DNA of 64,000 nucleotides from NCBI RefSeq assembly GCF_004795895.1, contig NZ_CP039250.1:2728001-2792000 (forward strand), written 5' to 3'. The position numbers were made by a program, and so were the translations under genes. Positions 1 through 64,000 of this stretch are shown here, in pieces. The notes under the pieces were generated by a model. It was not told the origin of the DNA, made no database searches, and worked only from the letters and a program-made list of their open reading frames with translations. Within the stretch, counting starts at the first letter, position 1. Each line of letters starts with the position of its first letter. This DNA comes from Sphingopyxis sp. PAMC25046 (GTDB lineage Bacteria > Pseudomonadota > Alphaproteobacteria > Sphingomonadales > Sphingomonadaceae).

Positions 1-124
1 GAAGCGCCGCAAGCTCGGCGCGCAGCGCGGCCGCCTCCTCGGCGCTCATCGCCTGTGCATGCGCCGTCGCCGGCAGGCTGAACATCGACGTCGCCAAAAG
101 GGCGGCGACCAGGGCGTGGCGCAT
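1..124 (-). CDS. N-terminus of a secreted protein, probably a porin (truncated by window edge)
   Basis: Only the first 41 codons are present; the gene runs off the left edge. The ATG is at 124-122. The translation begins with a typical Sec signal peptide (MRHAL, a hydrophobic core, then a cleavage-like AHA-Q). It is followed by a Glu/Ala/Leu-rich stretch (SAEEAAALRAELAAL) that looks like the start of a coiled coil. Short N-terminal coiled coils directly after the signal peptide are typical of OprO/OprP-type phosphate-selective porins in sphingomonads, so a porin is my best guess, but the barrel lies outside the window. It is divergent from the SDR gene at 326. Confidence 0.6.
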   Translation of the reverse strand, partial: MRHALVAALLATSMFSLPATAHAQAMSAEEAAALRAELAAL

Positions 125-325
125 GAACGAAGCTCCATTGCGAAAGGGTGACTGTCCGATGGCGCTATTATTGCTGGTATATGACAATCCGGCGTCACTG
201 ACATGACAATTCAGCGACAATCGATGTTTTTCGGCGGCGTGCATCCCCCTTGTCTGTCCGCGATGAACGGTTAAGGACGGTCGCGTTTTCATTGACAACT
301 TTTCAGCCTTTTCCGGGAGACCATC

Positions 326-1228
326 ATGACGATCAAATTTGACGGCCGCGTTGCCATTGTCACCGGCGCCGGCGGCGGCCTTGGCCGCGCCTATGCGCTC
401 GAACTCGCGCGGCGCGGCGCCAAGGTCGTGGTCAACGACCTCGGCGGATCGCGCGACGGCACCGGCCATTCGGACGCCGCGCTGCAGGTCGTCGAGGAAA
501 TCCGTGCCGCGGGCGGCACCGCGATGTCGAATGGCGGCAGCGTCACCGAATATGAGCAGATGGTCGAAATGGTCGCCAAGGCCAAGGAAGAATGGGGCGG
601 CGTCCACGTCCTGATCAACAACGCCGGCATCCTGCGCGACAAGAGCTTCGCCAAGATGGAGCCCGCCGATTTCGACCTGGTGCTGAAGGTCCATGTGTCG
701 GGCAGCGCCAATGTCACCAAGGCGTGCTGGGAAATGATGCGCGAGCAGGCCTATGGCCGCATCCTGATGACCGCCTCGTCGACCGGGCTCTACGGCAATT
801 TCGGGCAAGCCAACTACGGCGCGGCCAAGCTGGGCCTCGCCGGGCTGACCAAGACGCTTCACCTCGAAGGCGCGAAATATAACATCCGTTGTAACACGAT
901 CGCGCCGGTCGCGGGCACGCGGATGACCGAAGACATTTTCCCCGCCGAGCTGTTTGAGAAATTCACGCCCGAGAACGTCGTCCCCGCCGCGCTCTACCTC
1001 GTCAGCGAAGATGCGCCGACCAACATGATCGTCGGCGCGGGCGCGGGCGCGTTCCACGCCGCCTATGTCACGATGACCCCCGGCGTCGCGCTGCCCGAAG
1101 GCGAGCGCACCCCCGAGGGCGTCGCCGCGGCGTGGGAGAAGATCATCGACCGCACCGGCGAGACCGTCCCGCAATCGGGCAGCGAACAGTCGATGAATGT
1201 CATGAAGGCATTGATGGCACTGGGCTAA
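326..1228 (+). CDS. SDR-family NAD(P)-dependent dehydrogenase (MFE-2/HSD17B4-like)
   Basis: A 300-residue classical short-chain dehydrogenase. The Rossmann glycine motif TGAGGGLGR is at residues 13-21, NNAG at 98-101, the catalytic Ser at about 151 and YGAAK (Tyr164, Lys168) follow in the normal order. The long insert after the first beta strand (NDLGGSRDGTG) and the overall length resemble the 3-hydroxyacyl-CoA dehydrogenase domain of peroxisomal multifunctional enzyme 2, so a role in beta-oxidation or steroid/acyl-CoA metabolism is plausible. The substrate cannot be read from the sequence. The ATG at 326 has a good ribosome-binding site (GGGAGA, 315-320). The gene looks monocistronic and is followed by a palindromic repeat. 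Confidence 0.9.
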   Translation: MTIKFDGRVAIVTGAGGGLGRAYALELARRGAKVVVNDLGGSRDGTGHSDAALQVVEEIRAAGGTAMSNGGSVTEYEQMVEMVAKAKEEWGGVHVLINNAGILRDKSFAKMEPADFDLVLKVHVSGSANVTKACWEMMREQAYGRILMTASSTGLYGNFGQANYGAAKLGLAGLTKTLHLEGAKYNIRCNTIAPVAGTRMTEDIFPAELFEKFTPENVVPAALYLVSEDAPTNMIVGAGAGAFHAAYVTMTPGVALPEGERTPEGVAAAWEKIIDRTGETVPQSGSEQSMNVMKALMALG

Positions 1229-1231
1229 CTT

Positions 1232-1407
1232 TTCCTCCCGCTTGATGGGGGAGGCAGCGAGACTAGCGAACTTGTTCGCTAGTCGCAGTGGTGGGGGTGC
1301 GGTTTCGGCCTGACGCGACGGCGCAAGGACGCACCATCACCCCCATCCAACTTCGCCTAATCGCTTCGCGATAAGGCTGCGTATCCTTCCCCCATCAAGG
1401 GGGAAGG
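1232..1407. repeat. Palindromic intergenic element with terminal inverted repeats
   Basis: A 176-bp non-coding element between the SDR gene and the membrane-protein gene. The left end (1232-1254) and right end (1385-1407) are imperfect inverted repeats built around CTTGATGGGGGA. Inside lies a perfect 11-bp hairpin, GACTAGCGAAC at 1261-1271 with GTTCGCTAGTC at 1274-1284. A second pair of complementary blocks (GTGGTGGGGGTGCG near 1288, and its approximate complement near 1344) suggests that the whole element folds into one long branched stem. It resembles the MITE/REP-like intergenic palindromes common in Sphingomonadaceae. No transposase is nearby. Confidence 0.75.
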
Positions 1408-1500
1408 GTTCCCCGCCATCCGCTCCACTGTATTGACACAGCAACACGCTGATGCAATAAGGACTGCGGGGCAAGGGGATCGGACAGAAGGACGACCCCG

Positions 1501-2574
1501 ATGTATAGTGAAAGCGACCTGCAAGCCGCGGTCGATGCAAAGGTTCTGACGCCGGAGGCCGCGACGGCTTTCCGGTCGCATATCGCATCGGTTCGCGCCG
1601 CTCCCGGAGCGGATGAGGAATCATTCCGCCTCATCACCGGCTTCAACGATATTTTCGTCAGCATCGCGGCGGTCATCCTGCTCGTCGCGGTCGGCTGGAT
1701 CGGCGCGTCGATCCACACCGCGCTGGGCGGCGCCTTCGTCGCGGCGTCGGCGTGGTTCCTCGCCGAATATTTCACGCGCAAGCGCCGGATGGCGTTGCCC
1801 AGCATCGTGCTCGTCCTCGCCTTTTCGGGCGGCGTCTTCGCGACGATGGTCGGGTTCCTCGTCCGCCATGGCGAGGATATTTTCGGGCATAGCCCCAGCG
1901 AAACCGTCGGCGCGATCCTGGTCGGCGCGATGGCGCTGATCACTGCCGCGGCGACCTGGGCGCACTGGAAACGCTTCATGGTGCCGATCACCGTCGCCGC
2001 CGGCACCGCCGCGCTCGCCGCGACGGCGGTGGCGCTCGTGCTCGCGATCACCGGAATGCCCAGCCCCGACGGCACGCTGCCGATGGTGCTCGTGCTCATC
2101 GCCGGGATCGGCGTCTTCGCGCTTGCGATGTGGTGGGACCGCAGCGACCGGGTGCGCCAGACGCGCCGCAGCGACGTCGCTTTCTGGCTCCACCTGCTCG
2201 CGGCGCCGATGATCGCGCATCCGGTGTTCCATCTGCTCGGCGTCACCGACGGCAGCGACATCGGCAGCGGCGCCGCGGTGCTGGTGATCGGCGTCTATAT
2301 TCTCTTCGGGCTGATCGCGCTCGCGATCGACCGCCGCGCGCTGCTCGTCTCGGCGCTCGCCTATGTGCTCTTCGCGATGACGCAGCTGTTCCGCACCTTC
2401 GGCGCGGTCGAACTCAATGTCGCGCTGACCGCCTTTGTCATCGGATCGGCGCTGCTCCTGCTTTCGGCTTTCTGGCAAAACGCCCGTGCGGTCGTTGTCG
2501 GCTTCCTGCCCAACGATCTGGCGAACCAGCTCCCCGCGACCGTCCGCACCGCCGGCATCGCGGCGCACGGATAG
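1501..2574 (+). CDS. Multi-pass inner-membrane protein of unknown function
   Basis: A 357-residue protein. The first 45 or so residues are soluble and end in a charged stretch. They are followed by about ten hydrophobic helices with short loops, for example FVSIAAVILLVAVGWIG and IALAIDRRALLVSALAYVLF. The layout (short cytoplasmic N-terminal domain, then paired helices) resembles DUF2157/DUF4401-type membrane proteins, but I do not recognise a specific family or catalytic motif. The ATG at 1501 is preceded by GAAGGAC, an acceptable ribosome-binding site. A strong terminator lies 40 bp downstream, so it is likely transcribed alone. Confidence 0.8.
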   Translation: MYSESDLQAAVDAKVLTPEAATAFRSHIASVRAAPGADEESFRLITGFNDIFVSIAAVILLVAVGWIGASIHTALGGAFVAASAWFLAEYFTRKRRMALPSIVLVLAFSGGVFATMVGFLVRHGEDIFGHSPSETVGAILVGAMALITAAATWAHWKRFMVPITVAAGTAALAATAVALVLAITGMPSPDGTLPMVLVLIAGIGVFALAMWWDRSDRVRQTRRSDVAFWLHLLAAPMIAHPVFHLLGVTDGSDIGSGAAVLVIGVYILFGLIALAIDRRALLVSALAYVLFAMTQLFRTFGAVELNVALTAFVIGSALLLLSAFWQNARAVVVGFLPNDLANQLPATVRTAGIAAHG

Positions 2575-2613
2575 GAAATCGCGGAAAAACAAGCCGGTTC
2601 AAGCCGGTTTTCG

Positions 2614-2646
2614 GGGGCTCCGACGGAAGGATCGGAGCCCCTTTTT
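2614..2646 (+). terminator. Rho-independent terminator
   Basis: A perfect 10-bp stem, GGGGCTCCGA (2614-2623) with TCGGAGCCCC (2632-2641), has an 8-nt loop and is followed by five T residues. It ends the transcript of the membrane-protein gene at 1501-2574. A short direct repeat of AAGCCGGTT lies just before it (2591-2609). Confidence 0.9.
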
Positions 2647-2701
2647 CGTCGCCGCCATCCGGTCGCCAGTCGCCGGAAATGATTCGCCCCCTTGCCTGAA
2701 C

Positions 2702-2766
2702 GGCGAGGCACGGTAAGAGAAGCGCGGATCCGCAGGGCCGAGCATCCTGTGGACCGTGCTTTCGCC
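2702..2766 (+). ncRNA. Candidate structured leader RNA upstream of the response regulator
   Basis: In the 210-nt stretch between the terminator and the response-regulator start, GGCGAGGCACGGT (2702-2714) can pair with ACCGTGCTTTCGCC (2753-2766), allowing a small bulge. The enclosed loop holds a perfect 10-bp palindrome, GCGGATCCGC (2724-2733). This gives a nested hairpin that no coding sequence explains. It could be a 5' leader structure of the two-component operon or a small RNA. No known riboswitch class is recognised, and GC-rich DNA can give such stems by chance. Confidence 0.3.
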
Positions 2767-2859
2767 AAGCCGCAACGGCAAGGCGTTCCTGCACCCCAGT
2801 AACAGGGCGCGGACGGGCGGGTCCGGGCCAAGGAATGTGCCACTCTCCCAGGTGAAGCG

Positions 2860-3570
2860 ATGACACCGCCGAACATCTTGATGGTGGAGGATGATCCTCC
2901 GATCCGAACCCTGACCGCGCGCGCGCTGCAGGAACATGGCTATATCGTCCGCACCGCCGGAACCGCGCCGCAGATGTGGGACGCGCTCCGGGCGGCGCCC
3001 GCCGACCTGTTGCTGCTCGACATCATGCTGCCCGGCACGTCGGGGATCGACATCTGCCGCGAAGTCCGGCGGACGAGCGACATCCCGATCATCTTCCTGT
3101 CGGCGAAAGGGACCGAGACCGACCGGATCGTCGGGCTCGAGCTCGGGGCCGACGATTATCTACCGAAGCCGTTCGGGGTTCGCGAACTCGTCGCGCGCGT
3201 GCGCGCCGTGCTGCGGCGCCACGCGATCGAGCGGCCGGTGGCGGACCGCGAGCGCGGCCTGATCCGCTTCGACGACTGGACCGCCGACCTGCCCCGGCGC
3301 CAGCTCACCTCGCCTGATGGCGCTGCGGTCGAGTTGACCGGTGCCGAATTCGACCTGCTCGTTAGCCTGTGCGACAATGCCCAGCGCGTCATCGCGCGCG
3401 AGCGGCTGATCGAATTATCGCGCACGCGGCTTGGCGACAGTTCGGACCGCAGCATCGACGTGCTGATCAGCCGCCTGCGGCGCAAATTGTCGAGCCCTGG
3501 CAAGCCGGCGCCGATCGTCACCGTTCGCGGCATCGGCTATATGCTGAACGTGCCGGTGGAGCGGCTTTGA
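2860..3570 (+). CDS. OmpR-family response regulator
   Basis: A 236-residue regulator. The receiver domain (residues 1-120) has acidic pocket residues Asp11 and Asp12, phospho-acceptor Asp54 (LLLLDIMLPG) and Lys103 (LPKPFG). A winged-helix trans_reg_C DNA-binding domain fills the C-terminus, ending in the usual VRGIGYML. The ATG at 2860 is preceded by AGGTGAAG. The gene overlaps the downstream histidine kinase by 4 bp, so the two are translationally coupled and form a cognate pair of the EnvZ/OmpR type. The targets are not evident; the next genes on the strand are carbonic anhydrase and SulP. Confidence 0.95.
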   Translation: MTPPNILMVEDDPPIRTLTARALQEHGYIVRTAGTAPQMWDALRAAPADLLLLDIMLPGTSGIDICREVRRTSDIPIIFLSAKGTETDRIVGLELGADDYLPKPFGVRELVARVRAVLRRHAIERPVADRERGLIRFDDWTADLPRRQLTSPDGAAVELTGAEFDLLVSLCDNAQRVIARERLIELSRTRLGDSSDRSIDVLISRLRRKLSSPGKPAPIVTVRGIGYMLNVPVERL

Positions 3571-4886
3571 GCCTGTTCGAAAAGCGCGGCTTCGGCCTGT
3601 TCGGACAGATCGTCGCGATCCTTTTCGCCGCGGTCCTGCTCGAAAGCGCCGCGAGCATGTTCCTCTATGAGCGCGCGAGCCAGTTTTCGATCAACGGCGA
3701 CAAGGCGCGGCGCCTTGCCGAACATCTCGTCCTCTCGGGCAAGCTGATCGAGGAAGCGCCGCGGTCGCAGCGCGACACGGTGGCGTCCGAACTCACGACG
3801 ACGCGTTATCATCTGGTGTGGCAGGAACGGCTGGTCAATCCGCCGCCGGTCTCGCCCAAGCTCAACCAGATCACGCGGCAGATCCTCGACTGGGAGCCCG
3901 AGATACAGAAACGCGACCTGCGCCTCTATCTCCAGTCGCCGGGGCTGCACAGCACGATATCGGGCGCGATCCGCCTCAACGACGGGAGCTGGGTCAGCTT
4001 CAGCGCGCGCGACCATGTCCGCAAACTCGACCTGACGCTGTTCCGGACCTTGCAGACGCTGGTTCCCGCGATCGCGCTCGTGCTGCTCGCCAGCCTGCTC
4101 ATCCGCCATACGCTCCGCCCGATGCGCGACCTGACGCGCGCCGCCGAGACGCTCGGCAAGCATGATTTCGTCGATGTTCCGTTGCGCGGCCCCGCGGAGG
4201 TCCGGAAGGTCATCGACGCCTTCAACGACATGCAGCACCGCATCACGGCGATGATCGCCGACCGCACGCAGGCGCTCGCGGCGGTGGGGCATGATTTCCG
4301 CACGCCACTCGCGCGGCTGAGGCTGCGTGCCGACAGCGTCGCGGATCCGTCGGTCGCGTCGGCGATGGAGCAGGATATCGGCGAGATGGAGCGCATGATC
4401 GACTCGCTGCTCGCTTATCTTTCGGGCGACATCGACGATCCGACCGAGCCCGTGGCGCCGACCGACATCGCGGTGATGTGTGCGACCGCGGCCGACGAGG
4501 CGAGCGACCGCGGGCATCGCGTCCTTTATGCCGGGCCCGATCATCTGGTGCTGTCCGTGCACGGCATCGCGATCAAGCGCGCGCTGCTCAACCTCGTCGG
4601 CAATGCGCTGCGCTTCGGGAACGAGATCGAGGTGCGGCTGCGCAGCGGCGGGCGGCGGATCGAAATCGAAGTGGCCGACGACGGCCCCGGCATTCCCGAA
4701 CATCTTCGCGAGCAGGCCGTCCAGCCCTTTGCGCGGCTCGACAGCGCCCGCGCGCGCGACACCGGCGGCTTCGGGCTCGGCCTGTCGATCGTCGAGCGGA
4801 TCGCCCGGATGCACGGCGGCTCGCTCGAACTCGGGCAGAGCCATCTTGGCGGTCTCGCCGCGCGCCTGCACCTTCCTGCCGCCTGA
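3567..4886 (+). CDS. Sensor histidine kinase (EnvZ-like)
   Basis: A 439-residue kinase when started at TTG 3567, which overlaps the regulator stop codon (TTGA) and gives a natural membrane-protein N-terminus (MSLFEKRGFGLFGQIV). It has TM1 at about 12-33, a periplasmic domain of about 125 residues, TM2 at about 163-180 and a HAMP linker. The H-box GHDFRTPL carries His242. The ATPase motifs are NLVGNALRFG, DDGPGIP and GGFGLGLSIVERI. The SHDLRTPL-type H-box directly after HAMP is characteristic of EnvZ-like kinases. Longer upstream starts would overlap the regulator in another frame and are unlikely. The stimulus is unknown. Confidence 0.93.
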   Translation: MSLFEKRGFGLFGQIVAILFAAVLLESAASMFLYERASQFSINGDKARRLAEHLVLSGKLIEEAPRSQRDTVASELTTTRYHLVWQERLVNPPPVSPKLNQITRQILDWEPEIQKRDLRLYLQSPGLHSTISGAIRLNDGSWVSFSARDHVRKLDLTLFRTLQTLVPAIALVLLASLLIRHTLRPMRDLTRAAETLGKHDFVDVPLRGPAEVRKVIDAFNDMQHRITAMIADRTQALAAVGHDFRTPLARLRLRADSVADPSVASAMEQDIGEMERMIDSLLAYLSGDIDDPTEPVAPTDIAVMCATAADEASDRGHRVLYAGPDHLVLSVHGIAIKRALLNLVGNALRFGNEIEVRLRSGGRRIEIEVADDGPGIPEHLREQAVQPFARLDSARARDTGGFGLGLSIVERIARMHGGSLELGQSHLGGLAARLHLPAA

Positions 4887-4968
4887 GAAACATTTCGTTA
4901 CACAGGCGCTGCACCGCAGCAAAATTCGATCGCCATGTGCGTGAAACCAACCAGCAAGGAGTGGTTTC

Positions 4969-5661
4969 ATGAACGATCTGATCGGGCGCGTGTTCGATTT
5001 CGAAAAGCGCGTCTTCCCCAGCCGCAACGACCTGTTCGCCAAGCTCGTGGCCGACGGCCAGAGCCCCAAGGCGCTGATGATCTCCTGCGCCGACAGCCGC
5101 ATCGTGCCCGAACATATCATGCAGGCCGAACCCGGCGACATGTTCGTGTGCCGCAACGCCGGCAACATCGTCCCGCCCTTTGCGACGCAGAATGGCGGCG
5201 TGTCGTCGACGGTCGAATATGCCGTCGCCGCACTGGGCGTGCGCGACATCATCGTATGCGGCCATTCGGACTGCGGCGCGATGAAGGCGCTGATGAACCC
5301 GCACATGATGGAAGGCATGCCCAATGTTGCGGCCTGGCTGCGCCACAGCCACGCCGCCGAGCATGTCGTGCGTTCGGGCTACACCGACCTCGACGACGCG
5401 GGTCTGGTCCGCGCCGCCAGCTTGGAGAATATCGTCGTCCAGCTTGCGCATCTGCGCACCCACCCGTCGGTCGCCGCGGGCATCGCGCGCGGCGAGATTT
5501 CGCTGCACGGCTGGTTCGTCGACATCCACCAGGGCGTCGTGATGGGACTCGACGGCGCCACCGGGCGCTTTATTCCGATCCGTGCCGAAGACCCCCTGCC
5601 CGTCGCGCTCGCCGCCGCGCAGCGGCTCGCGATGCACGCCGGTCAGGCGAAGGCCGCCTGA
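4969..5661 (+). CDS. Beta-class carbonic anhydrase
   Basis: A 230-residue zinc enzyme that interconverts CO2 and bicarbonate. The zinc ligands and catalytic dyad are visible: Cys40-Ala-Asp42-Ser-Arg44, then His99 and Cys102 in CGHSDCGAM. The length and the RNAGNIVPP motif fit plant/bacterial-type beta carbonic anhydrases. The ATG at 4969 follows AAGGAGTGG, a strong ribosome-binding site. The SulP transporter starts only 2 bp after the stop, so the two are cotranscribed. The pairing suggests bicarbonate supply or cytoplasmic pH control. Confidence 0.97.
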   Translation: MNDLIGRVFDFEKRVFPSRNDLFAKLVADGQSPKALMISCADSRIVPEHIMQAEPGDMFVCRNAGNIVPPFATQNGGVSSTVEYAVAALGVRDIIVCGHSDCGAMKALMNPHMMEGMPNVAAWLRHSHAAEHVVRSGYTDLDDAGLVRAASLENIVVQLAHLRTHPSVAAGIARGEISLHGWFVDIHQGVVMGLDGATGRFIPIRAEDPLPVALAAAQRLAMHAGQAKAA

Positions 5662-5663
5662 TC

Positions 5664-7178
5664 ATGGCAAGCCAGGCTCTCCCCGCCAGCTCGGCCAGCG
5701 GCTTTTCGCGCGATTTCGCGGCGTCGATCGTCGTGTTTCTCGTCGCGATGCCGCTGTGCATGGGCATCGCCGTCGCATCGGGACTCCCGCCGGAAAAAGG
5801 CCTGATAACAGGCATTATCGGCGGGATCGTCGTCGGCGCGATCGCCGGTTCTCCCCTCCAGGTCAGCGGCCCCGCCGCCGGCCTCGCGGTGATCGTGTTC
5901 GAACTCGTCCGCACGCAAGGCATGGAGGCGCTCGGCCCGATCCTGCTCATCGCGGGCGCGGTCCAGCTCCTCGCCGGTGTGATGAAACTCGGCGGCTGGT
6001 TCCGCGCGATTTCGCCCGCGGTCGTGCACGGCATGCTCGCCGGCATCGGCGTGCTGATCGTCATCGGCCAGTTCCACGTCCTGTTCGACGCCAAGCCGCT
6101 CGCGAGCGGGCTTGAAAATATCGCCGCGATGCCGGGCCGCCTGCTCGGCCTCAACGCGAGCAGCCCCGGTGGCGCCGAACTCGCACTTTTGATCGCCGGC
6201 ATCACGATCGGCGTCATGGTGGCGTGGGAAAAATGGCGCCCGGCGTCGATGCGCCTCGTCCCCGGCGCGCTGCTGGGCGTCGTCGCGGGTACGGTGATTT
6301 CGCTCGTGATGGGCATGAATGTCGCGCGCGTCGAGGTGCCGGATTCGATCCTCGCCGCGATCACCCCGCCGACGGCCTTTGCCAGCTGGTTGACGCCCGA
6401 AATCATCGCCGCCGCGATCGCGGTCGCCTTCATCGCCAGCGCCGAGACATTGCTGTCGGCGGCGGCGGTCGACAAGATGCACGATGGTCCGCGCAGCGAT
6501 TTCAACAAGGAGCTGCGCGCGCAGGGAGTCGGCAACATGCTGTGCGGCGGCGCGGGCGCCTTGCCGATGACGGGCGTGATCGTCCGCAGCTCGGCGAACG
6601 TCCAGGCCGGTGCCGTGTCGCGTCGCTCGACAATCATGCACGGCGTCTGGATTCTCGCGTTCGTCGCATTGCTGCCCGCGGTGATGCGCGCGATGCCGAT
6701 GGCGACGCTCGGCGCCGTGCTCGTCGTGACCGGCTGGCGGCTGGTCAAGCTCGACCATGCCCGCGAACTGCTCAAGCACCATGGCGTGCTGCCGGTGCTC
6801 ATCTGGGCGACCACCCTCGTGCTCGTGGTCGCGGTCGACCTGTTGACCGGCGTGATCGTCGGCATCCTCTTCTCGCTCGTCGAACTCATCCCCCATGCGC
6901 GCCGCCTGCGGCTCAAGGTGGATCATTCGGACAATGCGGAAGGGACGCGCGTCAGCCTGTCGGGCGCGGCGACCTTCGTCCAGCTTCCCAAGCTGGAAGA
7001 CACGCTGGGTTCGATCCCGCGCGACAAGGCCGTCACGATCGACTGTGGCCAGCTTTCGGGACTCGACCATAGCTGCGCCGAATTGCTGCGCGACTGGGTC
7101 GCACGCCGCAAGGCGCATGGCAGCCCGACGGTGCTGCTGGGCGACGACAAAAGGCTGCGGCGTCTGGCGACTGCCTGA
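5664..7178 (+). CDS. SulP-family anion permease (putative bicarbonate/sulfate transporter)
   Basis: A 504-residue inner-membrane transporter. It opens with the SulP core (FSRDFAASIVVFLVAMPLCMG, then SGLPPEKGLITGIIGG and the SGPAAGLAV signature). About 12-14 hydrophobic helices follow, and a C-terminal STAS domain occupies roughly 415-504. The ATG at 5664 lies 2 bp after the carbonic anhydrase stop. SulP-carbonic anhydrase pairs are recurrent in bacteria, and some SulP proteins are Na-dependent bicarbonate transporters (BicA). Bicarbonate is therefore a reasonable substrate here, but sulfate or another anion cannot be excluded. Confidence 0.92.
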   Translation: MASQALPASSASGFSRDFAASIVVFLVAMPLCMGIAVASGLPPEKGLITGIIGGIVVGAIAGSPLQVSGPAAGLAVIVFELVRTQGMEALGPILLIAGAVQLLAGVMKLGGWFRAISPAVVHGMLAGIGVLIVIGQFHVLFDAKPLASGLENIAAMPGRLLGLNASSPGGAELALLIAGITIGVMVAWEKWRPASMRLVPGALLGVVAGTVISLVMGMNVARVEVPDSILAAITPPTAFASWLTPEIIAAAIAVAFIASAETLLSAAAVDKMHDGPRSDFNKELRAQGVGNMLCGGAGALPMTGVIVRSSANVQAGAVSRRSTIMHGVWILAFVALLPAVMRAMPMATLGAVLVVTGWRLVKLDHARELLKHHGVLPVLIWATTLVLVVAVDLLTGVIVGILFSLVELIPHARRLRLKVDHSDNAEGTRVSLSGAATFVQLPKLEDTLGSIPRDKAVTIDCGQLSGLDHSCAELLRDWVARRKAHGSPTVLLGDDKRLRRLATA

Positions 7179-7207
7179 CCGATCGAGAGCTCCCCCCAAG
7201 GGCGGAG

Positions 7208-7260
7208 GAACGGGTGTGGGTCAGGCGACCAGAGAGAGGCCTGATCCACACTCGCCGTTC
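7208..7260. terminator. Bidirectional terminator-like hairpin between convergent genes
   Basis: The 7208-7226 arm (GAACGGGTGTGGGTCAGGC) pairs with 7239-7260 (GCCTGATCCACACTCGCCGTTC) through one G-T wobble and a small bulge, leaving a 12-nt loop. It sits exactly between the converging SulP gene and the DUF2794 gene. There is no clear T run, so it may act by structure alone. Confidence 0.6.
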
Positions 7261-7271
7261 CAAGGACTGGA

Positions 7272-7619
7272 TCAGTCGCCGACCAGCTTCATCAGCTTGC
7301 GTTCGACGGGGGCAAGCACATTCGACAGCTCGTCCCCGCGCTTCAAAATCGCCCCGGCTTCGGAGACAAGGGCCCACATGCCCTGCCGGCTCCGCAAGGC
7401 GGGGCGTTTTTCGATGCGATATTCGGGGCGCTCGGCAGCGCGGCGAAAGGCCGAGAAGATCGCCGCGTCGCGATGGAAATCCATCGCATAGTCGCGCCAG
7501 TGCCCCGCCGCGACCATGCGGCCATAGAGGTCGAGAATGCGCATCAGTTCGGGGCGTTCGAAGCCAGTCTGCAGCGGTGCCGTCCGATTATTGAACGGCA
7601 GGGGCGTGACCGTTCCCAT
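7272..7619 (-). CDS. DUF2794 domain-containing protein
   Basis: A 115-residue soluble protein recognisable as the alphaproteobacterial DUF2794 family (PELMRILDLYGRMVAAGHWRDYAMDF, read in two parts, then a FSAFRRAAERPEYRIEK segment). Its function is unknown. Its start codon shares one base with the serine acetyltransferase stop (TGATG at 7621-7617), so translation is probably coupled and both belong to one operon. Length and composition are ordinary for the family. Confidence 0.85.
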   Translation of the reverse strand: MGTVTPLPFNNRTAPLQTGFERPELMRILDLYGRMVAAGHWRDYAMDFHRDAAIFSAFRRAAERPEYRIEKRPALRSRQGMWALVSEAGAILKRGDELSNVLAPVERKLMKLVGD

Positions 7620-8338
7620 CAGGCGCGGGTCCGGCTCCCTTTGCGCCGCGGCGCTTCGTTATCGATGGCGGCCAGTTCACGCTCTTCGAGCAAGGCCTTC
7701 AGCTGCTTCTGCATCTGCTCAAGCTGGCATTGCAACAGTTCGACCTTTTGCGTCGCGGGGTCGAACGTCTCGCTGCACGGGGTACCATAGGGCACGAATT
7801 CGCGGGCATATTCGGTCGCGTCGAGCAGGGTCGAGCGCGCCGGAATACCGACCATCACCGCGCCCTCGGGCACATCCTTCGTCACCACCGCGTTGGCGCC
7901 GACGCGCGCTCGCGCGTTGACCGTGACGGGACCCAGTATCTGCGCGCCCGAACCGACGATCACATCATTGGCAAGGGTCGGATGGCGCTTGCCGCCGATG
8001 CCGTTCGCGGGATCGGTACCGCCGAGCGTCACGCCCTGATAGATCGAGACATTGTCGCCGATCTCGGCAGTCTCGCCGATCACGACGCCGAAGCCATGGT
8101 CGATGAAGAGATGCCGCCCGATCGTCGCACCCGGATGGATGTCGATCGCGGTCAGAAAGCGCGACAAATGATTGATGAAGCGCGCGAGGAAGAACAGCCG
8201 CGCCTCGAACAGCCAGTGCGCGACGCGGTGCATGCCGACCGCGAGCAGCCCCGGATAGAGCAATATTTCCCAGCGCGACCGCGGTGCGGGATCGCGTGCC
8301 TTGATCGAATCGAGATAGGCGACCAGCCCGTTGAACAT
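7619..8338 (-). CDS. cysE: Serine O-acetyltransferase (EpsC/CysE type)
   Basis: A 239-residue enzyme that transfers acetyl from acetyl-CoA to L-serine, the first step of cysteine synthesis. After an N-terminal helical part come the left-handed beta-helix hexapeptide repeats (IDIHPGATIGRHLFID, GVVIGETAEIGDNVSIYQG, TLGGT). The catalytic HPxxGxxxxxDHG-type segment and KRHPT are also present. It is followed by a charged C-terminal coiled-coil extension (VELLQCQLEQMQKQLKAL) of about 45 residues that is longer than in short EpsC proteins. DUF2794 follows with a TGATG junction. The extension could mediate oligomerisation or binding to the sulfhydrylase; that is inference. Confidence 0.93.
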   Translation of the reverse strand: MFNGLVAYLDSIKARDPAPRSRWEILLYPGLLAVGMHRVAHWLFEARLFFLARFINHLSRFLTAIDIHPGATIGRHLFIDHGFGVVIGETAEIGDNVSIYQGVTLGGTDPANGIGGKRHPTLANDVIVGSGAQILGPVTVNARARVGANAVVTKDVPEGAVMVGIPARSTLLDATEYAREFVPYGTPCSETFDPATQKVELLQCQLEQMQKQLKALLEERELAAIDNEAPRRKGSRTRA

Positions 8339-8421
8339 GCAATGTCCCCTGCGACCCTATTTGTTCCAGCCAAGATAGAGGCTGGGAGGCACCATTTCCA
8401 GCCCCGGTGCGTTTTTCCTCG

Positions 8422-9021
8422 TCAGCGGCCGAAAAGGCCGATGCGAAGCAGGAGCAGGCCTTCGGAACGCAACCGCCGATCGCCTTCGTGGTGCGCGATC
8501 AGACCGGCCCAGCGATCGAGCATCAGCAGCGCGCGGCTGCCGCCGAAATCGCGGCGCGCCGGCGTTACGGAATTTCCGGCATCGTCCAGCAACGCCCGTG
8601 CTTCGGGTTGGGCTTCGACGACAGCGGCGCCCCACAGAAGGCCCCACCGCTTGCCGCTGACTTCGGTGCCGCCGGACAGCGCGAAGAGACGGGCACCGAA
8701 GCTTGCGGACGCCTCGCGCCGCTCAGCCTCGCTCTCGGCCAGCAACATCGCCTCCGCCGCATCGACAAGCGCGTCGAGCCCGCCCTGCCCGGCCCAGCTT
8801 GCCTGAAGCTCGGCGAGCAAGGGTTCGCCTTTCGGCAGCGCCGCGGGATCGTTCGCGATCATCGCCGCCATGTCGCGCCACCAGGCGAGCTTGATCTGGC
8901 CGATCAGCGGCTCGCGTGCGTCGGCGAGCAGCTTGGTCAGCCGCGCGGCAAGACTCCACAGCGCCGCCATCGCCGGGCGCCTCTCGCGGGGCACCGCTAC
9001 CATCACGCGCGGATCGCGCAT
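8422..9021 (-). CDS. Squalene/phytoene-synthase-family-like protein
   Basis: A roughly 199-residue protein starting at ATG 9021 (MRDPRVMVAVPRERR). The opening DP...RRPAMAALWSLAARL and the IGQIKLAWWRDM segment correspond to the first helices of the squalene/phytoene synthase fold. However, the protein is shorter than the usual 270-290 residues and I cannot see the two Asp-rich substrate motifs, so catalysis is doubtful. A related role is seen for NDUFAF6-type assembly factors, which share this fold. An ATG at 9090 would add 23 residues, of which the first 14 or so are encoded by an intergenic repeat, so I prefer 9021. Confidence 0.65.
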   Translation of the reverse strand: MRDPRVMVAVPRERRPAMAALWSLAARLTKLLADAREPLIGQIKLAWWRDMAAMIANDPAALPKGEPLLAELQASWAGQGGLDALVDAAEAMLLAESEAERREASASFGARLFALSGGTEVSGKRWGLLWGAAVVEAQPEARALLDDAGNSVTPARRDFGGSRALLMLDRWAGLIAHHEGDRRLRSEGLLLLRIGLFGR

Positions 9022-9046
9022 GTCGGGATAGGTGCTCGGCTCAGCT

Positions 9047-9196
9047 GTCGCCCCTGCAAAGGCGGGGGCCGATGTCGGTTTACTCGGCATAGAAGGGCAA
9101 GGCCGACAACGGCCAGCTAAGGGTTGAACATGCCCCCGGCATGTTCAAGGGTTGTCCGGGGGACAACCCGGCCCTTCACTCCTTCGCGGGGGCGAC
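9047..9196. repeat. Intergenic repeat family A, copy 1
   Basis: A 150-bp element bounded by 16-bp inverted repeats, 9047-9062 and 9181-9196 (CCTTCGCGGGGGCGAC), with 2 mismatches. Internally it has two perfect hairpins: AACATGCC/GGCATGTT (9127-9145) and GTTGTCC/GGACAAC (9151-9167). A second copy with nearly identical right half lies at 16119-16254. The right end is only 3 bp from the pdhB stop codon, and the left end abuts the start region of the phytoene-synthase-like gene. Confidence 0.88.
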
Positions 9197-9199
9197 GGG

Positions 9200-10579
9200 T
9201 TAGCGATTGAGGACCGCCTTTACCGCCTTCACGACGCGCGGCGTGTCGACGAGCGCGGCCTTCTCCAGATTATTCGCATAAGGCAGCGGCACATCCTCGT
9301 TGCATACGCGCATGACCGGCGCGTCGAGGTCGTCGAAGCCATGCTCCATCGCGACCATCGCAAGCTCGCTGGCGATCGAGCAGACCGGCCAGCCTTCCTC
9401 GACGACGACGAGATGGTTCGTCTTCTTGAGGCTGGCGAGCACCGTCGCGGTGTCGAGCGGGCGGAGCGTGCGCAGGTCGATGACTTCGGCGTCGATCCCC
9501 TCGCCCGCCAGCTGGTCGGCGGCTTCGAGCGCGAGCCCGACGCCGATCGAATAGCTGACAATGGTAACGTCGCTGCCCTGCCGCATGATCCGCGCCTTGC
9601 CGATCGGCAGGACGAAATCCTCGATCTCGGGAACCTCGAAGCTGCGGCCATAGAGCAGCTCGTTTTCGAGGAAGACGACCGGGTCCTCGGTACGGATCGC
9701 CGCCTTCATCAGCCCCTTGGCATCGGCGGCGTCATAGGGCGCGATCACGATCAGCCCGGGGACGCTGGCGTACCAGGGGCCGTAATTCTGGCTGTGCTGC
9801 GCGCCGACGCGCGCCGCGGCGCCGTTGGGGCCGCGGAAGACGATCGGACAGCGCATCTGGCCGCCCGACATATAGTTGGTCTTCGCCGCCGAGTTGATGA
9901 TGTGGTCGATCGCCTGCATCGCGAAGTTGAAGGTCATGAACTCGATGATCGGCTTCAACCCGCCCATCGCCGCGCCCGCGCCGAGGCCCGCGAAGCCATA
10001 TTCGGTAATAGGGGTATCGACGACACGGCTCGCGCCGAATTCCTGGAGCAGCCCCTGCGTGACCTTGTAAGCGCCCTGATATTCGGCGACTTCCTCGCCC
10101 ATCACGAAAACGCGGTCGTCCGCCCGCATCTCTTCGGCCATCGCATCGCGCAGCGCTTCGCGAACGGTGAGTTTCACCATCGCGGTGCCTTCGGGAATCG
10201 CGGGGTCGGAAGCGCGCTCGGTCGCGGCGGGCTTCTCGGCAGCGGGTGCGGGCGCCGGGGCCGGTGCTTCGGCCTTGGGCTCTTCGGCCGGAGCGGGCGC
10301 AGGTGCGGGCGCCGCTGCAGGCGCCGCCGCCTCTTCGCCCTCGCCCGCGATCGTCGCGATCACGGTGCCGACCTTCACATTGTCGGTGCCTTCGGCGACC
10401 AGAATCTGGCCGATCGTCCCTTCGTCGATCGCTTCGAATTCCATCGTCGCCTTGTCGGTCTCGATCTCCGCCAAGATGTCGCCCGATTTCACCGTGTCGC
10501 CTTCCTTGACGAGCCACTTGGCGAGCGTGCCCTCTTCCATCGTCGGCGACAGCGCCGGCATCTTCAATTCGATGGCCAT
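9200..10579 (-). CDS. pdhB: Pyruvate dehydrogenase E1 component, beta subunit with N-terminal lipoyl domain
   Basis: A 459-residue protein. Residues 1-80 form a lipoyl domain with the modified lysine Lys43 in [11 protein letters not shown]. An Ala/Pro/Glu-rich flexible linker (about 80-135) follows, then the E1-beta transketolase domain ([18 protein letters not shown] onward). With PdhA it decarboxylates pyruvate and transfers the acetyl group to the lipoyl arm. A lipoyl domain fused to E1-beta is a known alphaproteobacterial arrangement. The start at 10579 gives [15 protein letters not shown], the usual lipoyl N-terminus, one base after the pdhA stop; longer starts run into pdhA. E2 and E3 are not in the window. 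Confidence 0.97.
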
Positions 10580-10580
10580 C

Positions 10581-11651
10581 TCAATATTGCTCCACCAGCA
10601 CGTCGGTATAAAGTTCGGACAGTTCGGGTTCGGGCGCGCTTTCGGCAAAGTCGGCCGATTCCGCGACGACTGCGCGGATTTCCTTGTCGATATCCTTGAT
10701 CTTGTCCTCGCTGACCCCGGCGTCGGTCATCAGCTTCTTGAGGTGCTCGATCGCGTCCGACTTGTCGCGTACCGCCTGCACTTCCTCGCGGCTGCGATAT
10801 TTGGCGGGGTCGGACATCGAGTGGCCGCGATAGCGATAGGTCTTGAGCTCCATCAGCACCGGGCCCTTGCCCGCGCGCACCCATTCAAGCGCCGCTTCGG
10901 CCGCGCCGCGCACCGCTAGCACGTCCATGCCGTCGACCTGCATGCCCGGAATGCGGAAGCTTTCGCCGCGACGATAGAGCTGATCCTCGGCCGACGCGCG
11001 GTTGACCGACGTGCCCATGGCGTACTGGTTGTTCTCGATCACGAAGATGATCGGCAGCTTCCACAGCTCGGCCATGTTGAAGCTTTCGTAGACCTGCCCC
11101 TGGTTCGCGGCGCCGTCGCCGAAATAGGCCATCGCCACGCCGCCGTCGCCGCGATACTTGTGCGCGAAGGCAAGCCCGGTGCCGAGCGACACCTGTGCGC
11201 CGACGATGCCGTGGCCGCCATAGAATTTATGCTCGACGCTGAACATGTGCATCGAACCGCCCTTGCCCTTCGAGATGCCGGCCTGGCGTCCCGTCAACTC
11301 GGCCATGATGACCTTGGGATCGATGCCATAGGCGAGCATGTGGCCATGGTCGCGGTAGCCGGTGATCACGCTGTCCTTGTCGCCGTCGAGCGCCGACTGC
11401 AGGCCAACCGCCACGGCTTCCTGGCCGATATAGAGGTGGCAGAAGCCACCGATCAGGCCGAGACCGTAAAGCTGCCCTGCCTTCTCCTCGAAACGGCGGA
11501 TGAGCAGCATTTCGCGGTAGAATTTCTCGAGCTCCGCCGGCGTCGCGTCATATGGGACAGGATCGCGAGGCATCTCGCGATTGGTCGCGGGGGCTGGGGT
11601 GGATGCAGTCTTTGTTGGCGCGGCAGACTTGCGCGCGGGAGCTTTGGCCAA
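10581..11651 (-). CDS. pdhA: Pyruvate dehydrogenase E1 component, alpha subunit
   Basis: A 356-residue thiamine-diphosphate enzyme. The ThDP motif starts with GDGAANQG and ends in ENN about 30 residues later. The phosphorylation-loop-like [15 protein letters not shown] is present. The N-terminal 25 residues are Ala/Lys/Pro-rich. The chosen start is TTG at 11651, because AAAGGAA sits 7 nt upstream and no in-frame ATG precedes it; an internal ATG (MPRDPVPYD) is the alternative. It is first in the pdhA-pdhB operon and the stop is one base before pdhB. Confidence 0.96.
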
Positions 11652-11792
11652 GACGGGTTCCTTTGCATTTAGCCGTTACGGCAAGGGCCCCTATAGGAGA
11701 GCCGCGCCACACTTGGCAACGCCCACCATGGCGCGAGGCGGCACCAACCTACGTATGCAGCATGAGCCCGGCCAAGCCGCCGAAAAAGAGCC

Positions 11793-12119
11793 TCAGCGCT
11801 TCGCCTCGGGCTCCATCGGAATGATCACCTCGTCGGGGTGATAGGCGCCCAGTTTCTCGCGCACATATTCTTCGGCGAGATCGGGGTCGACGCGCCGCCG
11901 GTCGAGCAGGTTGACGCGGTTCTGGAGTTCGTTCTGTTTCCTGGTGAGCTCGCTTAAGATGACGCGCTTCTTTTCGACCGACTGGCCATATTCGCCCCAG
12001 GCATAGAGCCCGGTCGGACCGAAGATGATGTAGCCGACCATCGCCAGCACGACCATCACCGCAATGGCCGGACCGGTAGCCCGGCTCATCGATTTGCGGA
12101 ATTTGTGGCGCTGCGTCAT
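11793..12119 (-). CDS. ftsB: Septum formation initiator FtsB/DivIC family protein
   Basis: A 108-residue bitopic membrane protein of the divisome. It has a short basic cytoplasmic tail (MTQRHKFRKS), one transmembrane helix (IAVMVVLAMVGYIIFG) and a periplasmic coiled coil (VEKKRVILSELTRKQNELQ), ending in the DPDLAEEYVREKLG motif typical of the family. It would act with FtsL and FtsQ. ATG 12119 is chosen over an upstream ATG at 12155 because it matches the usual short N-terminus. It lies between enolase and pdhA, a common alphaproteobacterial order (eno-ftsB-pdhA). Confidence 0.9.
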   Translation of the reverse strand: MTQRHKFRKSMSRATGPAIAVMVVLAMVGYIIFGPTGLYAWGEYGQSVEKKRVILSELTRKQNELQNRVNLLDRRRVDPDLAEEYVREKLGAYHPDEVIIPMEPEAKR

Positions 12120-12189
12120 TCCGGCCCTTGAATCAGAGTTGATTCGTGGCGTCAAGGCGGCAAGCGCCGGTTTTCAACCGTTCACCGCA

Positions 12190-12387
12190 TCAGGACAGCC
12201 GCCAAAGGTGGGGCGCCGATTTGCAGAAGGTGCCAAGCCGCATCGTGCCCTCCCACAGCTCGAGGCTGCGACCGGCCGCTTGACCCTGCGCGATCTGCAA
12301 CGCGAAATCGGGGCTTTCCGCCTGGAAATCAATGCGCTCGGATTGACCCGAGGAGTCATCCTCGAGCAAAATATAAAAGGACCGCAT
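12190..12387 (-). CDS. Small conserved-looking protein, 65 aa
   Basis: Starts at ATG 12387 and reads MRSFYILLEDDSSGQSERID, ending LWRLS. It is acidic in its first half and has no signal peptide or membrane helix. It lies between enolase and ftsB in the same direction. The coding pattern is good, the composition is balanced and no better frame covers the interval. The beta-alpha look (FYILLED, a bound DFALQIAQG helix, SLELWEG, MRLGTF) suggests a compact fold. I do not recognise a family. Confidence 0.6.
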   Translation of the reverse strand: MRSFYILLEDDSSGQSERIDFQAESPDFALQIAQGQAAGRSLELWEGTMRLGTFCKSAPHLWRLS

Positions 12388-12591
12388 GTCGAATACCTTG
12401 GATGACGGGAGCTGGTGCGACCCTGGGCTCCCGGCATGTTTTGATCGGCTATCCGCATGAAACGGAAGGACTGCGGGCATTGAGCCGGGACCACGGAAAG
12501 CCGATCTGGTGGAAAAACCGCAACCGCCGAGGGGAAGCTAGCAGGCTTCCGTCGATCGACCTACGCAATTCAAGCCCGGTCATAACCCATG

Positions 12592-13938
<1,347 letters not shown>

Positions 13939-14065
13939 TTAGTGCAACCGCTGCATAGGAATTTTGCCAAGGGATGGAACCATTAGGCGCGCCTTGCTAT
14001 ATATCTTGCAGGACCAAGAGAGGTTGCCCGCCCGCGCGGCGCCCGACACGACAGAAGAGGACTAA

Positions 14066-14614
14066 ATGATGGCCAAAGCCGCTACTCCCGCGACGAAGAA
14101 AGCCGCAGCTCCCCGTCCCAAGGCACCCGCTAAGCCGGCAGCCACCAAGGCCGCGCCCGCCCGTAAGCCCGCCACCGTGAAGGCCGCCAAGGACCATCCG
14201 ATCCGCGACCAGCTCGCCGTGACGCGCGACACCATCAAATCCGAAGCCTCCAAAAAGGCGGCGTCGCTGAAGCAGGATGCGACGACGCTCAAGAACCAGG
14301 CCTCGACCAAGGCGCGCGACGCCGCGACCAAGGGCAAGGACAAGGCCGCCGAAGCCGTGGGCAGCCTTGCCAAGCTGCTTGAGGACAGCGCCGGCACCGT
14401 CGACAGCAAGTTCGGCAAGCAATATGGCGATTATGCCCGCTCGGCCGCATCGACCGTTGCCGGCCTCGCGACCACGCTCGACAAGAAGGATCTCGACGAA
14501 CTCGCGGCTTCGACGCGCGACATGGTCAAGAAGAACCCGGCGATCGCCGTCGGCGCCGCCACGGTGATCGGCTTCGTGCTCGCGCGCATGCTCAAGGGCA
14601 GCTCCAACGATTGA
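14066..14614 (+). CDS. Ala/Lys-rich DUF883-like membrane-anchored protein
   Basis: A 182-residue protein. Residues 1-45 are histone-like, with repeats of KAA/PAKP/KPA. They are followed by an amphipathic helical region (residues 55-110) rich in K, A, D and T. The C-terminus matches the ElaB/YqjD/DUF883 signature: VKKNPAIAVGAATVIGFVLARML, read as a basic KKNP cap followed by a single membrane helix. In E. coli YqjD this helix anchors ribosomes to the inner membrane in stationary phase. ATG 14066 or 14069 are both possible. It is first in a four-gene cluster ending at 15805. Confidence 0.75.
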   Translation: MMAKAATPATKKAAAPRPKAPAKPAATKAAPARKPATVKAAKDHPIRDQLAVTRDTIKSEASKKAASLKQDATTLKNQASTKARDAATKGKDKAAEAVGSLAKLLEDSAGTVDSKFGKQYGDYARSAASTVAGLATTLDKKDLDELAASTRDMVKKNPAIAVGAATVIGFVLARMLKGSSND

Positions 14615-14621
14615 CAGCAGC

Positions 14622-15086
14622 TTGTCATCTTCCGATCCGAACATTCCGCCAACGTCCGATGAGCGCCGCTTCGACGGCATAAGTCATGGCTATGCGCCGG
14701 ACGAGCGCCCGCTCGCCCCGCCCCCCGTTCCGCTCGAAAAGATTGTCGGCGATGTCGTCGACAATCTGTCGGCGACGGCAAAGGCGGAGCTTGCCCTGCT
14801 CGAAGCGCGCACCGAGTTGGCGCTGCACGGCGCGTCATGGACCGCGGGTTGGGGCGCGGTCGCCGCCTCGGCTTTGGGAATCGCCATGCTGGCACTCGCA
14901 TTCGGCGCAATCCTGGCGCTCGCGCCGCATGTCGGGCCGTTCATCGCGACTCTGATCGTCGTCGCCATATTGCTCGCCGTGGCCGGGTTCGCCGGCTGGC
15001 GCGCACAGAAGAGCTACGCCGACATTCGCACCGCGCTCCGCAGCGACCTGACCAACGAGAGGATCGACGATGCCGCGGATGCGTAA
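14622..15086 (+). CDS. YqjE-like (DUF1469/phage-holin-family) membrane protein
   Basis: A 154-residue protein with a Pro-rich N-terminus. An amphipathic helix (IVGDVVDNLSATAKAELALL) is followed by two adjacent membrane helices (about 78-102 and 106-128) and a basic tail. The layout fits the Actinobacteriophage_holin_6/DUF1469 family that includes YqjE. No in-frame ATG precedes the first membrane helix, so TTG at 14622 is the most likely start. It lies 7 bp after the previous stop and overlaps the next gene by 17 bp. Acts in the inner membrane; function unknown. Confidence 0.72.
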   Translation: MSSSDPNIPPTSDERRFDGISHGYAPDERPLAPPPVPLEKIVGDVVDNLSATAKAELALLEARTELALHGASWTAGWGAVAASALGIAMLALAFGAILALAPHVGPFIATLIVVAILLAVAGFAGWRAQKSYADIRTALRSDLTNERIDDAADA

Positions 15087-15462
15087 CCGCCTGATCGCCG
15101 CGGCGCGGCGCTCGATGCTGCAGCGCGGCGAACTCTACCGCCGGCTCGACGTAGCGAAGGAGGCGCTCCGGCCGTCGGCGCTCGTCGATCGCGGCAAATA
15201 CCGGATCGGCGAAAAGGTCGACAATGCCGCGCATGCCGTCGGCCAAGAGCTTCGCGACAATCGCTGGCCGATCGCGATCGCCGCGGCGGCGGGCGCGCTG
15301 TGGTTGCTGCGCGAACCGATCAAGGAACATGCGCCGAAACTGACGCGCAGGATTCAGGACCTGGCGACCGAGGTCGCCGATCATTTTCGGTCGGCCGACG
15401 AACCGGCGGACGAGGATGAATTTGAAACTCTGGAGGAAGACGATCATGAAGCCGTTCGGTGA
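15070..15462 (+). CDS. DUF3618-like/YqjK-like single-pass protein
   Basis: A 130-residue protein. The basic N-terminus (MPRMRNRLIAAARR) and a helical central part with RIGEKVDNAAHAVGQELRDN precede one hydrophobic segment, WPIAIAAAAGALWLL. A strongly acidic tail (ADEDEFETLEEDDHE) ends the protein. The DNRWPIAIAAAAG helix resembles the C-terminal helix of DUF3618 proteins. It overlaps both neighbours (17 bp upstream, 17 bp downstream), so it is part of one translation-coupled unit. Function unknown. Confidence 0.7.
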   Translation: MPRMRNRLIAAARRSMLQRGELYRRLDVAKEALRPSALVDRGKYRIGEKVDNAAHAVGQELRDNRWPIAIAAAAGALWLLREPIKEHAPKLTRRIQDLATEVADHFRSADEPADEDEFETLEEDDHEAVR

Positions 15463-15805
15463 AACTGCCCGCGAAACGCGTGCCAAAGCGAGTGAACTTG
15501 CTGAGAAGACCGCGGAAAATGCCCGCCTGACCGCCGAAGCGGCGAAGGCGCGTATCCAGGGCGGCTATGGCCGCGCCCGCGCCGCGACCGAAGAATTCGC
15601 GGCAAAGGCCAGCGAACAGGCCGGCGTCGCGCGCGACGCCGCCGGTGAGGCCTATCAAAAAGGCAAGGCGCAGGCGAAACGCGCGAACAGCAAGCTCAAG
15701 GATGTCGCCGAGAAGCAGCCGCTGACGCTCGTCGCCGGCGCGGTCGCGATCGGCGCGCTGCTCGGTTCGCTGCTGCCCAAGGGCGCCCGCAAAGACGAGG
15801 AATGA
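15446..15805 (+). CDS. ElaB/YqjD-like (DUF883) Ala/Lys-rich anchored protein
   Basis: A 119-residue protein starting at ATG 15446 (MKPFGETARE). It has 11-residue-like Ala/Lys/Glu repeats (ASELAEKTAENARLTAEAAK) reminiscent of LEA or phasin-like amphipathic helices. The C-terminal EKQPLTLVAGAVAIGALLG helix has the DUF883 form. It is a smaller paralogue of the 14066 protein, so the cluster begins and ends with related proteins. It overlaps the previous gene by 17 bp and is followed by a hairpin at 15832. Confidence 0.72.
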   Translation: MKPFGETARETRAKASELAEKTAENARLTAEAAKARIQGGYGRARAATEEFAAKASEQAGVARDAAGEAYQKGKAQAKRANSKLKDVAEKQPLTLVAGAVAIGALLGSLLPKGARKDEE

Positions 15806-15831
15806 GCTGCACTTGCCGTAACGGCGAAGCA

Positions 15832-15862
15832 CTGGTAGGGGCCGCGCCTTCTCCCCTACCAG
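15832..15862 (+). terminator. Hairpin between the DUF883 cluster and the DUF4170 gene
   Basis: A perfect 10-bp stem, CTGGTAGGGG (15832-15841) with CCCCTACCAG (15853-15862), encloses an 11-nt loop. Only a weak T stretch follows (CGTTTATC). It lies 26 bp after the cluster stop and 24 bp before the next start codon, so it may end the cluster transcript or shape the leader of the DUF4170 gene. Confidence 0.6.
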
Positions 15863-15886
15863 CGTTTATCCGCAAGGAAAGCAGTC

Positions 15887-16102
15887 ATGAGCAAATTGCA
15901 TCTCGTCTTCGGAGGACGCGTCAGCGATCCGCAGGGCCTCGACTTCGTCGACCTCGGCAATCTCGACGTCGTCGGCCTCTATCCCGACTATAAATCGGCC
16001 GAAAAGGCATGGCGCAGCGCCGCACAGCGCACCGTCGACGATGCCGAAATGAAATATGTCGTCGTCCACCTGCACAAGCTGCTGCAGCCCGACGCAGAGT
16101 AA
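15887..16102 (+). CDS. DUF4170 domain-containing protein
   Basis: A 71-residue soluble protein starting MSKLHLVFGGRVSDPQG and containing VVGLYPDYKSAEKAWRSAAQ and a C-terminal YVVVHLHKLLQP, the DUF4170 pattern found in alphaproteobacteria. Function unknown. The start has an AAGGAAAG ribosome-binding site 8 nt upstream. Repeat copy A2 begins 17 bp after the stop. Confidence 0.88.
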   Translation: MSKLHLVFGGRVSDPQGLDFVDLGNLDVVGLYPDYKSAEKAWRSAAQRTVDDAEMKYVVVHLHKLLQPDAE

Positions 16103-16118
16103 ACCTCGAATATAACCC

Positions 16119-16254
16119 GTCGCCCCCGCGAAGGCGGTGGCCGCAGTCGGCCTTGCGCAATGTTTCCAGCGGCCAGTTAAGGGTTGGACATGCCCCGCAT
16201 GTCCAAGGGATGTCCGGGGGACAACCCGACCCTTCACTCCTTCGCGGGGGCGAC
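16119..16254. repeat. Intergenic repeat family A, copy 2
   Basis: A 136-bp element with perfect 16-bp terminal inverted repeats, 16119-16134 (GTCGCCCCCGCGAAGG) and 16239-16254. The right half is almost identical to copy 1 at 9047-9196, including GGACAACCCG followed by CCCTTCACTCCTTCGCG. Internally ACATGCCCCGCATGT and TGTCCGGGGGACA form hairpins, and base changes in the first arm are compensated in the second compared with copy 1. The right end is 7 bp from the stop codon of the downstream minus-strand gene, as in copy 1. Confidence 0.9.
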
Positions 16255-16261
16255 GATATAA

Positions 16262-16540
16262 TTAGCGGAAATTGTCGGCGTAGGCCTGGATCTTGAGCCG
16301 GCGCTCAGGCGTCGCGGTGATTTCGACCTCGATGCCGTTCTTCTCGGCATAAGCGACCGCCTCTTCGCGGCTCGCGAAGCCGAGGCGAAGCTGGCGTTGC
16401 GTGTCGCCGCTGCCCGCCCAGCCCATCAGCGGATCGGCCTTGCGCGCCTCGGCGGGCGCGAATTCGAGCATCCAGCGCCCGGTCCCCGCACGCCCCGACT
16501 GCATGGCATTCTTGGGCTTCTGGAAAATACGCGCTTTCAT
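16262..16540 (-). CDS. NADH dehydrogenase accessory subunit, NDUFS4-like (ETC complex I subunit)
   Basis: A 92-residue protein starting at ATG 16540 (MKARIFQKPKNAMQSG). The family marks W-x-LEF, DPLMGWAGSGDTQ and FASREEAVAYAEKNG match the ETC complex I subunit conserved region found in mitochondrial NDUFS4/AQDQ and alphaproteobacteria. It binds the peripheral arm of complex I near the flavin site. It is downstream of hrpB with a 69-bp gap containing a hairpin, so it may have its own promoter. Confidence 0.92.
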   Translation of the reverse strand: MKARIFQKPKNAMQSGRAGTGRWMLEFAPAEARKADPLMGWAGSGDTQRQLRLGFASREEAVAYAEKNGIEVEITATPERRLKIQAYADNFR

Positions 16541-16571
16541 CGGGATCGTCCTGTGTAACCGGGGCCTGAGC

Positions 16572-16600
16572 CGCCGCCTTAGCGCCAAGCGAAGGCGGCG
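16572..16600. other. Perfect hairpin between hrpB and the complex I subunit gene
   Basis: CGCCGCCTT (16572-16580) pairs perfectly with AAGGCGGCG (16592-16600) across an 11-nt loop, 10 bp after the hrpB stop. On the minus strand no U run follows, so it may be an attenuator, an mRNA end-protecting stem or a weak terminator. Confidence 0.45.
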
Positions 16601-16609
16601 AAAAGGGGG

Positions 16610-19075
16610 CTATTGCGCATCGCGCCGCGCCTGCGCCGCCTTCGTCATCAGCGTGGCGCGCGCGTTCGCCGGATCGTCGGGCCAGCTATGCTTGGGATAG
16701 CGTCCACGCATTTCGCGCGCGACGTCGTGCCAACTGCCGTTCCAGAAGGAAACGAGATCGCGCGTCGTCTGGATCGGCCGGTGCGCGGGCGACGTCACCG
16801 CGAGGATCAACGGCACCGGCGGATCGCCGATCGCCGGATGGCGCGCGAGCCCGAACAATTCCTGCACGCGCACGTTGACCGTCGGGCCGCCGTCGGCGCC
16901 ATAGTCGATCGGATGCCGGCTGCCGGCGGGGGTCGCATAATCGGCCGGAGCGTGCTTTTCGAGCAATTGCCGCGCGGGCCAGTCGAGCAGCGTCATCAGC
17001 GCGTCCGCCAGCCTGCGGTCGCCGATGTCGCGCAAGCCGCGGCAGCCGGAAAGCAGAGGTTCGAGCCAGATGTCGAGGCTGTCGGCGAGCGCGCTGGTCG
17101 AGAGCGCATCGAGCCCGGCGAAGGATGCCCGCTGGCGCAACGCCTGCGACACCGGCCCCCAGCCGATCAGGCCGAGTCCCTTGTCGCGTACCGCGGCCAT
17201 GCGCACGGCGATATCGTCCTCGACTTTTTCGCTGCGCGCCGCCTGCCCGCTCGTCAGCGCGATCGCGCCGAGCCGCCGTTCGCGGCGATGATCGACGCGG
17301 TCGTTCGCGCCGTCATAGCTGCTCGCCGAACGCGCCGCGATGCGGCCGGCGAACAGCGCCTCGACCTCGTCCTGCCCGATCGGCGCCGCCGCGAGGATGC
17401 GCACACCCGCGGCGTGACCCTGCGCATCGGCGATCGCGAGCCATTCGCTGCCGGCGAGCGGGTCGACCGCATCGATGCGATAGGCGCGCCCGCCAACGCT
17501 CAGATATTCGCCGCGCTGTCCCGCGCGCCCGCGCGCGACGCGGTCGGGCCAAGCGGTCGCAATCCAGCCGCCGATCGAGCGCGGCATGGCCTCACCGGCC
17601 TCCGCCGCCAGTTTTTCGCCGATGGTGGCGAGCCGCCGCGCGAGCCGCCACGCGCCTTCGGACCGCTCGTTGCGCTGGCCGCGCCAGCGGCCGAGCCGCG
17701 CCTCGACATCGGCGCCGCGCCCGCCGAGCCCCGGTTCGGTGAGCAGCACCGCGAGCCGCCCCGCCATCTCGGCTTCCCCGGCGCGCGCCGCATCGAGCAA
17801 CATATGCGCGAGCGGCACCGGGAGCGGGATCGCAGCGAGCGCCTTGCCATGCGCGGTGATGCGGCCGTCGTCAGCCAGCGCGCCGATCGCCTGGAGTCGC
17901 GACTTCGCTTCCGAAATCGCGGCGGGCGACGGCGGGTCGAGCCAGCCCAATTGGCGGGGATCGACGATGCCCCAGCTGGCGCAGTCGAGCACGACGGGCA
18001 TCAGGTCGTTCTCATGGATTTCGGGTGGATCGAACGGCGGCATGCCCGCGGTCGCCGCGGCTTCCCACAGACGGTAAGCGACCCCCGGTCCCTGCCGCGC
18101 GGCGCGGCCTGCGCGCTGGGTCGCCGACGCCTGACTCGCGCGTTCGGTGACGAGCCGCGCGATCCCCGCAGCCTTGTCGAAGCGCGGACGCCGCGACAGG
18201 CCGGCGTCGATCACGATCCGCACCCCGTCGATCGTCAGGCTGGTTTCGGCAATGCTCGTCGCGAGGATCAGCTTGCGCCGTCCGTCGGGATCGCGGACGA
18301 GCGCCTTGCGCTGGAGCGCCGGGTCGATCTGGCCGTGCAGGCGGTGAACCGCGAGCGGCAGGCGCGCCTCTTCGACCGCCGTCGCCGCGCGCTCGATGTC
18401 CGCGGCACCGGGCAAGAAAGCTAGCATGTCGCCCTCTCCCTCGTCGGCCAGAGCCTGCCGCACCGCGCTCAGCACAGACGCCTCGAGCCGGTCCTCGGCG
18501 CGGCGGCTGATATGGCGCAGATCGAGCGGCCAGATCTTGCCTTCGCTTTTCACGACGGGCGCGTCGCCGAGCAACGCGCCGAAGCGCGCCCCGTCGAGCG
18601 TCGCCGACATCGCAACAAGGCGAAGGTCGTCGCGCAGCCCCTGCTGCGCGTCGATCGCCAGCGCGAGTGCGAAGTCGCCATCGAGGCTGCGTTCGTGGAC
18701 CTCGTCGAACAGCACCGCCGATATGCCCTGAAGCTCGGGATCGGCGAGGATGCGATTTCGGAACAGGCCCGGCGTCATCACGAGCAGCCGCGTCGCCGCC
18801 GACTGCTTGCTGTCGAGCCGCGTCGCATAACCGACGCTGCCGCCGACCGCTTCGCCCATCTCCTCGGCAATGCGCTCAGCAGCGCCGCGCGCCGCGAGTC
18901 GGCGCGGCGAGAGCAGCCACACCGCGCCCGTGCACCATGGCTGGGCGAGCAGCGCCGGGGCGACGCGCGTCGTCTTGCCCGCGCCGGGGGGTGCTACAAC
19001 GACCGCATTGGGTTTCAGCACCAGCGCTGCCATGATGTCGGGCAGCACCTGATCGATCGGGAGCGCCTGCCTCAT
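16610..19075 (-). CDS. hrpB: ATP-dependent helicase HrpB
   Basis: An 821-residue DEAH-type helicase of full family length. Walker A APPGAGKTTRV is at about residues 28-38, followed by the DEVHERS box, SAT (motif III) and the ATSIAETSLTI and QRAGRAARQGPG motifs of the second RecA domain. The HrpB-specific C-terminal region ends with the VRVQELFG and PHSWPDDP-like stretch (YPKHSWPDDP) before a basic tail. It probably remodels RNA or RNA-protein complexes. It is preceded by the DUF1801 gene with a 4-bp ATGA overlap. Confidence 0.96.
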   Translation of the reverse strand: MRQALPIDQVLPDIMAALVLKPNAVVVAPPGAGKTTRVAPALLAQPWCTGAVWLLSPRRLAARGAAERIAEEMGEAVGGSVGYATRLDSKQSAATRLLVMTPGLFRNRILADPELQGISAVLFDEVHERSLDGDFALALAIDAQQGLRDDLRLVAMSATLDGARFGALLGDAPVVKSEGKIWPLDLRHISRRAEDRLEASVLSAVRQALADEGEGDMLAFLPGAADIERAATAVEEARLPLAVHRLHGQIDPALQRKALVRDPDGRRKLILATSIAETSLTIDGVRIVIDAGLSRRPRFDKAAGIARLVTERASQASATQRAGRAARQGPGVAYRLWEAAATAGMPPFDPPEIHENDLMPVVLDCASWGIVDPRQLGWLDPPSPAAISEAKSRLQAIGALADDGRITAHGKALAAIPLPVPLAHMLLDAARAGEAEMAGRLAVLLTEPGLGGRGADVEARLGRWRGQRNERSEGAWRLARRLATIGEKLAAEAGEAMPRSIGGWIATAWPDRVARGRAGQRGEYLSVGGRAYRIDAVDPLAGSEWLAIADAQGHAAGVRILAAAPIGQDEVEALFAGRIAARSASSYDGANDRVDHRRERRLGAIALTSGQAARSEKVEDDIAVRMAAVRDKGLGLIGWGPVSQALRQRASFAGLDALSTSALADSLDIWLEPLLSGCRGLRDIGDRRLADALMTLLDWPARQLLEKHAPADYATPAGSRHPIDYGADGGPTVNVRVQELFGLARHPAIGDPPVPLILAVTSPAHRPIQTTRDLVSFWNGSWHDVAREMRGRYPKHSWPDDPANARATLMTKAAQARRDAQ

Positions 19076-19458
19076 ACGCGCGCTGCCGGGTTGCCCAGTT
19101 CGGCATTCAAACGGAAAGCCTCGGCGGCGAGTTTCGACACCTGGCCGCCCCCCACCTCGCTCGCCTCGGTCAGCACCAGATTGCCGAGCTCATATTTGCC
19201 GCTCGCCTTGATCCGGGGTTCGAGGTCGCGCAGCCTTTTGCCGCGCCAGAAGCCGAGCAGGACGCGATGCGCTTCGGCGCGGATCAATATGCACGGGCCG
19301 TTCGCCATGAAGACGAGGTTGGTCCATTTGATCGTTTCTTCAAAGGGCGCGGCGGCCATGATCGCCGCGCGCATCATCCGGCACCGTTCCAGCTGCCAGC
19401 CCGACAGCGCCGCGATATAGGCATCAGGGCTGTCCGCCGCGGGGCCCATCGTCGCCAT
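19072..19458 (-). CDS. DUF1801 domain-containing protein
   Basis: A 128-residue protein of the YdhG/DUF1801 fold. It has PDAYIAALSGWQLERCRMMR at the N-terminus, then FEETIKWTNLVF and a C-terminal basic RDLEPRIKASGKYELGNLVL stretch. Members bind unknown ligands. It overlaps hrpB by 4 bp (ATGA), which implies coupled translation, though a functional link with the helicase is not established. It lies 7 bp from the polyprenyl synthase gene. Confidence 0.85.
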   Translation of the reverse strand: MATMGPAADSPDAYIAALSGWQLERCRMMRAAIMAAAPFEETIKWTNLVFMANGPCILIRAEAHRVLLGFWRGKRLRDLEPRIKASGKYELGNLVLTEASEVGGGQVSKLAAEAFRLNAELGNPAARV

Positions 19459-19464
19459 GAAAGC

Positions 19465-20478
19465 TCAGTAAGCGCGCGCGACCGCGAAGGCGACCGCCTC
19501 GGTCAACGCCGATTTCGCCTGGCTGGCGCGGAAACCGCCGATCGCATCGACCGCGCGCTGGCCGTAGTGACGCGCCCGCGCCAGCGTATCGGCGATCGTA
19601 TCATGCTTGTGCAGCAAGGAGGTGGCATAGGCCAGATCCTCGTCCGATGTGCGGTGGCCGACGATCGCCTGTTTCCAGAATTCGCGCTCGTCGGACGACC
19701 CGCGCGCATGGGCGAGGATGACGGGCAGCGTGACCTTGCCGTCGCGGAAATCGTCGCCGACGCCCTTGCCCATCGTTTCGGCATCCGAAACATAATCGAT
19801 CGCGTCGTCGACAAGCTGGAAGGCGATGCCGAGGTTGCGGCCATAGGCGTCGAGCGCCGCCTCGGTCGCCTCGTCACGTTCAGCGACGACCGCGGCGATC
19901 TTGCACGCCGCGGCGAACAGTTCGGCGGTCTTCGCGTTGATGATCGCGAGATACTGGTCCTCGCTCGTCTCGATCCGGCGCTGGGCGGAGAGCTGGTTGA
20001 CCTCGCCCTCGGCGATCACCGCCGAAGCGCGGCTGAGGATCTTGAGAACCTTCAGCGACCCATCCTCGACCATCACTTCGAACGCGCGGCTGAACAGGAA
20101 GTCGCCGACGAGCACCGACGCGCTGTTGCCCCAGATCATGTTCGCGGTCTTGCGGCCGCGACGCAGGTCCGACTTGTCGACGACGTCGTCGTGCAGCAGC
20201 GTCGCGGTGTGGATGAATTCGACCGCCGCCGCCAATTTGCAATGCCGCCGCCCCGGATAATCGAGCAGCTTGCCGCAGGCGAGCGTCAGCATCGGCCGCA
20301 TCCGTTTGCCCCCGCCCGCGATCAGGTGCCCCGCGAGTTCGGGAATCAGCGGGACTTCGGACTGCATCCGATCGAGAATGACCGAATTCACCTCGTTCAT
20401 GTCGGCGGCGACGAGCGCCATCATCGGGTCGAGCGAGGGCGGACGGTCGCCGTGCAGCTGATGGATTTCGGCAGTCAT
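19465..20478 (-). CDS. ispB: Long-chain polyprenyl diphosphate synthase (ubiquinone side chain)
   Basis: A 337-residue trans-prenyltransferase. The first Asp-rich motif DDVVD is at residues 97-101 and the second DDAID at 225-229. GGGKRMRP near residue 55 binds the diphosphate, and small residues occupy the chain-length floor before the first motif. The length fits octa- to decaprenyl diphosphate synthases; sphingomonads normally make Q-10, so decaprenyl is likely. Start ATG 20478 (MTAEIHQLHG) is chosen because longer forms would cover the divergent chorismate mutase. The product feeds ubiquinone synthesis. Confidence 0.93.
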   Translation of the reverse strand: MTAEIHQLHGDRPPSLDPMMALVAADMNEVNSVILDRMQSEVPLIPELAGHLIAGGGKRMRPMLTLACGKLLDYPGRRHCKLAAAVEFIHTATLLHDDVVDKSDLRRGRKTANMIWGNSASVLVGDFLFSRAFEVMVEDGSLKVLKILSRASAVIAEGEVNQLSAQRRIETSEDQYLAIINAKTAELFAAACKIAAVVAERDEATEAALDAYGRNLGIAFQLVDDAIDYVSDAETMGKGVGDDFRDGKVTLPVILAHARGSSDEREFWKQAIVGHRTSDEDLAYATSLLHKHDTIADTLARARHYGQRAVDAIGGFRASQAKSALTEAVAFAVARAY

Positions 20479-20586
20479 GACGCGGCGACCCTTGGCCGCG
20501 CGGTCACGATTTTGCAACGACTTTCGGCTTGCCAGCAACCCCCCGCCGGTGCCAAGCGTGCCGGACATAAGAGGAGCCGCGCACCC

Positions 20587-20874
20587 ATGGACGACCAGCT
20601 GAGCCGTTACCGCCAGAGCATCGACAATATCGACGCGGCGCTCGTCTATATGCTCGCCGAACGGTTCAAGGTGACCAAGGCGGTCGGCGAACTCAAGGCG
20701 CGCGAAGGCCTGCCCCCCGCCGATCCCGGCCGCGAGGAGCGGCAGATCGAACGGCTGCGTACGCTCGCCCGCGACGCCGACCTCGACCCCGATTTCACCG
20801 AGAAATTCCTGCGCTTCATCATCGACGAGGTGATCCGCCACCATCAGCAGGCGAAACGGGAACAGGACGCATGA
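20587..20874 (+). CDS. Chorismate mutase (AroQ type)
   Basis: A 95-residue all-helical AroQ domain converting chorismate to prephenate for Phe/Tyr synthesis. Visible marks are YRQSIDNIDAALVYMLAERF with the catalytic Arg at about 8, KVTKAVGELK with Lys/Arg contacts, and RQIERLR plus FIIDEVIRHHQ at the C-terminus. The gene overlaps the GST gene by 4 bp (ATGA). A second, different chorismate mutase-like gene is at 42523. The start at 20587 is divergent from ispB with a 108-bp shared upstream region. Confidence 0.9.
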   Translation: MDDQLSRYRQSIDNIDAALVYMLAERFKVTKAVGELKAREGLPPADPGREERQIERLRTLARDADLDPDFTEKFLRFIIDEVIRHHQQAKREQDA

Positions 20875-21566
20875 GCCTCGACCACCCGATTTTCGCCCGC
20901 TGGCCGGCCGCGCATCCCGACCGCATCCAGCTTTTTTCCGCGCCGACGCCGAACGGAGTGAAGGCGGGTATCATGCTCGAGGAAACTGGCCTTCCCTACG
21001 AGCCGCACCGGATCGACATCATGGCGAACGAAAGCCATGACCCGGCGTTCCTCGCGCTCAACCCTAACGGCAAGATCCCGGCGATCTACGACCCACAGGG
21101 CCCCGGCGGCAAGCCGCTCGCGCTGTTTGAATCGGGCGCGATCCTGATCTATCTCGCCGACAAGAGCGGGCGGTTCCTCTCGGCCGATCCGGCGGCGCGT
21201 TACGAAACGATCCAGTGGGTGATGTGGCAAATGGGCGGCGTCGGCCCGATGTTCGGCCAGCTCGGTTTCTTTCACAAATTCGCCGGGCGCGAATATGAGG
21301 ACAAGCGCCCGCGCGACCGCTACGCGACCGAATCCGCGCGGCTCCTCGGCGTGCTCGACGGCCGTCTCGCTGGCCGCGCGTGGATCATGGGCAACGAATA
21401 TAGCATCGCGGATATTTCGCTGCTCGGCTGGGTTCGCAACCTGATCGGTTTTTACGAGGCCCGCGAAATCGTCGGTTTCGATCGCTTTGCGCAGGTCCAG
21501 CGCTGGCTCGATGCGGGGCTCGCACGGCCCGGCGTCCAGCGCGGGCTGGAAGTAACAGCGGCGTGA
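20871..21566 (+). CDS. Glutathione S-transferase family protein (YfcG/Nu-like)
   Basis: A 231-residue protein. The thioredoxin-like N-terminal domain has PTPNGVKAGIMLEE in place of a CxxC, the Nu-class signature (Thr/Asn act on glutathione), then NPNGKIPAIYDP and ESGAILIYLADK. The helical C-terminal domain has YSIADISLLGW. Nu-class enzymes such as YfcG and YghU reduce disulfides and peroxides with glutathione. It is coupled to the chorismate mutase gene by a 4-bp overlap. Confidence 0.92.
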   Translation: MSLDHPIFARWPAAHPDRIQLFSAPTPNGVKAGIMLEETGLPYEPHRIDIMANESHDPAFLALNPNGKIPAIYDPQGPGGKPLALFESGAILIYLADKSGRFLSADPAARYETIQWVMWQMGGVGPMFGQLGFFHKFAGREYEDKRPRDRYATESARLLGVLDGRLAGRAWIMGNEYSIADISLLGWVRNLIGFYEAREIVGFDRFAQVQRWLDAGLARPGVQRGLEVTAA

Positions 21567-21712
21567 GGCTGGTAAAGGCGGGAACTCGACGCCGTCAGTC
21601 TCTTCAATTTCTCGGATGGACGTTCATCATGTCGTCGGCAGGAATCGCTTTTCGGCAGCATGACAAATTGCCACACACGAAATAGGGGCTTTGCCGGAAG
21701 GAATGCCGCGGG

Positions 21713-23224
21713 ATGATGATCGGCAAAAAGGTGGTCCCGCTCTCGTGCGCGGCGCTGCTCATCCTTCTCGCCGCCGTGCCGATGTTGGTCGTTACCGTGC
21801 CCGGAGCATCGGATTATCCCAATCATCTTGCGCGTCACCATATCTTCGCGGCGATCGGACAGGGAACGGCACTCGACCGTTATTTTATCGTCGACTGGCG
21901 CTGGGTCGGCAATCTTGGCGTCGACCTTCCCGTCCTGGCGCTTTCGTCCTGGCTTGGGGTGGAGCCCGCTACACGCCTTGTGAGCGCGATGATCGCGCCG
22001 CTAACCGTTGCCGGCATCCTCTTCTTGTCCCGTTCCGCGCACGGCCGTGTGACGGGGGGCGCGATGCTCGCGCTGCCATTCGCTTTCGCGCAGCCCTTTT
22101 TGTTCGGTTTCCTCAATTATTGCCTGTCGGTGGCGCTGGCGCTGCTTGTCGCGGCGGCGTGGTATGCCAACCGGCGGATGAGCCTGTATGCCTCGCTTGC
22201 CTTCGGTCTCGGGGCGCTCGCGGTGTGGACCGCCCATATCATGGGGTGGGCGATCCTGCTCCTCCTGGTCGCTGGCGCAGAGCTCGCGACGGTGCGAAGC
22301 TGGCGCGATCTGGTGCATCGCGCCTTGCGCGGCGCGCCGTTGATTTTGCCGATCGTTCCGCTCCTGGTCTGGCGCGCCGAAGGCGGCGGCCGCTTGTTCT
22401 GGTATGCCCCTCACCTCCTGCAGGCGAAGGCGATGAATTTCGTCACGGCGCTCAAAGGCCTGTCGATGCCGTTCGACCTCGCGATCACGGCGAGCATCTG
22501 CCTCGGCGCGACCCTTGCACTCCTCTGGGCGGGTGGACGCCGGCTGGAGCCTCGTCTCGCCGCGGGCGGCGGATTGCTGCTGTTCGCCACGCTCTTGCTG
22601 CCGACGACGGTTTTGGGAAGCTGGGGTGCGGACCTGCGCCTGGCACCCGTGGCGATGATGGTCACGATCATGGCGATCCGTCCCGCCGAAAGACCCGAAC
22701 GCGAGCGGCTGCTGATCATGCTGGGCGCGAGCCTGTTCGTATTGCGCGTGGGGTGGACATCGGTGCATTGGTGGCAGGGCGATCGCGCGCTGCAAAAGAG
22801 GCTGGCTCTGCTCGATGACGTGCCACGAGGGAGCCGGCTTGGATTCCTGTCGGCAGAAGCGGCGTGCGACAACTGGACATTGACCCCGAACCGCAAGCTC
22901 GGCGCCTATGCGATCACGCGGCGCGACGCTTTCAGCAATACGCTGTTCCAGGTCCCCGGGTCAGACCTGATGAAAATCCGGCAATCGTCGGATCGCGCTG
23001 GCTGGTTCGACGGTTCGCAGGACATTCCGGTCCGCTGCCCCGAAGACGCGCCGGACCGGCTTGTCCTCGGCGAGCGAATGAGAAGCATGGCACAAGCGGA
23101 TTTCAACGCATTGTGGATCGCGGGACTCCATGCCGGGAGCGTTCCCCGCTTGCGGGGCTATGCGATAGCTTACAGCCGCGGGATCGATACGCTGTTGATC
23201 AAACAGGCGTCGAGAGGCCCTTGA
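21713..23224 (+). CDS. Large multi-pass membrane protein, glycosyltransferase (GT-C-like) topology
   Basis: A 503-residue protein with about ten membrane helices in residues 1-350, followed by a soluble C-terminal domain of about 150 residues. An acidic-aromatic first loop (SDYPNHLARHH) directly follows TM1, resembling the catalytic loop of GT-C glycosyltransferases that use polyprenyl-phosphate sugars. No diagnostic family motif is certain. The start is ATG 21713 (or the adjacent ATG 21716) with GGAAGGAA upstream. It converges with the HAD-UbiA gene and belongs by position to an envelope-glycan block. Confidence 0.7.
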   Translation: MMIGKKVVPLSCAALLILLAAVPMLVVTVPGASDYPNHLARHHIFAAIGQGTALDRYFIVDWRWVGNLGVDLPVLALSSWLGVEPATRLVSAMIAPLTVAGILFLSRSAHGRVTGGAMLALPFAFAQPFLFGFLNYCLSVALALLVAAAWYANRRMSLYASLAFGLGALAVWTAHIMGWAILLLLVAGAELATVRSWRDLVHRALRGAPLILPIVPLLVWRAEGGGRLFWYAPHLLQAKAMNFVTALKGLSMPFDLAITASICLGATLALLWAGGRRLEPRLAAGGGLLLFATLLLPTTVLGSWGADLRLAPVAMMVTIMAIRPAERPERERLLIMLGASLFVLRVGWTSVHWWQGDRALQKRLALLDDVPRGSRLGFLSAEAACDNWTLTPNRKLGAYAITRRDAFSNTLFQVPGSDLMKIRQSSDRAGWFDGSQDIPVRCPEDAPDRLVLGERMRSMAQADFNALWIAGLHAGSVPRLRGYAIAYSRGIDTLLIKQASRGP

Positions 23225-23246
23225 GCCTCGGCTCGATTCTGCGCCC

Positions 23247-24719
23247 TCAATCGGCGATCAGATGGACGGCGGCCGGTCCGTAGAGGGCGCCAAGGAAAAC
23301 GCACGCCATAACGACGCCGACGAAGAGGCTTCGCCTGTCCTTTATCGCGAAGGCCACCGGGTCGCCCTCCACCTCGCCGCGCCGCGCCATCATCCAGATG
23401 CGGTTCAGCCAGTAGATCAGCGGCAGGCAGAGCAGCCAGAGCATTTCAGGCAGCGCATAATGTTCGGCCGTTTCCGGGTCATGCGCGAACAGAGCGAGCA
23501 CGAGGATCGCAACCATTCCGGCCGAGATTCCGGACATCATCACTACGTCCAGATCACCGCCGACATAACCGCGCCCGCTCAGCAGGCGCCCGGGTTCGAT
23601 CGCGTCGCGCATCTCGACATAGCGTTTCAGATAGGCGAGGCTCAGGAACAGGAATACCGAGAAGAGCAACAGCCAGAAGCTGAGTGCCACCCCGATCGCG
23701 ATCGCGCCGATCCAGATACGGATCGTGTAGAGCGAGGCGAGGACGATCGCGTCGCCGACCATCACCGCCTTCAGCCGAAACGAATAGGCGGTCGTGATGG
23801 CCATATAGGCCAAGAGCCAGAAGGTCAGTTCCGGGCCACCCAACAGCCATCCCCCGGCAAGACCGACGGCCGCGAGAAGCATCGACAAGCCGAGCGCGGC
23901 GGGGATCGGGAGATCGCCATAGGCGAGCGGCCGTTTCCATTTGGTACGATGCGCGCGATCGGAGTCGATATCGAGCAGGTCGTTCAACAAATAGATCGAC
24001 GAGGCGATCAGCGACATGAGCAAAGCGGCGGCCACCGCCGTGAGCAATACCGCGGGTTTCGTGAATTCGCCCGACGTCAGCGCGGGAACGATCACCAGTG
24101 CGTTCTTGGCCCATTGGTGGGGCCGCATGGCTTTGACAATGGCCCGGGCAGCGCCGGGGCGCGGGTCGCCTAGACGTTCGACCCCCGATCGCGGCGGAAC
24201 GTGGCCGACCGACCAGCCACGCCGCGCTTCGCGCCACAGGCAGCCGTCGGCGCGGCTGTCGCCGACATAGTCGAACGGCGTATCGGGACCGATGCGTGCA
24301 CGGATTGCGGCCAGCTTGGCGGCGCCTTTCAGATTGGAGCGACCACGCGTTGCGATGACCGGGTCCGCAAGCGCCAGATGATCGGCAATGCGACGGATGT
24401 GCCGCCAATGGCTGGCGCTCGCGAGGATCACCGGGCGGCCTTCGGCTTTGGCCTGTTCGATGAGATGTAGCACCTCCTGCCGGTAAGGCAGTCGCGCGGC
24501 ATCGATGCGGTCGCGCCGCGCGGCCATCGTCTTGGCGACGGCGCGGCCCGCGACCAGCCACGCCAGCACCGCGATCAGCGCGGCCATGCCCGATCGCCCG
24601 ATCCGCACGAAGCTTTCAAGCGAGATATCCGCGCGCGTCAGCGTCCCGTCGACGTCGACGAACAGCGGCACGGCCTCGTTGACGCTATCGGGAGCGGGGT
24701 CGGGTTGTTCATCCAGCAT
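23247..24719 (-). CDS. HAD phosphatase - UbiA prenyltransferase fusion
   Basis: A 490-residue fusion. Residues 1-200 are a HAD-type phosphatase domain (FVDVDGTLTRAD nucleophile motif, later ILASAS and GDSRAD). Residues 205-490 are a UbiA-family membrane prenyltransferase with NDLLDIDSDRAHRTKWKRP, the NDxxDxxxDxxH..K..RP pattern of decaprenyl-phosphate phosphoribosyltransferases. A plausible role is making a polyprenyl-phosphate-pentose (phosphoribosyl transfer, then dephosphorylation by the HAD domain) as a sugar donor for envelope glycans. It overlaps the upstream membrane glycosyltransferase gene by 11 bp. The substrates are inference from the family. Confidence 0.88.
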   Translation of the reverse strand: MLDEQPDPAPDSVNEAVPLFVDVDGTLTRADISLESFVRIGRSGMAALIAVLAWLVAGRAVAKTMAARRDRIDAARLPYRQEVLHLIEQAKAEGRPVILASASHWRHIRRIADHLALADPVIATRGRSNLKGAAKLAAIRARIGPDTPFDYVGDSRADGCLWREARRGWSVGHVPPRSGVERLGDPRPGAARAIVKAMRPHQWAKNALVIVPALTSGEFTKPAVLLTAVAAALLMSLIASSIYLLNDLLDIDSDRAHRTKWKRPLAYGDLPIPAALGLSMLLAAVGLAGGWLLGGPELTFWLLAYMAITTAYSFRLKAVMVGDAIVLASLYTIRIWIGAIAIGVALSFWLLLFSVFLFLSLAYLKRYVEMRDAIEPGRLLSGRGYVGGDLDVVMMSGISAGMVAILVLALFAHDPETAEHYALPEMLWLLCLPLIYWLNRIWMMARRGEVEGDPVAFAIKDRRSLFVGVVMACVFLGALYGPAAVHLIAD

Positions 24720-25995
24720 TGCGCAGGGCCCTTTGCGCCGCGAACCGCTCGATCCAGGCCGCGACCGGTATGGCTGCCATGACGATCAGCAGCGGAATCG
24801 CCGGATCGCGGTAGCGGGTGATGATATAGGCGGCGGCGTGAATCAGCCAGAAGCCGGCGATCATTGCGGCAAAAATCCATTTGCCGTCGCTTGCGACCTG
24901 CCGCGAACGAAAGGCGAGCAGCCCGATCAGCAGGATCAGCCCATATTGCGCAACCTCGAAGAGCCGCATCGAGGCGATGGCCTTCGACGCCGCGAAGTCG
25001 TTCGCATCGGGAAGATTGGGTTGCCAGAAATAGACGAGTTTGAGCACGGCCAGTTCCGCCGCCCGGCCGGGGTTCGCTTCGATCCAGTCGAGCGCTTCGG
25101 CTTGCAGGCGGTCGGCATTGTCGACCTCGCCAAGGCGCAAGCGCATTGCGTCCCAATCCCTTGCCAGCGGTGTGTCGGCGATGCTCACGAACTTGCCGGT
25201 CGCAGCGGGGTTGTTGCCGAGATACAGGTTGAACGCGGCGTTGGTGGTGAGGACCGGGCGGCCGACCATCTGGTCGGTCGCGTAGAGCCACGGCGCGAGC
25301 ATCACCGCCGCGCCGACGATGAAGCACAGCCCCGAGAAAAAGGCCGGCGCAAAGCTGCCCCGCGCGCGCCAGAGGATCAGCAGCGCGGCGGCGACGCCGA
25401 AGCAGAGCAGCAGTGCCGAACCGCCCGTGACCAACGCCGCCCCCCACAACAGCCCGGCGACCAGCGCAGTGCCCCTCGGGCGTTCGCCGCGCGCGATCCC
25501 GACCGCGCACAGGGCGATGCCAAGCAGCAACGGGGTCGAGAGATTTTCCTTTGCCAGCATCGTCGCGTTCCAGATGCCCGGAAACCACAAAGCATAGATG
25601 GCGGCGGCAATCAGTCCCGCGCCGCGATGTCCGGACAGCGCGATCGTGAGCCGGTAGATCAACCCGATGCTGACCGCGCACAAAAGCAGATTGACCGCTA
25701 TCGCCGCGCCGACCGAACTGCCCAAAGCCTTGAAAAAGGGAGCCAGCAGCAAGGGGTAGCCGGCGCTGTAGAAAGCCTTTTGGCCGTACATATCGGCGAG
25801 TTCGCCGCGTTCGGCGAGGCCTTGAGCCATCGTGAAATAGGCGAGCGGATCGCTATCGAGCGGATGCTTCAGGACCCACGCGCCCGCCGCTCTCAGCGCC
25901 ACGGCGACAAGGATGATCGCGGCGAGCAGGGTCACGCAGGCTCGCGGCGACAGCTCCAGTGTCGCGGGCCGAAAACTTGGGGGTGAGGAAGTCAC
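24709..25995 (-). CDS. ArnT/GT39-like membrane glycosyltransferase
   Basis: A 428-residue protein with about 10-12 membrane helices. The first loop after TM1 contains HPLDSDPLAYFTMAQGLAERG, the Asp-rich catalytic loop expected for GT-C enzymes (GT39/GT83) that use polyprenyl-phosphate sugar donors. YSAGYPLLLAPFFK follows, as in the PMT_2/GT83 family. It lies upstream of the HAD-UbiA gene with an 11-bp overlap and 5 bp downstream of a small DMT protein gene, which suggests that donor synthesis, flipping and transfer are encoded together. Confidence 0.8.
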   Translation of the reverse strand: MTSSPPSFRPATLELSPRACVTLLAAIILVAVALRAAGAWVLKHPLDSDPLAYFTMAQGLAERGELADMYGQKAFYSAGYPLLLAPFFKALGSSVGAAIAVNLLLCAVSIGLIYRLTIALSGHRGAGLIAAAIYALWFPGIWNATMLAKENLSTPLLLGIALCAVGIARGERPRGTALVAGLLWGAALVTGGSALLLCFGVAAALLILWRARGSFAPAFFSGLCFIVGAAVMLAPWLYATDQMVGRPVLTTNAAFNLYLGNNPAATGKFVSIADTPLARDWDAMRLRLGEVDNADRLQAEALDWIEANPGRAAELAVLKLVYFWQPNLPDANDFAASKAIASMRLFEVAQYGLILLIGLLAFRSRQVASDGKWIFAAMIAGFWLIHAAAYIITRYRDPAIPLLIVMAAIPVAAWIERFAAQRALRNAG

Positions 25996-26000
25996 GGGAT

Positions 26001-26369
26001 TTACGCCGAGCGCGCGACCAACACGCAGCCGATGGCGATCAGCAGGGTTCCCGCAACGCGGGCGACGCTGATGCTTTCGTTCAGCCAGAAGGCGCCCGCA
26101 AGCATCGTCAGGATGAAGCCGATCCCGACGAAGGGATAGGCCAGCGACAGCGGTGCGCGGCCGAGGACGAAGAGCCAGAGCAGCGCTCCGATGCCGTATA
26201 GACCGAGGCCCAGAAGGATCATCGGGGATTGTGCGAGGCCACCAATCTCTCCGCCGATGCCCGTCGATCGGCCGCCGGCGGCTGCCGTGGTCCCGATCTT
26301 GAGGGCTAGCTGCGCAAGTGCCGAAAGGCTGACGCTTGCAAGGATCAGAAGAAGCAGGCGCACTGTCAT
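26001..26369 (-). CDS. Small four-helix DMT/EamA-type membrane protein (ArnE/ArnF-like)
   Basis: A 122-residue protein with four predicted membrane helices, half the size of a normal EamA transporter. The C-terminal half, LSLAYPFVGIGFILTMLAGA followed by WLNESISVARVAGTLLIAIG, matches the half-size DMT family that includes EmrE and the undecaprenyl-phosphate-aminoarabinose flippase subunits ArnE/ArnF. ATG 26369 is preferred over a TTG two codons upstream. By context it could flip a polyprenyl-phosphate sugar made by the neighbouring HAD-UbiA protein. Confidence 0.82.
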   Translation of the reverse strand: MTVRLLLLILASVSLSALAQLALKIGTTAAAGGRSTGIGGEIGGLAQSPMILLGLGLYGIGALLWLFVLGRAPLSLAYPFVGIGFILTMLAGAFWLNESISVARVAGTLLIAIGCVLVARSA

Positions 26370-26493
26370 GGACAATCTTTCGGTCTGTCAGCGGTTTGCC
26401 ACTAATCGCGGCGATTCAAGATAAGGTTAATTTTGAGCCGAATGTCGAGCCAATTCCTGCCGAACAGTCGGCCGTGCGTCGCCCATGCCGACC

Positions 26494-28233
26494 TTACCGC
26501 AGACCGCGATCAGGATTGTCGCGAATGTCGGCGCTTGGCGGCTGAACGACGCTTGCCGGATCGATCGCGACCCACTCCGGCTTGCGATTGAGCCGCGCGT
26601 TGAACAACTTGTTGAAGCTCACAGGATCGTGCGAAGCTTCGTTCAGCGCCCGCCCATAGCGCTTTTCAACGGCGCCCGGATCATAACCCATCAGTTCCAG
26701 AAGGGTCGGGAAAATCATATAGTGGCTCGACCGGTGACGGTTATGCGCGACATCCCGGTGCCAATCCACGCCTGAACCCCGGTTGCCGTCGATCACCGCC
26801 AGCGGAACGACGCCTTCTTCCTGGACGGGATCGACGCTGCAATGGGTGGAAAGTCCGGGATTGCCCCGCTCATGCAGATTCTGGCCATGGTCGGACGTGT
26901 AGATCATCGTCGTCTGCGAGAAATCGGCCTCGTCGCGAAGCGTTTCGAAGAACGCCCCTACATTCCACAGCAACGTATTGCGATAGGAATTGCGGTAACG
27001 GACCCAGTCCTCCGCTCCGCCGGCGAAGCCCGCGCGGCTGCCGGTATCGGAAATATCCCGGTATCGCCCGCGTGGCAGAACCGGATCATAGCGCAGGTAA
27101 GCGTCCGGAAACTTGTCATGAACCGGGAAATGGGCACCGACCTTGTTCACGAGAATGAATTTCGGGCGATGATCGGCTAGTTCGCGGATGATTTCGCTCG
27201 CCGCCGCCCGGTCGCGCTGTTCCACGGGCACATTGTCGAATTGGACGAAGTGGTCGATCAGCGCGCGCTCTTCACCGCTCATCATGTTTTGCAGCGCGCC
27301 GCCGGTTCGCTGGCTGTCGATATAGACGGTGCGCAGTCCGGCTTGGCGGGCATAGGCCCAGATCGAGGGCTGCGTGCCGTTGATCCGCTGATAGTCATTG
27401 CGCGTGCCGCCGTAGCGAAGGGTGACATTGCTGCCGACGCTGCAATTGGTGACCGACGCGGCGAGACCATAGTTGTAAATGCGGGCGAATGGCCAGGTGC
27501 TCGAGAGTGGCGTGGGGACGCCGGCCGGCGAATTGATGTCCAGATATTGGCCGGCGACGCTTTCGTCGACGATGAGGATGATATTCCGGCTGAGCGGCCG
27601 GCGGGCCTGCCGAAGCCGAACAGACTGGCGCTCGCCAATGTTACCTGTCGCTTTTTCATATCCGGCAAGCGTCAGGTAAGCGATCGGCGCGAAGCTCGGC
27701 GGCTGTCCGCGCGCACCGTCGCCGCCGCGAAGGAAAAGCAGGCCCGTCAGCGCGCATGTAGCCAGCCAAGGCGTCGCGGCGACCAGCCATCGGGGTAGCG
27801 GAAGGTGCCGCCGCGGGGCTATTCCGATGGCCGCCAGCAGGAGCAGCGCGGGGGGCGCCGCTTCGACAAACGCCGTCCGATTCTGCGCCAGGGCATCGCC
27901 GATGAACGCCGCGGAATTCATCATGTTGATGAAGGCGTCGTAGGTCATGAATTCGGTCGTTACGCGCTCGAACACGATCGTGTAATAGGCCGCCCCGGCT
28001 AGCAGGAACGCAATGGTCCAGCGCAAAATTGCCGGCGGAGTGTAGGCGGCGCCGAGGAGCCCGCCCCACAATATGGCCAGGAGAAGCACATAGCCCGCGT
28101 GCGGGACGGGGCCTACAAGATCGGCAGAGCGATTGACGATAGCAGGCAATGCCGAAAGAAAACAAAGCGCCAGCAATACCTCTTTGACGTAAGCCCGCGC
28201 ATCAAAGTATCGCTTCATGTCGCCCCAGAACAT
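26494..28233 (-). CDS. Sulfatase-fold membrane transferase (EptA/LtaS-like), divergent active site
   Basis: A 579-residue protein. Residues 1-190 hold about five membrane helices. The rest is an alkaline-phosphatase/sulfatase fold domain with IILIVDESVAG (metal-binding Glu after the first strand), NKVGAHFPVHDKFP and TMIYTSDHGQNLHE (Asp/His metal ligands). This is the EptA/CptA/LtaS architecture, adding phosphoethanolamine or similar to lipid A or glycans. The region of the Thr nucleophile (CGTAT in EptA) reads NCSVGSN here, so the nucleophile may be Ser. An alternative start is ATG 28218. It is downstream of no other gene on its strand within 150 bp. Confidence 0.82.
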   Translation of the reverse strand: MFWGDMKRYFDARAYVKEVLLALCFLSALPAIVNRSADLVGPVPHAGYVLLLAILWGGLLGAAYTPPAILRWTIAFLLAGAAYYTIVFERVTTEFMTYDAFINMMNSAAFIGDALAQNRTAFVEAAPPALLLLAAIGIAPRRHLPLPRWLVAATPWLATCALTGLLFLRGGDGARGQPPSFAPIAYLTLAGYEKATGNIGERQSVRLRQARRPLSRNIILIVDESVAGQYLDINSPAGVPTPLSSTWPFARIYNYGLAASVTNCSVGSNVTLRYGGTRNDYQRINGTQPSIWAYARQAGLRTVYIDSQRTGGALQNMMSGEERALIDHFVQFDNVPVEQRDRAAASEIIRELADHRPKFILVNKVGAHFPVHDKFPDAYLRYDPVLPRGRYRDISDTGSRAGFAGGAEDWVRYRNSYRNTLLWNVGAFFETLRDEADFSQTTMIYTSDHGQNLHERGNPGLSTHCSVDPVQEEGVVPLAVIDGNRGSGVDWHRDVAHNRHRSSHYMIFPTLLELMGYDPGAVEKRYGRALNEASHDPVSFNKLFNARLNRKPEWVAIDPASVVQPPSADIRDNPDRGLR

Positions 28234-28386
28234 GCCCTATGCTATTTCCTTCCCCCCTAAGAGTATATTAAATCGACGTTATTATCGGCAAGGTTCGCAG
28301 CGACGATACCGATTGGCGGGACGATCGGGGGCGCGGGAATGACGAATGCTTGAGTGTCCCCTCACCACCCCGACAACGACCTGACC

Positions 28387-29793
28387 CTACCCCGCCGGTA
28401 GTCTTAGCCGCACCAGCAACCCGCCCAGATCCTCGCTCTCCTCCAGCGTGATATTGCCGCCGTAAATCTCCGCCACGTCGCGTACGATCGCGAGGCCCAG
28501 TCCCGTCCCGGGCTTGCCGCTGTCGAGCCGCACGCCGCGGTCGAAGATGCGCGAACGGTCGGCGGGCGAGATGCCCGCGCCGTCGTCCTCGATCAATATC
28601 TCGGCCATATTGTCGTCGCGCCCGATCGTCACGAAGATGCTGCCACCGCCATATTTGGCGGCATTTTCGAGCAGGTTGCCGATGAGTTCGTCGAGATCCT
28701 GCCGCTCGACGCGCGCGATGACGCCCTTGTCGCCCGCGGCATCGAGCCGCACATCGGGATAGAGCGCCGCGACCGCGCGCGATACGCTGCCGACGCTGTC
28801 CCACACGACTGCGCGGGCCTGCGCTGCCCCGCGTCGCCCGACCGCGCGGGCGCGAGCAAGGTGATGGTCGACCTGCCGCTGCATCGTCGCCGCCTCGCGC
28901 CGCACCGTCTCGGCGAGTTCGGTATCCGAACTCGTCGCGCTGTTGACGAGCACGGTGAGCGGGGTTTTCAGCGCGTGGGCCAGGTTTCCGGCGTGAAGTC
29001 GCGCTTCTTCGGCCTGTTTCTCGTTATGCGCGAGCAGTGCGTTGAGTTCGTCGACCATCGGCTGCACCTCGAGCGGCAGCGGCGCGGTGACGCGGCGATT
29101 CTGCCCGCCGCGCATCGCGGCGATCGCGCGCCGGATGTGGCGCAGTGGCCACAGGCCATAGAAGGTCTGGAGCGCCGCGAGGATGATGAGACCGAGCCCG
29201 AGTAGCACGAGGCTGGGAATCAGCGTCTGCCGTACCGCGCTGACCTGCGCATCGAGGGCCTCGCGCGATTGCGCGATCTGGTATCGCCAATTGGTCCTGC
29301 TGCCCGGCAGGATGACGTTGCGTTCGAGCACGCGCAGTTCCTCGTCGGGAAACTGGTTGCTGTCATAGGTGTGGATCTGGTTGTCGACATGGGGGGTCGG
29401 CGCCCTCAACGTGCGCTCCCACAGCGAGCGCGAACGATAGGGTTCCTGATTGCCGCCGCTGATCTGCCAATAGAGGCCGCTGTACGGTTCGAGAAAGCGT
29501 TGGTCGCCGAGCGGCTCGATCAGCCGCACCTCGCCATCGGGGCCGATCTCCGACGAGCGGATCATCGCGATCAGCACATATTCGAGGCCCGAATCGAAAT
29601 TACGCGTGATCGCGGTCTTCAGCACCTGATCGAGCGCGAAACCGCCGCCGATCAGCAGCACCGAAATCCACAAGGCCGCGATCGCGATCATGCGCCGCGC
29701 CAGCGAGCCGGTGATGCGGCCCGACGTGGCTAGGGGCTTGATTGCCGCGTCCGGGTCGGTTTCGACCTCCGGGGCGACGTCGGCCGTCGACAT
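28387..29793 (-). CDS. Sensor histidine kinase (PhoQ-like)
   Basis: A 468-residue kinase. TM1 is at about 33-55, followed by a periplasmic sensor of about 135 residues, TM2 at about 192-213, HAMP, the H-box LAHALKTPLTVL with His273, then GNLLENAAKYGG, DDGAGI and KPGTGLGLAIVRDVAE. The ALKTPL H-box is typical of PhoQ-type kinases. It lies 3 bp after the cognate response regulator and downstream of a PepSY-domain gene. The signal is not evident; PhoQ relatives sense divalent cations or envelope stress. Confidence 0.93.
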   Translation of the reverse strand: MSTADVAPEVETDPDAAIKPLATSGRITGSLARRMIAIAALWISVLLIGGGFALDQVLKTAITRNFDSGLEYVLIAMIRSSEIGPDGEVRLIEPLGDQRFLEPYSGLYWQISGGNQEPYRSRSLWERTLRAPTPHVDNQIHTYDSNQFPDEELRVLERNVILPGSRTNWRYQIAQSREALDAQVSAVRQTLIPSLVLLGLGLIILAALQTFYGLWPLRHIRRAIAAMRGGQNRRVTAPLPLEVQPMVDELNALLAHNEKQAEEARLHAGNLAHALKTPLTVLVNSATSSDTELAETVRREAATMQRQVDHHLARARAVGRRGAAQARAVVWDSVGSVSRAVAALYPDVRLDAAGDKGVIARVERQDLDELIGNLLENAAKYGGGSIFVTIGRDDNMAEILIEDDGAGISPADRSRIFDRGVRLDSGKPGTGLGLAIVRDVAEIYGGNITLEESEDLGGLLVRLRLPAG

Positions 29794-29796
29794 GGT

Positions 29797-30459
29797 TTAT
29801 TGCGGATCGTCGAGTTGATAGCCGAGCCCGCGGATCGTCGTGATGATGTCGGCGCCCAATTTTTTTCGGATGCGCGTGACGAACACCTCGATCGTGTTCG
29901 AATCACGGTCGAAATCCTGATCGTAGATATGCTCGATCAGCTCGGTGCGCGACACGACCTTGCCCTTGTGATGGAGCAGGTAGGACAAGAGCTTATATTC
30001 CTGCGCGGTCAGCTTCACCGGCTCGCCCGCGAGCGTAACGCGTCCCGACCGCGTGTCGAGGCGGACGTCGCCCGCGATCAGTTCGCTCGACGCATTGCCC
30101 GACGCGCGGCGGATCAGCGCGCGAAGCCGTGCAATCAGTTCCTCGGTCTGGAAGGGCTTGGCCAGATAGTCGTCGGCGCCGGCATCGAGCCCCGCGACCT
30201 TGTCCGACCAGCTGTCGCGCGCGGTCAGCACGAGCACCGGGAAATTGCGCTTTTCGCGGCGCCAGCGGTCGAGCACAGTCAGCCCGTCGATTTCGGGAAG
30301 CCCAAGGTCGAGGATCGCCGCGTCATAGGTTTCGGTCGAGCCGAGGAAATGGCCGTCCTCGCCGTCGGTCGCAAGGTCGACGGCATAGCCCGCCCCCTCG
30401 AGCGTCGCCTTGAGCTGCGGGCCCAGCGTGGGTTCGTCCTCGACAATCAAAATCCGCAT
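29797..30459 (-). CDS. OmpR/PhoP-family response regulator
   Basis: A 220-residue regulator. The receiver domain carries Glu7 and Asp8, phospho-acceptor Asp51 and Lys101 (LAKPF). The winged-helix domain has ELIEHIYDQDFDRDSNTIEV and ends with TIRGLGYQLDDP. This is the PhoP/QseB subgroup pattern. It is followed by its histidine kinase after 3 bp and preceded by a small PepSY-domain secreted protein 117 bp upstream, a frequent three-gene arrangement in which the PepSY protein may modulate the sensor. Confidence 0.95.
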   Translation of the reverse strand: MRILIVEDEPTLGPQLKATLEGAGYAVDLATDGEDGHFLGSTETYDAAILDLGLPEIDGLTVLDRWRREKRNFPVLVLTARDSWSDKVAGLDAGADDYLAKPFQTEELIARLRALIRRASGNASSELIAGDVRLDTRSGRVTLAGEPVKLTAQEYKLLSYLLHHKGKVVSRTELIEHIYDQDFDRDSNTIEVFVTRIRKKLGADIITTIRGLGYQLDDPQ

Positions 30460-30576
30460 TCAGGCGCCTTTCCTTTGCGACGCCGAACAGGGCGGCCGCA
30501 TGTTTCGACTGTGTATCAAGTCCGAACGCCCATCGCAAAATCTCGTTGCGACGAAATGGGCGGTCGCCGGGAATTG

Positions 30577-30885
30577 TCAGGGATTGCGGCCGACGATCCG
30601 GCCGGTGCGGGCATCGACATAGACGACAACGACCTGGCTGCCGTCCATGAACTTCAGCTTGTAGAGCATCCGCCCCGCATCGAACTGCGGTCCGCCCAGA
30701 TAGGTCATGTCGTTGTAGGGCGGGCGCGAACGGATATCGGCGACCAGCTTGTTGAGCGGAACCACCTGCCCCTGCGCGGCCGCCTGACGCAGATTGTCCT
30801 GGTCGCGATCGCCGCGCGCGAGCGCGGGGGCGCCCGCGGACAGCAGCAGGGCGGAGATCAGCGAAAGGGTCAGGGTGCGGGTCAT
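30577..30885 (-). CDS. Secreted PepSY-like protein
   Basis: A 102-residue protein with a clear signal peptide (MTRTLTLSLISALLLSAG, cleavage near ALA-R). The mature part contains VPLNKLVADIRSR and the PepSY-like ending YKLKFMDGSQVVVVYVDARTGRIVG. Such small periplasmic proteins often sit next to PhoPQ-type systems and are thought to regulate them or peptidases. It is probably cotranscribed with the regulator/kinase genes downstream. Confidence 0.85.
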   Translation of the reverse strand: MTRTLTLSLISALLLSAGAPALARGDRDQDNLRQAAAQGQVVPLNKLVADIRSRPPYNDMTYLGGPQFDAGRMLYKLKFMDGSQVVVVYVDARTGRIVGRNP

Positions 30886-30972
30886 GGCCGTTTGTCTAAC
30901 GCGAAAGCATTGAATAGGCGATGAATGGACGGGTCAGCCGCGGTTCGGGTTCCACCATGGCCCGGAAGACCA

Positions 30973-31047
30973 TGGTGGGCGCGACAGGGATTGAACCTGT
31001 GACCCCACCCGTGTGAAGGGTGTGCTCTACCGCTGAGCTACGCGCCC
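30973..31047 (-). tRNA. tRNA-Val (anticodon CAC)
   Basis: A 75-nt cloverleaf on the minus strand with encoded CCA. The acceptor stem GGGCGCG/CGCGCCC is perfect, the D-arm is GCTC...GAGC, the anticodon stem CACCC/GGGTG holds loop TTCACAC (anticodon CAC, reading GUG), and the T-arm is ACAGG-TTCAATC-CCTGT. All stems pair completely. Confidence 0.98.
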
Positions 31048-31221
31048 GTCCCGATGCGGACCGAAGTCCGGCGTCCGAAAGCCGGACGTCCATAGCCGCT
31101 GGCGCGGTGAATGCAACGCCCATTTGCGCGATCTTCACGCACAATCCATCGGGCAAATACAAATCGGGCCGCAGCTTGCGCCACGACCCGAGATGTTTTT
31201 TACCAAAAGGCGCGGGCCAAC

Positions 31222-31494
31222 TTAGTTGACGGCGTCCTTGAGGGCCTTGCCGGCCTTGAACTTCGGCTGGTTCGACGCCGCGATGGTCATCGTTTCGCCG
31301 GTGCGCGGGTTGCGACCGGTCGATGCCTTGCGCTTGCTGACCGCGAAGGTGCCGAAGCCGACGAGACGGACTTCGCCGCCCTTCTTCAGCGAGCCGGTGA
31401 TCGCGTCGAAGACAGCTTCCACGGCCTTGCTGGCATCACCCTTGGTCAGGCCGCTCGAATCGGCGACGGCGGCGATCAGGTCTTGTTTGTTCAT
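31222..31494 (-). CDS. hupB: HU-family DNA-binding protein
   Basis: A 90-residue nucleoid protein of exactly HU size. It starts MNKQDLIAAVADSSGLTK, carries the KKGGEVRLVGFGTF core and the DNA-binding arm GRNPRTGETMTI with the conserved Pro, and ends AGKALKDAVN. It lies downstream of lon in the same direction, the classical lon-hupB order. A candidate promoter with TTGACA is located between the two genes. Confidence 0.98.
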   Translation of the reverse strand: MNKQDLIAAVADSSGLTKGDASKAVEAVFDAITGSLKKGGEVRLVGFGTFAVSKRKASTGRNPRTGETMTIAASNQPKFKAGKALKDAVN

Positions 31495-31554
31495 GCCTAA
31501 GGAACCCCTGCATTATGGTTGAATGATTCTCATGGCCCGAAGCCATGGCGCGCC

Positions 31555-31583
31555 ACTAACGATGTTTGCCCCTGTCTTGTCAA
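31555..31583 (-). promoter_or_regulatory. Candidate sigma70-type promoter for hupB
   Basis: On the minus strand a perfect -35 box TTGACA (31583-31578) is followed after exactly 17 bp by GTTAGT (31560-31555), a weak -10 box. It is about 60 bp upstream of the hupB start. Only the -35 box is convincing. Confidence 0.4.
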
Positions 31584-31608
31584 AGCAAAAAAGGGCGAAA
31601 AACGTCCC

Positions 31609-31628
31609 AAAACGTCGATTTTGCGACG
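31609..31628 (-). terminator. Weak terminator downstream of lon
   Basis: On the minus strand CGTCG/CGACG (31628-31624 and 31617-31613) form a 5-bp stem around a 6-nt loop, followed by TTTT (31612-31609). It lies 35 bp after the lon stop, between lon and the hupB promoter candidate. The stem is short. Confidence 0.4.
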
Positions 31629-31662
31629 AACTCGGGGTGAAACGTCCTCGATCGGCGGCGGC

Positions 31663-34059
31663 TCAGTGCCGAATCGCCGATTCGGGGTCGCTTCCTGGCG
31701 GCACCGGTGGCGAGGCGGCAAGTTCGTCGGCCTCGGTCCATTCGATCGGCACCACCGGCGACACCAGTGCTTCGGCCAGCACCTGATCGACGTGGCTGAC
31801 GGGGATGATCTTCAGCCCGCCGGTGATATTCGCCGGGATTTCGACGAGGTCCTTTTCATTTTCCTCGGGGATCAGCACGGTCTTGATGCCGCCGCGAAGC
31901 GCGGCGAGCAGCTTTTCCTTAAGCCCGCCGATCGCGAGGACGCGGCCGCGCAAAGTGACTTCGCCCGTCATCGCGACATCGCGGCGCACCGCGATCCCGG
32001 TCAGCGTCGAAATCATCGCGGTGACCATGCCGACGCCCGCCGACGGACCATCCTTCGGTACCGCGCCTTCGGGCAGGTGGATGTGGATATCCTTGCGCGC
32101 GAACAGGCTGGGCTTGATGCCATAGGCCGGGGCGCGCGCCTTTACGAACGACAGCGCCGCCTGCACCGACTCGGTCATCACCTCGCCGAGCTTGCCGGTG
32201 GTGCGCACCTGGCCCTTGCCCGACGCGGTAACCGCCTCGATCGTCAGCAATTCGCCGCCGACCTCGGTCCACGCCAGCCCGGTGACCGCACCGACCTGGT
32301 CTTCGAGGTCGCCCATCCCGTGGCGGAATTTGCGCACACCCGCGAATTCGGACAGGTTTTCGGGCGTCACGGTAACGCTGGTCGCCTTGCCTTCGAGGAT
32401 GCGGCGCAGCGCCTTGCGCGCCAGCCGCGCGATCTCGCGTTCGAGCGTACGAACGCCGGCCTCGCGGGTGTAATAGCGGATGAGGTCGCGCAGCCCCTCT
32501 TCGGTCAGCTCGAACTCGCCGGCCTTCAGGCCGTGCGCCTCGACCTGCTTCGCGATCAGGTGGAGCTTGGCGATCTCGACCTTCTCGTCCTCGGTATAGC
32601 CTTCGAGCCGGATGATCTCCATGCGGTCGAGCAAAGGCTGCGGCAGGTTGAGCGAGTTGGCGGTGGTGACGAACATCACGTCGCTAAGGTCGACATCGAC
32701 CTCCAGATAATGGTCCTGGAACTTGCCATTCTGTTCGGGGTCGAGCACCTCGAGCAGCGCCGACGCCGGATCGCCGCGGAAATCCTGGCCCAGCTTGTCG
32801 ATCTCGTCGAGCAGGAACAGCGGGTTCATCGTGCCGGCCTTTTTGAGGTTGGTCACGATCTTGCCCGGCAGCGAGCCGATATAGGTGCGGCGGTGGCCGC
32901 GGATTTCGGCTTCGTCACGCACGCCGCCCAGCGACTGGCGCACAAACTCGCGGCCCGTGGCTTTCGCGATCGACCGGCCGAGCGAGGTCTTGCCGACGCC
33001 CGGAGGGCCGACGAGGCACAGGATCGGGCCCTTCAGCTTGTTGGTGCGCGCCTGCACCGCCAGATATTCGACGATCCGGTCTTTGACCTTTTCGAGCGCA
33101 TAATGGTCGTCGTCGAGGACGGCCTGCGCCTTGGCGATGTCTTTTTTCAGCTTCGACTTCTTGCCCCACGGCAGGCCGATCAGCGTGTCGAGATAGTTGC
33201 GCACGACGGTGGCCTCGGCCGACATCGGTGCCATCGCGCGCAGCTTCTTCAGCTCGGCGTTCGCCTTGGCCTTGGCCTCCTTCGACATTTTGAGGCTGTC
33301 GATCTTGAGCTGCAGCTCGGCGAGGTCGTCGCCGCCTTCGCCATTGTCGTTGCCGAGCTCGCGCTGAATCGCCTTCAACTGCTCGTTGAGATAATATTCG
33401 CGCTGGCTCTTTTCCATCTGGCGCTTCACGCGGCCGCGAATCTTCTTTTCGACCTGCAGCACGCCGAGTTCGCCTTCCATGAAGGCGAAGACCATTTCGA
33501 GCCGCTTCGACGGCGCATCTTCGACGAGCAAGGCCTGCTTGTCCGACACCTTGATGTTGAGATTGCCCGCCACCGAATCGGCGAGGCGCGAGGCGTCTTC
33601 GATTTGCGACAGCTGTACCGCGGTTTCGGCCGGCATCTTCTTGTTGAGCTTGGCGTAATTTTCGAACTGGTCGACGACCGAACGCATCAGCGCGGCGGTA
33701 TCGACGCTGTCGTCGACCGTGTCGCCGATCGGCTTCACGCTCGCCATCACCGCCTTGTCTTCGTCGGCGAGCGACAGCAGCTTCGCGCGCTCCTTGCCTT
33801 CGACAAGCACGCGAACAGTGCCGTCGGGCAGCTTGAGCAGTTGGAGGACGGTCGCGATCACGCCGACGTCGTAAAGATCGTCGCGCTGCGGATCGTCTTC
33901 GCCCGGATCGAGCTGCGCGACGAGGAAGATTTCCTTGTCGCTTTCCATCGCGGTTTCGAGCGCGGCGACCGAGCGGTCGCGGCCGACGAACAACGGCACG
34001 ATCATGTGCGGGAAAACGACGATGTCACGCAGCGGAAGGAGGGGATAAGATTGCGTCAT
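31663..34059 (-). CDS. lon: ATP-dependent protease Lon
   Basis: A 798-residue protease with full family architecture. It has the LON substrate-binding N-domain ([20 protein letters not shown], read in part), a coiled-coil region near 190-260, and the AAA+ module with Walker [12 protein letters not shown] and [10 protein letters not shown]. The protease domain carries the catalytic Ser in [11 protein letters not shown] and a Lys about 43 residues later ([10 protein letters not shown]). It degrades misfolded and regulatory proteins. The ATG at 34059 follows AGGAG. The long opposite-strand open frame over this gene is a GC-bias shadow. Confidence 0.98.
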
Positions 34060-34196
34060 TACGGCTCCTGGACGGGCGCCGCGACCGGGCGCACCGCCCT
34101 TCTTATAGGTGGTTCGTCGCTAATATGGCGTAACTTCGCACGCATTCAATGTCGCTGCGCTGAACGCCGCGGTCCCAGAGGGATTTAGGGACCGGC

Positions 34197-34532
34197 TCAG
34201 AACGGCAGCTTGAAACCCGGGGGGAGCGGCAGGCCGCTCGTCATCTTGCCCATTTCCTCGTTGCTCGCGGCGTCGGCCTTTTCGCGCGCGTCGTTGAACG
34301 CGGCGGCGAGCAAATCCTCGAGCATCTGCTTGTCGGCGGGAACGATCAGGCTATCGTCAATGTGTATCGCCTTGATCCGGCCCTTCGCGGTAGCGGTGAT
34401 CTTCACGAGTCCGCCGCCCGAAACGCCTTCGACCTCGACGCTGTCGAGCTTCGCCTGCGCCTCCTGCATCTGCGCCTGCACGGTGGCGGCGGCTTCCTGC
34501 GCCGCCTTCATCATTTCTTCGATCGATTTCAT
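34197..34532 (-). CDS. YbaB/EbfC nucleoid-associated protein
   Basis: A 111-residue protein starting MKSIEEMMKAAQEAAATVQ with the family core VEGVSGGGLVKITATAKGR and a C-terminal LPLPPGFKLPF. The family forms DNA-binding dimers. It is coupled to dnaX by a 4-bp ATGA overlap, the widely conserved dnaX-ybaB pair. No anomaly. Confidence 0.96.
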   Translation of the reverse strand: MKSIEEMMKAAQEAAATVQAQMQEAQAKLDSVEVEGVSGGGLVKITATAKGRIKAIHIDDSLIVPADKQMLEDLLAAAFNDAREKADAASNEEMGKMTSGLPLPPGFKLPF

Positions 34533-36232
34533 GGGTTCAACCTATGGCGATTGTCGTCGTCCTCGACAAGCCTTGCGTCGGGAAAAGCGGCCAAGGCGGC
34601 CTTCACAACGGGCAATTCGCGGATTCGCGCGTCATTGTCGTCGAGTTTTGCCTGCCGTACCTGACCAAGGCTCGGCCGTGCCTCGCCCTCACCCGCGCGA
34701 ACCTGCCAGCGGCTGCCGGTCTGGTTCAGCAGCGCTTCGCCAAGCCGCCGCGCGAAATCGCCGTCGAGTGCGGGCACCGGCGCATAGACAAGCAGCCCGG
34801 GTTCGAGCTCGACAAGCTTGAGATCGTCATAAACTTGCCGCGCAAGCTGGTGATTACCCGAGCTTTCGAGGAGCTGGTGGATTTGTGCGATCGTCAGCGC
34901 CGAGGCCGGCGTTTCGGCCGACGGCGTTTCTGCAGGCGGTGCTGTGGCGGTGTCGCCCTGCGGTACCGGCGGCGTCGGCGCGACCATCGGCGTCGCCGGC
35001 ACGCCGCCCTTTTCGAGCAGTTTCGCAAGCTCGCCCGGATCGGGCATCGATGCGGCATAGATCACGCGCAGCAACAACATTTCGAGATGTTCGAGCGGAT
35101 TGTTGGCGCGCAGCACCTCTTCATGCCCCTTGAGCAGCAATTGCCACAGCCGGTTGAGCGGCGCAAAACCGAGCTTTAGCGCCCATTCGCCGATGCGTTC
35201 GCGGTCCGATGCCGCAAGCGCGGGATCCTCGTGGCGCGAGACTTTTGCCAGCGTGATCGCATGCGTCAGGTCCATCAACCCGCGCACCATCGCGACCGGC
35301 TCGATTCCCAGCGCATATTGCCCGCGCGCGAGGTCGATCGCACCGCTCGCGTCGCCGTCGAGGATCGTCGCCATCAACTGCGCGATCGAGGTCCGATCGG
35401 AAAGCCCCAGCATCACGCGAACCTGATCGGCGCTGATCTTGCCGCCGCCATCGAGGTCTGCGTGCGCGATCGCCTGGTCGAGGATCGACAGGCCGTCGCG
35501 CACCGATCCCTCGGCGGCGTTGGCGATCAGCCAGATCGCGGGCGCCTCGGCCTCGACGCCTTCTTTCTGCAAAATCGCGCTGAAATGCGCGAACAGCATG
35601 TCGGGGGTGATGCGACGCAGGTCGAAACGCTGGCAGCGCGAGAGCACCGTCACCGGCACCTTGTTGACCTCTGTGGTCGCGAACAGGAATTTGACGTGTG
35701 GCGGCGGTTCTTCGAGCGTTTTCAAGAGCGCGTTGAACGCGTTGCGCGACAACATATGCACTTCGTCGATGATATAGATCTTGTAGCGCGCCGACACCGC
35801 GGCATAGCGCACCGCCTCGATGATCTCGCGCACATCGTCGACGCCGGTGTTCGACGCGGCGTCCATCTCGATCACGTCGATATGGCGCCCCTCGGTGATC
35901 GCGCGGCACGGTTCGCACACCCCGCACGGATCGATCGTCGGCCCGCCCTGCCCGTCGGGTCCGATGCAGTTCAAAGCCTTGGCAATCAGACGCGCGGTCG
36001 ACGTCTTGCCAACCCCGCGCACGCCGGTCATCAGAAACGCATGCGCCAGCCGGTCGCGCGCAATCGCGTTGCCGAGCGTGCGCACCATCGCATCCTGCCC
36101 GATCAGTTCGGCAAAGGTTTGCGGACGATATTTGCGGGCAAGGACGCGGTAGGGTCCGCTCGATGCCTGCGGCACCGTCTCGGGCAAATCCATTCCCAGC
36201 ATCGGGGTATCATCGTCGGCGGAATCATCCAT
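34529..36232 (-). CDS. dnaX: DNA polymerase III subunit gamma/tau
   Basis: A 567-residue clamp-loader ATPase. It has RKYRPQTFAELIGQDAMV at the N-terminus, Walker A GVRGVGKTSTA, a Cys zinc cluster (C..CGVCEPC), DEVHMLS and sensor SRCQRFDLRR. A Pro/Ala/Thr-rich linker at about 400-445 precedes the tau-type C-terminal domain. Whether a shorter gamma is made by frameshifting cannot be judged; no obvious A6/A7 slippery run was noticed. It lies just downstream of the SRP RNA gene and is followed by ybaB. Confidence 0.97.
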   Translation of the reverse strand: MDDSADDDTPMLGMDLPETVPQASSGPYRVLARKYRPQTFAELIGQDAMVRTLGNAIARDRLAHAFLMTGVRGVGKTSTARLIAKALNCIGPDGQGGPTIDPCGVCEPCRAITEGRHIDVIEMDAASNTGVDDVREIIEAVRYAAVSARYKIYIIDEVHMLSRNAFNALLKTLEEPPPHVKFLFATTEVNKVPVTVLSRCQRFDLRRITPDMLFAHFSAILQKEGVEAEAPAIWLIANAAEGSVRDGLSILDQAIAHADLDGGGKISADQVRVMLGLSDRTSIAQLMATILDGDASGAIDLARGQYALGIEPVAMVRGLMDLTHAITLAKVSRHEDPALAASDRERIGEWALKLGFAPLNRLWQLLLKGHEEVLRANNPLEHLEMLLLRVIYAASMPDPGELAKLLEKGGVPATPMVAPTPPVPQGDTATAPPAETPSAETPASALTIAQIHQLLESSGNHQLARQVYDDLKLVELEPGLLVYAPVPALDGDFARRLGEALLNQTGSRWQVRAGEGEARPSLGQVRQAKLDDNDARIRELPVVKAALAAFPDARLVEDDDNRHRLNP

Positions 36233-36281
36233 GCCCCCGTCTTAGGGGCGCGCCGCAGTCTTGTCGAAGGGGGAAATGGGT

Positions 36282-36370
36282 GGAAGCCGGAACGACCCGC
36301 GGCGAATTCGTTGCGGCTGCTTCCTTCCGGACCTGACCGGGTTGGCGAAGACCACGTCCGCCCGACTTCC
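36282..36370 (-). ncRNA. ffs: Bacterial small SRP RNA (4.5S RNA)
   Basis: On the minus strand the hallmark of helix 8 is present: GGTCAGGTCCGGAAGGAAGC followed by AGCC. The flanks pair into one long hairpin, with GGAAGTCGG at 36370 pairing with CCGGCTTCC at 36290-36282. This is the Ffh-binding RNA of the co-translational targeting machinery. The position next to dnaX is common in alphaproteobacteria. The exact ends are estimated from the outer stem. Confidence 0.95.
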
Positions 36371-36414
36371 GCGGCGCATATGGCGGTGCGCGCAAGAAAA
36401 TGCAAGCGCCGCTG

Positions 36415-36750
36415 TCAGCGCGGTCCCTGCATATTGCGGCTCTCGGCCGGGATATGGACGGTCAGCCCGTCGAGATCGTCGGTCAGCACGATCTGGCACG
36501 ACAGGCGGCTGGTGCGGCGCACCCCGGCGGCGAGGTCGAGCATATCCTCTTCCATCTCGCCCGCCGGCGGCAGGCGGTCGAAATCCTCTTTGGCAACGAT
36601 GACATGGCAGGTCGAGCAGGCCATTTGGCCCTCGCACGTCCCTTCGAGTGGCATCAGATGCGCCTGCGCGACGTCGAGCAGGATATCGCCGGGATTGGCC
36701 TCGGCCTCGGTATGCGCCTTGCCGTCGGCGTGAACGAATGTGACGCGCAT
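36415..36750 (-). CDS. Adrenodoxin-type [2Fe-2S] ferredoxin
   Basis: A 111-residue electron carrier. The cluster ligands are Cys39, Cys45, Cys48 and Cys85 in the C-x5-C-x2-C-x36-C pattern (EGTCEGQMACSTCHV, then RLSCQI). This is the vertebrate-type/Isc ferredoxin class. Its start overlaps the cysteine desulfurase stop by one base (TGATG at 36752-36748), so the two are coupled, consistent with a role in iron-sulfur cluster assembly. It could also serve a P450 or hydroxylase elsewhere. Confidence 0.94.
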   Translation of the reverse strand: MRVTFVHADGKAHTEAEANPGDILLDVAQAHLMPLEGTCEGQMACSTCHVIVAKEDFDRLPPAGEMEEDMLDLAAGVRRTSRLSCQIVLTDDLDGLTVHIPAESRNMQGPR

Positions 36751-37841
36751 CAGTTGACGCCCTGCAAGCGCGCGGCCGCCTTGATCGCATCGAGACCCTC
36801 GCGCAATTCCTGCTCGCTTGTATAGCGCCCCCAGCCGAGCCGGATCGACGCGCGCGCGTCGGCTTCGCTAACGCCCATTGCGCGAAGGACGTGGCTGACC
36901 TTGCCCGACCCGCTGCCGCACGCGCTGCCGAGCGAGAAGGCGATGTCGCGGGCATCGGACATCAGGCGAAGACCGTTCACGCCCTCGCGCCGGACGTTAA
37001 GATTGCCGTGATAGCGACGGTTCGCATCGCCGTTGATCGTCCATTCGGGCAGCAGGTCGAGCGCGAGCGACCAGAGGCGCTCGACATGCTCCGCGTCAGC
37101 GTCGAAGCGTTCGGCCGCGAGCGCCGCAGCAGCGCCGAAGCCGGCGCAGAGTGCGGGCGAGACGGTGCCCGAACGCATCCCCTGTTCCTGCGCGCCACCG
37201 AACATCAGCGGCGGCAGATCGACGCCGTCCCGGACCCAGAGCGCGCCGATCCCCTTGGGGCCGTGAATCTTGTGCGCCGAGAGCGCGATCAGGTCGGGGC
37301 CGTCGGGGATCGCGACGCGGCCATAGCCCTGCACGGCGTCGCACAGCAGCAAGCTGTTCTTCGCGTGCGCCGCAACGGCGAAATCGGCGACAGGCTGGAC
37401 GGTCCCGACCTCGTTGTTCACTAGCATCGTCGCGACGATGCCATTTTCGGGTATCAGTGCGTCATCGGGCGGCAGCGCCAGACCCTTTTCATCGACCGGC
37501 AGGATCGTCGCGTTCAGCCGCTCAAGGCACTGCAGCGACGCCGCATGTTCGATGCTGAGCCCCGCGACCCCGCCCGGCATCGCCTCGGCCCCGCGCAGCA
37601 ACGCCCAGTTGAGCGCCTCGGTCGCGCCCGAGGTGAAGAAGACGCGTCCGCCCTTCGGCAGCAGCGCCGCAACCTGATCGCGCGCGACCTCGACCGCGGC
37701 GGCGGCGGCGCGGCCGGCCTTGTGCGTGCTCGACGGATTCGCGTAACCATCGCCTTCCCCAGCTCCCTCAAGCCAGCGCAGCATCGCCTCGCGCGCCTCG
37801 GGAGCGAGCGGCGTAGTGGCTTGATAGTCGAGGTAAATCAT
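36750..37841 (-). CDS. Cysteine desulfurase (NifS/IscS-like)
   Basis: A 363-residue PLP enzyme taking sulfur from cysteine to a protein persulfide. It starts MIYLDYQATTPLAPEAREAM at ATG 37841. The PLP lysine lies in ALSAHKIHGPKGIGAL and the active Cys in SLGSACGSGSGKVSHVL. It is somewhat shorter than IscS (about 400) and closer to NifS-type desulfurases. It forms an operon with the ferredoxin. A Fur-like palindrome lies 19 bp upstream of the start, suggesting iron regulation. Confidence 0.94.
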   Translation of the reverse strand: MIYLDYQATTPLAPEAREAMLRWLEGAGEGDGYANPSSTHKAGRAAAAAVEVARDQVAALLPKGGRVFFTSGATEALNWALLRGAEAMPGGVAGLSIEHAASLQCLERLNATILPVDEKGLALPPDDALIPENGIVATMLVNNEVGTVQPVADFAVAAHAKNSLLLCDAVQGYGRVAIPDGPDLIALSAHKIHGPKGIGALWVRDGVDLPPLMFGGAQEQGMRSGTVSPALCAGFGAAAALAAERFDADAEHVERLWSLALDLLPEWTINGDANRRYHGNLNVRREGVNGLRLMSDARDIAFSLGSACGSGSGKVSHVLRAMGVSEADARASIRLGWGRYTSEQELREGLDAIKAAARLQGVN

Positions 37842-37859
37842 CCGGCGCGAAAGTCCTTG

Positions 37860-37876
37860 TTGCGAACGATTCGCAA
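37860..37876. promoter_or_regulatory. Fur-like palindrome in the desulfurase/hydrolase intergenic region
   Basis: TTGCGAACGATTCGCAA is a 17-bp dyad with 7-bp perfect arms. Within it, TGCGAAC-G-ATTCGCA fits the 7-1-7 layout of Fur-family operators with one asymmetric base. It lies 19-35 bp upstream of the cysteine desulfurase start, where bound repressor would block transcription. Confidence 0.55.
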
Positions 37877-37981
37877 AAGTTGCATGTTGAGACCTATTTT
37901 CTATATAGGCGCCAATCCCGCTCCGCCACCCCGCCCCTCGGCGAATCACTGGCAAGCCCAAGACATATAGAAGGTGCGCCC

Positions 37982-38638
37982 ATGCCCGACGTCATTTTCC
38001 CCGGCCCCGAGGGCCGCATCGAAGGCCGTTTCTCGCCCCCGCCGCGTCCGCGCGCGCCGGTCGCGCTGATCCTCCACCCGCATCCGCAGGGCGGCGGGAC
38101 GATGAACGACCGCATCACGCAAGCGATGTACAAGAGCTTCGTCGCGCGCGGTTTCGCGGTGCTGCGCTTCAACTTCCGTGGCGTCGGCCGCAGCCAGGGC
38201 ACGTTCGACAACGGCATCGGCGAGCTTAGCGACGCCGCATCGGCGCTCGACTGGGTGCAGTCGATCCATCCCGAGGCGCAGACGACGTGGGTCGCGGGCT
38301 TCAGCTTCGGCGCGTGGATCGGCATGCAGCTTTTGATGCGCCGCCCCGAAATCCGAGGTTTCCTGTCGGTCGCGCCGCCCGCTAACATGTACGACTTCAG
38401 CTTCCTCGCGCCCTGCCCCTCGTCGGGCATCATCGTCGCGGGCGGGCAGGACGAGATCGTGCCGCCGAGCGCGGTGCAGAAGCTGGTCGACAAGCTGCGC
38501 ACCCAAAAGGGCATCACGATCCATCACGACGAAATCCCGCGCGCCAACCATTTCTTCGAGCATGAGCTCGACCAGTTGATGAAGTCGCTCGATAATTATC
38601 TGGATATGCGGCTCGCGCCCGATTCGCCGATCCGCTGA
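37982..38638 (+). CDS. Alpha/beta hydrolase
   Basis: A 218-residue hydrolase. The start ATG 37982 follows AGAAGGTG. It has LHPHPQGGGTMNDRITQ, a nucleophile elbow GFSFGAW (Ser), the acid region GGQDEIVPP and a terminal RANHFFEHELD with the catalytic His. This is the dienelactone-hydrolase-like/CocE-NonD small hydrolase group common in alphaproteobacteria. The substrate is unknown. It is divergent from the cysteine desulfurase gene. Confidence 0.9.
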   Translation: MPDVIFPGPEGRIEGRFSPPPRPRAPVALILHPHPQGGGTMNDRITQAMYKSFVARGFAVLRFNFRGVGRSQGTFDNGIGELSDAASALDWVQSIHPEAQTTWVAGFSFGAWIGMQLLMRRPEIRGFLSVAPPANMYDFSFLAPCPSSGIIVAGGQDEIVPPSAVQKLVDKLRTQKGITIHHDEIPRANHFFEHELDQLMKSLDNYLDMRLAPDSPIR

Positions 38639-38644
38639 CGAAAT

Positions 38645-38751
38645 GATCCTCCCTGTGGCGAAGCCATGGGGAGGTGGCAGCCGGCACAGCCGCTGACGGA
38701 GGGGCAAATGGCGCAACGTCGCTGCCCTCCACCACTGCGGCAGGGAGGATC
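38645..38751. repeat. Palindromic intergenic element with 11-bp perfect terminal inverted repeats
   Basis: A 107-bp element between the alpha/beta hydrolase and a small membrane-protein gene. The ends GATCCTCCCTG (38645-38655) and CAGGGAGGATC (38741-38751) are perfect inverted repeats. Inner blocks GGGGAGGTGGCAG and GCTGCCCTCCACC are approximately complementary, so the element can fold nearly end to end. It has the style of sphingomonad intergenic palindromes and differs in sequence from the element at 1232. Confidence 0.8.
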
Positions 38752-38755
38752 TTTA

Positions 38756-38920
38756 TTATTTCACCGGCACCAGCCAGATCGCGATATTCGCGAACATCAC
38801 CAGCGCGGCGATCAGCATCAACAGCGCGCGGCGTCGGTCGCCCTTGCGAAAAACATAAACGGCGCCGCCGGTGAGCAGCACGCCGGTCAGCATCAGGATG
38901 GACATGATCGTGTCGGACAT
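38756..38920 (-). CDS. Small two-helix membrane protein, 54 aa
   Basis: A clean reading frame from ATG 38920 to TAA 38756. It has a first hydrophobic helix (MSILMLTGVLLTGGAVYVF), a basic turn (RKGDRRR) and a second hydrophobic helix (ALLMLIAALVMFANIAIWL), ending VPVK. The hairpin topology with a positive loop fits a genuine inner-membrane miniprotein. No strong ribosome-binding site is seen. The stop lies 5 bp from the palindromic element. The function is unknown and the family is not recognised. Confidence 0.65.
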   Translation of the reverse strand: MSDTIMSILMLTGVLLTGGAVYVFRKGDRRRALLMLIAALVMFANIAIWLVPVK

Positions 38921-39032
38921 GGGGCGGCTTTATCGGCGGCGTCACAAATTTGCCACCTCGCTTATGGCCAATCCGCGCGGCTTGGCCTAAAGGGCGCTCA
39001 TCGATTCCCTATCGCCCCGCGGGAGCCGCATC

Positions 39033-39497
39033 ATGCGCATTGCAATAGCCTCTGACCACGCCGCCTGGGAGCTGAAAGCCGCTCTCGCCGATTGGCTTCG
39101 CGAAGCCGGCCACGAAGTCGAGGATCTCGGCACGAACGGCCCCGAAAGCGTCGACTATCCCGATTATGGCTACCGGCTCGGCGAAGCGATCGCCAACGGC
39201 CGCGCGGAACGCGGCGTCGCGCTCTGCGGATCGGGCATCGGCATCTCGATTTCGGTCAACCGCAACCCCGCCGCGCGCTGCGCGCTCGTGTCCGAACCGC
39301 TGTCGGCGAAGCTGGCTCGCGAGCATAATGACGCGAACGTCATCGCGATGGGCGCGCGCCTGACGGGCATCGACATGGCAAAGGCGTGCCTCGACGCGTT
39401 CCTCACCACCGATTTCGCCGGCGACCGTCACGCGCGCCGCGTCGACAAGCTTTCCAATCCTCCCGTCAATTTGGCCCAACTGGAGACCAGCCGATGA
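39033..39497 (+). CDS. rpiB: Ribose 5-phosphate isomerase B
   Basis: A 154-residue enzyme of the pentose phosphate pathway. [15 protein letters not shown] carries the conserved Asp-His, the [13 protein letters not shown] loop has the catalytic Cys, and [12 protein letters not shown] follows. It is coupled to glyA by a 4-bp overlap. The C-terminus ([10 protein letters not shown]) is normal for LacAB_rpiB proteins. Confidence 0.96.
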
Positions 39498-40801
39498 CCA
39501 CAGACACGCTCGACAAGCCCATCAAATCGGCCGGCTATTTCACCGACGGCGTCGGCACGGTCGACCCCGCGGTCGCGGCGGCGATGAAGCACGAACTCGA
39601 ACGCGAACAATATCAGATCGAGCTGATCGCGTCGGAGAATATCGTTTCGAAGGCGGTGCTAGAGGCGCAAGGATCGGTTTTCACCAACAAATATGCCGAA
39701 GGCTATCCGGGCAAGCGTTATTATCAGGGCTGCGCGCCGTCGGACGAGGTCGAAACCCTCGCGATCGATCGCGCCAAACAGCTGTTCGACGCCGGTTTCG
39801 TCAACGTCCAGCCACACTCGGGCGCGCAGGCGAATGGCGCGGTGATGCTCGCGCTGACCAAGCCCGGCGCGACGATCATGGGCATGAGCCTCGACGCCGG
39901 CGGCCACCTGACGCACGGCGCGCCACCCGCCATGTCGGGCAAATGGTATAACGCCGTGCAATATGGCGTGCGCCCCGACGACCATCTCGTGGATTTCGAT
40001 CAGGTCGAAGCGCTCGCCAAGGAACATCGCCCCTCGCTGATCATCGCCGGCGGCTCGGCCTATCCGCGCACGCTCGATTTCGCACGCTTCCGCGCAATCG
40101 CCGACGATGTCGGCGCGCTGCTGATGGTCGACATGGCCCACTTTGCCGGCCTTGTCGCCGGCGGCGCGCATCCGTCGCCGATGGAGCATGCGCATGTCGT
40201 CACCACCACGACGCACAAGACGCTGCGCGGCCCGCGCGGCGGCATGATCCTGACCAACGACGAAGCGATCGCCAAGCGCATCAATTCGGCGGTCTTCCCC
40301 GGGCTGCAGGGCGGCCCGCTGATGCACGTCATCGCCGCCAAGGCGGTCGCCTTCGGCGAAGCGCTGCGTCCCGAATTCAAGGATTACGCCAAGGCGACCA
40401 TCGCCAATGCGCAAGCGCTCGCTAATCGGCTCAAGGCGCGCGGCGCCGATGTCGTCGCGGGCGGCACCGACACGCATCTGGCGCTGATCGACCTCCGCCC
40501 GCTCGGCATCACCGGCCGCGACGCCGACGAGGCGCTCGAGCGCAGCGCGATCACCTGCAACAAGAATGGCGTTCCCTTCGACCCGCTGCCCCCGGTCAAG
40601 ACCAGCGGTATCCGTGTCGGATCGCCCGCGGGCACGACGCGCGGCTTCGGCATCGCCGAGTTTGAGGAAATCGGCGACATGGTCGCCGACGTGCTCGAGG
40701 CGCTGCGCGACAAGGGCGAGCATGGCGACGCCGATGTCGAAGCGGATGTTCGCGGCCGCGTCCGCGCGCTATGCGAGCGCTTCCCCATCTATCAGGGATA
40801 G
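39494..40801 (+). CDS. glyA: Serine hydroxymethyltransferase
   Basis: A 435-residue PLP enzyme converting serine and tetrahydrofolate to glycine and methylene-THF. It contains [15 protein letters not shown], the SGAQAN loop, the PLP lysine in [16 protein letters not shown] and the folate region near [10 protein letters not shown]. Start ATG 39494 overlaps the rpiB stop (ATGA). It is the second gene of an rpiB-glyA-(small protein)-nrdR-trmJ run. Confidence 0.98.
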
Positions 40802-40806
40802 AATCG

Positions 40807-41025
40807 ATGGCGCGCCAGCACCCCGAGGAACCGACATTGATCGAGCTCTCGATCGAAGAGGTCAAGGCAATGGGCAAGCAGGGGATGGACCATCCCTCGA
40901 CGCGTCCCGTCCTGACCGGCGGGGTCGTCGGCGCGATCGCGGGAGCGGTGCTGCCGGTCGTGACTTGGCCGGTCGGCCTGTTCGCTGGCGCCGCCATCGC
41001 GCTCTATTCGCGGGTGAAACGCTAA
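40807..41025 (+). CDS. Small protein with Gly/Ala-rich hydrophobic hairpin, 72 aa
   Basis: Starts at ATG 40807, 5 bp after glyA. The N-terminus is acidic and helical ([17 protein letters not shown]). The C-terminal half is a glycine-zipper-like hydrophobic stretch ([20 protein letters not shown]) ending in a basic YSRVKR. It is probably membrane-associated. It is located in the same operon as glyA and nrdR. I do not recognise a named family. Confidence 0.68.
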
Positions 41026-41029
41026 GCCT

Positions 41030-41497
41030 ATGCGCTGCCCCTATTGCGGACATGAAGACAGCCAGGTGAAGGACAGCCGTCCGACCGAGGACGGCGCGGC
41101 GATCCGCCGCCGCCGTCAGTGCGAGGATTGCGGCGCGCGCTTCACCACCTTCGAGCGCATCCAGCTGCGCGAAGTCGCGGTGCTCAAGACGGGCGGGACG
41201 CGCGAGCCCTTCGACCGCGAGAAATTGATGCGCAGCGTCCAGATCGCGTGCCGCAAGCGCCCGATCGACGGCGCGCGCATCGAGCGGCTGGTGTCGGGCA
41301 TCCAGCGCCAGCTCGAAACCTCCGGCGAAAGCGAAGTGCAGGCACAGCAAATCGGCGCGATGGTGATGGAGGCGCTGAAGGGCTTCGACAATGTCGCCTA
41401 TATCCGCTTCGCCAGCGTCTATCGCGACTTCACCGAAGCCAAGGATTTCGAGGAATTCGCCTCGACGATCACCGAGGCGGCGCGGCCGATCAAATGA
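41030..41497 (+). CDS. nrdR: Transcriptional repressor NrdR
   Basis: A 155-residue regulator of ribonucleotide reductase genes. The N-terminal zinc ribbon is [17 protein letters not shown] with a second Cys pair in [12 protein letters not shown]. The ATP-cone domain follows ([19 protein letters not shown], read in part). Length and motifs are standard. It overlaps trmJ by 4 bp. Confidence 0.97.
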
Positions 41498-42222
41498 CCG
41501 CGGCCGCCCCGCCCCCCGTCATCGTCCTCGTCCGTCCACAGCTTGGCGAGAATATCGGCAAGGCGGCGCGCGCGATGCTCAATTTCGGGCTGACCGAACT
41601 GCGCCTCGTCGCCCCGCGCGACGGCTGGCCCAACCCCGATGCGGGGCCGGCGGCGTCGGGCGCCGACATTGTGCTTTCCGGCGCGCAGGTCTTCGATACG
41701 CTCGCCGACGCCGTCGCCGATTGCACGACCATCTATGCCACCACGGTGCGCAAGCGCGGCGTCACCAAGCCGGTGCTGACGCCGGAAGCGGCAGCGCGCG
41801 AGGTTCATGCCGGCGCGGGACGCTCGGCCTATGTCTTCGGCCCCGAACGGTCGGGGCTCGAAACCGACGACGTCACGCTGGCGCACAAGATCGTCACCGT
41901 GCCGATCAACCCCGAATTCGCTTCGCTCAATCTTGCCCAGGCGGTGATCCTGCTCGCCTATGAATGGTCCAAAGGCGTCGCGCTCGCGAGCCCGCCCGAA
42001 GTGCCGCTCGATCCCCCGGCGGAGCATGGCGTGCTCGAAGAATTCATCCAGCACCTGGAGCGCGACCTCGACAAGAGCGGCTATTTCTTCCCGCCCGAAC
42101 GACGCGAAATGACGCTGCGCACCCTGCGCACCGCGCTGACCAAGACGGGCTGGTCCTATAATGACGTCCGAATGATGCACGGCATTATTACCGCGCTTGG
42201 CCGAACTCCAAGACCGCGTTGA
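41494..42222 (+). CDS. trmJ: tRNA (cytidine/uridine-2'-O-)-methyltransferase TrmJ family
   Basis: A 242-residue SPOUT methyltransferase. It has [20 protein letters not shown] at the N-terminus, the [12 protein letters not shown] motif and the knot-forming [16 protein letters not shown] segment that binds AdoMet. A C-terminal helical extension ([15 protein letters not shown]) is typical of TrmJ. It modifies position 32 of tRNAs. Start ATG 41494 overlaps the nrdR stop. Confidence 0.93.
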
Positions 42223-42289
42223 GTATTGATCTCGACAACGGCGCATCGCGCTTTTAGAAGGCCGGGTCCTTCAAGGAGCGAACAGCTTT

Positions 42290-42511
42290 ATGATTTCCGT
42301 AATACTTTCCCTGGCTCTGGCCGCGACCGCGGCCAACGGAGCCGACACCCCTCCGGCCAAGGCGGCAAAGCCAAAAAAGGTCTGCACCAAAGTCGAAGTT
42401 ACCGGCAGCACCGTGCCGAAACGCGTGTGCCGTATCGTCGCCGAGCCCGCTCCGCAGAAGGAAGAGGCGCACGCCGCCGACCACAAGCCCGAAACCGGCG
42501 CGACCAACTAA
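42290..42511 (+). CDS. Small secreted protein, 73 aa
   Basis: A short signal peptide (MISVILSLALAATAANGA) is followed by a Lys/Ala-rich stretch and a core with two cysteines (KKVCTKVEVTGSTVPKRVCR). That core could form a disulfide-closed loop in the periplasm. The C-terminus is acidic and Ala-rich. Similar KxxCxxxxxTGSxxPxxxC proteins occur widely in sphingomonads, but no function is known to me. It converges with the chorismate mutase gene. Confidence 0.75.
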   Translation: MISVILSLALAATAANGADTPPAKAAKPKKVCTKVEVTGSTVPKRVCRIVAEPAPQKEEAHAADHKPETGATN

Positions 42512-42522
42512 GCGCCGACGCG

Positions 42523-42834
42523 TCAGCCGGTGCGAAGGCGGTCCCATTCGATCGCCTCATAAGCGATCGATTGTTCGACCAGTTCGTTCCATACCGCACG
42601 CAGCCGCTCGGGCTCCAGTCCGGCCGCCCCGGCCTCGCGCGTGACATTGTCGAGCACCTCGGCCTTGCGCGCCTCGTCGCGAACGGCGTCGCGGTCGGCC
42701 TTGATGCGCGCGGCCGCATCCATATAGCCGAAACGGCGGACGAGCAGCGCGACGAGTTCGCGGTCGACCTGATCGACCCCGGCGCGGACCTCGGTCATCG
42801 TTTCGCATTGTTCGGGAAGTTTGGCGGACGTCAT
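42523..42834 (-). CDS. Chorismate mutase / isochorismate-pyruvate-lyase-like protein (AroQ fold)
   Basis: A 103-residue all-helical AroQ domain. Conserved positions include MTEVRAGVDQVDRELVALLV with Arg, AARIKADRD with the catalytic Lys, and a C-terminal LVEQSIAYEAIEWDRL helix. The sequence is closer to PchB-type/periplasmic-type AroQ proteins than the gene at 20587. It may be an extra chorismate mutase. Start ATG 42834 is chosen; a much longer reading frame upstream is not supported. Confidence 0.85.
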   Translation of the reverse strand: MTSAKLPEQCETMTEVRAGVDQVDRELVALLVRRFGYMDAAARIKADRDAVRDEARKAEVLDNVTREAGAAGLEPERLRAVWNELVEQSIAYEAIEWDRLRTG

Positions 42835-42956
42835 GCGCGCTGCCTTTAACGGCTTTTTCCGCTGTGTCGAGCAGCGGCTGTAAAGCTTGACTTTGCACCA
42901 ATCGCCGTCTAACCGCGCGCCTTCGCAATGGACCCCGCACCCCGGTGAAGCGGCGG

Positions 42957-43000
42957 TCGCATATGGTGTCGAGCCTGTCGAGACATCCATATGGTGCGAC
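42957..43000. repeat. Imperfect inverted repeat in the rpsD leader
   Basis: TCGCATATGG (42957-42966) and CCATATGGTGCGA (42988-43000) are complementary apart from a 3-nt insertion, and the enclosed GTCGAGCCTGTCGAGAC can pair further. It lies about 50 bp upstream of the rpsD start. It may be a degenerate intergenic repeat or a regulatory structure in the ribosomal-protein leader. Confidence 0.5.
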
Positions 43001-43048
43001 CCGGGACCCGCCGAAATCCTTCGGCAAACAGCATATTGGAGACGACAT

Positions 43049-43660
43049 ATGTCGAAGCGCCAGAGCGCCAAGTATAAACTCGACCGCCGCATGGGCGAAA
43101 ACATCTGGGGTCGCCCGAAGAGCCCGGTCAACCGCCGCGAATATGGCCCCGGCCAGCATGGTCAGCGCCGCAAGGGCAAGATGTCGGACTTCGGCATCCA
43201 GCTCCGCGCGAAGCAGAAGCTGAAGGGCTATTACGGCGACATCACCGAAAAGCAGTTCAAGAAGAATTATTTCGAAGCGTCGCGCATGAAGGGCGACACC
43301 GGCCAGAACCTGATCGGCCTGCTCGAGCGCCGCCTCGATGCGGTCGTGTATCGTTCGAAGTTCACCCCGACGATCTTCTCGGCGCGCCAGCTCGTCAGCC
43401 ACGGCCACGTCTATGTGAACGGCGTGAAGTGCAACGTCGCGAGCCGCCTCGTGAAGCCGGGCGACGAAGTCACCCTCGGCAAGAAGGCGCAGGAAATGGC
43501 GCTGGTCGCCGAAGCGCAGAGCCTGCCCGAGCGCGACCTGCCCGAATATCTGGCGATCGACGGCACCAAGTCGACCTTCGTCCGCGTTCCGACGCTCGAC
43601 GAAGTGCCCTATCCGGTGAAGATGGAACCGAACCTGGTCGTCGAATTCTATTCGCGCTGA
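43049..43660 (+). CDS. rpsD: 30S ribosomal protein S4
   Basis: A 203-residue ribosomal protein. The start [20 protein letters not shown] is typical of alphaproteobacterial S4. The S4 RNA-binding domain is visible in [12 protein letters not shown] and [15 protein letters not shown]. It binds 16S rRNA early in 30S assembly. It is transcribed alone here and closed by a strong terminator. Confidence 0.98.
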
Positions 43661-43685
43661 TCGGCTTTCCAAGAACCAATTCAGA

Positions 43686-43716
43686 AGGGCGGCCGATCTG
43701 GCCGCCCTTTTTCTTT
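43686..43716 (+). terminator. Rho-independent terminator of rpsD
   Basis: A perfect 9-bp stem AGGGCGGCC (43686-43694)/GGCCGCCCT (43700-43708) has a 5-nt loop and is followed by TTTTCTTT. It lies 25 bp after the rpsD stop and just before the end of the converging S9-family gene. Confidence 0.95.
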
Positions 43717-43723
43717 GCGCGCG

Positions 43724-45691
43724 TCAGCGCGGCAGGAACTGCGTGATACGGCGCAACATTTCGGCGCGAACGTCGCTGTCGCCGATGTCCTGGGCTACGC
43801 GCGGATATTCGATGAGCTCGACTTTTTTTCCGGCCGTCGACAGCGCGCCGTGCATGGCGCGAACCTGGTCGATTGTGGAGTCATGAGCGAGCCCGCCGGC
43901 GACCATCAACACCGGAGCCTGAATCCGCTCCGCATTTTGTGCCGGAGATCCCTCGCGGAGATGGGGCCCCGAACCGAGGAGTTGCTGCATGACCAAATTA
44001 TTGCTGAACTTGGTGCTGGCGTCTTTCAGCTTCTGAAGGTCGGTAATGGGCGCTATCGCCACGATCGACCGGAACAAGGATGGCGCCACGACGCCCGATT
44101 GCAGTGCGGCGTAGCCGCCATAACCCCATCCGACGATGGACAGCCTACTTGGATCGGCGCCCTCTCCCACGATCCAGCGCCCCGCATCGCTGACGTCGCC
44201 AATGGCAGTGCGCCAGGATTGAAAACCTCCGTCGCGAAACCATTGCTCACTATAACCCGTCAGCCCCCGATAATCGGGCTGCACCACCGCATATCCGCGC
44301 TGGGCAAAATATTGCGCGAGCCAGTTGAACCCCCATTCGTCGCGATCGGCCAATCCGCCATGCGGAATGACGATCGCGGGCAACCCCACCGCATCGGCAC
44401 GGCCGGGCGGCAGTGTCAGATGAGCCGAGAGCATGGTCCCGTCAGCGGCTGGATAACGAACTGGCCGGACGGGCGATAACGCCAGATCGGCCAGCGCAGG
44501 GCGATCCTCAAGCAGTGGCCGCAATTGCTTCAATCCCGGCGTATAGCGATAGTAACGGCCCGGATCGGTGTCGGAGCCCGCCCATAACAGCCAGTGCGCC
44601 TCGCCGACCGATGCGTCGATGAAATATACGCTGCGTCCCCCCAAAGCCTTGGAAAGCGACTGGGCCATATCCGACAGACGAGGGTCGGTCAGTTTCATTT
44701 GCCGACGATCGGTAACATAGGTCGCACCGATGACGCGCTGGTCGCGACCAACCTGAACCAGTCCATCCACATCGGCCCGAGGGTGCCGGAACAATGTCTG
44801 CCCCTTGCCCGTTCCGTCGAGCTGAACTGCGACGACGGCATCGCGACCGTCAACCTTTGCCAAACCAATAGCCCGGTTGCTTTCGGCATCGACGGCAAAG
44901 GGGTCGAATCCATTGTGCCGGACAAGATCGAACGCCGACAGCGATTGCCAGTCTCCACCTTTGTCGTCCCGAAAGAAATAGCGTATCCGGTCGGTCGGGT
45001 AGCCCGTCCTTCCGGCGGCCGTCAAAGCCCCCATGATCCTGATGTTGCCTTGGCCATCGGTGATATATTCGACCGCATCACGCTGGGGCCTTTCGGCAAT
45101 TTTTATGAGGTCTCCGGACAGGTCCACCAAATCGACGCCCATCCCTTCCTCATCCTTCTTCAGGAGCGATGCCGAGTGGAGATTGGCCTCACGGACATTG
45201 CTGCGCATGATCAGAAGGCTATCAGGGGTTCCAGGCTGCCAGTCGATCACGCTCCCGCCGCGCCCGTCGAAGCCGATCGAATTGGCGCCGCGCCGTTTGC
45301 TCAATGTCTTGACGTTGCCGCCAGCGGAATCGACCGCGATCAATGTCGTGAAGCCGTAGACGAATTCGCCGATCTTCTCCCTCCCCGCGACCTGGCAGAC
45401 GATGCGAGCGTCGGTGGCCCACCGGCACCATCTGAGCGTCTCGGGATCGCCGCTCGCTCGCAGGATACGCTGTGGCGCCGATCCATCCTCGATACGGACG
45501 ACATAGAGGTCGTTGGCCAGCCCCTTGTTCGGCGCCACGAATGCAATCTGCTGCCCGTCGGGCGACAGGCTCACTTGCGCGACCCCTTCCTGCGCCCCGA
45601 AGCGGCGCTCCAGATCATTCTCCTGCGCCTGCGCCGCCCCCGCGGCAATCCCCAAACCCAGCAAATATAGCCAGCGCCCCCGCATATCCAT
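43724..45691 (-). CDS. S9 prolyl-oligopeptidase-family protein lacking the catalytic triad (probable pseudoenzyme)
   Basis: A 655-residue secreted protein with signal peptide (LLGLGIAAGAAQA-Q), an N-terminal WD-like propeller of about 370 residues and a C-terminal alpha/beta hydrolase domain. The nucleophile elbow, normally GWSYGGY, reads GWGYGGY with Gly523 at the Ser position. The acid region, normally HGxxD, reads AGGLAHD. The His region, normally YPGLDHQLDDS-like, reads YPRVAQDIGDS with Gln for His. The frame is intact and the rest well conserved, so a binding or regulatory role rather than decay is likely. It is divergent from the M28 peptidase gene. Confidence 0.9.
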   Translation of the reverse strand: MDMRGRWLYLLGLGIAAGAAQAQENDLERRFGAQEGVAQVSLSPDGQQIAFVAPNKGLANDLYVVRIEDGSAPQRILRASGDPETLRWCRWATDARIVCQVAGREKIGEFVYGFTTLIAVDSAGGNVKTLSKRRGANSIGFDGRGGSVIDWQPGTPDSLLIMRSNVREANLHSASLLKKDEEGMGVDLVDLSGDLIKIAERPQRDAVEYITDGQGNIRIMGALTAAGRTGYPTDRIRYFFRDDKGGDWQSLSAFDLVRHNGFDPFAVDAESNRAIGLAKVDGRDAVVAVQLDGTGKGQTLFRHPRADVDGLVQVGRDQRVIGATYVTDRRQMKLTDPRLSDMAQSLSKALGGRSVYFIDASVGEAHWLLWAGSDTDPGRYYRYTPGLKQLRPLLEDRPALADLALSPVRPVRYPAADGTMLSAHLTLPPGRADAVGLPAIVIPHGGLADRDEWGFNWLAQYFAQRGYAVVQPDYRGLTGYSEQWFRDGGFQSWRTAIGDVSDAGRWIVGEGADPSRLSIVGWGYGGYAALQSGVVAPSLFRSIVAIAPITDLQKLKDASTKFSNNLVMQQLLGSGPHLREGSPAQNAERIQAPVLMVAGGLAHDSTIDQVRAMHGALSTAGKKVELIEYPRVAQDIGDSDVRAEMLRRITQFLPR

Positions 45692-45835
45692 CCCCCTGTT
45701 ATCCGGTCCCCTTTTGCTTCTCTAAAAGCCGGCGTCCGCTTTTCCAAGCGCCGAAAGTGCCACAAGCGGCGCTTGCGCCCCCGGCACGGGGCTGGCACAA
45801 GCCCGCGGTCGAATACGAAAAACCGAGGAATTTTC

Positions 45836-47518
45836 ATGCTTCGTTTCCCCCGATCGACCGCAGCGCTTGCGGTTCTCCTGACCGTTGCCGCGTGCAATGC
45901 GTCGGACAAGACGGCCACGTCGGCCACCGCCATTCCCGATGTCGAAATCCCCGAACTGTCGCTCGCGACGCTTCAGGACGTGACCAAGGAATTGTCGTCG
46001 GATGCTTATGAGGGCCGCGCGCCGGGTACGGCGGGCGAGGAAAAGACCGTCGCTTACATCATCAAGAAATATGAGGAAGCGGGGCTGAAGCCCGGGAACA
46101 ACGGCAAGTGGACGCAGGACGTGCCGCTGGTCGAGATCACCGCGAAAAACGCGACCCCGCTGAGCTTCACCGGCGGCAAGACCCCGGTCACCGCGCAATA
46201 TGCCAAGGACTATGTCGCGTTCAGCTGGCGCGTCCAGCCCAAGACCGAAGTCAAGGACAGCGACGTCGTCTTCGTCGGTTACGGCATCAACGCACCCGAA
46301 AAGGGCTGGAACGACTATGCCGGGCTCGATGTGAAGGGGAAGACCGTCGTCGTCCTCGTCAACGACCCCGACTGGCAGACCAAGGAAGCCAAGGGCGAGT
46401 TCAACGGCCGCGCAATGACCTATTACGGCCGCTGGTCGTACAAATATGAAGAAGCCGCGCGGCAGGGCGCCGCCGCCGTGCTGATCGTCCACGACACCGA
46501 ACCCGCCGCCTATGGCTGGAACGTCGTGGAGAGCAGCAACACCGGCACCCAATATCTCGCCGAGAGCAAGGACGGCGGCGCCAAGGAAACTGTCGCCAAC
46601 GGCTGGATCCAGCTGCCCAAAGCGAAGGAATTGTTCGCGAGCGCCGGACAGGATTTCGATGCGCTGCGCGAAGCCGCGAAGAAGAAGGGGTTCAAGCCGG
46701 TCGCGCTGACCGGCATGAAGGCGAACTTCAGCTTCGATAACGCGATTTCGAAGAAGATGTCGCGCAACGTCATCGGCGTTCTGCCGGGCGCCAAGCGCGC
46801 GCAAGAATATGTCCTCTACACCGGCCACTGGGACCACCTCGGCCGCTGCACGCCGGTCGCGGGCGACGACATCTGCAACGGCGCGGTCGACAATGCGAGC
46901 GGTATCGCGGGCCTCGTCACGCTAGCCCAGGCCTTCCAGAAGGCTGGCGCGCCCGACCGCAGCATCGTCTTCCTTGCCGTCACGGCCGAAGAATCGGGCC
47001 TTCTCGGTTCGAAATTCTACGCCGAAAACCCGGTCTTCCCGCTCGCGCAGACGGTCGGCGGCGTGAACATGGACGCGTTGAACGCCATCGGCCCGGCGAA
47101 GGACATTGTGGTCGTCGGTGGCGGCAAGTCCGAACTCGACGCCTATGTCGAAAAGCTCGCCAAGATGGAGGGCCGCACGATCAAGGCCGAACCGACGCCC
47201 GAAAAGGGTTTTTACTATCGTTCGGACCATTTCAGCTTCGCCAAGCTCGGCGTGCCGATGTTCAACTTCGGCAGCGGCGACGAACTGGTCGAAGGCGGTG
47301 TCGAGGCCGGCAAGAAAGCGGCCGAAGACTATGAAAAGAACCGCTATCACGCGCCGGGCGACGAATATGAGGCGATCACCAACTGGGGCGGCATGATGTC
47401 GGACCTGCGCCTCTATTACGCTGCGGGCCGCATGCTCGCGATGACCGACGCATGGCCGAACTGGGTCGAGGGCGACGAATTCCGCGCCGCCCGCGACAAG
47501 TCGCGCGCTGGCAAGTAA
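45836..47518 (+). CDS. M28-family zinc aminopeptidase, lipoprotein
   Basis: A 560-residue protein starting at ATG 45836 with a lipoprotein signal (LAVLLTVAAC, Cys20). A PA-type insert at about residues 110-260 interrupts the peptidase domain. The zinc site is seen in TGHWDHLG, VDNASGIAGLVTLAQ, VTAEESGLLGS, MDALN and YRSDHFSFA. It probably trims peptides at the cell envelope. It is divergent from the S9-type gene and followed by a strong hairpin at 47564. Confidence 0.93.
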   Translation: MLRFPRSTAALAVLLTVAACNASDKTATSATAIPDVEIPELSLATLQDVTKELSSDAYEGRAPGTAGEEKTVAYIIKKYEEAGLKPGNNGKWTQDVPLVEITAKNATPLSFTGGKTPVTAQYAKDYVAFSWRVQPKTEVKDSDVVFVGYGINAPEKGWNDYAGLDVKGKTVVVLVNDPDWQTKEAKGEFNGRAMTYYGRWSYKYEEAARQGAAAVLIVHDTEPAAYGWNVVESSNTGTQYLAESKDGGAKETVANGWIQLPKAKELFASAGQDFDALREAAKKKGFKPVALTGMKANFSFDNAISKKMSRNVIGVLPGAKRAQEYVLYTGHWDHLGRCTPVAGDDICNGAVDNASGIAGLVTLAQAFQKAGAPDRSIVFLAVTAEESGLLGSKFYAENPVFPLAQTVGGVNMDALNAIGPAKDIVVVGGGKSELDAYVEKLAKMEGRTIKAEPTPEKGFYYRSDHFSFAKLGVPMFNFGSGDELVEGGVEAGKKAAEDYEKNRYHAPGDEYEAITNWGGMMSDLRLYYAAGRMLAMTDAWPNWVEGDEFRAARDKSRAGK

Positions 47519-47563
47519 CGACGACAACCGCTCCTCCGCAGTTGCGGGGAGCACCATGTTCCG

Positions 47564-47597
47564 GCAATCCAGAATGGCAGAGGCCATTCTGGATTGC
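47564..47597. repeat. Perfect 15-bp REP-like hairpin
   Basis: GCAATCCAGAATGGC (47564-47578) and GCCATTCTGGATTGC (47583-47597) are exact complements around a 4-nt AGAG loop, 46 bp after the M28 peptidase stop. The CAATCCAG/CTGGATTG ends match a style of REP palindrome seen in alphaproteobacteria. There is no T run, so it is more likely a REP element or mRNA 3' stem than a terminator. It lies inside an upstream extension of the aguA frame, which argues for the later aguA start. Confidence 0.85.
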
Positions 47598-47654
47598 TGC
47601 GTTCTGGACGAGAAGATCGATGTCGCGGGCATCGATGCAAAGGACTATCACGCG

Positions 47655-48638
47655 ATGACGCACCGCATGCCCGCCGAATGGGCACCCCATGACGCCGTCT
47701 GGATCGGCTTTCCGCACATGGCGGAGGAATGGTCGGGCCAGATCGACGCGGCGCGACGCGATGTCGCGGCCTTCGCGAACGCCGTCCACGACGGCGGGCG
47801 CGGCGAAACGGTGCACCTGCTTGTTCGCGACCATGACAATGCCGATATAGCAGAGGCGCTCGTCGATGAGGGCGTGCTGTTGTTCGTCGCCCCCTTCGGC
47901 GATATCTGGCTGCGTGACACGGGTCCGATCATCGTCGGCACCGGCGCCCAGCGCGAGGCGCGCAATTTCGACTTCAACTGGTGGGGTAACAAGTTCGTGA
48001 TGCCCGGCGACCGCGAGATCGGGGCGATCCTGGCCGCGCAAGCGAACCTGCCGACGCAGCATCTCGACTGGGTGCTCGAGGGCGGCGGTATCGACGTCGA
48101 CGGCGCCGGCCTTTGCGTCACCACCGAGGAATGCCTGCTCAATACGAACCGCAACCCGACGCTTACGCGCGAGGACATCGCGGTGCGGCTGCAGCATTCG
48201 CTCGGCATCGACCGGCTGCTGTGGCTCGGCAACGGCCTCGTCGGCGACCACACCGATGGCCATGTCGACAATCTCGCGCGCTTCGTCGGCGAAGGCCGGC
48301 TGGCGCTGCCGGTCGCGGCGGGCGATGACGATCCCAACGCCGCCATCTATGCCGACGCGCGCGCGCGGACAGCGGCGTTCGGCGGGATCGAGATCGTCGA
48401 CCTCCCCTCGCCCGGCCGCGTCGAGATCGGCGGCGAGATTGCGGCGGCGAGCTATATGAACTTCTATATCGGCAACAGCGTCGTGGTTGTTCCGACTTAT
48501 GGCGTTCCCAACGATCGGGCCGCGATTGATACCCTCGCCGCGCTCTTTCCCGACCGCCGCGCGGTCGGCGTGCCCGCGCGCGGGATCATAGTCGGCGGCG
48601 GCAGCTTCCATTGCTCGAGTCAGCAGCTTCCGAGCTAG
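47655..48638 (+). CDS. aguA: Agmatine deiminase
   Basis: A 327-residue guanidine-modifying enzyme converting agmatine to N-carbamoylputrescine and ammonia. It has MPAEWAPHDAVWIGFPH at the N-terminus, IWLRDTGPI, WVLEGGGIDVDGAG, GDHTDGHVDNLARFV with catalytic His and Asp, and the nucleophile Cys in GGGSFHCSSQQ at the C-terminus. ATG 47655 is chosen; an earlier ATG at 47556 would translate the palindrome. It is followed 32 bp later by aguB, giving a two-step route to putrescine. Confidence 0.94.
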   Translation: MTHRMPAEWAPHDAVWIGFPHMAEEWSGQIDAARRDVAAFANAVHDGGRGETVHLLVRDHDNADIAEALVDEGVLLFVAPFGDIWLRDTGPIIVGTGAQREARNFDFNWWGNKFVMPGDREIGAILAAQANLPTQHLDWVLEGGGIDVDGAGLCVTTEECLLNTNRNPTLTREDIAVRLQHSLGIDRLLWLGNGLVGDHTDGHVDNLARFVGEGRLALPVAAGDDDPNAAIYADARARTAAFGGIEIVDLPSPGRVEIGGEIAAASYMNFYIGNSVVVVPTYGVPNDRAAIDTLAALFPDRRAVGVPARGIIVGGGSFHCSSQQLPS

Positions 48639-48670
48639 CATCAGGCGCGAAGCCCCCTATATTCCGCCGC

Positions 48671-49522
48671 ATGACCCGCACCATCACCGTCGCCGCGCTG
48701 CAGCTTGCCCTGCCCGGCCCCGTCGAACCGAATATCGACACTGTTTCCGCGCTCGTCGAGGACGCCGCGGGACAAGGCGCGCAAATCATCCTGCCGCCCG
48801 AGCTCTTCGAGGGCCCTTATTTCTGCCAGGTCGAGGAGGAAGAGCTGTTTGCGAGCGCGCGCCCGACGGCCGACCATCCGAGCGTCGTCGCGATGCAGGC
48901 GCTCGCCGCAGAGCTGAAGGTCGCAATCCCGACGAGCTATTTCGAGAAGGACGGGCCACATTATTACAATACGCTCGCGATGATCGGCCCCGACGGCGAC
49001 ATCATGGGCACTTACCGCAAGAGCCACATTCCCGATGGTCCGGGCTATGAAGAAAAATATTATTTCCGCCCCGGCAACACCGGCTTCAAGGTCTGGGACG
49101 TTTTCGGCACGCGGATAGGCGTCGGGGTGTGCTGGGACCAATGGTATCCCGAATGCGCGCGCGCGATGGCGCTGATGGGTGCCGAGCTGCTTTTCTATCC
49201 GACCGCGATCGGGTCCGAACCATATGACGCCGACCTCGATACCAGCCGCATGTGGCGCCGCGCGATGCACGGCCATGCCGTGTCGAACTGCATGCCGGTG
49301 ATCGCCGCGAACCGCATCGGACCCGAAGGCGACGCGAATTTCTATGGCCACAGCTTCATCACCAACGAGTGGGGCGACATGACGCAGGCGTTCGGTGCCA
49401 CCGAAACCGGGGTGCTTGTCGAGACGATCGACCTCGACCGCGCTGCGAAGCACCGCGCCGGCATGGGCTTCTTCCGCGACCGCCGTCCGCAGCTCTACGG
49501 GCGGCTCGTCGAGGACATCTGA
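48671..49522 (+). CDS. aguB: N-carbamoylputrescine amidase
   Basis: A 283-residue nitrilase-superfamily amidase. The triad is visible: Glu in LPPELFEGPYFC, Lys in YRKSHIPDGPGYEEKYYF and Cys in GVGVCWDQWYPE. The FRPGNTGFKVW and GSEPYDADLDT motifs are typical of AguB. It converts N-carbamoylputrescine to putrescine, CO2 and ammonia, directly after aguA. Start ATG 48671. Confidence 0.96.
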   Translation: MTRTITVAALQLALPGPVEPNIDTVSALVEDAAGQGAQIILPPELFEGPYFCQVEEEELFASARPTADHPSVVAMQALAAELKVAIPTSYFEKDGPHYYNTLAMIGPDGDIMGTYRKSHIPDGPGYEEKYYFRPGNTGFKVWDVFGTRIGVGVCWDQWYPECARAMALMGAELLFYPTAIGSEPYDADLDTSRMWRRAMHGHAVSNCMPVIAANRIGPEGDANFYGHSFITNEWGDMTQAFGATETGVLVETIDLDRAAKHRAGMGFFRDRRPQLYGRLVEDI

Positions 49523-49543
49523 TCGCCAGCAAGGGGGCAAGCG

Positions 49544-50188
49544 ATGGAATTACCCGCGGATATCTTCACCGAGCCCGAGGACGTCGATCCCGAAACGCTC
49601 GCCAACCTGGGCCCTCTCCGCCGGCTTGCGGGTATATGGGAAGGCCAGCGCGGGGTCGACATCAATCCCAAGGCTGACGGCCCCGAAACGCGCGAATATT
49701 ATGAGCGGATCGAACTGCAGCCGATCGACCCGCAAGCGAACGGCCCACAGCTCTTCTATGGGCTGCGCTATCATCTGCACGTGAACACACGCGAAGAGGA
49801 CATCGCCTTCCACGATCAGGTTGGTTACTGGCTCTACGAAGCATCGACGGGCCTGATCCTCCAGACCCTCGCGATCCCCCGCGGCCAGATCGCAATCGCG
49901 GCTGGCCACGCTGCGCCCGATGCGAAACAACTCGTCGTCAAGGCGGAGCGCGGCCAAACCGAATATGGCATATGCTCGACGACCTTCCTCGAACTCGCCT
50001 TTCGTACCGACGCCTATCAACTGACGGTCGATTTTCACGACGACGGGTCGTGGAGCTATGTGTCCGACACGACCTTGATGGTGAAGGGCCGGGGTGAGCC
50101 CTTCCTCCATCGCGACCGCAACCGGCTGACAAAGATCGCCGAGCCCGACCTTAACCCTTGGGCGAAGATCGTCCGCGGCGCCGCCTGA
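49544..50188 (+). CDS. Nitrobindin-like heme-binding beta-barrel protein
   Basis: A 214-residue protein of the THAP4/DUF1794 beta-barrel type. The GxWxG signature is GIWEGQ after LGPLRRLA, and the barrel continues through LFYGLRYHLHV, HDQVGYWLYEASTGLILQTL and ends LTKIAEPDLNPW. Family members bind heme and can react with nitric oxide or peroxynitrite. It follows aguB by 21 bp with AAGGGGGCAAG as ribosome-binding site, so it is probably cotranscribed. A link to polyamines is not established. Confidence 0.78.
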   Translation: MELPADIFTEPEDVDPETLANLGPLRRLAGIWEGQRGVDINPKADGPETREYYERIELQPIDPQANGPQLFYGLRYHLHVNTREEDIAFHDQVGYWLYEASTGLILQTLAIPRGQIAIAAGHAAPDAKQLVVKAERGQTEYGICSTTFLELAFRTDAYQLTVDFHDDGSWSYVSDTTLMVKGRGEPFLHRDRNRLTKIAEPDLNPWAKIVRGAA

Positions 50189-50191
50189 GCA

Positions 50192-50815
50192 TCAGCTCTC
50201 GAAGCGGCGGATGCTTTCAAGGTCGACGCGGTCGAGCGGCTGCGTCAGCCACAGGCCGCCCCGCCCGGCCCGCGACCAACGTACGATCGCGCGGCGCTTG
50301 ACGTCGCCGGCAAGTATGAGGTCGAATTCCTTGCCGACCTCGAAATGGCCATCATGGACGAAGCCCGCGCCGTTCTGCGACAGGTCCACCAGTTCGATAT
50401 GCGTCGCCGCGCCCTCATCGGTCACCGCCTGCGCTTTCGTATGCACCGGCAGACGCGGCTGGCGATAGCCGATGGCGCGCTGCTCGGCCGCCAATTGCTT
50501 GAGCACATCGGCGACGTCGACTTCCTTGTCGAAGGCGACGCCGCAGCGCCCTGCATCGGACCAGACGACCTCGCCGCGGATCGTAACGGTATCGGAAAGC
50601 GCGATCTCGAGCTTTTCGCCGATCGCGATGGGGACGTCGGCCGCGAGCATCATGCCGCGGTCGGAAATGTTGCGGACCCGCCACAAACCCGCATCGCCGT
50701 TGCGCATCACCTTGGCGATCCGCCAAACCGTGCGATAGCGATCGCCTTCGCGGCGATCGGTGCTGGCGGCGATATCCCGCTCCTCTGCCGGATCCGAGAA
50801 GCGATGTTGGTTCAT
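50192..50815 (-). CDS. Tandem PilZ-domain protein
   Basis: A 207-residue protein with start ATG 50815 (MNQHRFSDPAEE). The first PilZ domain has an Arg-rich RRxxxRYR box followed by VRNISDRGM, the NxSxxG motif for cyclic di-GMP. The second (residues 120-200) has ELVDLSQNGAGF but no clear RxxxR box. So one site may bind the nucleotide and the other may be structural. It converges with the nitrobindin-like gene. Confidence 0.86.
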   Translation of the reverse strand: MNQHRFSDPAEERDIAASTDRREGDRYRTVWRIAKVMRNGDAGLWRVRNISDRGMMLAADVPIAIGEKLEIALSDTVTIRGEVVWSDAGRCGVAFDKEVDVADVLKQLAAEQRAIGYRQPRLPVHTKAQAVTDEGAATHIELVDLSQNGAGFVHDGHFEVGKEFDLILAGDVKRRAIVRWSRAGRGGLWLTQPLDRVDLESIRRFES

Positions 50816-51066
50816 GCCGTCCACCTTATCGAAGCAGCTGAACAAGCATAAGTGCTTGTCTATACTGCAAAACACACAATCCCCACGCGACCGCAATACT
50901 AGAATTAGTCATATAATTCAATCATGTTGCAGATCATCGTTAACATCTTTGTCGTCACACGCCGAAAACGCGCGCGCACTCCGCAAGAGTGAATGTCGCA
51001 TTTTGCATATTTTACGGTGGTGGAATGCCGTGTTTAAGTGCCGGATCGGCAGATATCGGCTTTGGC

Positions 51067-51819
51067 TCAATAGCGGCCGGAAAGCAGCGCGCCGGCGCCC
51101 GGAACCTCGGCCCGCAGTCCAAGCCGCGTAAGCATCTGGTGCGCCGTGCAAATCGCGGCCGATATCACGGGTTTTCCAATCGCGTCCTCGGCCCGTTGCA
51201 CCGCCGGCAGCGACGGCATCTGGACGCACGCCGAAAGGACGAGCGCGTCGACGCCGGTCAAGTCGAGCCGCTTGTAATGGTCGAGCAGATTCGCCGGATC
51301 CTGCGCCGCGACCTCCAGATTGTCGGGGATTTCGAGCGCGAGCCAGTCGGCGACCTCCACGCCCTCATTTGCGATATAGCCGACGACCATCTCGGTCAGC
51401 GGTTTCATATAGGGCGCGACGAGCGCGATGCGTTTCGCTTGCAGGACTTGCAGCCCTTCGACCAGCGCACCGGCGCTGGTGACGACCGGCGCGGGGTGAC
51501 CATTTTCGACCGTGCGCTGGTGCAACCGCCCCTCGGAAACGCGGTGATAGCCCTCCCCCATGCTCATGATCGCGACGAGGCAGGCATAGCCCAAGACGTC
51601 GACCGCGGCGTCGGACAATTCGAGCGCGCAGCGATCGGAATCGGCATCCATCGCCGCGAGTTCTTCCTTCGTCACCTTCTTCATCCGCATCCGCGACGAG
51701 TGGAAGGTGAAGCGTTCGGGCGCGATGGCCTCGCGCGCGCGGAGCAGCGCGGGGATTTCGGTTTCCATCGTCACGTTCGAGCTGGGCACGATCTGCCCGA
51801 TGCGAATGGGGCGTGTCAT
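51067..51819 (-). CDS. Maleate cis-trans isomerase (Asp/Glu racemase superfamily)
   Basis: A 250-residue cofactor-independent isomerase. It begins RIGQIVPSSNVTMETEIPAL as in maleate isomerases, with catalytic cysteines Cys80 (LGYACLVAIMSMG) and Cys198 (VLSACVQMPSLP). It converts maleate to fumarate. It is the last gene of the eight-gene kynurenine/gentisate-type operon, 7 bp after the FAH-family gene, and would give fumarate as the final product. Arylmalonate decarboxylase-like activity is a less likely alternative. Confidence 0.9.
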   Translation of the reverse strand: MTRPIRIGQIVPSSNVTMETEIPALLRAREAIAPERFTFHSSRMRMKKVTKEELAAMDADSDRCALELSDAAVDVLGYACLVAIMSMGEGYHRVSEGRLHQRTVENGHPAPVVTSAGALVEGLQVLQAKRIALVAPYMKPLTEMVVGYIANEGVEVADWLALEIPDNLEVAAQDPANLLDHYKRLDLTGVDALVLSACVQMPSLPAVQRAEDAIGKPVISAAICTAHQMLTRLGLRAEVPGAGALLSGRY

Positions 51820-51826
51820 ATCGCGC

Positions 51827-52735
51827 TCAGACCGCGACGATCGGGTTACGGAGGGTGCCGATGCCTTCTACAGTGCATTCGACGACGTCGCCCGGCCACA
51901 TGAATTCCTGCGGATCGCGGCCCGCGCCGACCCCCGCCGGGGTTCCGGTCGCGATGATGTCGCCGGGTTCGAGCGTCATCACGCTCGAAATATCGGCGAT
52001 CAGCTGGTTGACGTTGAACAGCATGAAGCGGGTGTTGCTGTTCTGCTTCTCGACGCCGTTCACATGGGTCAGGATGTTGAGATTGTGCGGATCGCCGACC
52101 TCGTCGGCGGTGACGATACACGGCCCCATCGGCGCGAAGCTGTCCTGTCCCTTCGACACGATCCACTGACCCGCGCGGCGGCAGTCGCGCGCCGACACGT
52201 CGTTGATCACCGTATAGCCGAACACATGGTTCAGCGCGTCACCCTCCGCGACGTGGCGCGCGGTGCTGCCGATCACCACCGCGAGCTCGGTTTCCCAGTC
52301 GAGCTGCTGCGTCACCTTCGCATTGTGACGGATCGGATCGTTCCACGCGACGACGGCGGTCGGCGGTTTCGAGAAGATTACCGGCTGCTGCGGCAATTCG
52401 TTCGACGTGTCGAGCGAACGCGCCGATTCAGCGACATGCTCGGTATAGTTGAGGCCGATTCCGAAGATATTCTTGCGCGGCCGCGGGATCGGCGCGAGCA
52501 AAGTGACATTGTCTTCGGGCAGCGAGGTCCCGATCAGGTCGGCCGTGGTCGCGGCTGCAACGGCTTCCTGCAGGAAGCGCAGTGCGATCGGGCCCAGATC
52601 GATGAAATCGAGCATCGTCGACGGCATGTCATTGCCGATCGCATCGCCGAAATATTCGACATCGATCACGAGCCCGTCGTGGAGAAGGCCGAGCCGCGGT
52701 TCGGTCTCGACCGTGCGATACGTCACAAAGCGCAT
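51827..52735 (-). CDS. Fumarylacetoacetate-hydrolase-family C-C hydrolase (probable maleyl-/maleamylpyruvate hydrolase)
   Basis: A 302-residue hydrolase. The metal site and family marks are IFGIGLNYTEHVAES, LDWETELAVVIG, SKGQDSFAPMGPCIV and LEPGDIIATGTPAGVG. FAH enzymes of this type split acylpyruvates into pyruvate and an acid. Placed between a gentisate-dioxygenase-like cupin and maleate isomerase, it would cleave the ring-fission product without a glutathione-dependent isomerase. It overlaps the dioxygenase gene by 13 bp. The exact substrate is inferred from the operon. Confidence 0.9.
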   Translation of the reverse strand: MRFVTYRTVETEPRLGLLHDGLVIDVEYFGDAIGNDMPSTMLDFIDLGPIALRFLQEAVAAATTADLIGTSLPEDNVTLLAPIPRPRKNIFGIGLNYTEHVAESARSLDTSNELPQQPVIFSKPPTAVVAWNDPIRHNAKVTQQLDWETELAVVIGSTARHVAEGDALNHVFGYTVINDVSARDCRRAGQWIVSKGQDSFAPMGPCIVTADEVGDPHNLNILTHVNGVEKQNSNTRFMLFNVNQLIADISSVMTLEPGDIIATGTPAGVGAGRDPQEFMWPGDVVECTVEGIGTLRNPIVAV

Positions 52736-53865
52736 GTTTGATGTCCGTCATTTTCTTGGAGGGCTTCCTCGATCCGGACGCCGAGCGCCTCCATCACGGG
52801 AAAATCGTTGAACGAGAAGAGGAAAGCCTCCTCAGAGGCATCGAGATTGACATGTTCGTGCCACGTCCACGCGGGCACGCAGAAAATGTCGTGCGTTTGC
52901 CAGTCGAAACGCTCGCCGCCGATGATCGAATAGCCGCGCCCGCCCGCGACATTATAGACGACGTTTCCGGTGTGGCGGTGCGCCTTGCCGCGAAAACCGG
53001 GCTTCAGCATCTGCATATGCGCGCCCATCGTCTGGAGCGCCCAGCCGCCGGTCAGCGGGTTCGAATAGCGCATCATATGCCCGTCGAATGGCGTGCCCTC
53101 CGAAACCTTCGCGAGGTTCCAAAGCGCGTCGCGTACCGTCTCCCAGCGATAGACCATCATGGGCGAATAGGGTTTCTCCCACGCCGGCACGCCTTCGGGG
53201 CGAAGCGCGGCACCGCCATAGCTCAGCGGCAAGTCGTCCACGGGGAACGCCGCGGTTTGCGCGGGCTTGTCGTAGACCGCGTAGAAATTGGTCTCGAGGC
53301 TGTTCATCAGCGGAATATCGAGCCCGTCCTGCCAGATCGACACCTCACCCTCGGCCACCACGCCGTGGTCGTGCCAGGCGCCGTTCGGGGTCAGCACATA
53401 GTCGTTCGCGCCGAGCGTGATGTGGTGGCCGTCGACGACGGTATAGGCGCCCTTCCCCTCCATGATGAAGCGGTGGGCCGAGGCGGTATGCTTGTGCGCG
53501 GGCGTGATCTCGCCAGGGCGCATCGCCTGCATCCCGCTGAACAGCCAGCCACACACCGCGACATTTTCGCGCCCCGCGTCGCTGTCGTTGAGCAGGGTGA
53601 CGACGCGGCGGCCCGCTTCCTCGGGCTTCACCAGATCGAGCGCCCGCAGACACATCGCGCGCATGTCGGCGTAACGCCAGAGCGTCGGGCGATAGCGCGT
53701 CTCGGGCTCCCACGGCTCGATCGCGTTGGCGCGTTTCCAGAAAGCGCCCGCATTGCGCGCGGCAAGCTCTTGATAAAAGGCCTCGAGTTCGGGCGTGTCG
53801 ATTACCCGCGCGCGCCCGAGAACGTCGTCGCGCGGATCGATGATCGTGCTGGCTTCTGCCATCAT
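52723..53865 (-). CDS. Gentisate 1,2-dioxygenase-like bicupin ring-cleavage enzyme
   Basis: A 380-residue non-heme iron dioxygenase. The N-terminal cupin has PGEITPAHKHTASAHRF with His124 and His126 and PNGAWHDHG with His165 as the iron ligands. The C-terminal cupin retains KAHRHTGNVVYNVAGG and WTWHEHVN. The family cleaves gentisate, salicylate, 1-hydroxy-2-naphthoate or related aromatic acids between the carboxyl- and hydroxyl- or amino-bearing carbons. In this operon 5-hydroxyanthranilate is a plausible substrate. Start ATG 53865 (or 53862) has GGAG 5 nt upstream and overlaps the nitrilase stop. Confidence 0.9.
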   Translation of the reverse strand: MMAEASTIIDPRDDVLGRARVIDTPELEAFYQELAARNAGAFWKRANAIEPWEPETRYRPTLWRYADMRAMCLRALDLVKPEEAGRRVVTLLNDSDAGRENVAVCGWLFSGMQAMRPGEITPAHKHTASAHRFIMEGKGAYTVVDGHHITLGANDYVLTPNGAWHDHGVVAEGEVSIWQDGLDIPLMNSLETNFYAVYDKPAQTAAFPVDDLPLSYGGAALRPEGVPAWEKPYSPMMVYRWETVRDALWNLAKVSEGTPFDGHMMRYSNPLTGGWALQTMGAHMQMLKPGFRGKAHRHTGNVVYNVAGGRGYSIIGGERFDWQTHDIFCVPAWTWHEHVNLDASEEAFLFSFNDFPVMEALGVRIEEALQENDGHQTCAL

Positions 53866-54875
53866 GAGGTCTCCTCGTCGGGATCGACGCACTGCGCCTC
53901 GTCGACGAACAGGGCCGACGCGCGGGGAGTCCGGTCGACCGTCAGGTTGAAGATGTCGAAGCGGTTATAGCCGCCGATGATGTCGTGCATCAGCTTGGGC
54001 CGGATGCAGTCGCCAAGGTCGATGTCGGCGTAGACGATGCCTTCGCCATCAATCAGCGCCTCGCCGACCAGATTGCCGTGCGGGTCGATCACCCCCGAAA
54101 AGGCGCTGTTCGGGCGCGACAGCAACTCGCGATTCTGCGGCCGATCGGCGCTCATCGCGTCGATGATTTCGGGGCTTATCGCCGAGCAGGCAACGATGGT
54201 GAAGACCTTGCCCTCGAAACTGTGCGCGGTCGCACGGATTTTGATCGCCTCGGCCATATCGTACGACGCGGGCGCGACGGGCAGCGCGATATAATTGGCG
54301 ACATGGACCAGCTCGCCCTGCGACAGCAAGGCGAAGCGCGCGAGCGTGTTGGTATTCTCGCCGCACGCGAGCGTGCCGAGCGGCCCGACCGGCGTGTCGT
54401 AGACGCGGATCGAGCTGCCGTCGCCGCCCGCCCATGTGAGCTTCTCCGCCCAGGTCGGCACCAGCTTGCGGTGGCGCCCGAGCAGGCTGCCGTCGGCGCC
54501 GATGATCAGGTTGGTGTTATAGAGCGTGCCAACGCTCAACGGATCGCGCTCGTTGATGCCGATGACGACGGTGCAGCCATGGTCGCGCGCGGCATTGCAC
54601 AGCGCGGCGACCTCGGCGCCATCGACGAGCACGGACGCGCGGTAGAGCCGCTCGTGCCACTCGGCGCCCTCGATCGGCGTCATCAGCCAGTTCCAATAGG
54701 GATAGGCCGAAACGAACACCTCGGGGAAAGCGACGAGCTGCGCGCCATTCCCCGCCGCCTCGGCGATCAGCGCGCACGCCTTGTCGACCGTGCGCGCGGT
54801 ATCGAGGAACACCGGCGCGGCCTGCACCGCTGCGACGCGCGATTTAGGCAGGAAGGGCGCCGACACGTCGCTCAT
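53862..54875 (-). CDS. Nitrilase-family carbon-nitrogen hydrolase
   Basis: A 337-residue hydrolase with the Glu52-Lys137-Cys171 triad (AFPEVFVSAYP, GRHRKLVPTWAEKL, LACGENTNTLARF). The GENTN motif and length put it with true nitrilases rather than amidases such as AguB. Alone it would be called an aliphatic or arylacetonitrilase. Within this operon, directly between kynureninase and the ring-cleavage enzyme, it might hydrolyse the primary amide maleamate. It overlaps kynU by 4 bp. Start ATG 54875 gives MSDVSAPFLPK. Confidence 0.9.
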   Translation of the reverse strand: MSDVSAPFLPKSRVAAVQAAPVFLDTARTVDKACALIAEAAGNGAQLVAFPEVFVSAYPYWNWLMTPIEGAEWHERLYRASVLVDGAEVAALCNAARDHGCTVVIGINERDPLSVGTLYNTNLIIGADGSLLGRHRKLVPTWAEKLTWAGGDGSSIRVYDTPVGPLGTLACGENTNTLARFALLSQGELVHVANYIALPVAPASYDMAEAIKIRATAHSFEGKVFTIVACSAISPEIIDAMSADRPQNRELLSRPNSAFSGVIDPHGNLVGEALIDGEGIVYADIDLGDCIRPKLMHDIIGGYNRFDIFNLTVDRTPRASALFVDEAQCVDPDEETS

Positions 54876-56113
54876 GTCACTGCCGCCCGTTGGTGATATT
54901 GCGGCTTGTCCCACGCGCGCGTAGCGCAGACCTTCTCCAACCGCTCGACGGTTTCGACGATGTCCTGATAGCGCAGATAGAGCGGCGTCAGCCCGAAGCG
55001 CAAAATGTCTGGCGCGCGGAAGTCGGCGATGACGTCATATTCCTTGAGCGCCTGCACGATCTGATAACCCTGCGGATGGGCATAGGCGACCTGGCTGCCC
55101 CGCTCGGCATGGCGCTGCGTGCTCGCCAATTCAAAGCCGTAGGCGTCGCACAGCGGCTGCATAAGCTCGACGAACAGATCGCCGAGCGCGAGCGACTTGC
55201 GGCGGATTTCGGCCATATCGGCTTCGAGCATCAGGTCGACGCCGACTTCGAGCGCCGACAGGCCGAGCACCGGCGGCGTGCCGCACTGGAAGCGCTCGAT
55301 CCCGGCGGCGGGATCATAATCCTCCTCGAAAGCGAAGGGGCGCGCATGACCGAACCAGCCCGACAGCACCGGCGTCGCGCCATGGTGCCGCGTCGCCGCG
55401 AACAGATAGGCCGGCGCGCCGGGGCCACCGTTGAGGAACTTGTAGCCGCAGCCGATCGCAAAATCAGCATTCGCGCCATTGAGGTCGACCGGGATCGCCC
55501 CCGCGCTATGGCTCAGATCCCAGACGACGAGCGCGCCGGCGTCGTGCGCCGCGCGCGTGATCGCCGCCATGTCCCGGACGCGGCCCGATTTATAGTGCAC
55601 CTGCGTCAGCAGCAGCACCGCGACATCCTCGTTCAGCGCATCGACGATTGCGTCGGGCGCAACGGTGACCGCCTTCACGCGCCCGCCGGAAAAAGCCTCG
55701 ATGCCCTGCATCATATAAACGTCGGTCGGAAAATTGGTCGCTTCGGACAGGATCACCGTCCGTTCACGCCGCAACGAAAGAGCGGCCGTCAATGCCTTGA
55801 AGATATTTACCGAAGTCGAATCAGTCGCGACGATCTCACCGGGGTTGGCGCCGATCAACTGCCCTATCTTATCGCCGATCCGGCGCGGCGCAGTCGACCA
55901 CTCCGCGCCGAGCCATGACGTGATCAGCCCCTCGCCCCATTCACTGCCGACGACTTCGGCCAGCCGCTCGCCCGTCGCCTTGGGCAACGCACCAAGCGAA
56001 TTGCCGTCGAGGTAGATCAGGCCTTCGCGCAGGTGGAAACGGTCGCGGAAAGGCGCGAGCGGATCCGCGGCATCGAGTGTAGCCACATCGGTGGCGGAGA
56101 TCGTATCGGTCAT
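54872..56113 (-). CDS. kynU: Kynureninase
   Basis: A 413-residue PLP enzyme that cleaves kynurenine (or hydroxykynurenines) to anthranilate (or hydroxyanthranilate) and alanine. It has IYLDGNSLGALPKAT at the N-terminus, ATDSTSVNIFKAL, WDLSHSAGAIPVDL, and the PLP lysine in AIGCGYKFLNGGPGAP. Length and motifs are complete. It is linked by 4-bp overlaps to kynB upstream and the nitrilase gene downstream. Confidence 0.96.
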   Translation of the reverse strand: MTDTISATDVATLDAADPLAPFRDRFHLREGLIYLDGNSLGALPKATGERLAEVVGSEWGEGLITSWLGAEWSTAPRRIGDKIGQLIGANPGEIVATDSTSVNIFKALTAALSLRRERTVILSEATNFPTDVYMMQGIEAFSGGRVKAVTVAPDAIVDALNEDVAVLLLTQVHYKSGRVRDMAAITRAAHDAGALVVWDLSHSAGAIPVDLNGANADFAIGCGYKFLNGGPGAPAYLFAATRHHGATPVLSGWFGHARPFAFEEDYDPAAGIERFQCGTPPVLGLSALEVGVDLMLEADMAEIRRKSLALGDLFVELMQPLCDAYGFELASTQRHAERGSQVAYAHPQGYQIVQALKEYDVIADFRAPDILRFGLTPLYLRYQDIVETVERLEKVCATRAWDKPQYHQRAAVT

Positions 56114-56739
56114 GCGATTTCCCTCAGGATGGCGCGCACCGGGCTGGCATCGGCGCCGACGATACGGAGCGGCAGCGCGACGAGTTCGTAGCGGCCAGGC
56201 GGCACGTCATCGAGCACGAGCCCTTCCAATATCCGCATATCGGCAGCCTTGACCGCCTGATGCGCGTCGAGCGTCTTCGACTGTTCGGGGTCGAGCGAGG
56301 CCGCGTCGGTGCCGATCAGGCGTACGCCCATCGAACCGAGCCGCGCGATCACATCGCTGGCGATTGAGGTAAAATCCGAGTCCCATTGGTCGTGCGGGAA
56401 ATGCTCATAGGTGCGCAGCAGCACGCGCTCGCTACCCTCGACCGCATCCCAGTCCACATCGGCAATCTCGACCCGGCCGCGCGCATGACGCATGTCGAGC
56501 AGCACGCACGGCCCGATATAGGCATCGAGAGCACAGTCGGCCGACGAGGCGCCATCATTGGCGTAGTGCAGCGGCGCATCGCCGTGCGTCCCCGCGTGGA
56601 GCGGCGTGAACATGCCGCCGACATTGAGCGGACAGCCGTCGCCGATCACTGCATGGCTGTGCAGCGCAAATGCGGGCTCACCCGGCCACACCGGCACCCC
56701 GGCGTGGAGCGGCTGCGAAATGTCCCAGATCCCGCTCAT
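56110..56739 (-). CDS. kynB: Kynurenine formamidase (cyclase family)
   Basis: A 209-residue metal-dependent formamidase. It starts WDISQPLHAGVPVWPGEPAF and carries the zinc motif HAGTHGDAPLHY (HxGTHxD), then GTDAASLDPEQSKTLDAHQ. It removes formate from N-formylkynurenine. Start ATG 56739 overlaps the kynA stop (ATGA). The Zn motif and length are typical of bacterial KynB. Confidence 0.96.
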   Translation of the reverse strand: MSGIWDISQPLHAGVPVWPGEPAFALHSHAVIGDGCPLNVGGMFTPLHAGTHGDAPLHYANDGASSADCALDAYIGPCVLLDMRHARGRVEIADVDWDAVEGSERVLLRTYEHFPHDQWDSDFTSIASDVIARLGSMGVRLIGTDAASLDPEQSKTLDAHQAVKAADMRILEGLVLDDVPPGRYELVALPLRIVGADASPVRAILREIA

Positions 56740-57641
56740 GCGCCCTTCCCTTCGGAGTAATCCCCGCCCTCGCGAGGCGCGACCATCTCGGTGCGCATCG
56801 ACCAGAGTTCCGGGAAAAAGCTGAGATTCAGCGCCTTGACCAGATAGTTGACCCCCGACGATCCGCCGGTCCCCGGCTTGTGCCCGATCACGCGCGCGAC
56901 GGTCTTCATGTGCTTGAAGCGCCATTCCTGAAAATAATATTCGAGCGCGGTGACCTTTTCAGCGAGCGTGTAGAGGTCCCAGTGATGCTCGGGGTCGGTG
57001 TAGATCGCGAGCCACGCCTTCTCGACCGCCTCCGATGGCTCATAGGGCTGCGTCCAGTCGCGCTCGAGATGACCGGCGGGAATGGCGAAGCCGCGCCGCG
57101 CGAGCAGCCGCAGCAATTCGTCGTAAAGCGAAGGCGCGTCGAACGCCGCGCGCAGGCGGGCGGTCGCCGCCGGATCGTCCTTGTGGACGATCATCATATC
57201 CTCGCGCTTGTTGCCGAGCATATATTCGAGTTCTCGATATTGCTGCGACTGGAAACCCGACGCGCGGCGCAGGAAACCGCGAAAGGTCAGGAAGTCGTGC
57301 GGAGTCAGCGTCGCGAGCACTTCCCAGCTATGGATCATATGCCGCTGGATCGTCGCGACCCGGTCGAGCCCCTTGCCCGCGATCTCCAGCCGGTCGCCCT
57401 TGATCGCGTCATAGACCAGCCGCCCCTCGTGCAGCACGAGCTTGAGCCACAATTCCATCGTCTGGTGCATGATGATGAACAGCATCTCGTCGGGCTTGTC
57501 CGACACCGGCACCTGCGCCGACAGCAATTGCGCGGTCTGCAGGTGCCGCGCATAGGTCAGGCCATTGTCCCACTGGATCGTCTCGCCGTCGATTTCGGTC
57601 TCGAAAATGTTGGTGCCGCCGTCGCGCGTCTGCCTGATCAT
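56736..57641 (-). CDS. kynA: Tryptophan 2,3-dioxygenase
   Basis: A 301-residue heme dioxygenase opening the indole ring of tryptophan to N-formylkynurenine. Typical stretches are NGLTYARHLQTAQLLSAQ, DEMLFIIMHQTMELWLKL, and SGFQSQQYRELEYMLGN. The C-terminal GTGGSSGVNYLVKAL loop is conserved. It is coupled to phhA upstream and kynB downstream by 4-bp overlaps. Whether it accepts 5-hydroxytryptophan cannot be read directly. Confidence 0.97.
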   Translation of the reverse strand: MIRQTRDGGTNIFETEIDGETIQWDNGLTYARHLQTAQLLSAQVPVSDKPDEMLFIIMHQTMELWLKLVLHEGRLVYDAIKGDRLEIAGKGLDRVATIQRHMIHSWEVLATLTPHDFLTFRGFLRRASGFQSQQYRELEYMLGNKREDMMIVHKDDPAATARLRAAFDAPSLYDELLRLLARRGFAIPAGHLERDWTQPYEPSEAVEKAWLAIYTDPEHHWDLYTLAEKVTALEYYFQEWRFKHMKTVARVIGHKPGTGGSSGVNYLVKALNLSFFPELWSMRTEMVAPREGGDYSEGKGA

Positions 57642-58510
57642 TGCGATGCCTCTCCGCTTGCCGGCGCAGCCGGCAGGCGCCCTTCATAGGCGACATCGCC
57701 GCGCCAGCCATCCCCCGGTTCGAGCGTCGGCTCGTCGGCAATCTTGCGGTAGATGCTCGCAAAGTCGGTTTCCTCGGTCGCGCGCAGCAATTCACCGAAC
57801 CCCGCGACGACGAAATAGGTCTGCTGCAACCGGTCGAAATGATATCCGGTCCGCATCACGCGCTCGATATCGAGCCAGATCCGCCGCGGTTCGCGCGCCG
57901 TCAGCGCCGAAACTGTCTCGGCGACGCTCGACATCAACCCTCCGCCAAAGGCGCGAAGCTCGCCATCCTCGACGACCAACCCGAACTCGACCGTATAAAG
58001 CCAAAGCCGCCCGAGAAAATCCGACGCACCCAGCTTTTCGGCGCGCAACCCCGCCTCACCATATGCGACGAGGAAGTCCGAAAAGGCCGGATCGGAGAGC
58101 ATCGGAACATGACCGAAAATGTCGTGAAACATGTCGGGTTCTTCGCTGTATGCCACCTGCTCGGGCGGCCGGAGGAAATTGGCCGCCGGAAAGCGCTTGT
58201 TCGCCAGATGCTCAAAAAACGGCGCGTTCGGGATCCAGCCGGGCACCGCGACGACCTCCCATCCCGATACGGGTTTCAGCAGCGCATTGAGTTCGGCGAA
58301 ATCGGGAACCCCCGGCGTCAGCTTGCGAAGAATATCGAGCCCGCCCAGGAAGGACCGGCACGCATAACCATCGAGCGCCGCCGACTGCCGTTCGAAAAGG
58401 GCGCGCCAAGTCTTGTGCTGCCCGTCAGTGAAGGCACGCCAGTTTTGCGGCATCGTCCAATCGGCCGCGACGCCTTCGGGCGGTGCGTCGAAAATATGCG
58501 TCGCGGCCAT
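57638..58510 (-). CDS. phhA: Pterin-dependent aromatic amino acid hydroxylase (PhhA-like; possible tryptophan 5-hydroxylase)
   Basis: A 290-residue iron/tetrahydrobiopterin hydroxylase. The iron ligands are His129 and His134 (MFHDIFGHVPMLSD) and Glu175 (TVEFGL). Four residues before the Glu the sequence reads RLWLYTVEFG, giving Leu171 where phenylalanine and tyrosine hydroxylases have Trp (YWFTVEFG) and tryptophan hydroxylases have Phe. As first gene of a kynurenine operon it may hydroxylate tryptophan rather than phenylalanine. No phhB (carbinolamine dehydratase) is nearby. ATG 58510 follows GGAGAG. Family assignment is firm, substrate is not. Confidence 0.92.
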   Translation of the reverse strand: MAATHIFDAPPEGVAADWTMPQNWRAFTDGQHKTWRALFERQSAALDGYACRSFLGGLDILRKLTPGVPDFAELNALLKPVSGWEVVAVPGWIPNAPFFEHLANKRFPAANFLRPPEQVAYSEEPDMFHDIFGHVPMLSDPAFSDFLVAYGEAGLRAEKLGASDFLGRLWLYTVEFGLVVEDGELRAFGGGLMSSVAETVSALTAREPRRIWLDIERVMRTGYHFDRLQQTYFVVAGFGELLRATEETDFASIYRKIADEPTLEPGDGWRGDVAYEGRLPAAPASGEASQ

Positions 58511-58626
58511 CGGTCTCTCTCCAAACCCTTGGCCGCCAGACTAGCCTGCGCGTGCGCGAACATTGTGCGGATTTGGTGGCGAAGCGGCGTGAAAAATCGT
58601 CATTCGTTCTGCAATATTTCTTATTT

Positions 58627-58644
58627 GAAGGAATATGTTCCTCC
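58627..58644. promoter_or_regulatory. Candidate operator for the Lrp/AsnC regulator
   Basis: AGGAATATGTTCCT (58629-58642) is a dyad with 5-bp arms and a 4-bp centre. The symmetry extends with one mismatch to 58627-58644. It lies in the 187-bp AT-richer region between phhA and the regulator, 56 bp before the regulator start. Lrp-family proteins bind such short dyads and often autoregulate. Confidence 0.5.
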
Positions 58645-58697
58645 ATGTTAGCCTCTTACCGCCATTCCGAACAAAAGCCGATTCAAGGACGAAACGC

Positions 58698-59177
58698 GTG
58701 GACAAGCTTGACTGGAAGATCGTCGCCGCGCTCGAACGCGACGGCCGCCAATCCTATGCCGACCTCGGCGAGCAGGTGGGCCTCTCCAAGTCGCCCTGCT
58801 GGTCGCGGGTGAAAAATCTCGAGGACGGCGGCGTGATCGAAGGCTATGCCGCGCGCCTCGACCCGATCGCGATCGGCCTCGCGGTGCAGAGTTTCGTCGA
58901 GGTGCAGATCCGCTTCGACGCGCATATCGAATTCGAAGCCGCGGTACTCGCGCATCCCGCCGTGGTCGAATGCCACACGACCGCGGGCGAAAGCGACTAT
59001 TTGCTCAAGATTTTCGCGCGATCGGCCGACCATCTCGACGAGCTGCTTCGTCACAATCTGTCGAAACTGCCCGGCGTTCAACGCTTGAAGACGGTGGTGT
59101 GCCTCAAGACGATCAAGCGCCACGGCCATCTCGCCCAATGGGCGCGCACGACCGAGAGCCGCGAGCGCGTCAACTGA
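58698..59177 (+). CDS. Lrp/AsnC-family regulator (KynR-like)
   Basis: A 159-residue regulator. The GTG start at 58698 has AAGGAC 9 nt upstream and gives the classical (M)DKLDWKIVAALERDGRQSY opening. The helix-turn-helix spans 20-50 (ADLGEQVGLSKSPCWSRVK) and a RAM ligand-binding domain follows, with HTTAGESDYLLKIF. KynR, an Lrp/AsnC protein, controls kyn genes in Pseudomonas. Here it is divergent from the phhA-kynABU operon and most likely controls it in response to tryptophan or kynurenine. Confidence 0.93.
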   Translation: MDKLDWKIVAALERDGRQSYADLGEQVGLSKSPCWSRVKNLEDGGVIEGYAARLDPIAIGLAVQSFVEVQIRFDAHIEFEAAVLAHPAVVECHTTAGESDYLLKIFARSADHLDELLRHNLSKLPGVQRLKTVVCLKTIKRHGHLAQWARTTESRERVN

Positions 59178-59180
59178 CCA

Positions 59181-61520
59181 TCAAAACCGCTTGCGCATCG
59201 ACAGCTGGATCGTGCGCCCGAGCGGGTCCACATCATAGCGCCGATACCCGGCCGGAACACTCCCGTCGTCCAGCACCACGCGCCGATAGCTGTTGAACAG
59301 GTTTCGGATTTCGAGCGAGATGTTCAAATCCGAAAGCCATTCTGGCTTCTCCGGCGTTCGCAGCAGACGCTCGGGCTCGACGAACAGGCGGAGGTTCAGC
59401 GTCGTCACGGGGCGATGGAGATAATCCGGCTGGCCATCCGATCCGGCGGGCGCGCGGAGCCGGAATCCGCTCTGCCAATTGCCGTCGAACGTCACGCCCA
59501 TGCCCGGTTTGCCCGCCACAAGCTGGACGTTCAGATTGTGCCGCGACTGCGCGGTATCGCCGTCCAGCCGGTCGATCACCGGGGCGCCAAGGCTGGTCAG
59601 CAGTTCGCTGCGCAGCAACCAGCCGTGGTTCACAGACAGGGTGAACTGCCAGGGATGGCCCGTCAACGCAGCGGGGGCTCGTTCCTCCTTCCGCCCCGGT
59701 GCAAGCAACAGCGTCAGGCTGTTGTTCAGCCGTTCGGTCGTGTCGCGCACGATCCGGATCGGCCGGGCGTCCACCCGGATCAGGCGCCCCGACGCATCAC
59801 GGACGAACCGGTCGGGAAAGGCGGCTTCGACCGCCAGCGAAACCCCGGGAAATCCGCCCGCGCCACCCGTCGACTGCTGCTCCCGATATTCGACCGACAG
59901 CGAGAGCAGCCGGGGATCGAACGGACGCAAAGTGGCGCCCAGCGACAAGGTGCGACGTCGGCCCGATCCCAGATCGGGGTTGCCGCCGGTGACCCAGACC
60001 GGCTCGGCGATTTCCTGTCGTGCGAAATCGTAAACGCGTCGCACCTCTTCCGAATAAGGGGCGGTCAATTGATCGAGCGATGGCGCGAGCTTGGCGAAGC
60101 TGACCGATCCGTCGAGCCGGAGCGCGGGAACAGGGCTCCAGTTCGCGCCCAGCTCGAACCGCGGACGCGACGCCTCGCGGGAACCGAAGGTCAGACCGCC
60201 GGCGAAGTCGAGCGCCAGGTCACCGAGCAGCGAATGCGGGTTTTCGTTTCGACTGGCGATCGGCACCGCGAACGACAGCCGGCCGTCGTATCGGTCCTGT
60301 CCCACGCGGACGGTGCGGTCGTCATCGTCTATTCCGTTCCTGAACCGACTGGTCGTGCGGTTGCGGTTCATTCCCGCCGTCAGCGTCGCGGTCAACGGCC
60401 CGGCCGGCAGGTCGGCGATCGATCGGTTGTAGGTCAGTCGCGTGCTCAAGCTTTCGCTCACCGACCGGTTGCGGCTTGTAGCGAATCCTTCGGGCGACAG
60501 CCCGTCGGGCTGGTCGATGCGGCCGTTCGCCCAGACGCGCGTATAGTTGGCGCTGAAGATCGCGCGCCCGCCGGCGAGAGGCCCCGACAAGCTGGTCGAA
60601 AGACCGAGATTCCGGGAATTTTGCCTGCCAAGCAGGACCGGCGCACCCGCCCCGGAATCGGTCGGCGCCAGGCCCAGCGATTGCCGGCTGCCGCTTGCCG
60701 CGGCGTCGAGGCTCAACGAAGCGCTAAAGCGCCCGATCGGCCGCGTAAGCCCCGCGGAGACCGACATCTGCTCCGTCGCGGGGCGCAGCGACCGAAAGTC
60801 GTCGTCATCCGCCCGTGGTGGCGACGAGGCGCGCGAACTTTCGAACAGCGCGCTCTCGCCCGCAAGCTGGACCTGCGCGCTCCACCGCGCCTTGCCGTCG
60901 ATGACGAAACGCCCCGCCGATCCGCTGCCGCCAATTTGGCCCCCCGCGGTCGGTGCCTTAACGCTGGCCTGCGCCTCCCACGACACGAAATGTCGTTTGA
61001 GGACGAGGTTCACGACGCGCTGGTTGCCCGCATAGCCGTATCGCCCGGCGGCTTCGGGCGGCAGGATCGCAAGACGCTTGAGCGCGGCCGGCGGGAAGCG
61101 GGCCAGGTCTTGAATCGAATCGACGCGCTCGCCGTTGATCAGAATGATGGGCCGTTCGTCGGGTCGCCCGGTCAGCGGCGCGATCCGGCGCACCAGTTCG
61201 CCGATCGAATAGGCGCCATAGGAATCGATCTGCAGTTCATCGAGCTCGATTTCGGGTTCGACGAGCGCCTCGCCATATCGCGCGGTGACGACGATCTCCT
61301 GATCATCGCCGACTGCAACGGTCTCGCCGTCGGAGGCGTCCGGCGATGGCGGCCCGGCAGGAGGCAGGTCCTGCGCATATGCGGCTACCGAGGGCCACAG
61401 CCACATCGAAGCCAGCAGCGCCGCACAACGCCATCCGGGATTGCGGAAGGCCTCGCGCCCGCCGGACGGGCCCGATGGATCGTCCGCGTCGTTTTTGCGC
61501 GCTGCTTCCCTTTCCCGCAT
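59181..61520 (-). CDS. TonB-dependent outer-membrane receptor
   Basis: A 779-residue protein. An extended basic N-terminus precedes the signal peptide (LLASMWLWPSVAAYA-Q). A TonB-box-like EIVVTARYG, a plug domain with RPIILINGERVDSIQDL and VNLVLKRHF, and a long beta-barrel ending in SMRKRF with terminal Phe follow. The plug is short. The ligand is unknown. Its stop is 3 bp from the end of the converging Lrp/AsnC gene, so it is outside the kynurenine operon but may serve related uptake. Confidence 0.88.
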   Translation of the reverse strand: MREREAARKNDADDPSGPSGGREAFRNPGWRCAALLASMWLWPSVAAYAQDLPPAGPPSPDASDGETVAVGDDQEIVVTARYGEALVEPEIELDELQIDSYGAYSIGELVRRIAPLTGRPDERPIILINGERVDSIQDLARFPPAALKRLAILPPEAAGRYGYAGNQRVVNLVLKRHFVSWEAQASVKAPTAGGQIGGSGSAGRFVIDGKARWSAQVQLAGESALFESSRASSPPRADDDDFRSLRPATEQMSVSAGLTRPIGRFSASLSLDAAASGSRQSLGLAPTDSGAGAPVLLGRQNSRNLGLSTSLSGPLAGGRAIFSANYTRVWANGRIDQPDGLSPEGFATSRNRSVSESLSTRLTYNRSIADLPAGPLTATLTAGMNRNRTTSRFRNGIDDDDRTVRVGQDRYDGRLSFAVPIASRNENPHSLLGDLALDFAGGLTFGSREASRPRFELGANWSPVPALRLDGSVSFAKLAPSLDQLTAPYSEEVRRVYDFARQEIAEPVWVTGGNPDLGSGRRRTLSLGATLRPFDPRLLSLSVEYREQQSTGGAGGFPGVSLAVEAAFPDRFVRDASGRLIRVDARPIRIVRDTTERLNNSLTLLLAPGRKEERAPAALTGHPWQFTLSVNHGWLLRSELLTSLGAPVIDRLDGDTAQSRHNLNVQLVAGKPGMGVTFDGNWQSGFRLRAPAGSDGQPDYLHRPVTTLNLRLFVEPERLLRTPEKPEWLSDLNISLEIRNLFNSYRRVVLDDGSVPAGYRRYDVDPLGRTIQLSMRKRF

Positions 61521-61665
61521 CCGGCTTCGCGATTCCCTGGCGCTAAACCTCCGTTCGTAACCGATTGCCGATTGCGCTACGACCGTCGCCTCCCCGGTCG
61601 CCGATAAATCCTATGCGAACAGGGACGCGACGGTCGCCGCTTCGCGGAGCCGTGCAATCGTTGAT

Positions 61666-61697
61666 GTGGCCGGGCACGGAGGGTTCAGCCCGGCCAC
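61666..61697. terminator. Hairpin downstream of the small secreted protein gene
   Basis: GTGGCCGGGC (61666-61675) and GCCCGGCCAC (61688-61697) form a perfect 10-bp GC-rich stem with a 12-nt loop, 14 bp after the stop of the minus-strand gene at 61711. A U run is lacking, so termination is uncertain. Confidence 0.5.
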
Positions 61698-61710
61698 CTC
61701 CCAACCGGAC

Positions 61711-62181
61711 TTAGGAGAGATTCAGGTTGGGGATTGAGATGCTTGCATCGTGGATCGTGCAGATATTGCCGCTCGGATCGATCGGCGGCAGCGTCTGGTT
61801 GGTGATCGTCAGCACCTTGGTGCTGTTGTTCCAGTCGCCGCGAACGGTGCCATAGCAGGGATCGTTGGCGACCGTGTTGGCGCCCATGGTGATGTCGACC
61901 TTGGTGGCATCACCCGGGACCGTGGCGGCCGACCAGGTGCCCTGCGGGACAACGAAGATGCAGTTGAAATCACCCATCGCGATGTCCGGCGACGAGATCG
62001 CGATGGTGGTGCTCGACGTGACCGTTCCGTCGAAGGTAACATCGCACGTTACTCTGAGCGTCTGTTCCAGGTCGGCATAGCCGGAGCTGCCGTTGGCGTT
62101 GCCACTGAACGATTGCGCATTGGCAGCGAAGGGCATGGCGAGCGCTGCGACGGTTCCCATCAGGGCCGTGAATTTGTTCAT
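61711..62181 (-). CDS. Small secreted protein with paired cysteines
   Basis: A 156-residue protein starting at ATG 62181 with GGAAGAGGAAG upstream and a clear signal peptide (ALMGTVAALAMPFAANA-Q). The mature part is low in charge, rich in Ser, Thr, Asn and Asp, and has four cysteines (VTCDVTF, DFNCIFV, DPCYGT, NICTIHD) that could form two disulfides. The pattern suggests a small beta-sandwich, fimbrial-like or surface protein. I do not recognise the family. An earlier ATG would add an implausible basic leader. Confidence 0.75.
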   Translation of the reverse strand: MNKFTALMGTVAALAMPFAANAQSFSGNANGSSGYADLEQTLRVTCDVTFDGTVTSSTTIAISSPDIAMGDFNCIFVVPQGTWSAATVPGDATKVDITMGANTVANDPCYGTVRGDWNNSTKVLTITNQTLPPIDPSGNICTIHDASISIPNLNLS

Positions 62182-62408
62182 GACACTTCCTCTTCCTAGT
62201 CGATGTTGATTTGGAAAGGCGGGATGCCTCCCGACTCCTATGACGCACCCGATACGAAAGAGGGGGGATGGAATACGACTTTTTTTATATGTATTTTTAG
62301 TATTTTGGTGGCGAGATCGAATAAGGTTTCGAAGAAATTCACCATCGCCTGCGGTCAATCTTCTTGAGCGCCGTGCGCCAAATCTGCATCGTCACCCAAC
62401 CGTTCGTG

Positions 62409-62474
62409 CTGAGCTTGTCGAAGCACCGTATTTTTTGACGGCTGAAAGGAAGAACGGCCCTTCGACAAGCTCAG
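62409..62474. repeat. Inverted repeat pair (CTGAGCTTGTCGAAG type)
   Basis: CTGAGCTTGTCGAAG (62409-62423) and its exact complement CTTCGACAAGCTCAG (62460-62474) flank a 36-nt spacer. This 15-bp motif pair is a frequent intergenic repeat in sphingomonad genomes. It lies in the non-coding gap between the secreted protein and the second receptor. Confidence 0.85.
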
Positions 62475-62584
62475 GGCGAATGGGTCATATTAAACGCATG
62501 ACGCTCTGACGCCTTAACCTCGTTGCCGATCATGGAGCGATAGGCGTGATCCGACCGCATTCAGGCGCATCGCCCTCTATCGCG

Positions 62585-62626
62585 TAACCAAAAACGGAGG
62601 CCGCCGTCTCATAAGAAGCGGCGGCC
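62585..62626 (-). terminator. Rho-independent terminator of the partial TonB receptor gene
   Basis: On the minus strand GGCCGCCG/CGGCGGCC (62626-62619 with 62606-62599) form an 8-bp stem around a 12-nt loop, followed by TCCGTTTTTGG. The T run and orientation fit termination of the gene ending at 62779. Confidence 0.8.
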
Positions 62627-62778
62627 CCAGGGGAGAGGTTCGTGATACTCGCGCGGTCCGATTGCACGGAGAAACCGACACCCCTCCAATATCGCTTGTT
62701 CCGAGCCGGCGCCGCGCCCCCTTCCCGACGCCCCTTCGGCCAGGTGTTTCGACCTGCTAGTTCCTGTCGATACTCCTC

Positions 62779-64000
62779 CTAGAATCGCACGGTAGCGTTC
62801 AGGCCGACGATGCGAGGGTCGAGCGTGAAGACATTGGTGCTAAGCCCGGTATCGTCGCTGTTGGTGAAGGTGCCGGTGATCGGCGCCTTGTCGAACAGAT
62901 TCTTGACATAGAGCTGGAGCGCGAAATCGCCTTCGCCGCGCGCGAGATTGACCGCCAGATTGACATTGTCCCACGCCTTCAGCCGGTCATATTCGGTGTT
63001 GAAAACCCGCGCATAGCTTTTGCCCTGACGATAATAGTCGCCGCGGAAGGTCAGCACCCAGTCGCCGCCTTCGAGGAAGACGCTATATTGGGCGCCGATG
63101 TTGAATGTATAATGCGGTGCATTGGGCAACTCGTTGCCGCCGAGGTCGGCATAAAAGCCCTTCCCGCCATTCGGCGCATCGGTCAGCGGATTATAGGTGA
63201 AACCCAGCAGCCGATTGAACTGGAACGCGGGGCTGACGTTGGGAAGCTCCGGATTGAACGTGCCGTAGCGCGCGGACCCGGCGCATAACGCCGAGAGCAT
63301 CAGCAGCTTCAGTTCCTCGGGCGCCCGATCATAGTCCAATATCTGCCCGACGAGCGCCGTGGGCGCGATGCAGTTGGAGGGGACCTGAAGCCACGGCCGC
63401 AGCAGCATCCAGTCGGGATTGCCCTGGGTGCGGTCCATCACGTCGATCGACTTCGCGCCCTTGTCGATCCGCGTGTCGAGCAGCCCGAGCGTGGCGTCGA
63501 GCCGGAAGTTGCGCGAGGGCCGCCATGCCGTCTCGAGTTCCAGCCCCCAGGTCTTGGCACTGAAATTCTCGTTGAGCGAGATGCGGTCGACGATCTGCGA
63601 AATCTGATAGTCCTGATAGGCGTTGAAAAAGGCCGCGGCGTTGAGCGTGAACCGGCCGCCGTCGAAGCTGTTCTTCGTCCCGATTTCGAACGCCGTCACA
63701 TATTCGGGTTTGAAGGTTTCGGGAAGCGGCTGATATTGAATCACCGTCTGATCGATATCGGCGCGCGGCGGGTTGGCGCCGCCGCCCTTGTAACCGCGCG
63801 ATCCCGAGGCATAGAGGAGCGTGTCGTCGGTGAAGGACAGGTCTGGCTTCCAGTCGACGACCAACCGTCCGGTCACCGCGTTCCATTTCTGCCGGATTTC
63901 GGGAAATTCTCGGAAACCGCGGCTGATCGTGCCGCCTGATATCGGGCCACCCTTGGCGGGGTTATTTTCGATCGCGCCGAGCAGCAACTGGCTGGGCACC
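62779..64000 (-). CDS. TonB-dependent receptor, C-terminal part (truncated by window edge)
   Basis: About 407 residues of the barrel are present and the 5' part lies beyond 64000. Features are alternating beta strands with aromatic girdles (LLYASGSRGYKGGGANPP, YNIGAQYSVF-like strand, LQLYVKNLFDKAPITG) and the terminal NATVRF ending in Phe for BAM recognition. The SRGYKGGGAN and VKNLFDK motifs are typical of sphingomonad TonB-dependent receptors. The ligand is unknown. It is followed by a terminator. Confidence 0.93.
   Translation of the reverse strand, partial: VPSQLLLGAIENNPAKGGPISGGTISRGFREFPEIRQKWNAVTGRLVVDWKPDLSFTDDTLLYASGSRGYKGGGANPPRADIDQTVIQYQPLPETFKPEYVTAFEIGTKNSFDGGRFTLNAAAFFNAYQDYQISQIVDRISLNENFSAKTWGLELETAWRPSRNFRLDATLGLLDTRIDKGAKSIDVMDRTQGNPDWMLLRPWLQVPSNCIAPTALVGQILDYDRAPEELKLLMLSALCAGSARYGTFNPELPNVSPAFQFNRLLGFTYNPLTDAPNGGKGFYADLGGNELPNAPHYTFNIGAQYSVFLEGGDWVLTFRGDYYRQGKSYARVFNTEYDRLKAWDNVNLAVNLARGEGDFALQLYVKNLFDKAPITGTFTNSDDTGLSTNVFTLDPRIVGLNATVRF

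What the first reader, a model, noticed from the sequence alone, without database searches (positions are those of the whole stretch)
51067..59177. Eight-gene operon that could encode a complete tryptophan-to-fumarate route via 5-hydroxyanthranilate and maleamate
Seen: phhA-like, kynA, kynB, kynU, nitrilase, gentisate-dioxygenase-like, FAH-family and maleate isomerase genes lie on one strand. Junctions are overlaps of 4-13 bp, except a 7-bp gap before the last gene, and a divergent Lrp/AsnC regulator lies upstream. Known: each family's chemistry. Inference: if the hydroxylase makes 5-hydroxytryptophan, KynABU give 5-hydroxyanthranilate. Gentisate-type cleavage next to the amino carbon then gives an amide (maleamylpyruvate). 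The FAH enzyme gives pyruvate and maleamate, the nitrilase-superfamily enzyme maleate, and the isomerase fumarate. All eight genes then have exactly one step, with no gaps. I do not know of a described operon with this set.
Basis: partly seen in the sequence, partly recalled or inferred. Interest (0 to 1): 0.92.

Follow-up and report, generated by a model that had tools for sequence, protein, structure and literature searches.

The report
Tryptophan breakdown operon via 5-hydroxyanthranilate
A Sphingopyxis bacterium carries eight genes in a row that most likely break tryptophan down to ordinary central metabolites after first adding a hydroxyl group, a route we did not find described; its lower half is a gene cassette also found beside indole-type degradation genes in distant bacteria.

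Summary
In detail: eight intact minus-strand genes, six overlaps of 4-13 bp and one 7-bp gap, and a divergent Lrp/AsnC gene. The set recurs in 29 Sphingomonadales loci (isomerase in 26). The pathway reading gains independent support. (1) The lower four genes are a separable cassette. It is fed by phhA-kynABU in Sphingomonadales, by kynA(-kynU) in Woeseiaceae, and elsewhere by isatin/2-aminobenzoyl-CoA-type genes: 0 of 34 kyn-type loci against 16 of 21 others. 5-Hydroxyanthranilate is the natural shared intermediate. (2) Operon PhhA is a clade apart from the genome's ordinary PhhA, with two pocket sites changed in 30 of 30 against 0 of 37. (3) Operon tryptophan dioxygenase has Tyr27 changed to His in 39 of 39 against 1 of 34. 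(4) The solved 'gentisate dioxygenase' of Ruegeria pomeroyi lies in the same cassette. Weak points: no biochemistry; the nitrilase's amidase role is inferred; XcPAH W179L made no 5-hydroxytryptophan; 13 related cupins have no orthologous nitrilase nearby; Woeseiaceae lack a recognised hydroxylase. New variant of known pathways.

The parts
57638..58510 (-). PhhA-like pterin-dependent aromatic amino acid hydroxylase; proposed tryptophan 5-hydroxylase
   Evidence: TIGR01267 280.5 bits; clade apart from the genome's ordinary PhhA, SH-aLRT 100 in a quick tree with 22 operon-type rows; Leu at CvPAH W180 and Phe at I234 in 30 of 30 distinct operon-type proteins
56736..57641 (-). KynA, tryptophan 2,3-dioxygenase with His for Tyr27 (XcTDO numbering)
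   Evidence: the only match to this protein in the genome at E<=0.001
56110..56739 (-). KynB, kynurenine formamidase
   Evidence: TIGR03035 237.8 bits, over cut-off
54872..56113 (-). KynU, kynureninase
   Evidence: TIGR01814 296.5 bits, over cut-off; 1qz9 431 bits
53862..54875 (-). Nitrilase-superfamily enzyme, proposed amidase for maleamate or maleamylpyruvate
   Evidence: PF00795; best relatives are true nitrilases; Glu and Lys motifs in 55 of 55 and Cys motif in 54 of 55 cassette copies
52723..53865 (-). Double-cupin ring-cleaving dioxygenase, proposed 5-hydroxyanthranilate 1,2-dioxygenase
   Evidence: 61% identical to 3bu7; metal His and Arg83, Gln108, Arg127, Asp174 (SDO numbering) kept, Trp104 is Phe
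51827..52735 (-). FAH-family hydrolase, proposed maleamylpyruvate (or maleylpyruvate) hydrolase
   Evidence: PF01557 238.9 bits
51067..51819 (-). Maleate cis-trans isomerase
   Evidence: 342 bits to 4fq7; both Cys motifs present
58635..59177 (+). Divergent Lrp/AsnC regulator
   Evidence: PF01037 and PF13404; found in 28 of 29 Sphingomonadales loci
58511..58634 (.). 124-bp divergent region between phhA and the Lrp gene, presumed promoter region
   Evidence: read; no sigma-70-like site listed there

Best explanation
The operon is a dedicated catabolic route from L-tryptophan to pyruvate, fumarate, alanine, formate and ammonia through 5-hydroxyanthranilate. PhhA hydroxylates Trp at C5 (inferred). 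KynA opens the pyrrole ring, KynB removes formate, KynU releases alanine and leaves 5-hydroxyanthranilate (family chemistry; the 5-OH substrate is inferred). The cupin cleaves between the carboxyl-bearing and the amino-bearing carbon, so the amino group ends up as an amide, maleamylpyruvate (inferred). FAH and the nitrilase-type enzyme, in either order, release pyruvate and ammonia to give maleate (inferred). The isomerase turns maleate into fumarate (strong homology). The last four genes are a transferable 5-hydroxyanthranilate cassette which other bacteria feed from isatin/anthranilate-type precursors through anthraniloyl-CoA 5-hydroxylation and a thioesterase (inferred from gene neighbours).
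For: Alternative feeders: of 34 kyn-type loci with nitrilase and cupin, 0 match the IOR, CoA-ester 5-hydroxylase, thioesterase or cyclase probes; of 21 other nitrilase+cupin loci, 0 have kynA, kynU or phhA and 16 have IOR and/or the hydroxylase. The hydroxylase is NF006101 (1132 and 1333 bits, cut-off 1078; the F. agri copy is below it, 966 bits whole-length). A cyclase beside the cassette in Caballeronia matches isatin hydrolase 5nmp at 461 bits. The nitrilase at >=63% identity is beside the cupin in 4 of 4 genomes found in a search of 398 Pseudomonadota, own genome apart, and in 9 of 9 plasmid records. Gentisate cleavage would need no C-N hydrolase. The isomerase assignment is strong, and a maleate end product needs oxygen at C5 before cleavage (chemistry). 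Operon PhhA: clade apart; W to L and I to F at pocket sites, 30 of 30 against 0 of 37; operon type (by score) in 28 of 60 Sphingopyxis genomes, the same 28 that have kynA at >=77%, 27 of which have the cupin at >=56%. TDO Y27H 39 of 39 against 1 of 34; the one is the Reyranella TDO, itself beside kynU and a cupin. In G030 the cupin groups away from the kyn type, among CoA-type and unassigned cupins (SH-aLRT 90-93), as expected if both kinds act on one substrate. No 3-hydroxyanthranilate dioxygenase (TIGR03037) in this genome.
Against: No enzyme was assayed. XcPAH W179L, I and M made no 5-hydroxytryptophan; only F and Y did (PMC11885754, passages), so the Leu is no proof of Trp activity. The nitrilase's nearest relatives are true nitrilases, not amidases. 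The cupin does not always come with it: 9 related cupins (51-61%) and 4 more fetched have no orthologous nitrilase in the stretch held, some of them on short contigs; 3 of these 13 have FAH at >=54% close by, and L174 has a 34% nitrilase. SDO Trp104, the second 5-OH contact, is Phe in the kyn type. Five Woeseiaceae genomes (1.1-2.0 Mb) have the kyn-type cassette but neither PhhA nor a full-length NF006101. 3bu7 was published as gentisate dioxygenase (title seen in reference lists), so this clade probably accepts gentisate. 5 of the 21 other loci show neither IOR nor hydroxylase, 6 lack the isomerase and 2 FAH, partly at contig ends. 3 of 29 Sphingomonadales loci lack the isomerase nearby.
Confidence: 0.62

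Rival explanations
1. Hydroxylation happens one or two steps later: TDO opens tryptophan, and PhhA hydroxylates kynurenine para to the amino group, giving 5-hydroxykynurenine and then 5-hydroxyanthranilate. The lower half is unchanged.
For: TDOs are recalled to be poor on 5-hydroxytryptophan; the PhhA pocket is altered in a way that does not match known Trp hydroxylases.
Against: The TDO pocket is altered too, at Tyr27 in 39 of 39, which suggests that TDO itself sees a changed substrate; enzymes of the PhhA family are recalled to act on Phe, Tyr and Trp.
Confidence: 0.15
2. PhhA is an ordinary phenylalanine hydroxylase carried along; KynABU make anthranilate for another use, and the lower four genes are a gentisate pathway.
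For: PhhA passes the phenylalanine 4-monooxygenase cut-off; 3bu7 is a published gentisate dioxygenase; phhA is divergent or downstream in 5 of 29 loci; 13 related cupins have no orthologous nitrilase nearby.
Against: The genome has a second, ordinary PhhA (342.6 bits); the operon type co-occurs with operon kynA in 28 of 28 genomes; a gentisate route leaves the nitrilase without a step although, at >=63% identity, it was beside the cupin in 13 of 13 cases; no family found in the operon is known to me to make gentisate.
Confidence: 0.12
3. The amine is lost as ammonia before or at ring cleavage (hydrolytic deamination to gentisate, as in the older 5-hydroxyanthranilate-to-gentisate proposal), and the nitrilase does something else.
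For: A 5-hydroxyanthranilate-gentisate route was proposed for Nocardia opaca (PMC4539516, passages), and gentisate was reported from indole (PMC6221969, passages).
Against: No gene annotated as a deaminase was seen in the five stretches or among the eight genes; no search for deaminases was made. The nitrilase is the only C-N hydrolase among the last four genes, with its catalytic motifs kept.
Confidence: 0.07
4. The cupin cleaves anthranilate or 3-hydroxyanthranilate directly.
For: Salicylate 1,2-dioxygenase cleaves a ring without 5-OH (PMC10306065, passages); Woeseiaceae lack a recognised hydroxylase; SDO Trp104 is Phe here.
Against: FAH plus a well-supported maleate isomerase need oxygen at C5; Asp174, a 5-OH contact in SDO, is kept in all groups compared.
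Confidence: 0.04

Closest known systems
Bacterial kynurenine pathway (kynABU anthranilate branch)
   Same: kynA, kynB and kynU orthologues in order
   Different: starts with a hydroxylase and ends in a gentisate-type cleavage of the amino acid product; no TIGR03037 in the genome; anthranilate dioxygenase and KMO were not searched for
Gentisate pathway with direct maleylpyruvate hydrolysis
   Same: cupin dioxygenase and FAH-type hydrolase families
   Different: nitrogen-bearing substrate proposed; extra nitrilase-type enzyme; maleate isomerase; cupin below the gentisate dioxygenase cut-off
Nicotinate/nicotine maleamate pathway (NicF, maleate isomerase)
   Same: maleate isomerase, 342 bits to 4fq7; maleamate as intermediate (recalled)
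   Different: NicF is recalled to be an isochorismatase-type amidase; here a nitrilase-superfamily enzyme is proposed
2-Aminobenzoyl-CoA monooxygenase/reductase (anthranilate CoA) pathway
   Same: 5-hydroxyanthraniloyl-CoA is a reported product under NADH limitation (PMC3534580, passages); a hydroxylase of this kind sits beside the cassette elsewhere
   Different: here hydroxylation is proposed at the amino acid level, and the ring is cleaved by a dioxygenase as the free acid
GDOsp, 3bu7, Ruegeria pomeroyi
   Same: 61% identical cupin inside the same nitrilase-cupin-FAH-isomerase cassette
   Different: published as gentisate dioxygenase (title only seen); sits with IOR and thioesterase, not with kynABU

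Membership tests
Phenylalanine 4-hydroxylase (TIGR01267) | score over curated cut-off 264.75 | tested here: met
   280.5 bits
Phenylalanine 4-hydroxylase (TIGR01267) | Trp at the Phe-specificity site (XcPAH W179) | tested here: not met
   Leu in 30 of 30 operon-type; Trp in 37 of 37 ordinary copies
Tryptophan 5-hydroxylase | Phe at the same site, as commonly in TPH (PMC11885754, passages) | tested here: not met
   Leu instead; XcPAH W179L made no 5-HTP
Tryptophan 5-hydroxylase | 5-hydroxytryptophan formed from Trp | not testable with these tools
   needs enzyme assay
Tryptophan 2,3-dioxygenase | Phe51, His55, Arg117, Thr254 (roles recalled) | tested here: met
   kept in the operon type except 3 gapped rows at 254
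Tryptophan 2,3-dioxygenase | Tyr27 and Tyr113 of the substrate pocket (roles recalled) | tested here: not met
   27: His in 39 of 39, Tyr in 33 of 34 others; 113: Phe in 39 of 39, Tyr in 28, Phe in 5 and Leu in 1 of 34 others
Gentisate 1,2-dioxygenase (TIGR02272) | score over curated cut-off 442.1 | tested here: not met
   290.7 bits
Gentisate 1,2-dioxygenase | metal His, Arg83, Gln108, Arg127, Asp174 (SDO numbering) | tested here: met
Gentisate 1,2-dioxygenase | activity on gentisate | not testable with these tools
   needs enzyme assay
Nitrilase superfamily | Glu-Lys-Cys catalytic motifs | tested here: met
   55, 55 and 54 of 55 cassette copies
Maleamate amidase | hydrolysis of maleamate | not testable with these tools
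   needs enzyme assay
Maleate isomerase | close homology to a solved enzyme of that name and two Cys motifs | tested here: met
   342 bits to 4fq7; Cys motifs in the window copy and in 46 and 45 of 47 copies
Maleylpyruvate hydrolase (FAH) | FAA_hydrolase domain and close homology to a characterised enzyme | tested here: inconclusive
   PF01557 238.9 bits, but only 118.7 bits to maleylpyruvate hydrolase 6jvv

The most novel reading that the evidence does not exclude
A specialised tryptophan pathway via 5-hydroxytryptophan, 5-hydroxykynurenine, 5-hydroxyanthranilate, maleamylpyruvate and maleate to fumarate, with a bacterial tryptophan hydroxylase and a tryptophan dioxygenase whose pockets changed together, built on a mobile 5-hydroxyanthranilate cassette that is also the missing gene set of the old 'gentisate-type' anthranilate and indole route, and to which the crystallised GDOsp physiologically belongs.
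Probability: 0.48. Interest if true: 0.88.

Novelty: new variant of a known kind. Interest (0 to 1): 0.8.

Why it matters
It would add a further aerobic fate for the tryptophan ring, name a natural bacterial enzyme for making 5-hydroxytryptophan or 5-hydroxykynurenine (of interest for 5-HTP production), and give a gene-level candidate for the gentisate-type indole/anthranilate route, whose gene a 2018 review calls not yet revealed (PMC6221969, passages). It also suggests that the solved GDOsp structure was filed under a secondary substrate.

Tried and rejected
Ordinary Phe hydroxylase reading of PhhA: weakened by the second, W-type PhhA in the same genome and by the co-occurrence with operon kynA. 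One of 29 low-scoring PhhA hits in the genus (G046) was dropped from the operon-type count: it is 45% identical and sits beside 4HPPD. The other 28 were classed by score; residues were read only for those fetched (among them G000, G005, G030, G050) and for the loci. Taking Leu at the specificity site as proof of Trp activity: rejected after reading PMC11885754. Searching for a hydroxylase in Woeseiaceae with TIGR01267 and NF006101 found none; left unexplained. Promoter/terminator scan: terminator-like sites 8 against 5.9 +/- 2.9 expected; promoter-like sites 4 against 1.4 +/- 1.1, one of them on the operon's strand inside the end of kynA (56962-56934), so an internal promoter is not excluded; none in 58511-58634. 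Structure prediction was not run because the tools return no coordinates to measure the pocket. KMO, anthranilate dioxygenase and deaminases were not searched for.

Controls and selections: of the 77 loci, 28 are Sphingomonadales kyn-type, 5 Woeseiaceae, 10 other nitrilase+cupin loci, 9 cupins (51-61%) without the nitrilase, and 25 distant. L150-L159 are 10 regions that I chose from the plasmid hits (109 nitrilase and 56 cupin records, 20 and 30 listed); L158 has no cupin, and L155 (cassette cut by IS66) and L156 (34% nitrilase) were left out of the 21 counted. L160-L163 come from a nitrilase-only search of 398 genomes. The 5-hydroxylase, IOR and cyclase probes came from L043 and the thioesterase probes from L030, L150 and L151, so those loci match by construction. 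One search printed only part of the loci; the statement that none of the 34 kyn-type loci matches these probes rests, made while checking this report. Both trees are quick ones on thinned sets (67 of 90 cupins; 61 PhhA rows, 22 of them operon-type), with some long branches. Sphingomonadales loci are related, so the Fisher values overstate independence. One motif pattern was mistyped (0 of 55 for the Lys motif) and repeated correctly. On checking, I lowered the best explanation from 0.66 to 0.62 and the novel case from 0.50 to 0.48, and raised the passenger/gentisate rival from 0.10 to 0.12 and the direct-cleavage rival from 0.02 to 0.04, because the 13 cupins without an orthologous nitrilase and the Trp104-to-Phe change had been left out.

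Full report
What is there. The eight genes are real, intact and tightly packed on the minus strand: phhA 58510-57638, kynA 57641-56736, kynB 56739-56110, kynU 56113-54872, nitrilase 54875-53862, cupin 53865-52723, FAH 52735-51827, isomerase 51819-51067. There are six overlaps (4, 4, 4, 4, 4, 13 bp) and one 7-bp gap. An Lrp/AsnC gene is divergent at 58635-59177. The window lies in a 4.50-Mb single-contig genome. The nearest cupins (94-95% identical) are from Sphingopyxis.

Recurrence. A scan of genome contigs with the cupin returned 77 loci. In 28 of them (all Sphingomonadales), plus L130 fetched from G030, phhA, kynABU, nitrilase, cupin and FAH are all present (29 of 29); the isomerase is found in 26 and the Lrp gene in 28. 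In five of the 29, phhA is divergent from or downstream of the rest, so it is a loosely attached but faithful partner. In 60 sampled Sphingopyxis genomes, 60 have some PhhA match (one only a fragment), 28 have the operon type by score, and the same 28 have kynA at 77% or more; 27 of these have the cupin at 56% or more, and no genome outside the 28 has either at these levels. The exception, G050, lacks the nitrilase-cupin-FAH-isomerase block at this locus and any cupin match: a transporter gene that flanks the isomerase in G030 follows kynU there (92% identical). The lower four genes therefore behave as one module.

The hydroxylase. The genome has a second, ordinary PhhA (342.6 against 280.7 bits). 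The operon type (22 rows in the tree) forms one clade on a long stem (SH-aLRT 100, length 1.11; quick tree, some long branches). At the position that sets Phe against Trp preference (XcPAH W179, CvPAH W180), all 30 distinct operon-type proteins have Leu and all 37 ordinary ones Trp; at CvPAH I234 all 30 have Phe and all 37 Ile. Position 234 aligns, from recall, with human PAH V379, TH D425 and TPH1 I366. In XcPAH, W179F and W179Y gave 5-hydroxytryptophan but W179L, W179I and W179M gave none (PMC11885754, passages). So the pocket is remodelled and ordinary Phe hydroxylation is doubtful, but Trp activity is not shown. In the Novosphingobium locus L021 a pterin-4a-carbinolamine dehydratase gene (PF01329, 107.5 bits) lies close to phhA.

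The dioxygenase that follows. Operon-type TDO from Sphingomonadales (35 distinct) and Woeseiaceae (4 distinct) has His in place of Tyr27 (XcTDO numbering) and Phe in place of Tyr113, 39 of 39 each. Of 34 other TDOs, 33 keep Tyr27 and 28 keep Tyr113. The only other His27 is in Reyranella L034, whose TDO (33-36% identical to operon-type and ordinary TDOs alike) lies beside kynU and a cupin. Tyr27 is recalled to line the substrate pocket. This suggests an altered substrate for TDO itself.

The lower cassette elsewhere. The same nitrilase and cupin occur together in 21 further loci with no kynA, kynU or phhA: Flavobacterium agri, Actinomycetota, roseobacters, Shinella, Caballeronia and unnamed Pseudomonadota. 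In 16 of the 21 they lie with an indolepyruvate-oxidoreductase-like pair and/or a bifunctional salicylyl-CoA 5-hydroxylase/oxidoreductase (NF006101); a thioesterase matching the 4HBT-type probes is in 9 of 21 and a cyclase gene in 5, which in Caballeronia matches isatin hydrolase at 461 bits. FAH is in 19 and the isomerase in 15 of the 21, some stretches ending at contig ends. Full-length NF006101 matches are in 6 of the 7 Actinomycetota module genomes searched (5 over the cut-off), and below the cut-off in F. agri. None of the 34 kyn-type loci matches these probes. 2-Aminobenzoyl-CoA monooxygenase/reductase is reported to form 5-hydroxyanthraniloyl-CoA under NADH limitation (PMC3534580, passages). 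The simplest common intermediate of the two feeders is 5-hydroxyanthranilate. In G030 the cupin of a phhA-kynABU operon groups away from the kyn type, next to two cupins of unassigned context and among five CoA-type ones (SH-aLRT 90-93), as expected if both kinds take the same substrate.

The nitrilase. At 63% identity or more it was beside the cupin in 4 of 4 genomes of a nitrilase-only search of 398 Pseudomonadota (own genome apart) and in 9 of 9 plasmid records; the three relatives at 48-50% in that search had no cupin in the 18 kb around them. An enzyme tied so strictly to the cupin should act on its product. With 5-hydroxyanthranilate the product is an amide and a C-N hydrolase is needed; with gentisate it is not. 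Against this, the nearest named families are true nitrilases, and the tie is one-way: 13 related cupins (9 and 4 fetched) have no orthologous nitrilase in the stretch held, and 3 of them stand close to FAH. These may be gentisate enzymes, use another amidase, or have the nitrilase elsewhere; I did not resolve this.

The cupin. Its best solved relative, 3bu7 (published as GDOsp, gentisate 1,2-dioxygenase; title seen in reference lists only), is the Ruegeria pomeroyi protein SPO_RS20405 (100% over 371 residues), which lies in the same cassette. Metal ligands and the SDO residues Arg83, Gln108, Arg127 and the 5-OH contact Asp174 (PMC10306065, passages) are kept, while the other 5-OH contact, Trp104, is Phe in the kyn type and Tyr or Phe in the CoA type. 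This fits a 5-hydroxylated substrate but does not tell 2-amino from 2-hydroxy. 5-Nitrosalicylate dioxygenase, a distant relative, is inactive on 5-hydroxyanthranilate (same paper).

Gaps. Five Woeseiaceae genomes carry kynA, the cassette and (in four) kynU, yet no PhhA and no full-length NF006101; they are 1.1-2.0 Mb drafts. Because FAH and maleate isomerase are kept there, a hydroxylation must still occur or the substrate arrives hydroxylated. Reyranella's only PhhA match is W-type, though its genome has a full-length NF006101 copy elsewhere (1262.6 bits).

Novelty. Full-text searches of the held library (5.39 million open-licence papers) listed no paper on such an operon: 157 papers, 20 listed; 11; 6; 71, 20 listed; 1; 0. 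Most subscription papers are not held and two lists were capped, so this is weak evidence. A 5-hydroxyanthranilate-to-gentisate route in Nocardia opaca (PMC4539516, passages) and a gentisate route from indole with unrevealed genes (PMC6221969, passages) are the nearest printed precedents that I saw. I rate it a new variant of known pathways.

Noticed in passing
L150 (NC_006569.1) 7954-11835: The solved 'gentisate dioxygenase' GDOsp (3bu7) sits in a nitrilase-cupin-FAH-isomerase cassette beside IOR and thioesterase genes; its physiological substrate may be 5-hydroxyanthranilate.
   Followed up: partly
L151 2242-14628: Caballeronia plasmid: IOR, thioesterase, CoA-ester 5-hydroxylase, cupin, FAH, nitrilase, isomerase, MarR and isatin hydrolase in one stretch; a candidate isatin-to-fumarate cluster and candidate for the unassigned gentisate-type indole route.
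   Followed up: partly
L034 7829-11101: Reyranella TDO, only 34% identical, shares His27 and Phe113 with the operon type and lies beside kynU and a cupin; possible convergence.
   Followed up: partly
L026, L027, L028, L062, L077: Woeseiaceae carry the kyn-type cassette without a PhhA or full-length NF006101 hydroxylase found in the genome.
   Followed up: partly
L171, L172 and other cupin loci without nitrilase (L029, L031-L034, L036, L038, L045, L049, L173, L174): Cupins 51-61% identical to the window's, without an orthologous nitrilase in the stretch held; in L171, L172 and L174 an FAH gene is close by. Their substrate may differ or another amidase may serve.
   Followed up: partly
L129 7690-9729: A further divergent PhhA (45% identical) directly beside 4-hydroxyphenylpyruvate dioxygenase and an Lrp gene in G046: an ordinary Phe/Tyr arrangement.
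   Followed up: yes
L155 6061-13767: Cupriavidus taiwanensis plasmid: thioesterase, 5-hydroxylase, cupin, FAH, then IS66 genes where the nitrilase and isomerase would be.
   Followed up: no
window 47556-49522: PAD_porph gene (agmatine-deiminase-like, name recalled) followed by a second CN_hydrolase gene; a likely agmatine-to-putrescine pair, unrelated to the operon.
   Followed up: no
window 59181-61520: 779-aa protein with no Pfam match at 0.001, looking like an outer-membrane receptor, beside the Lrp gene.
   Followed up: no
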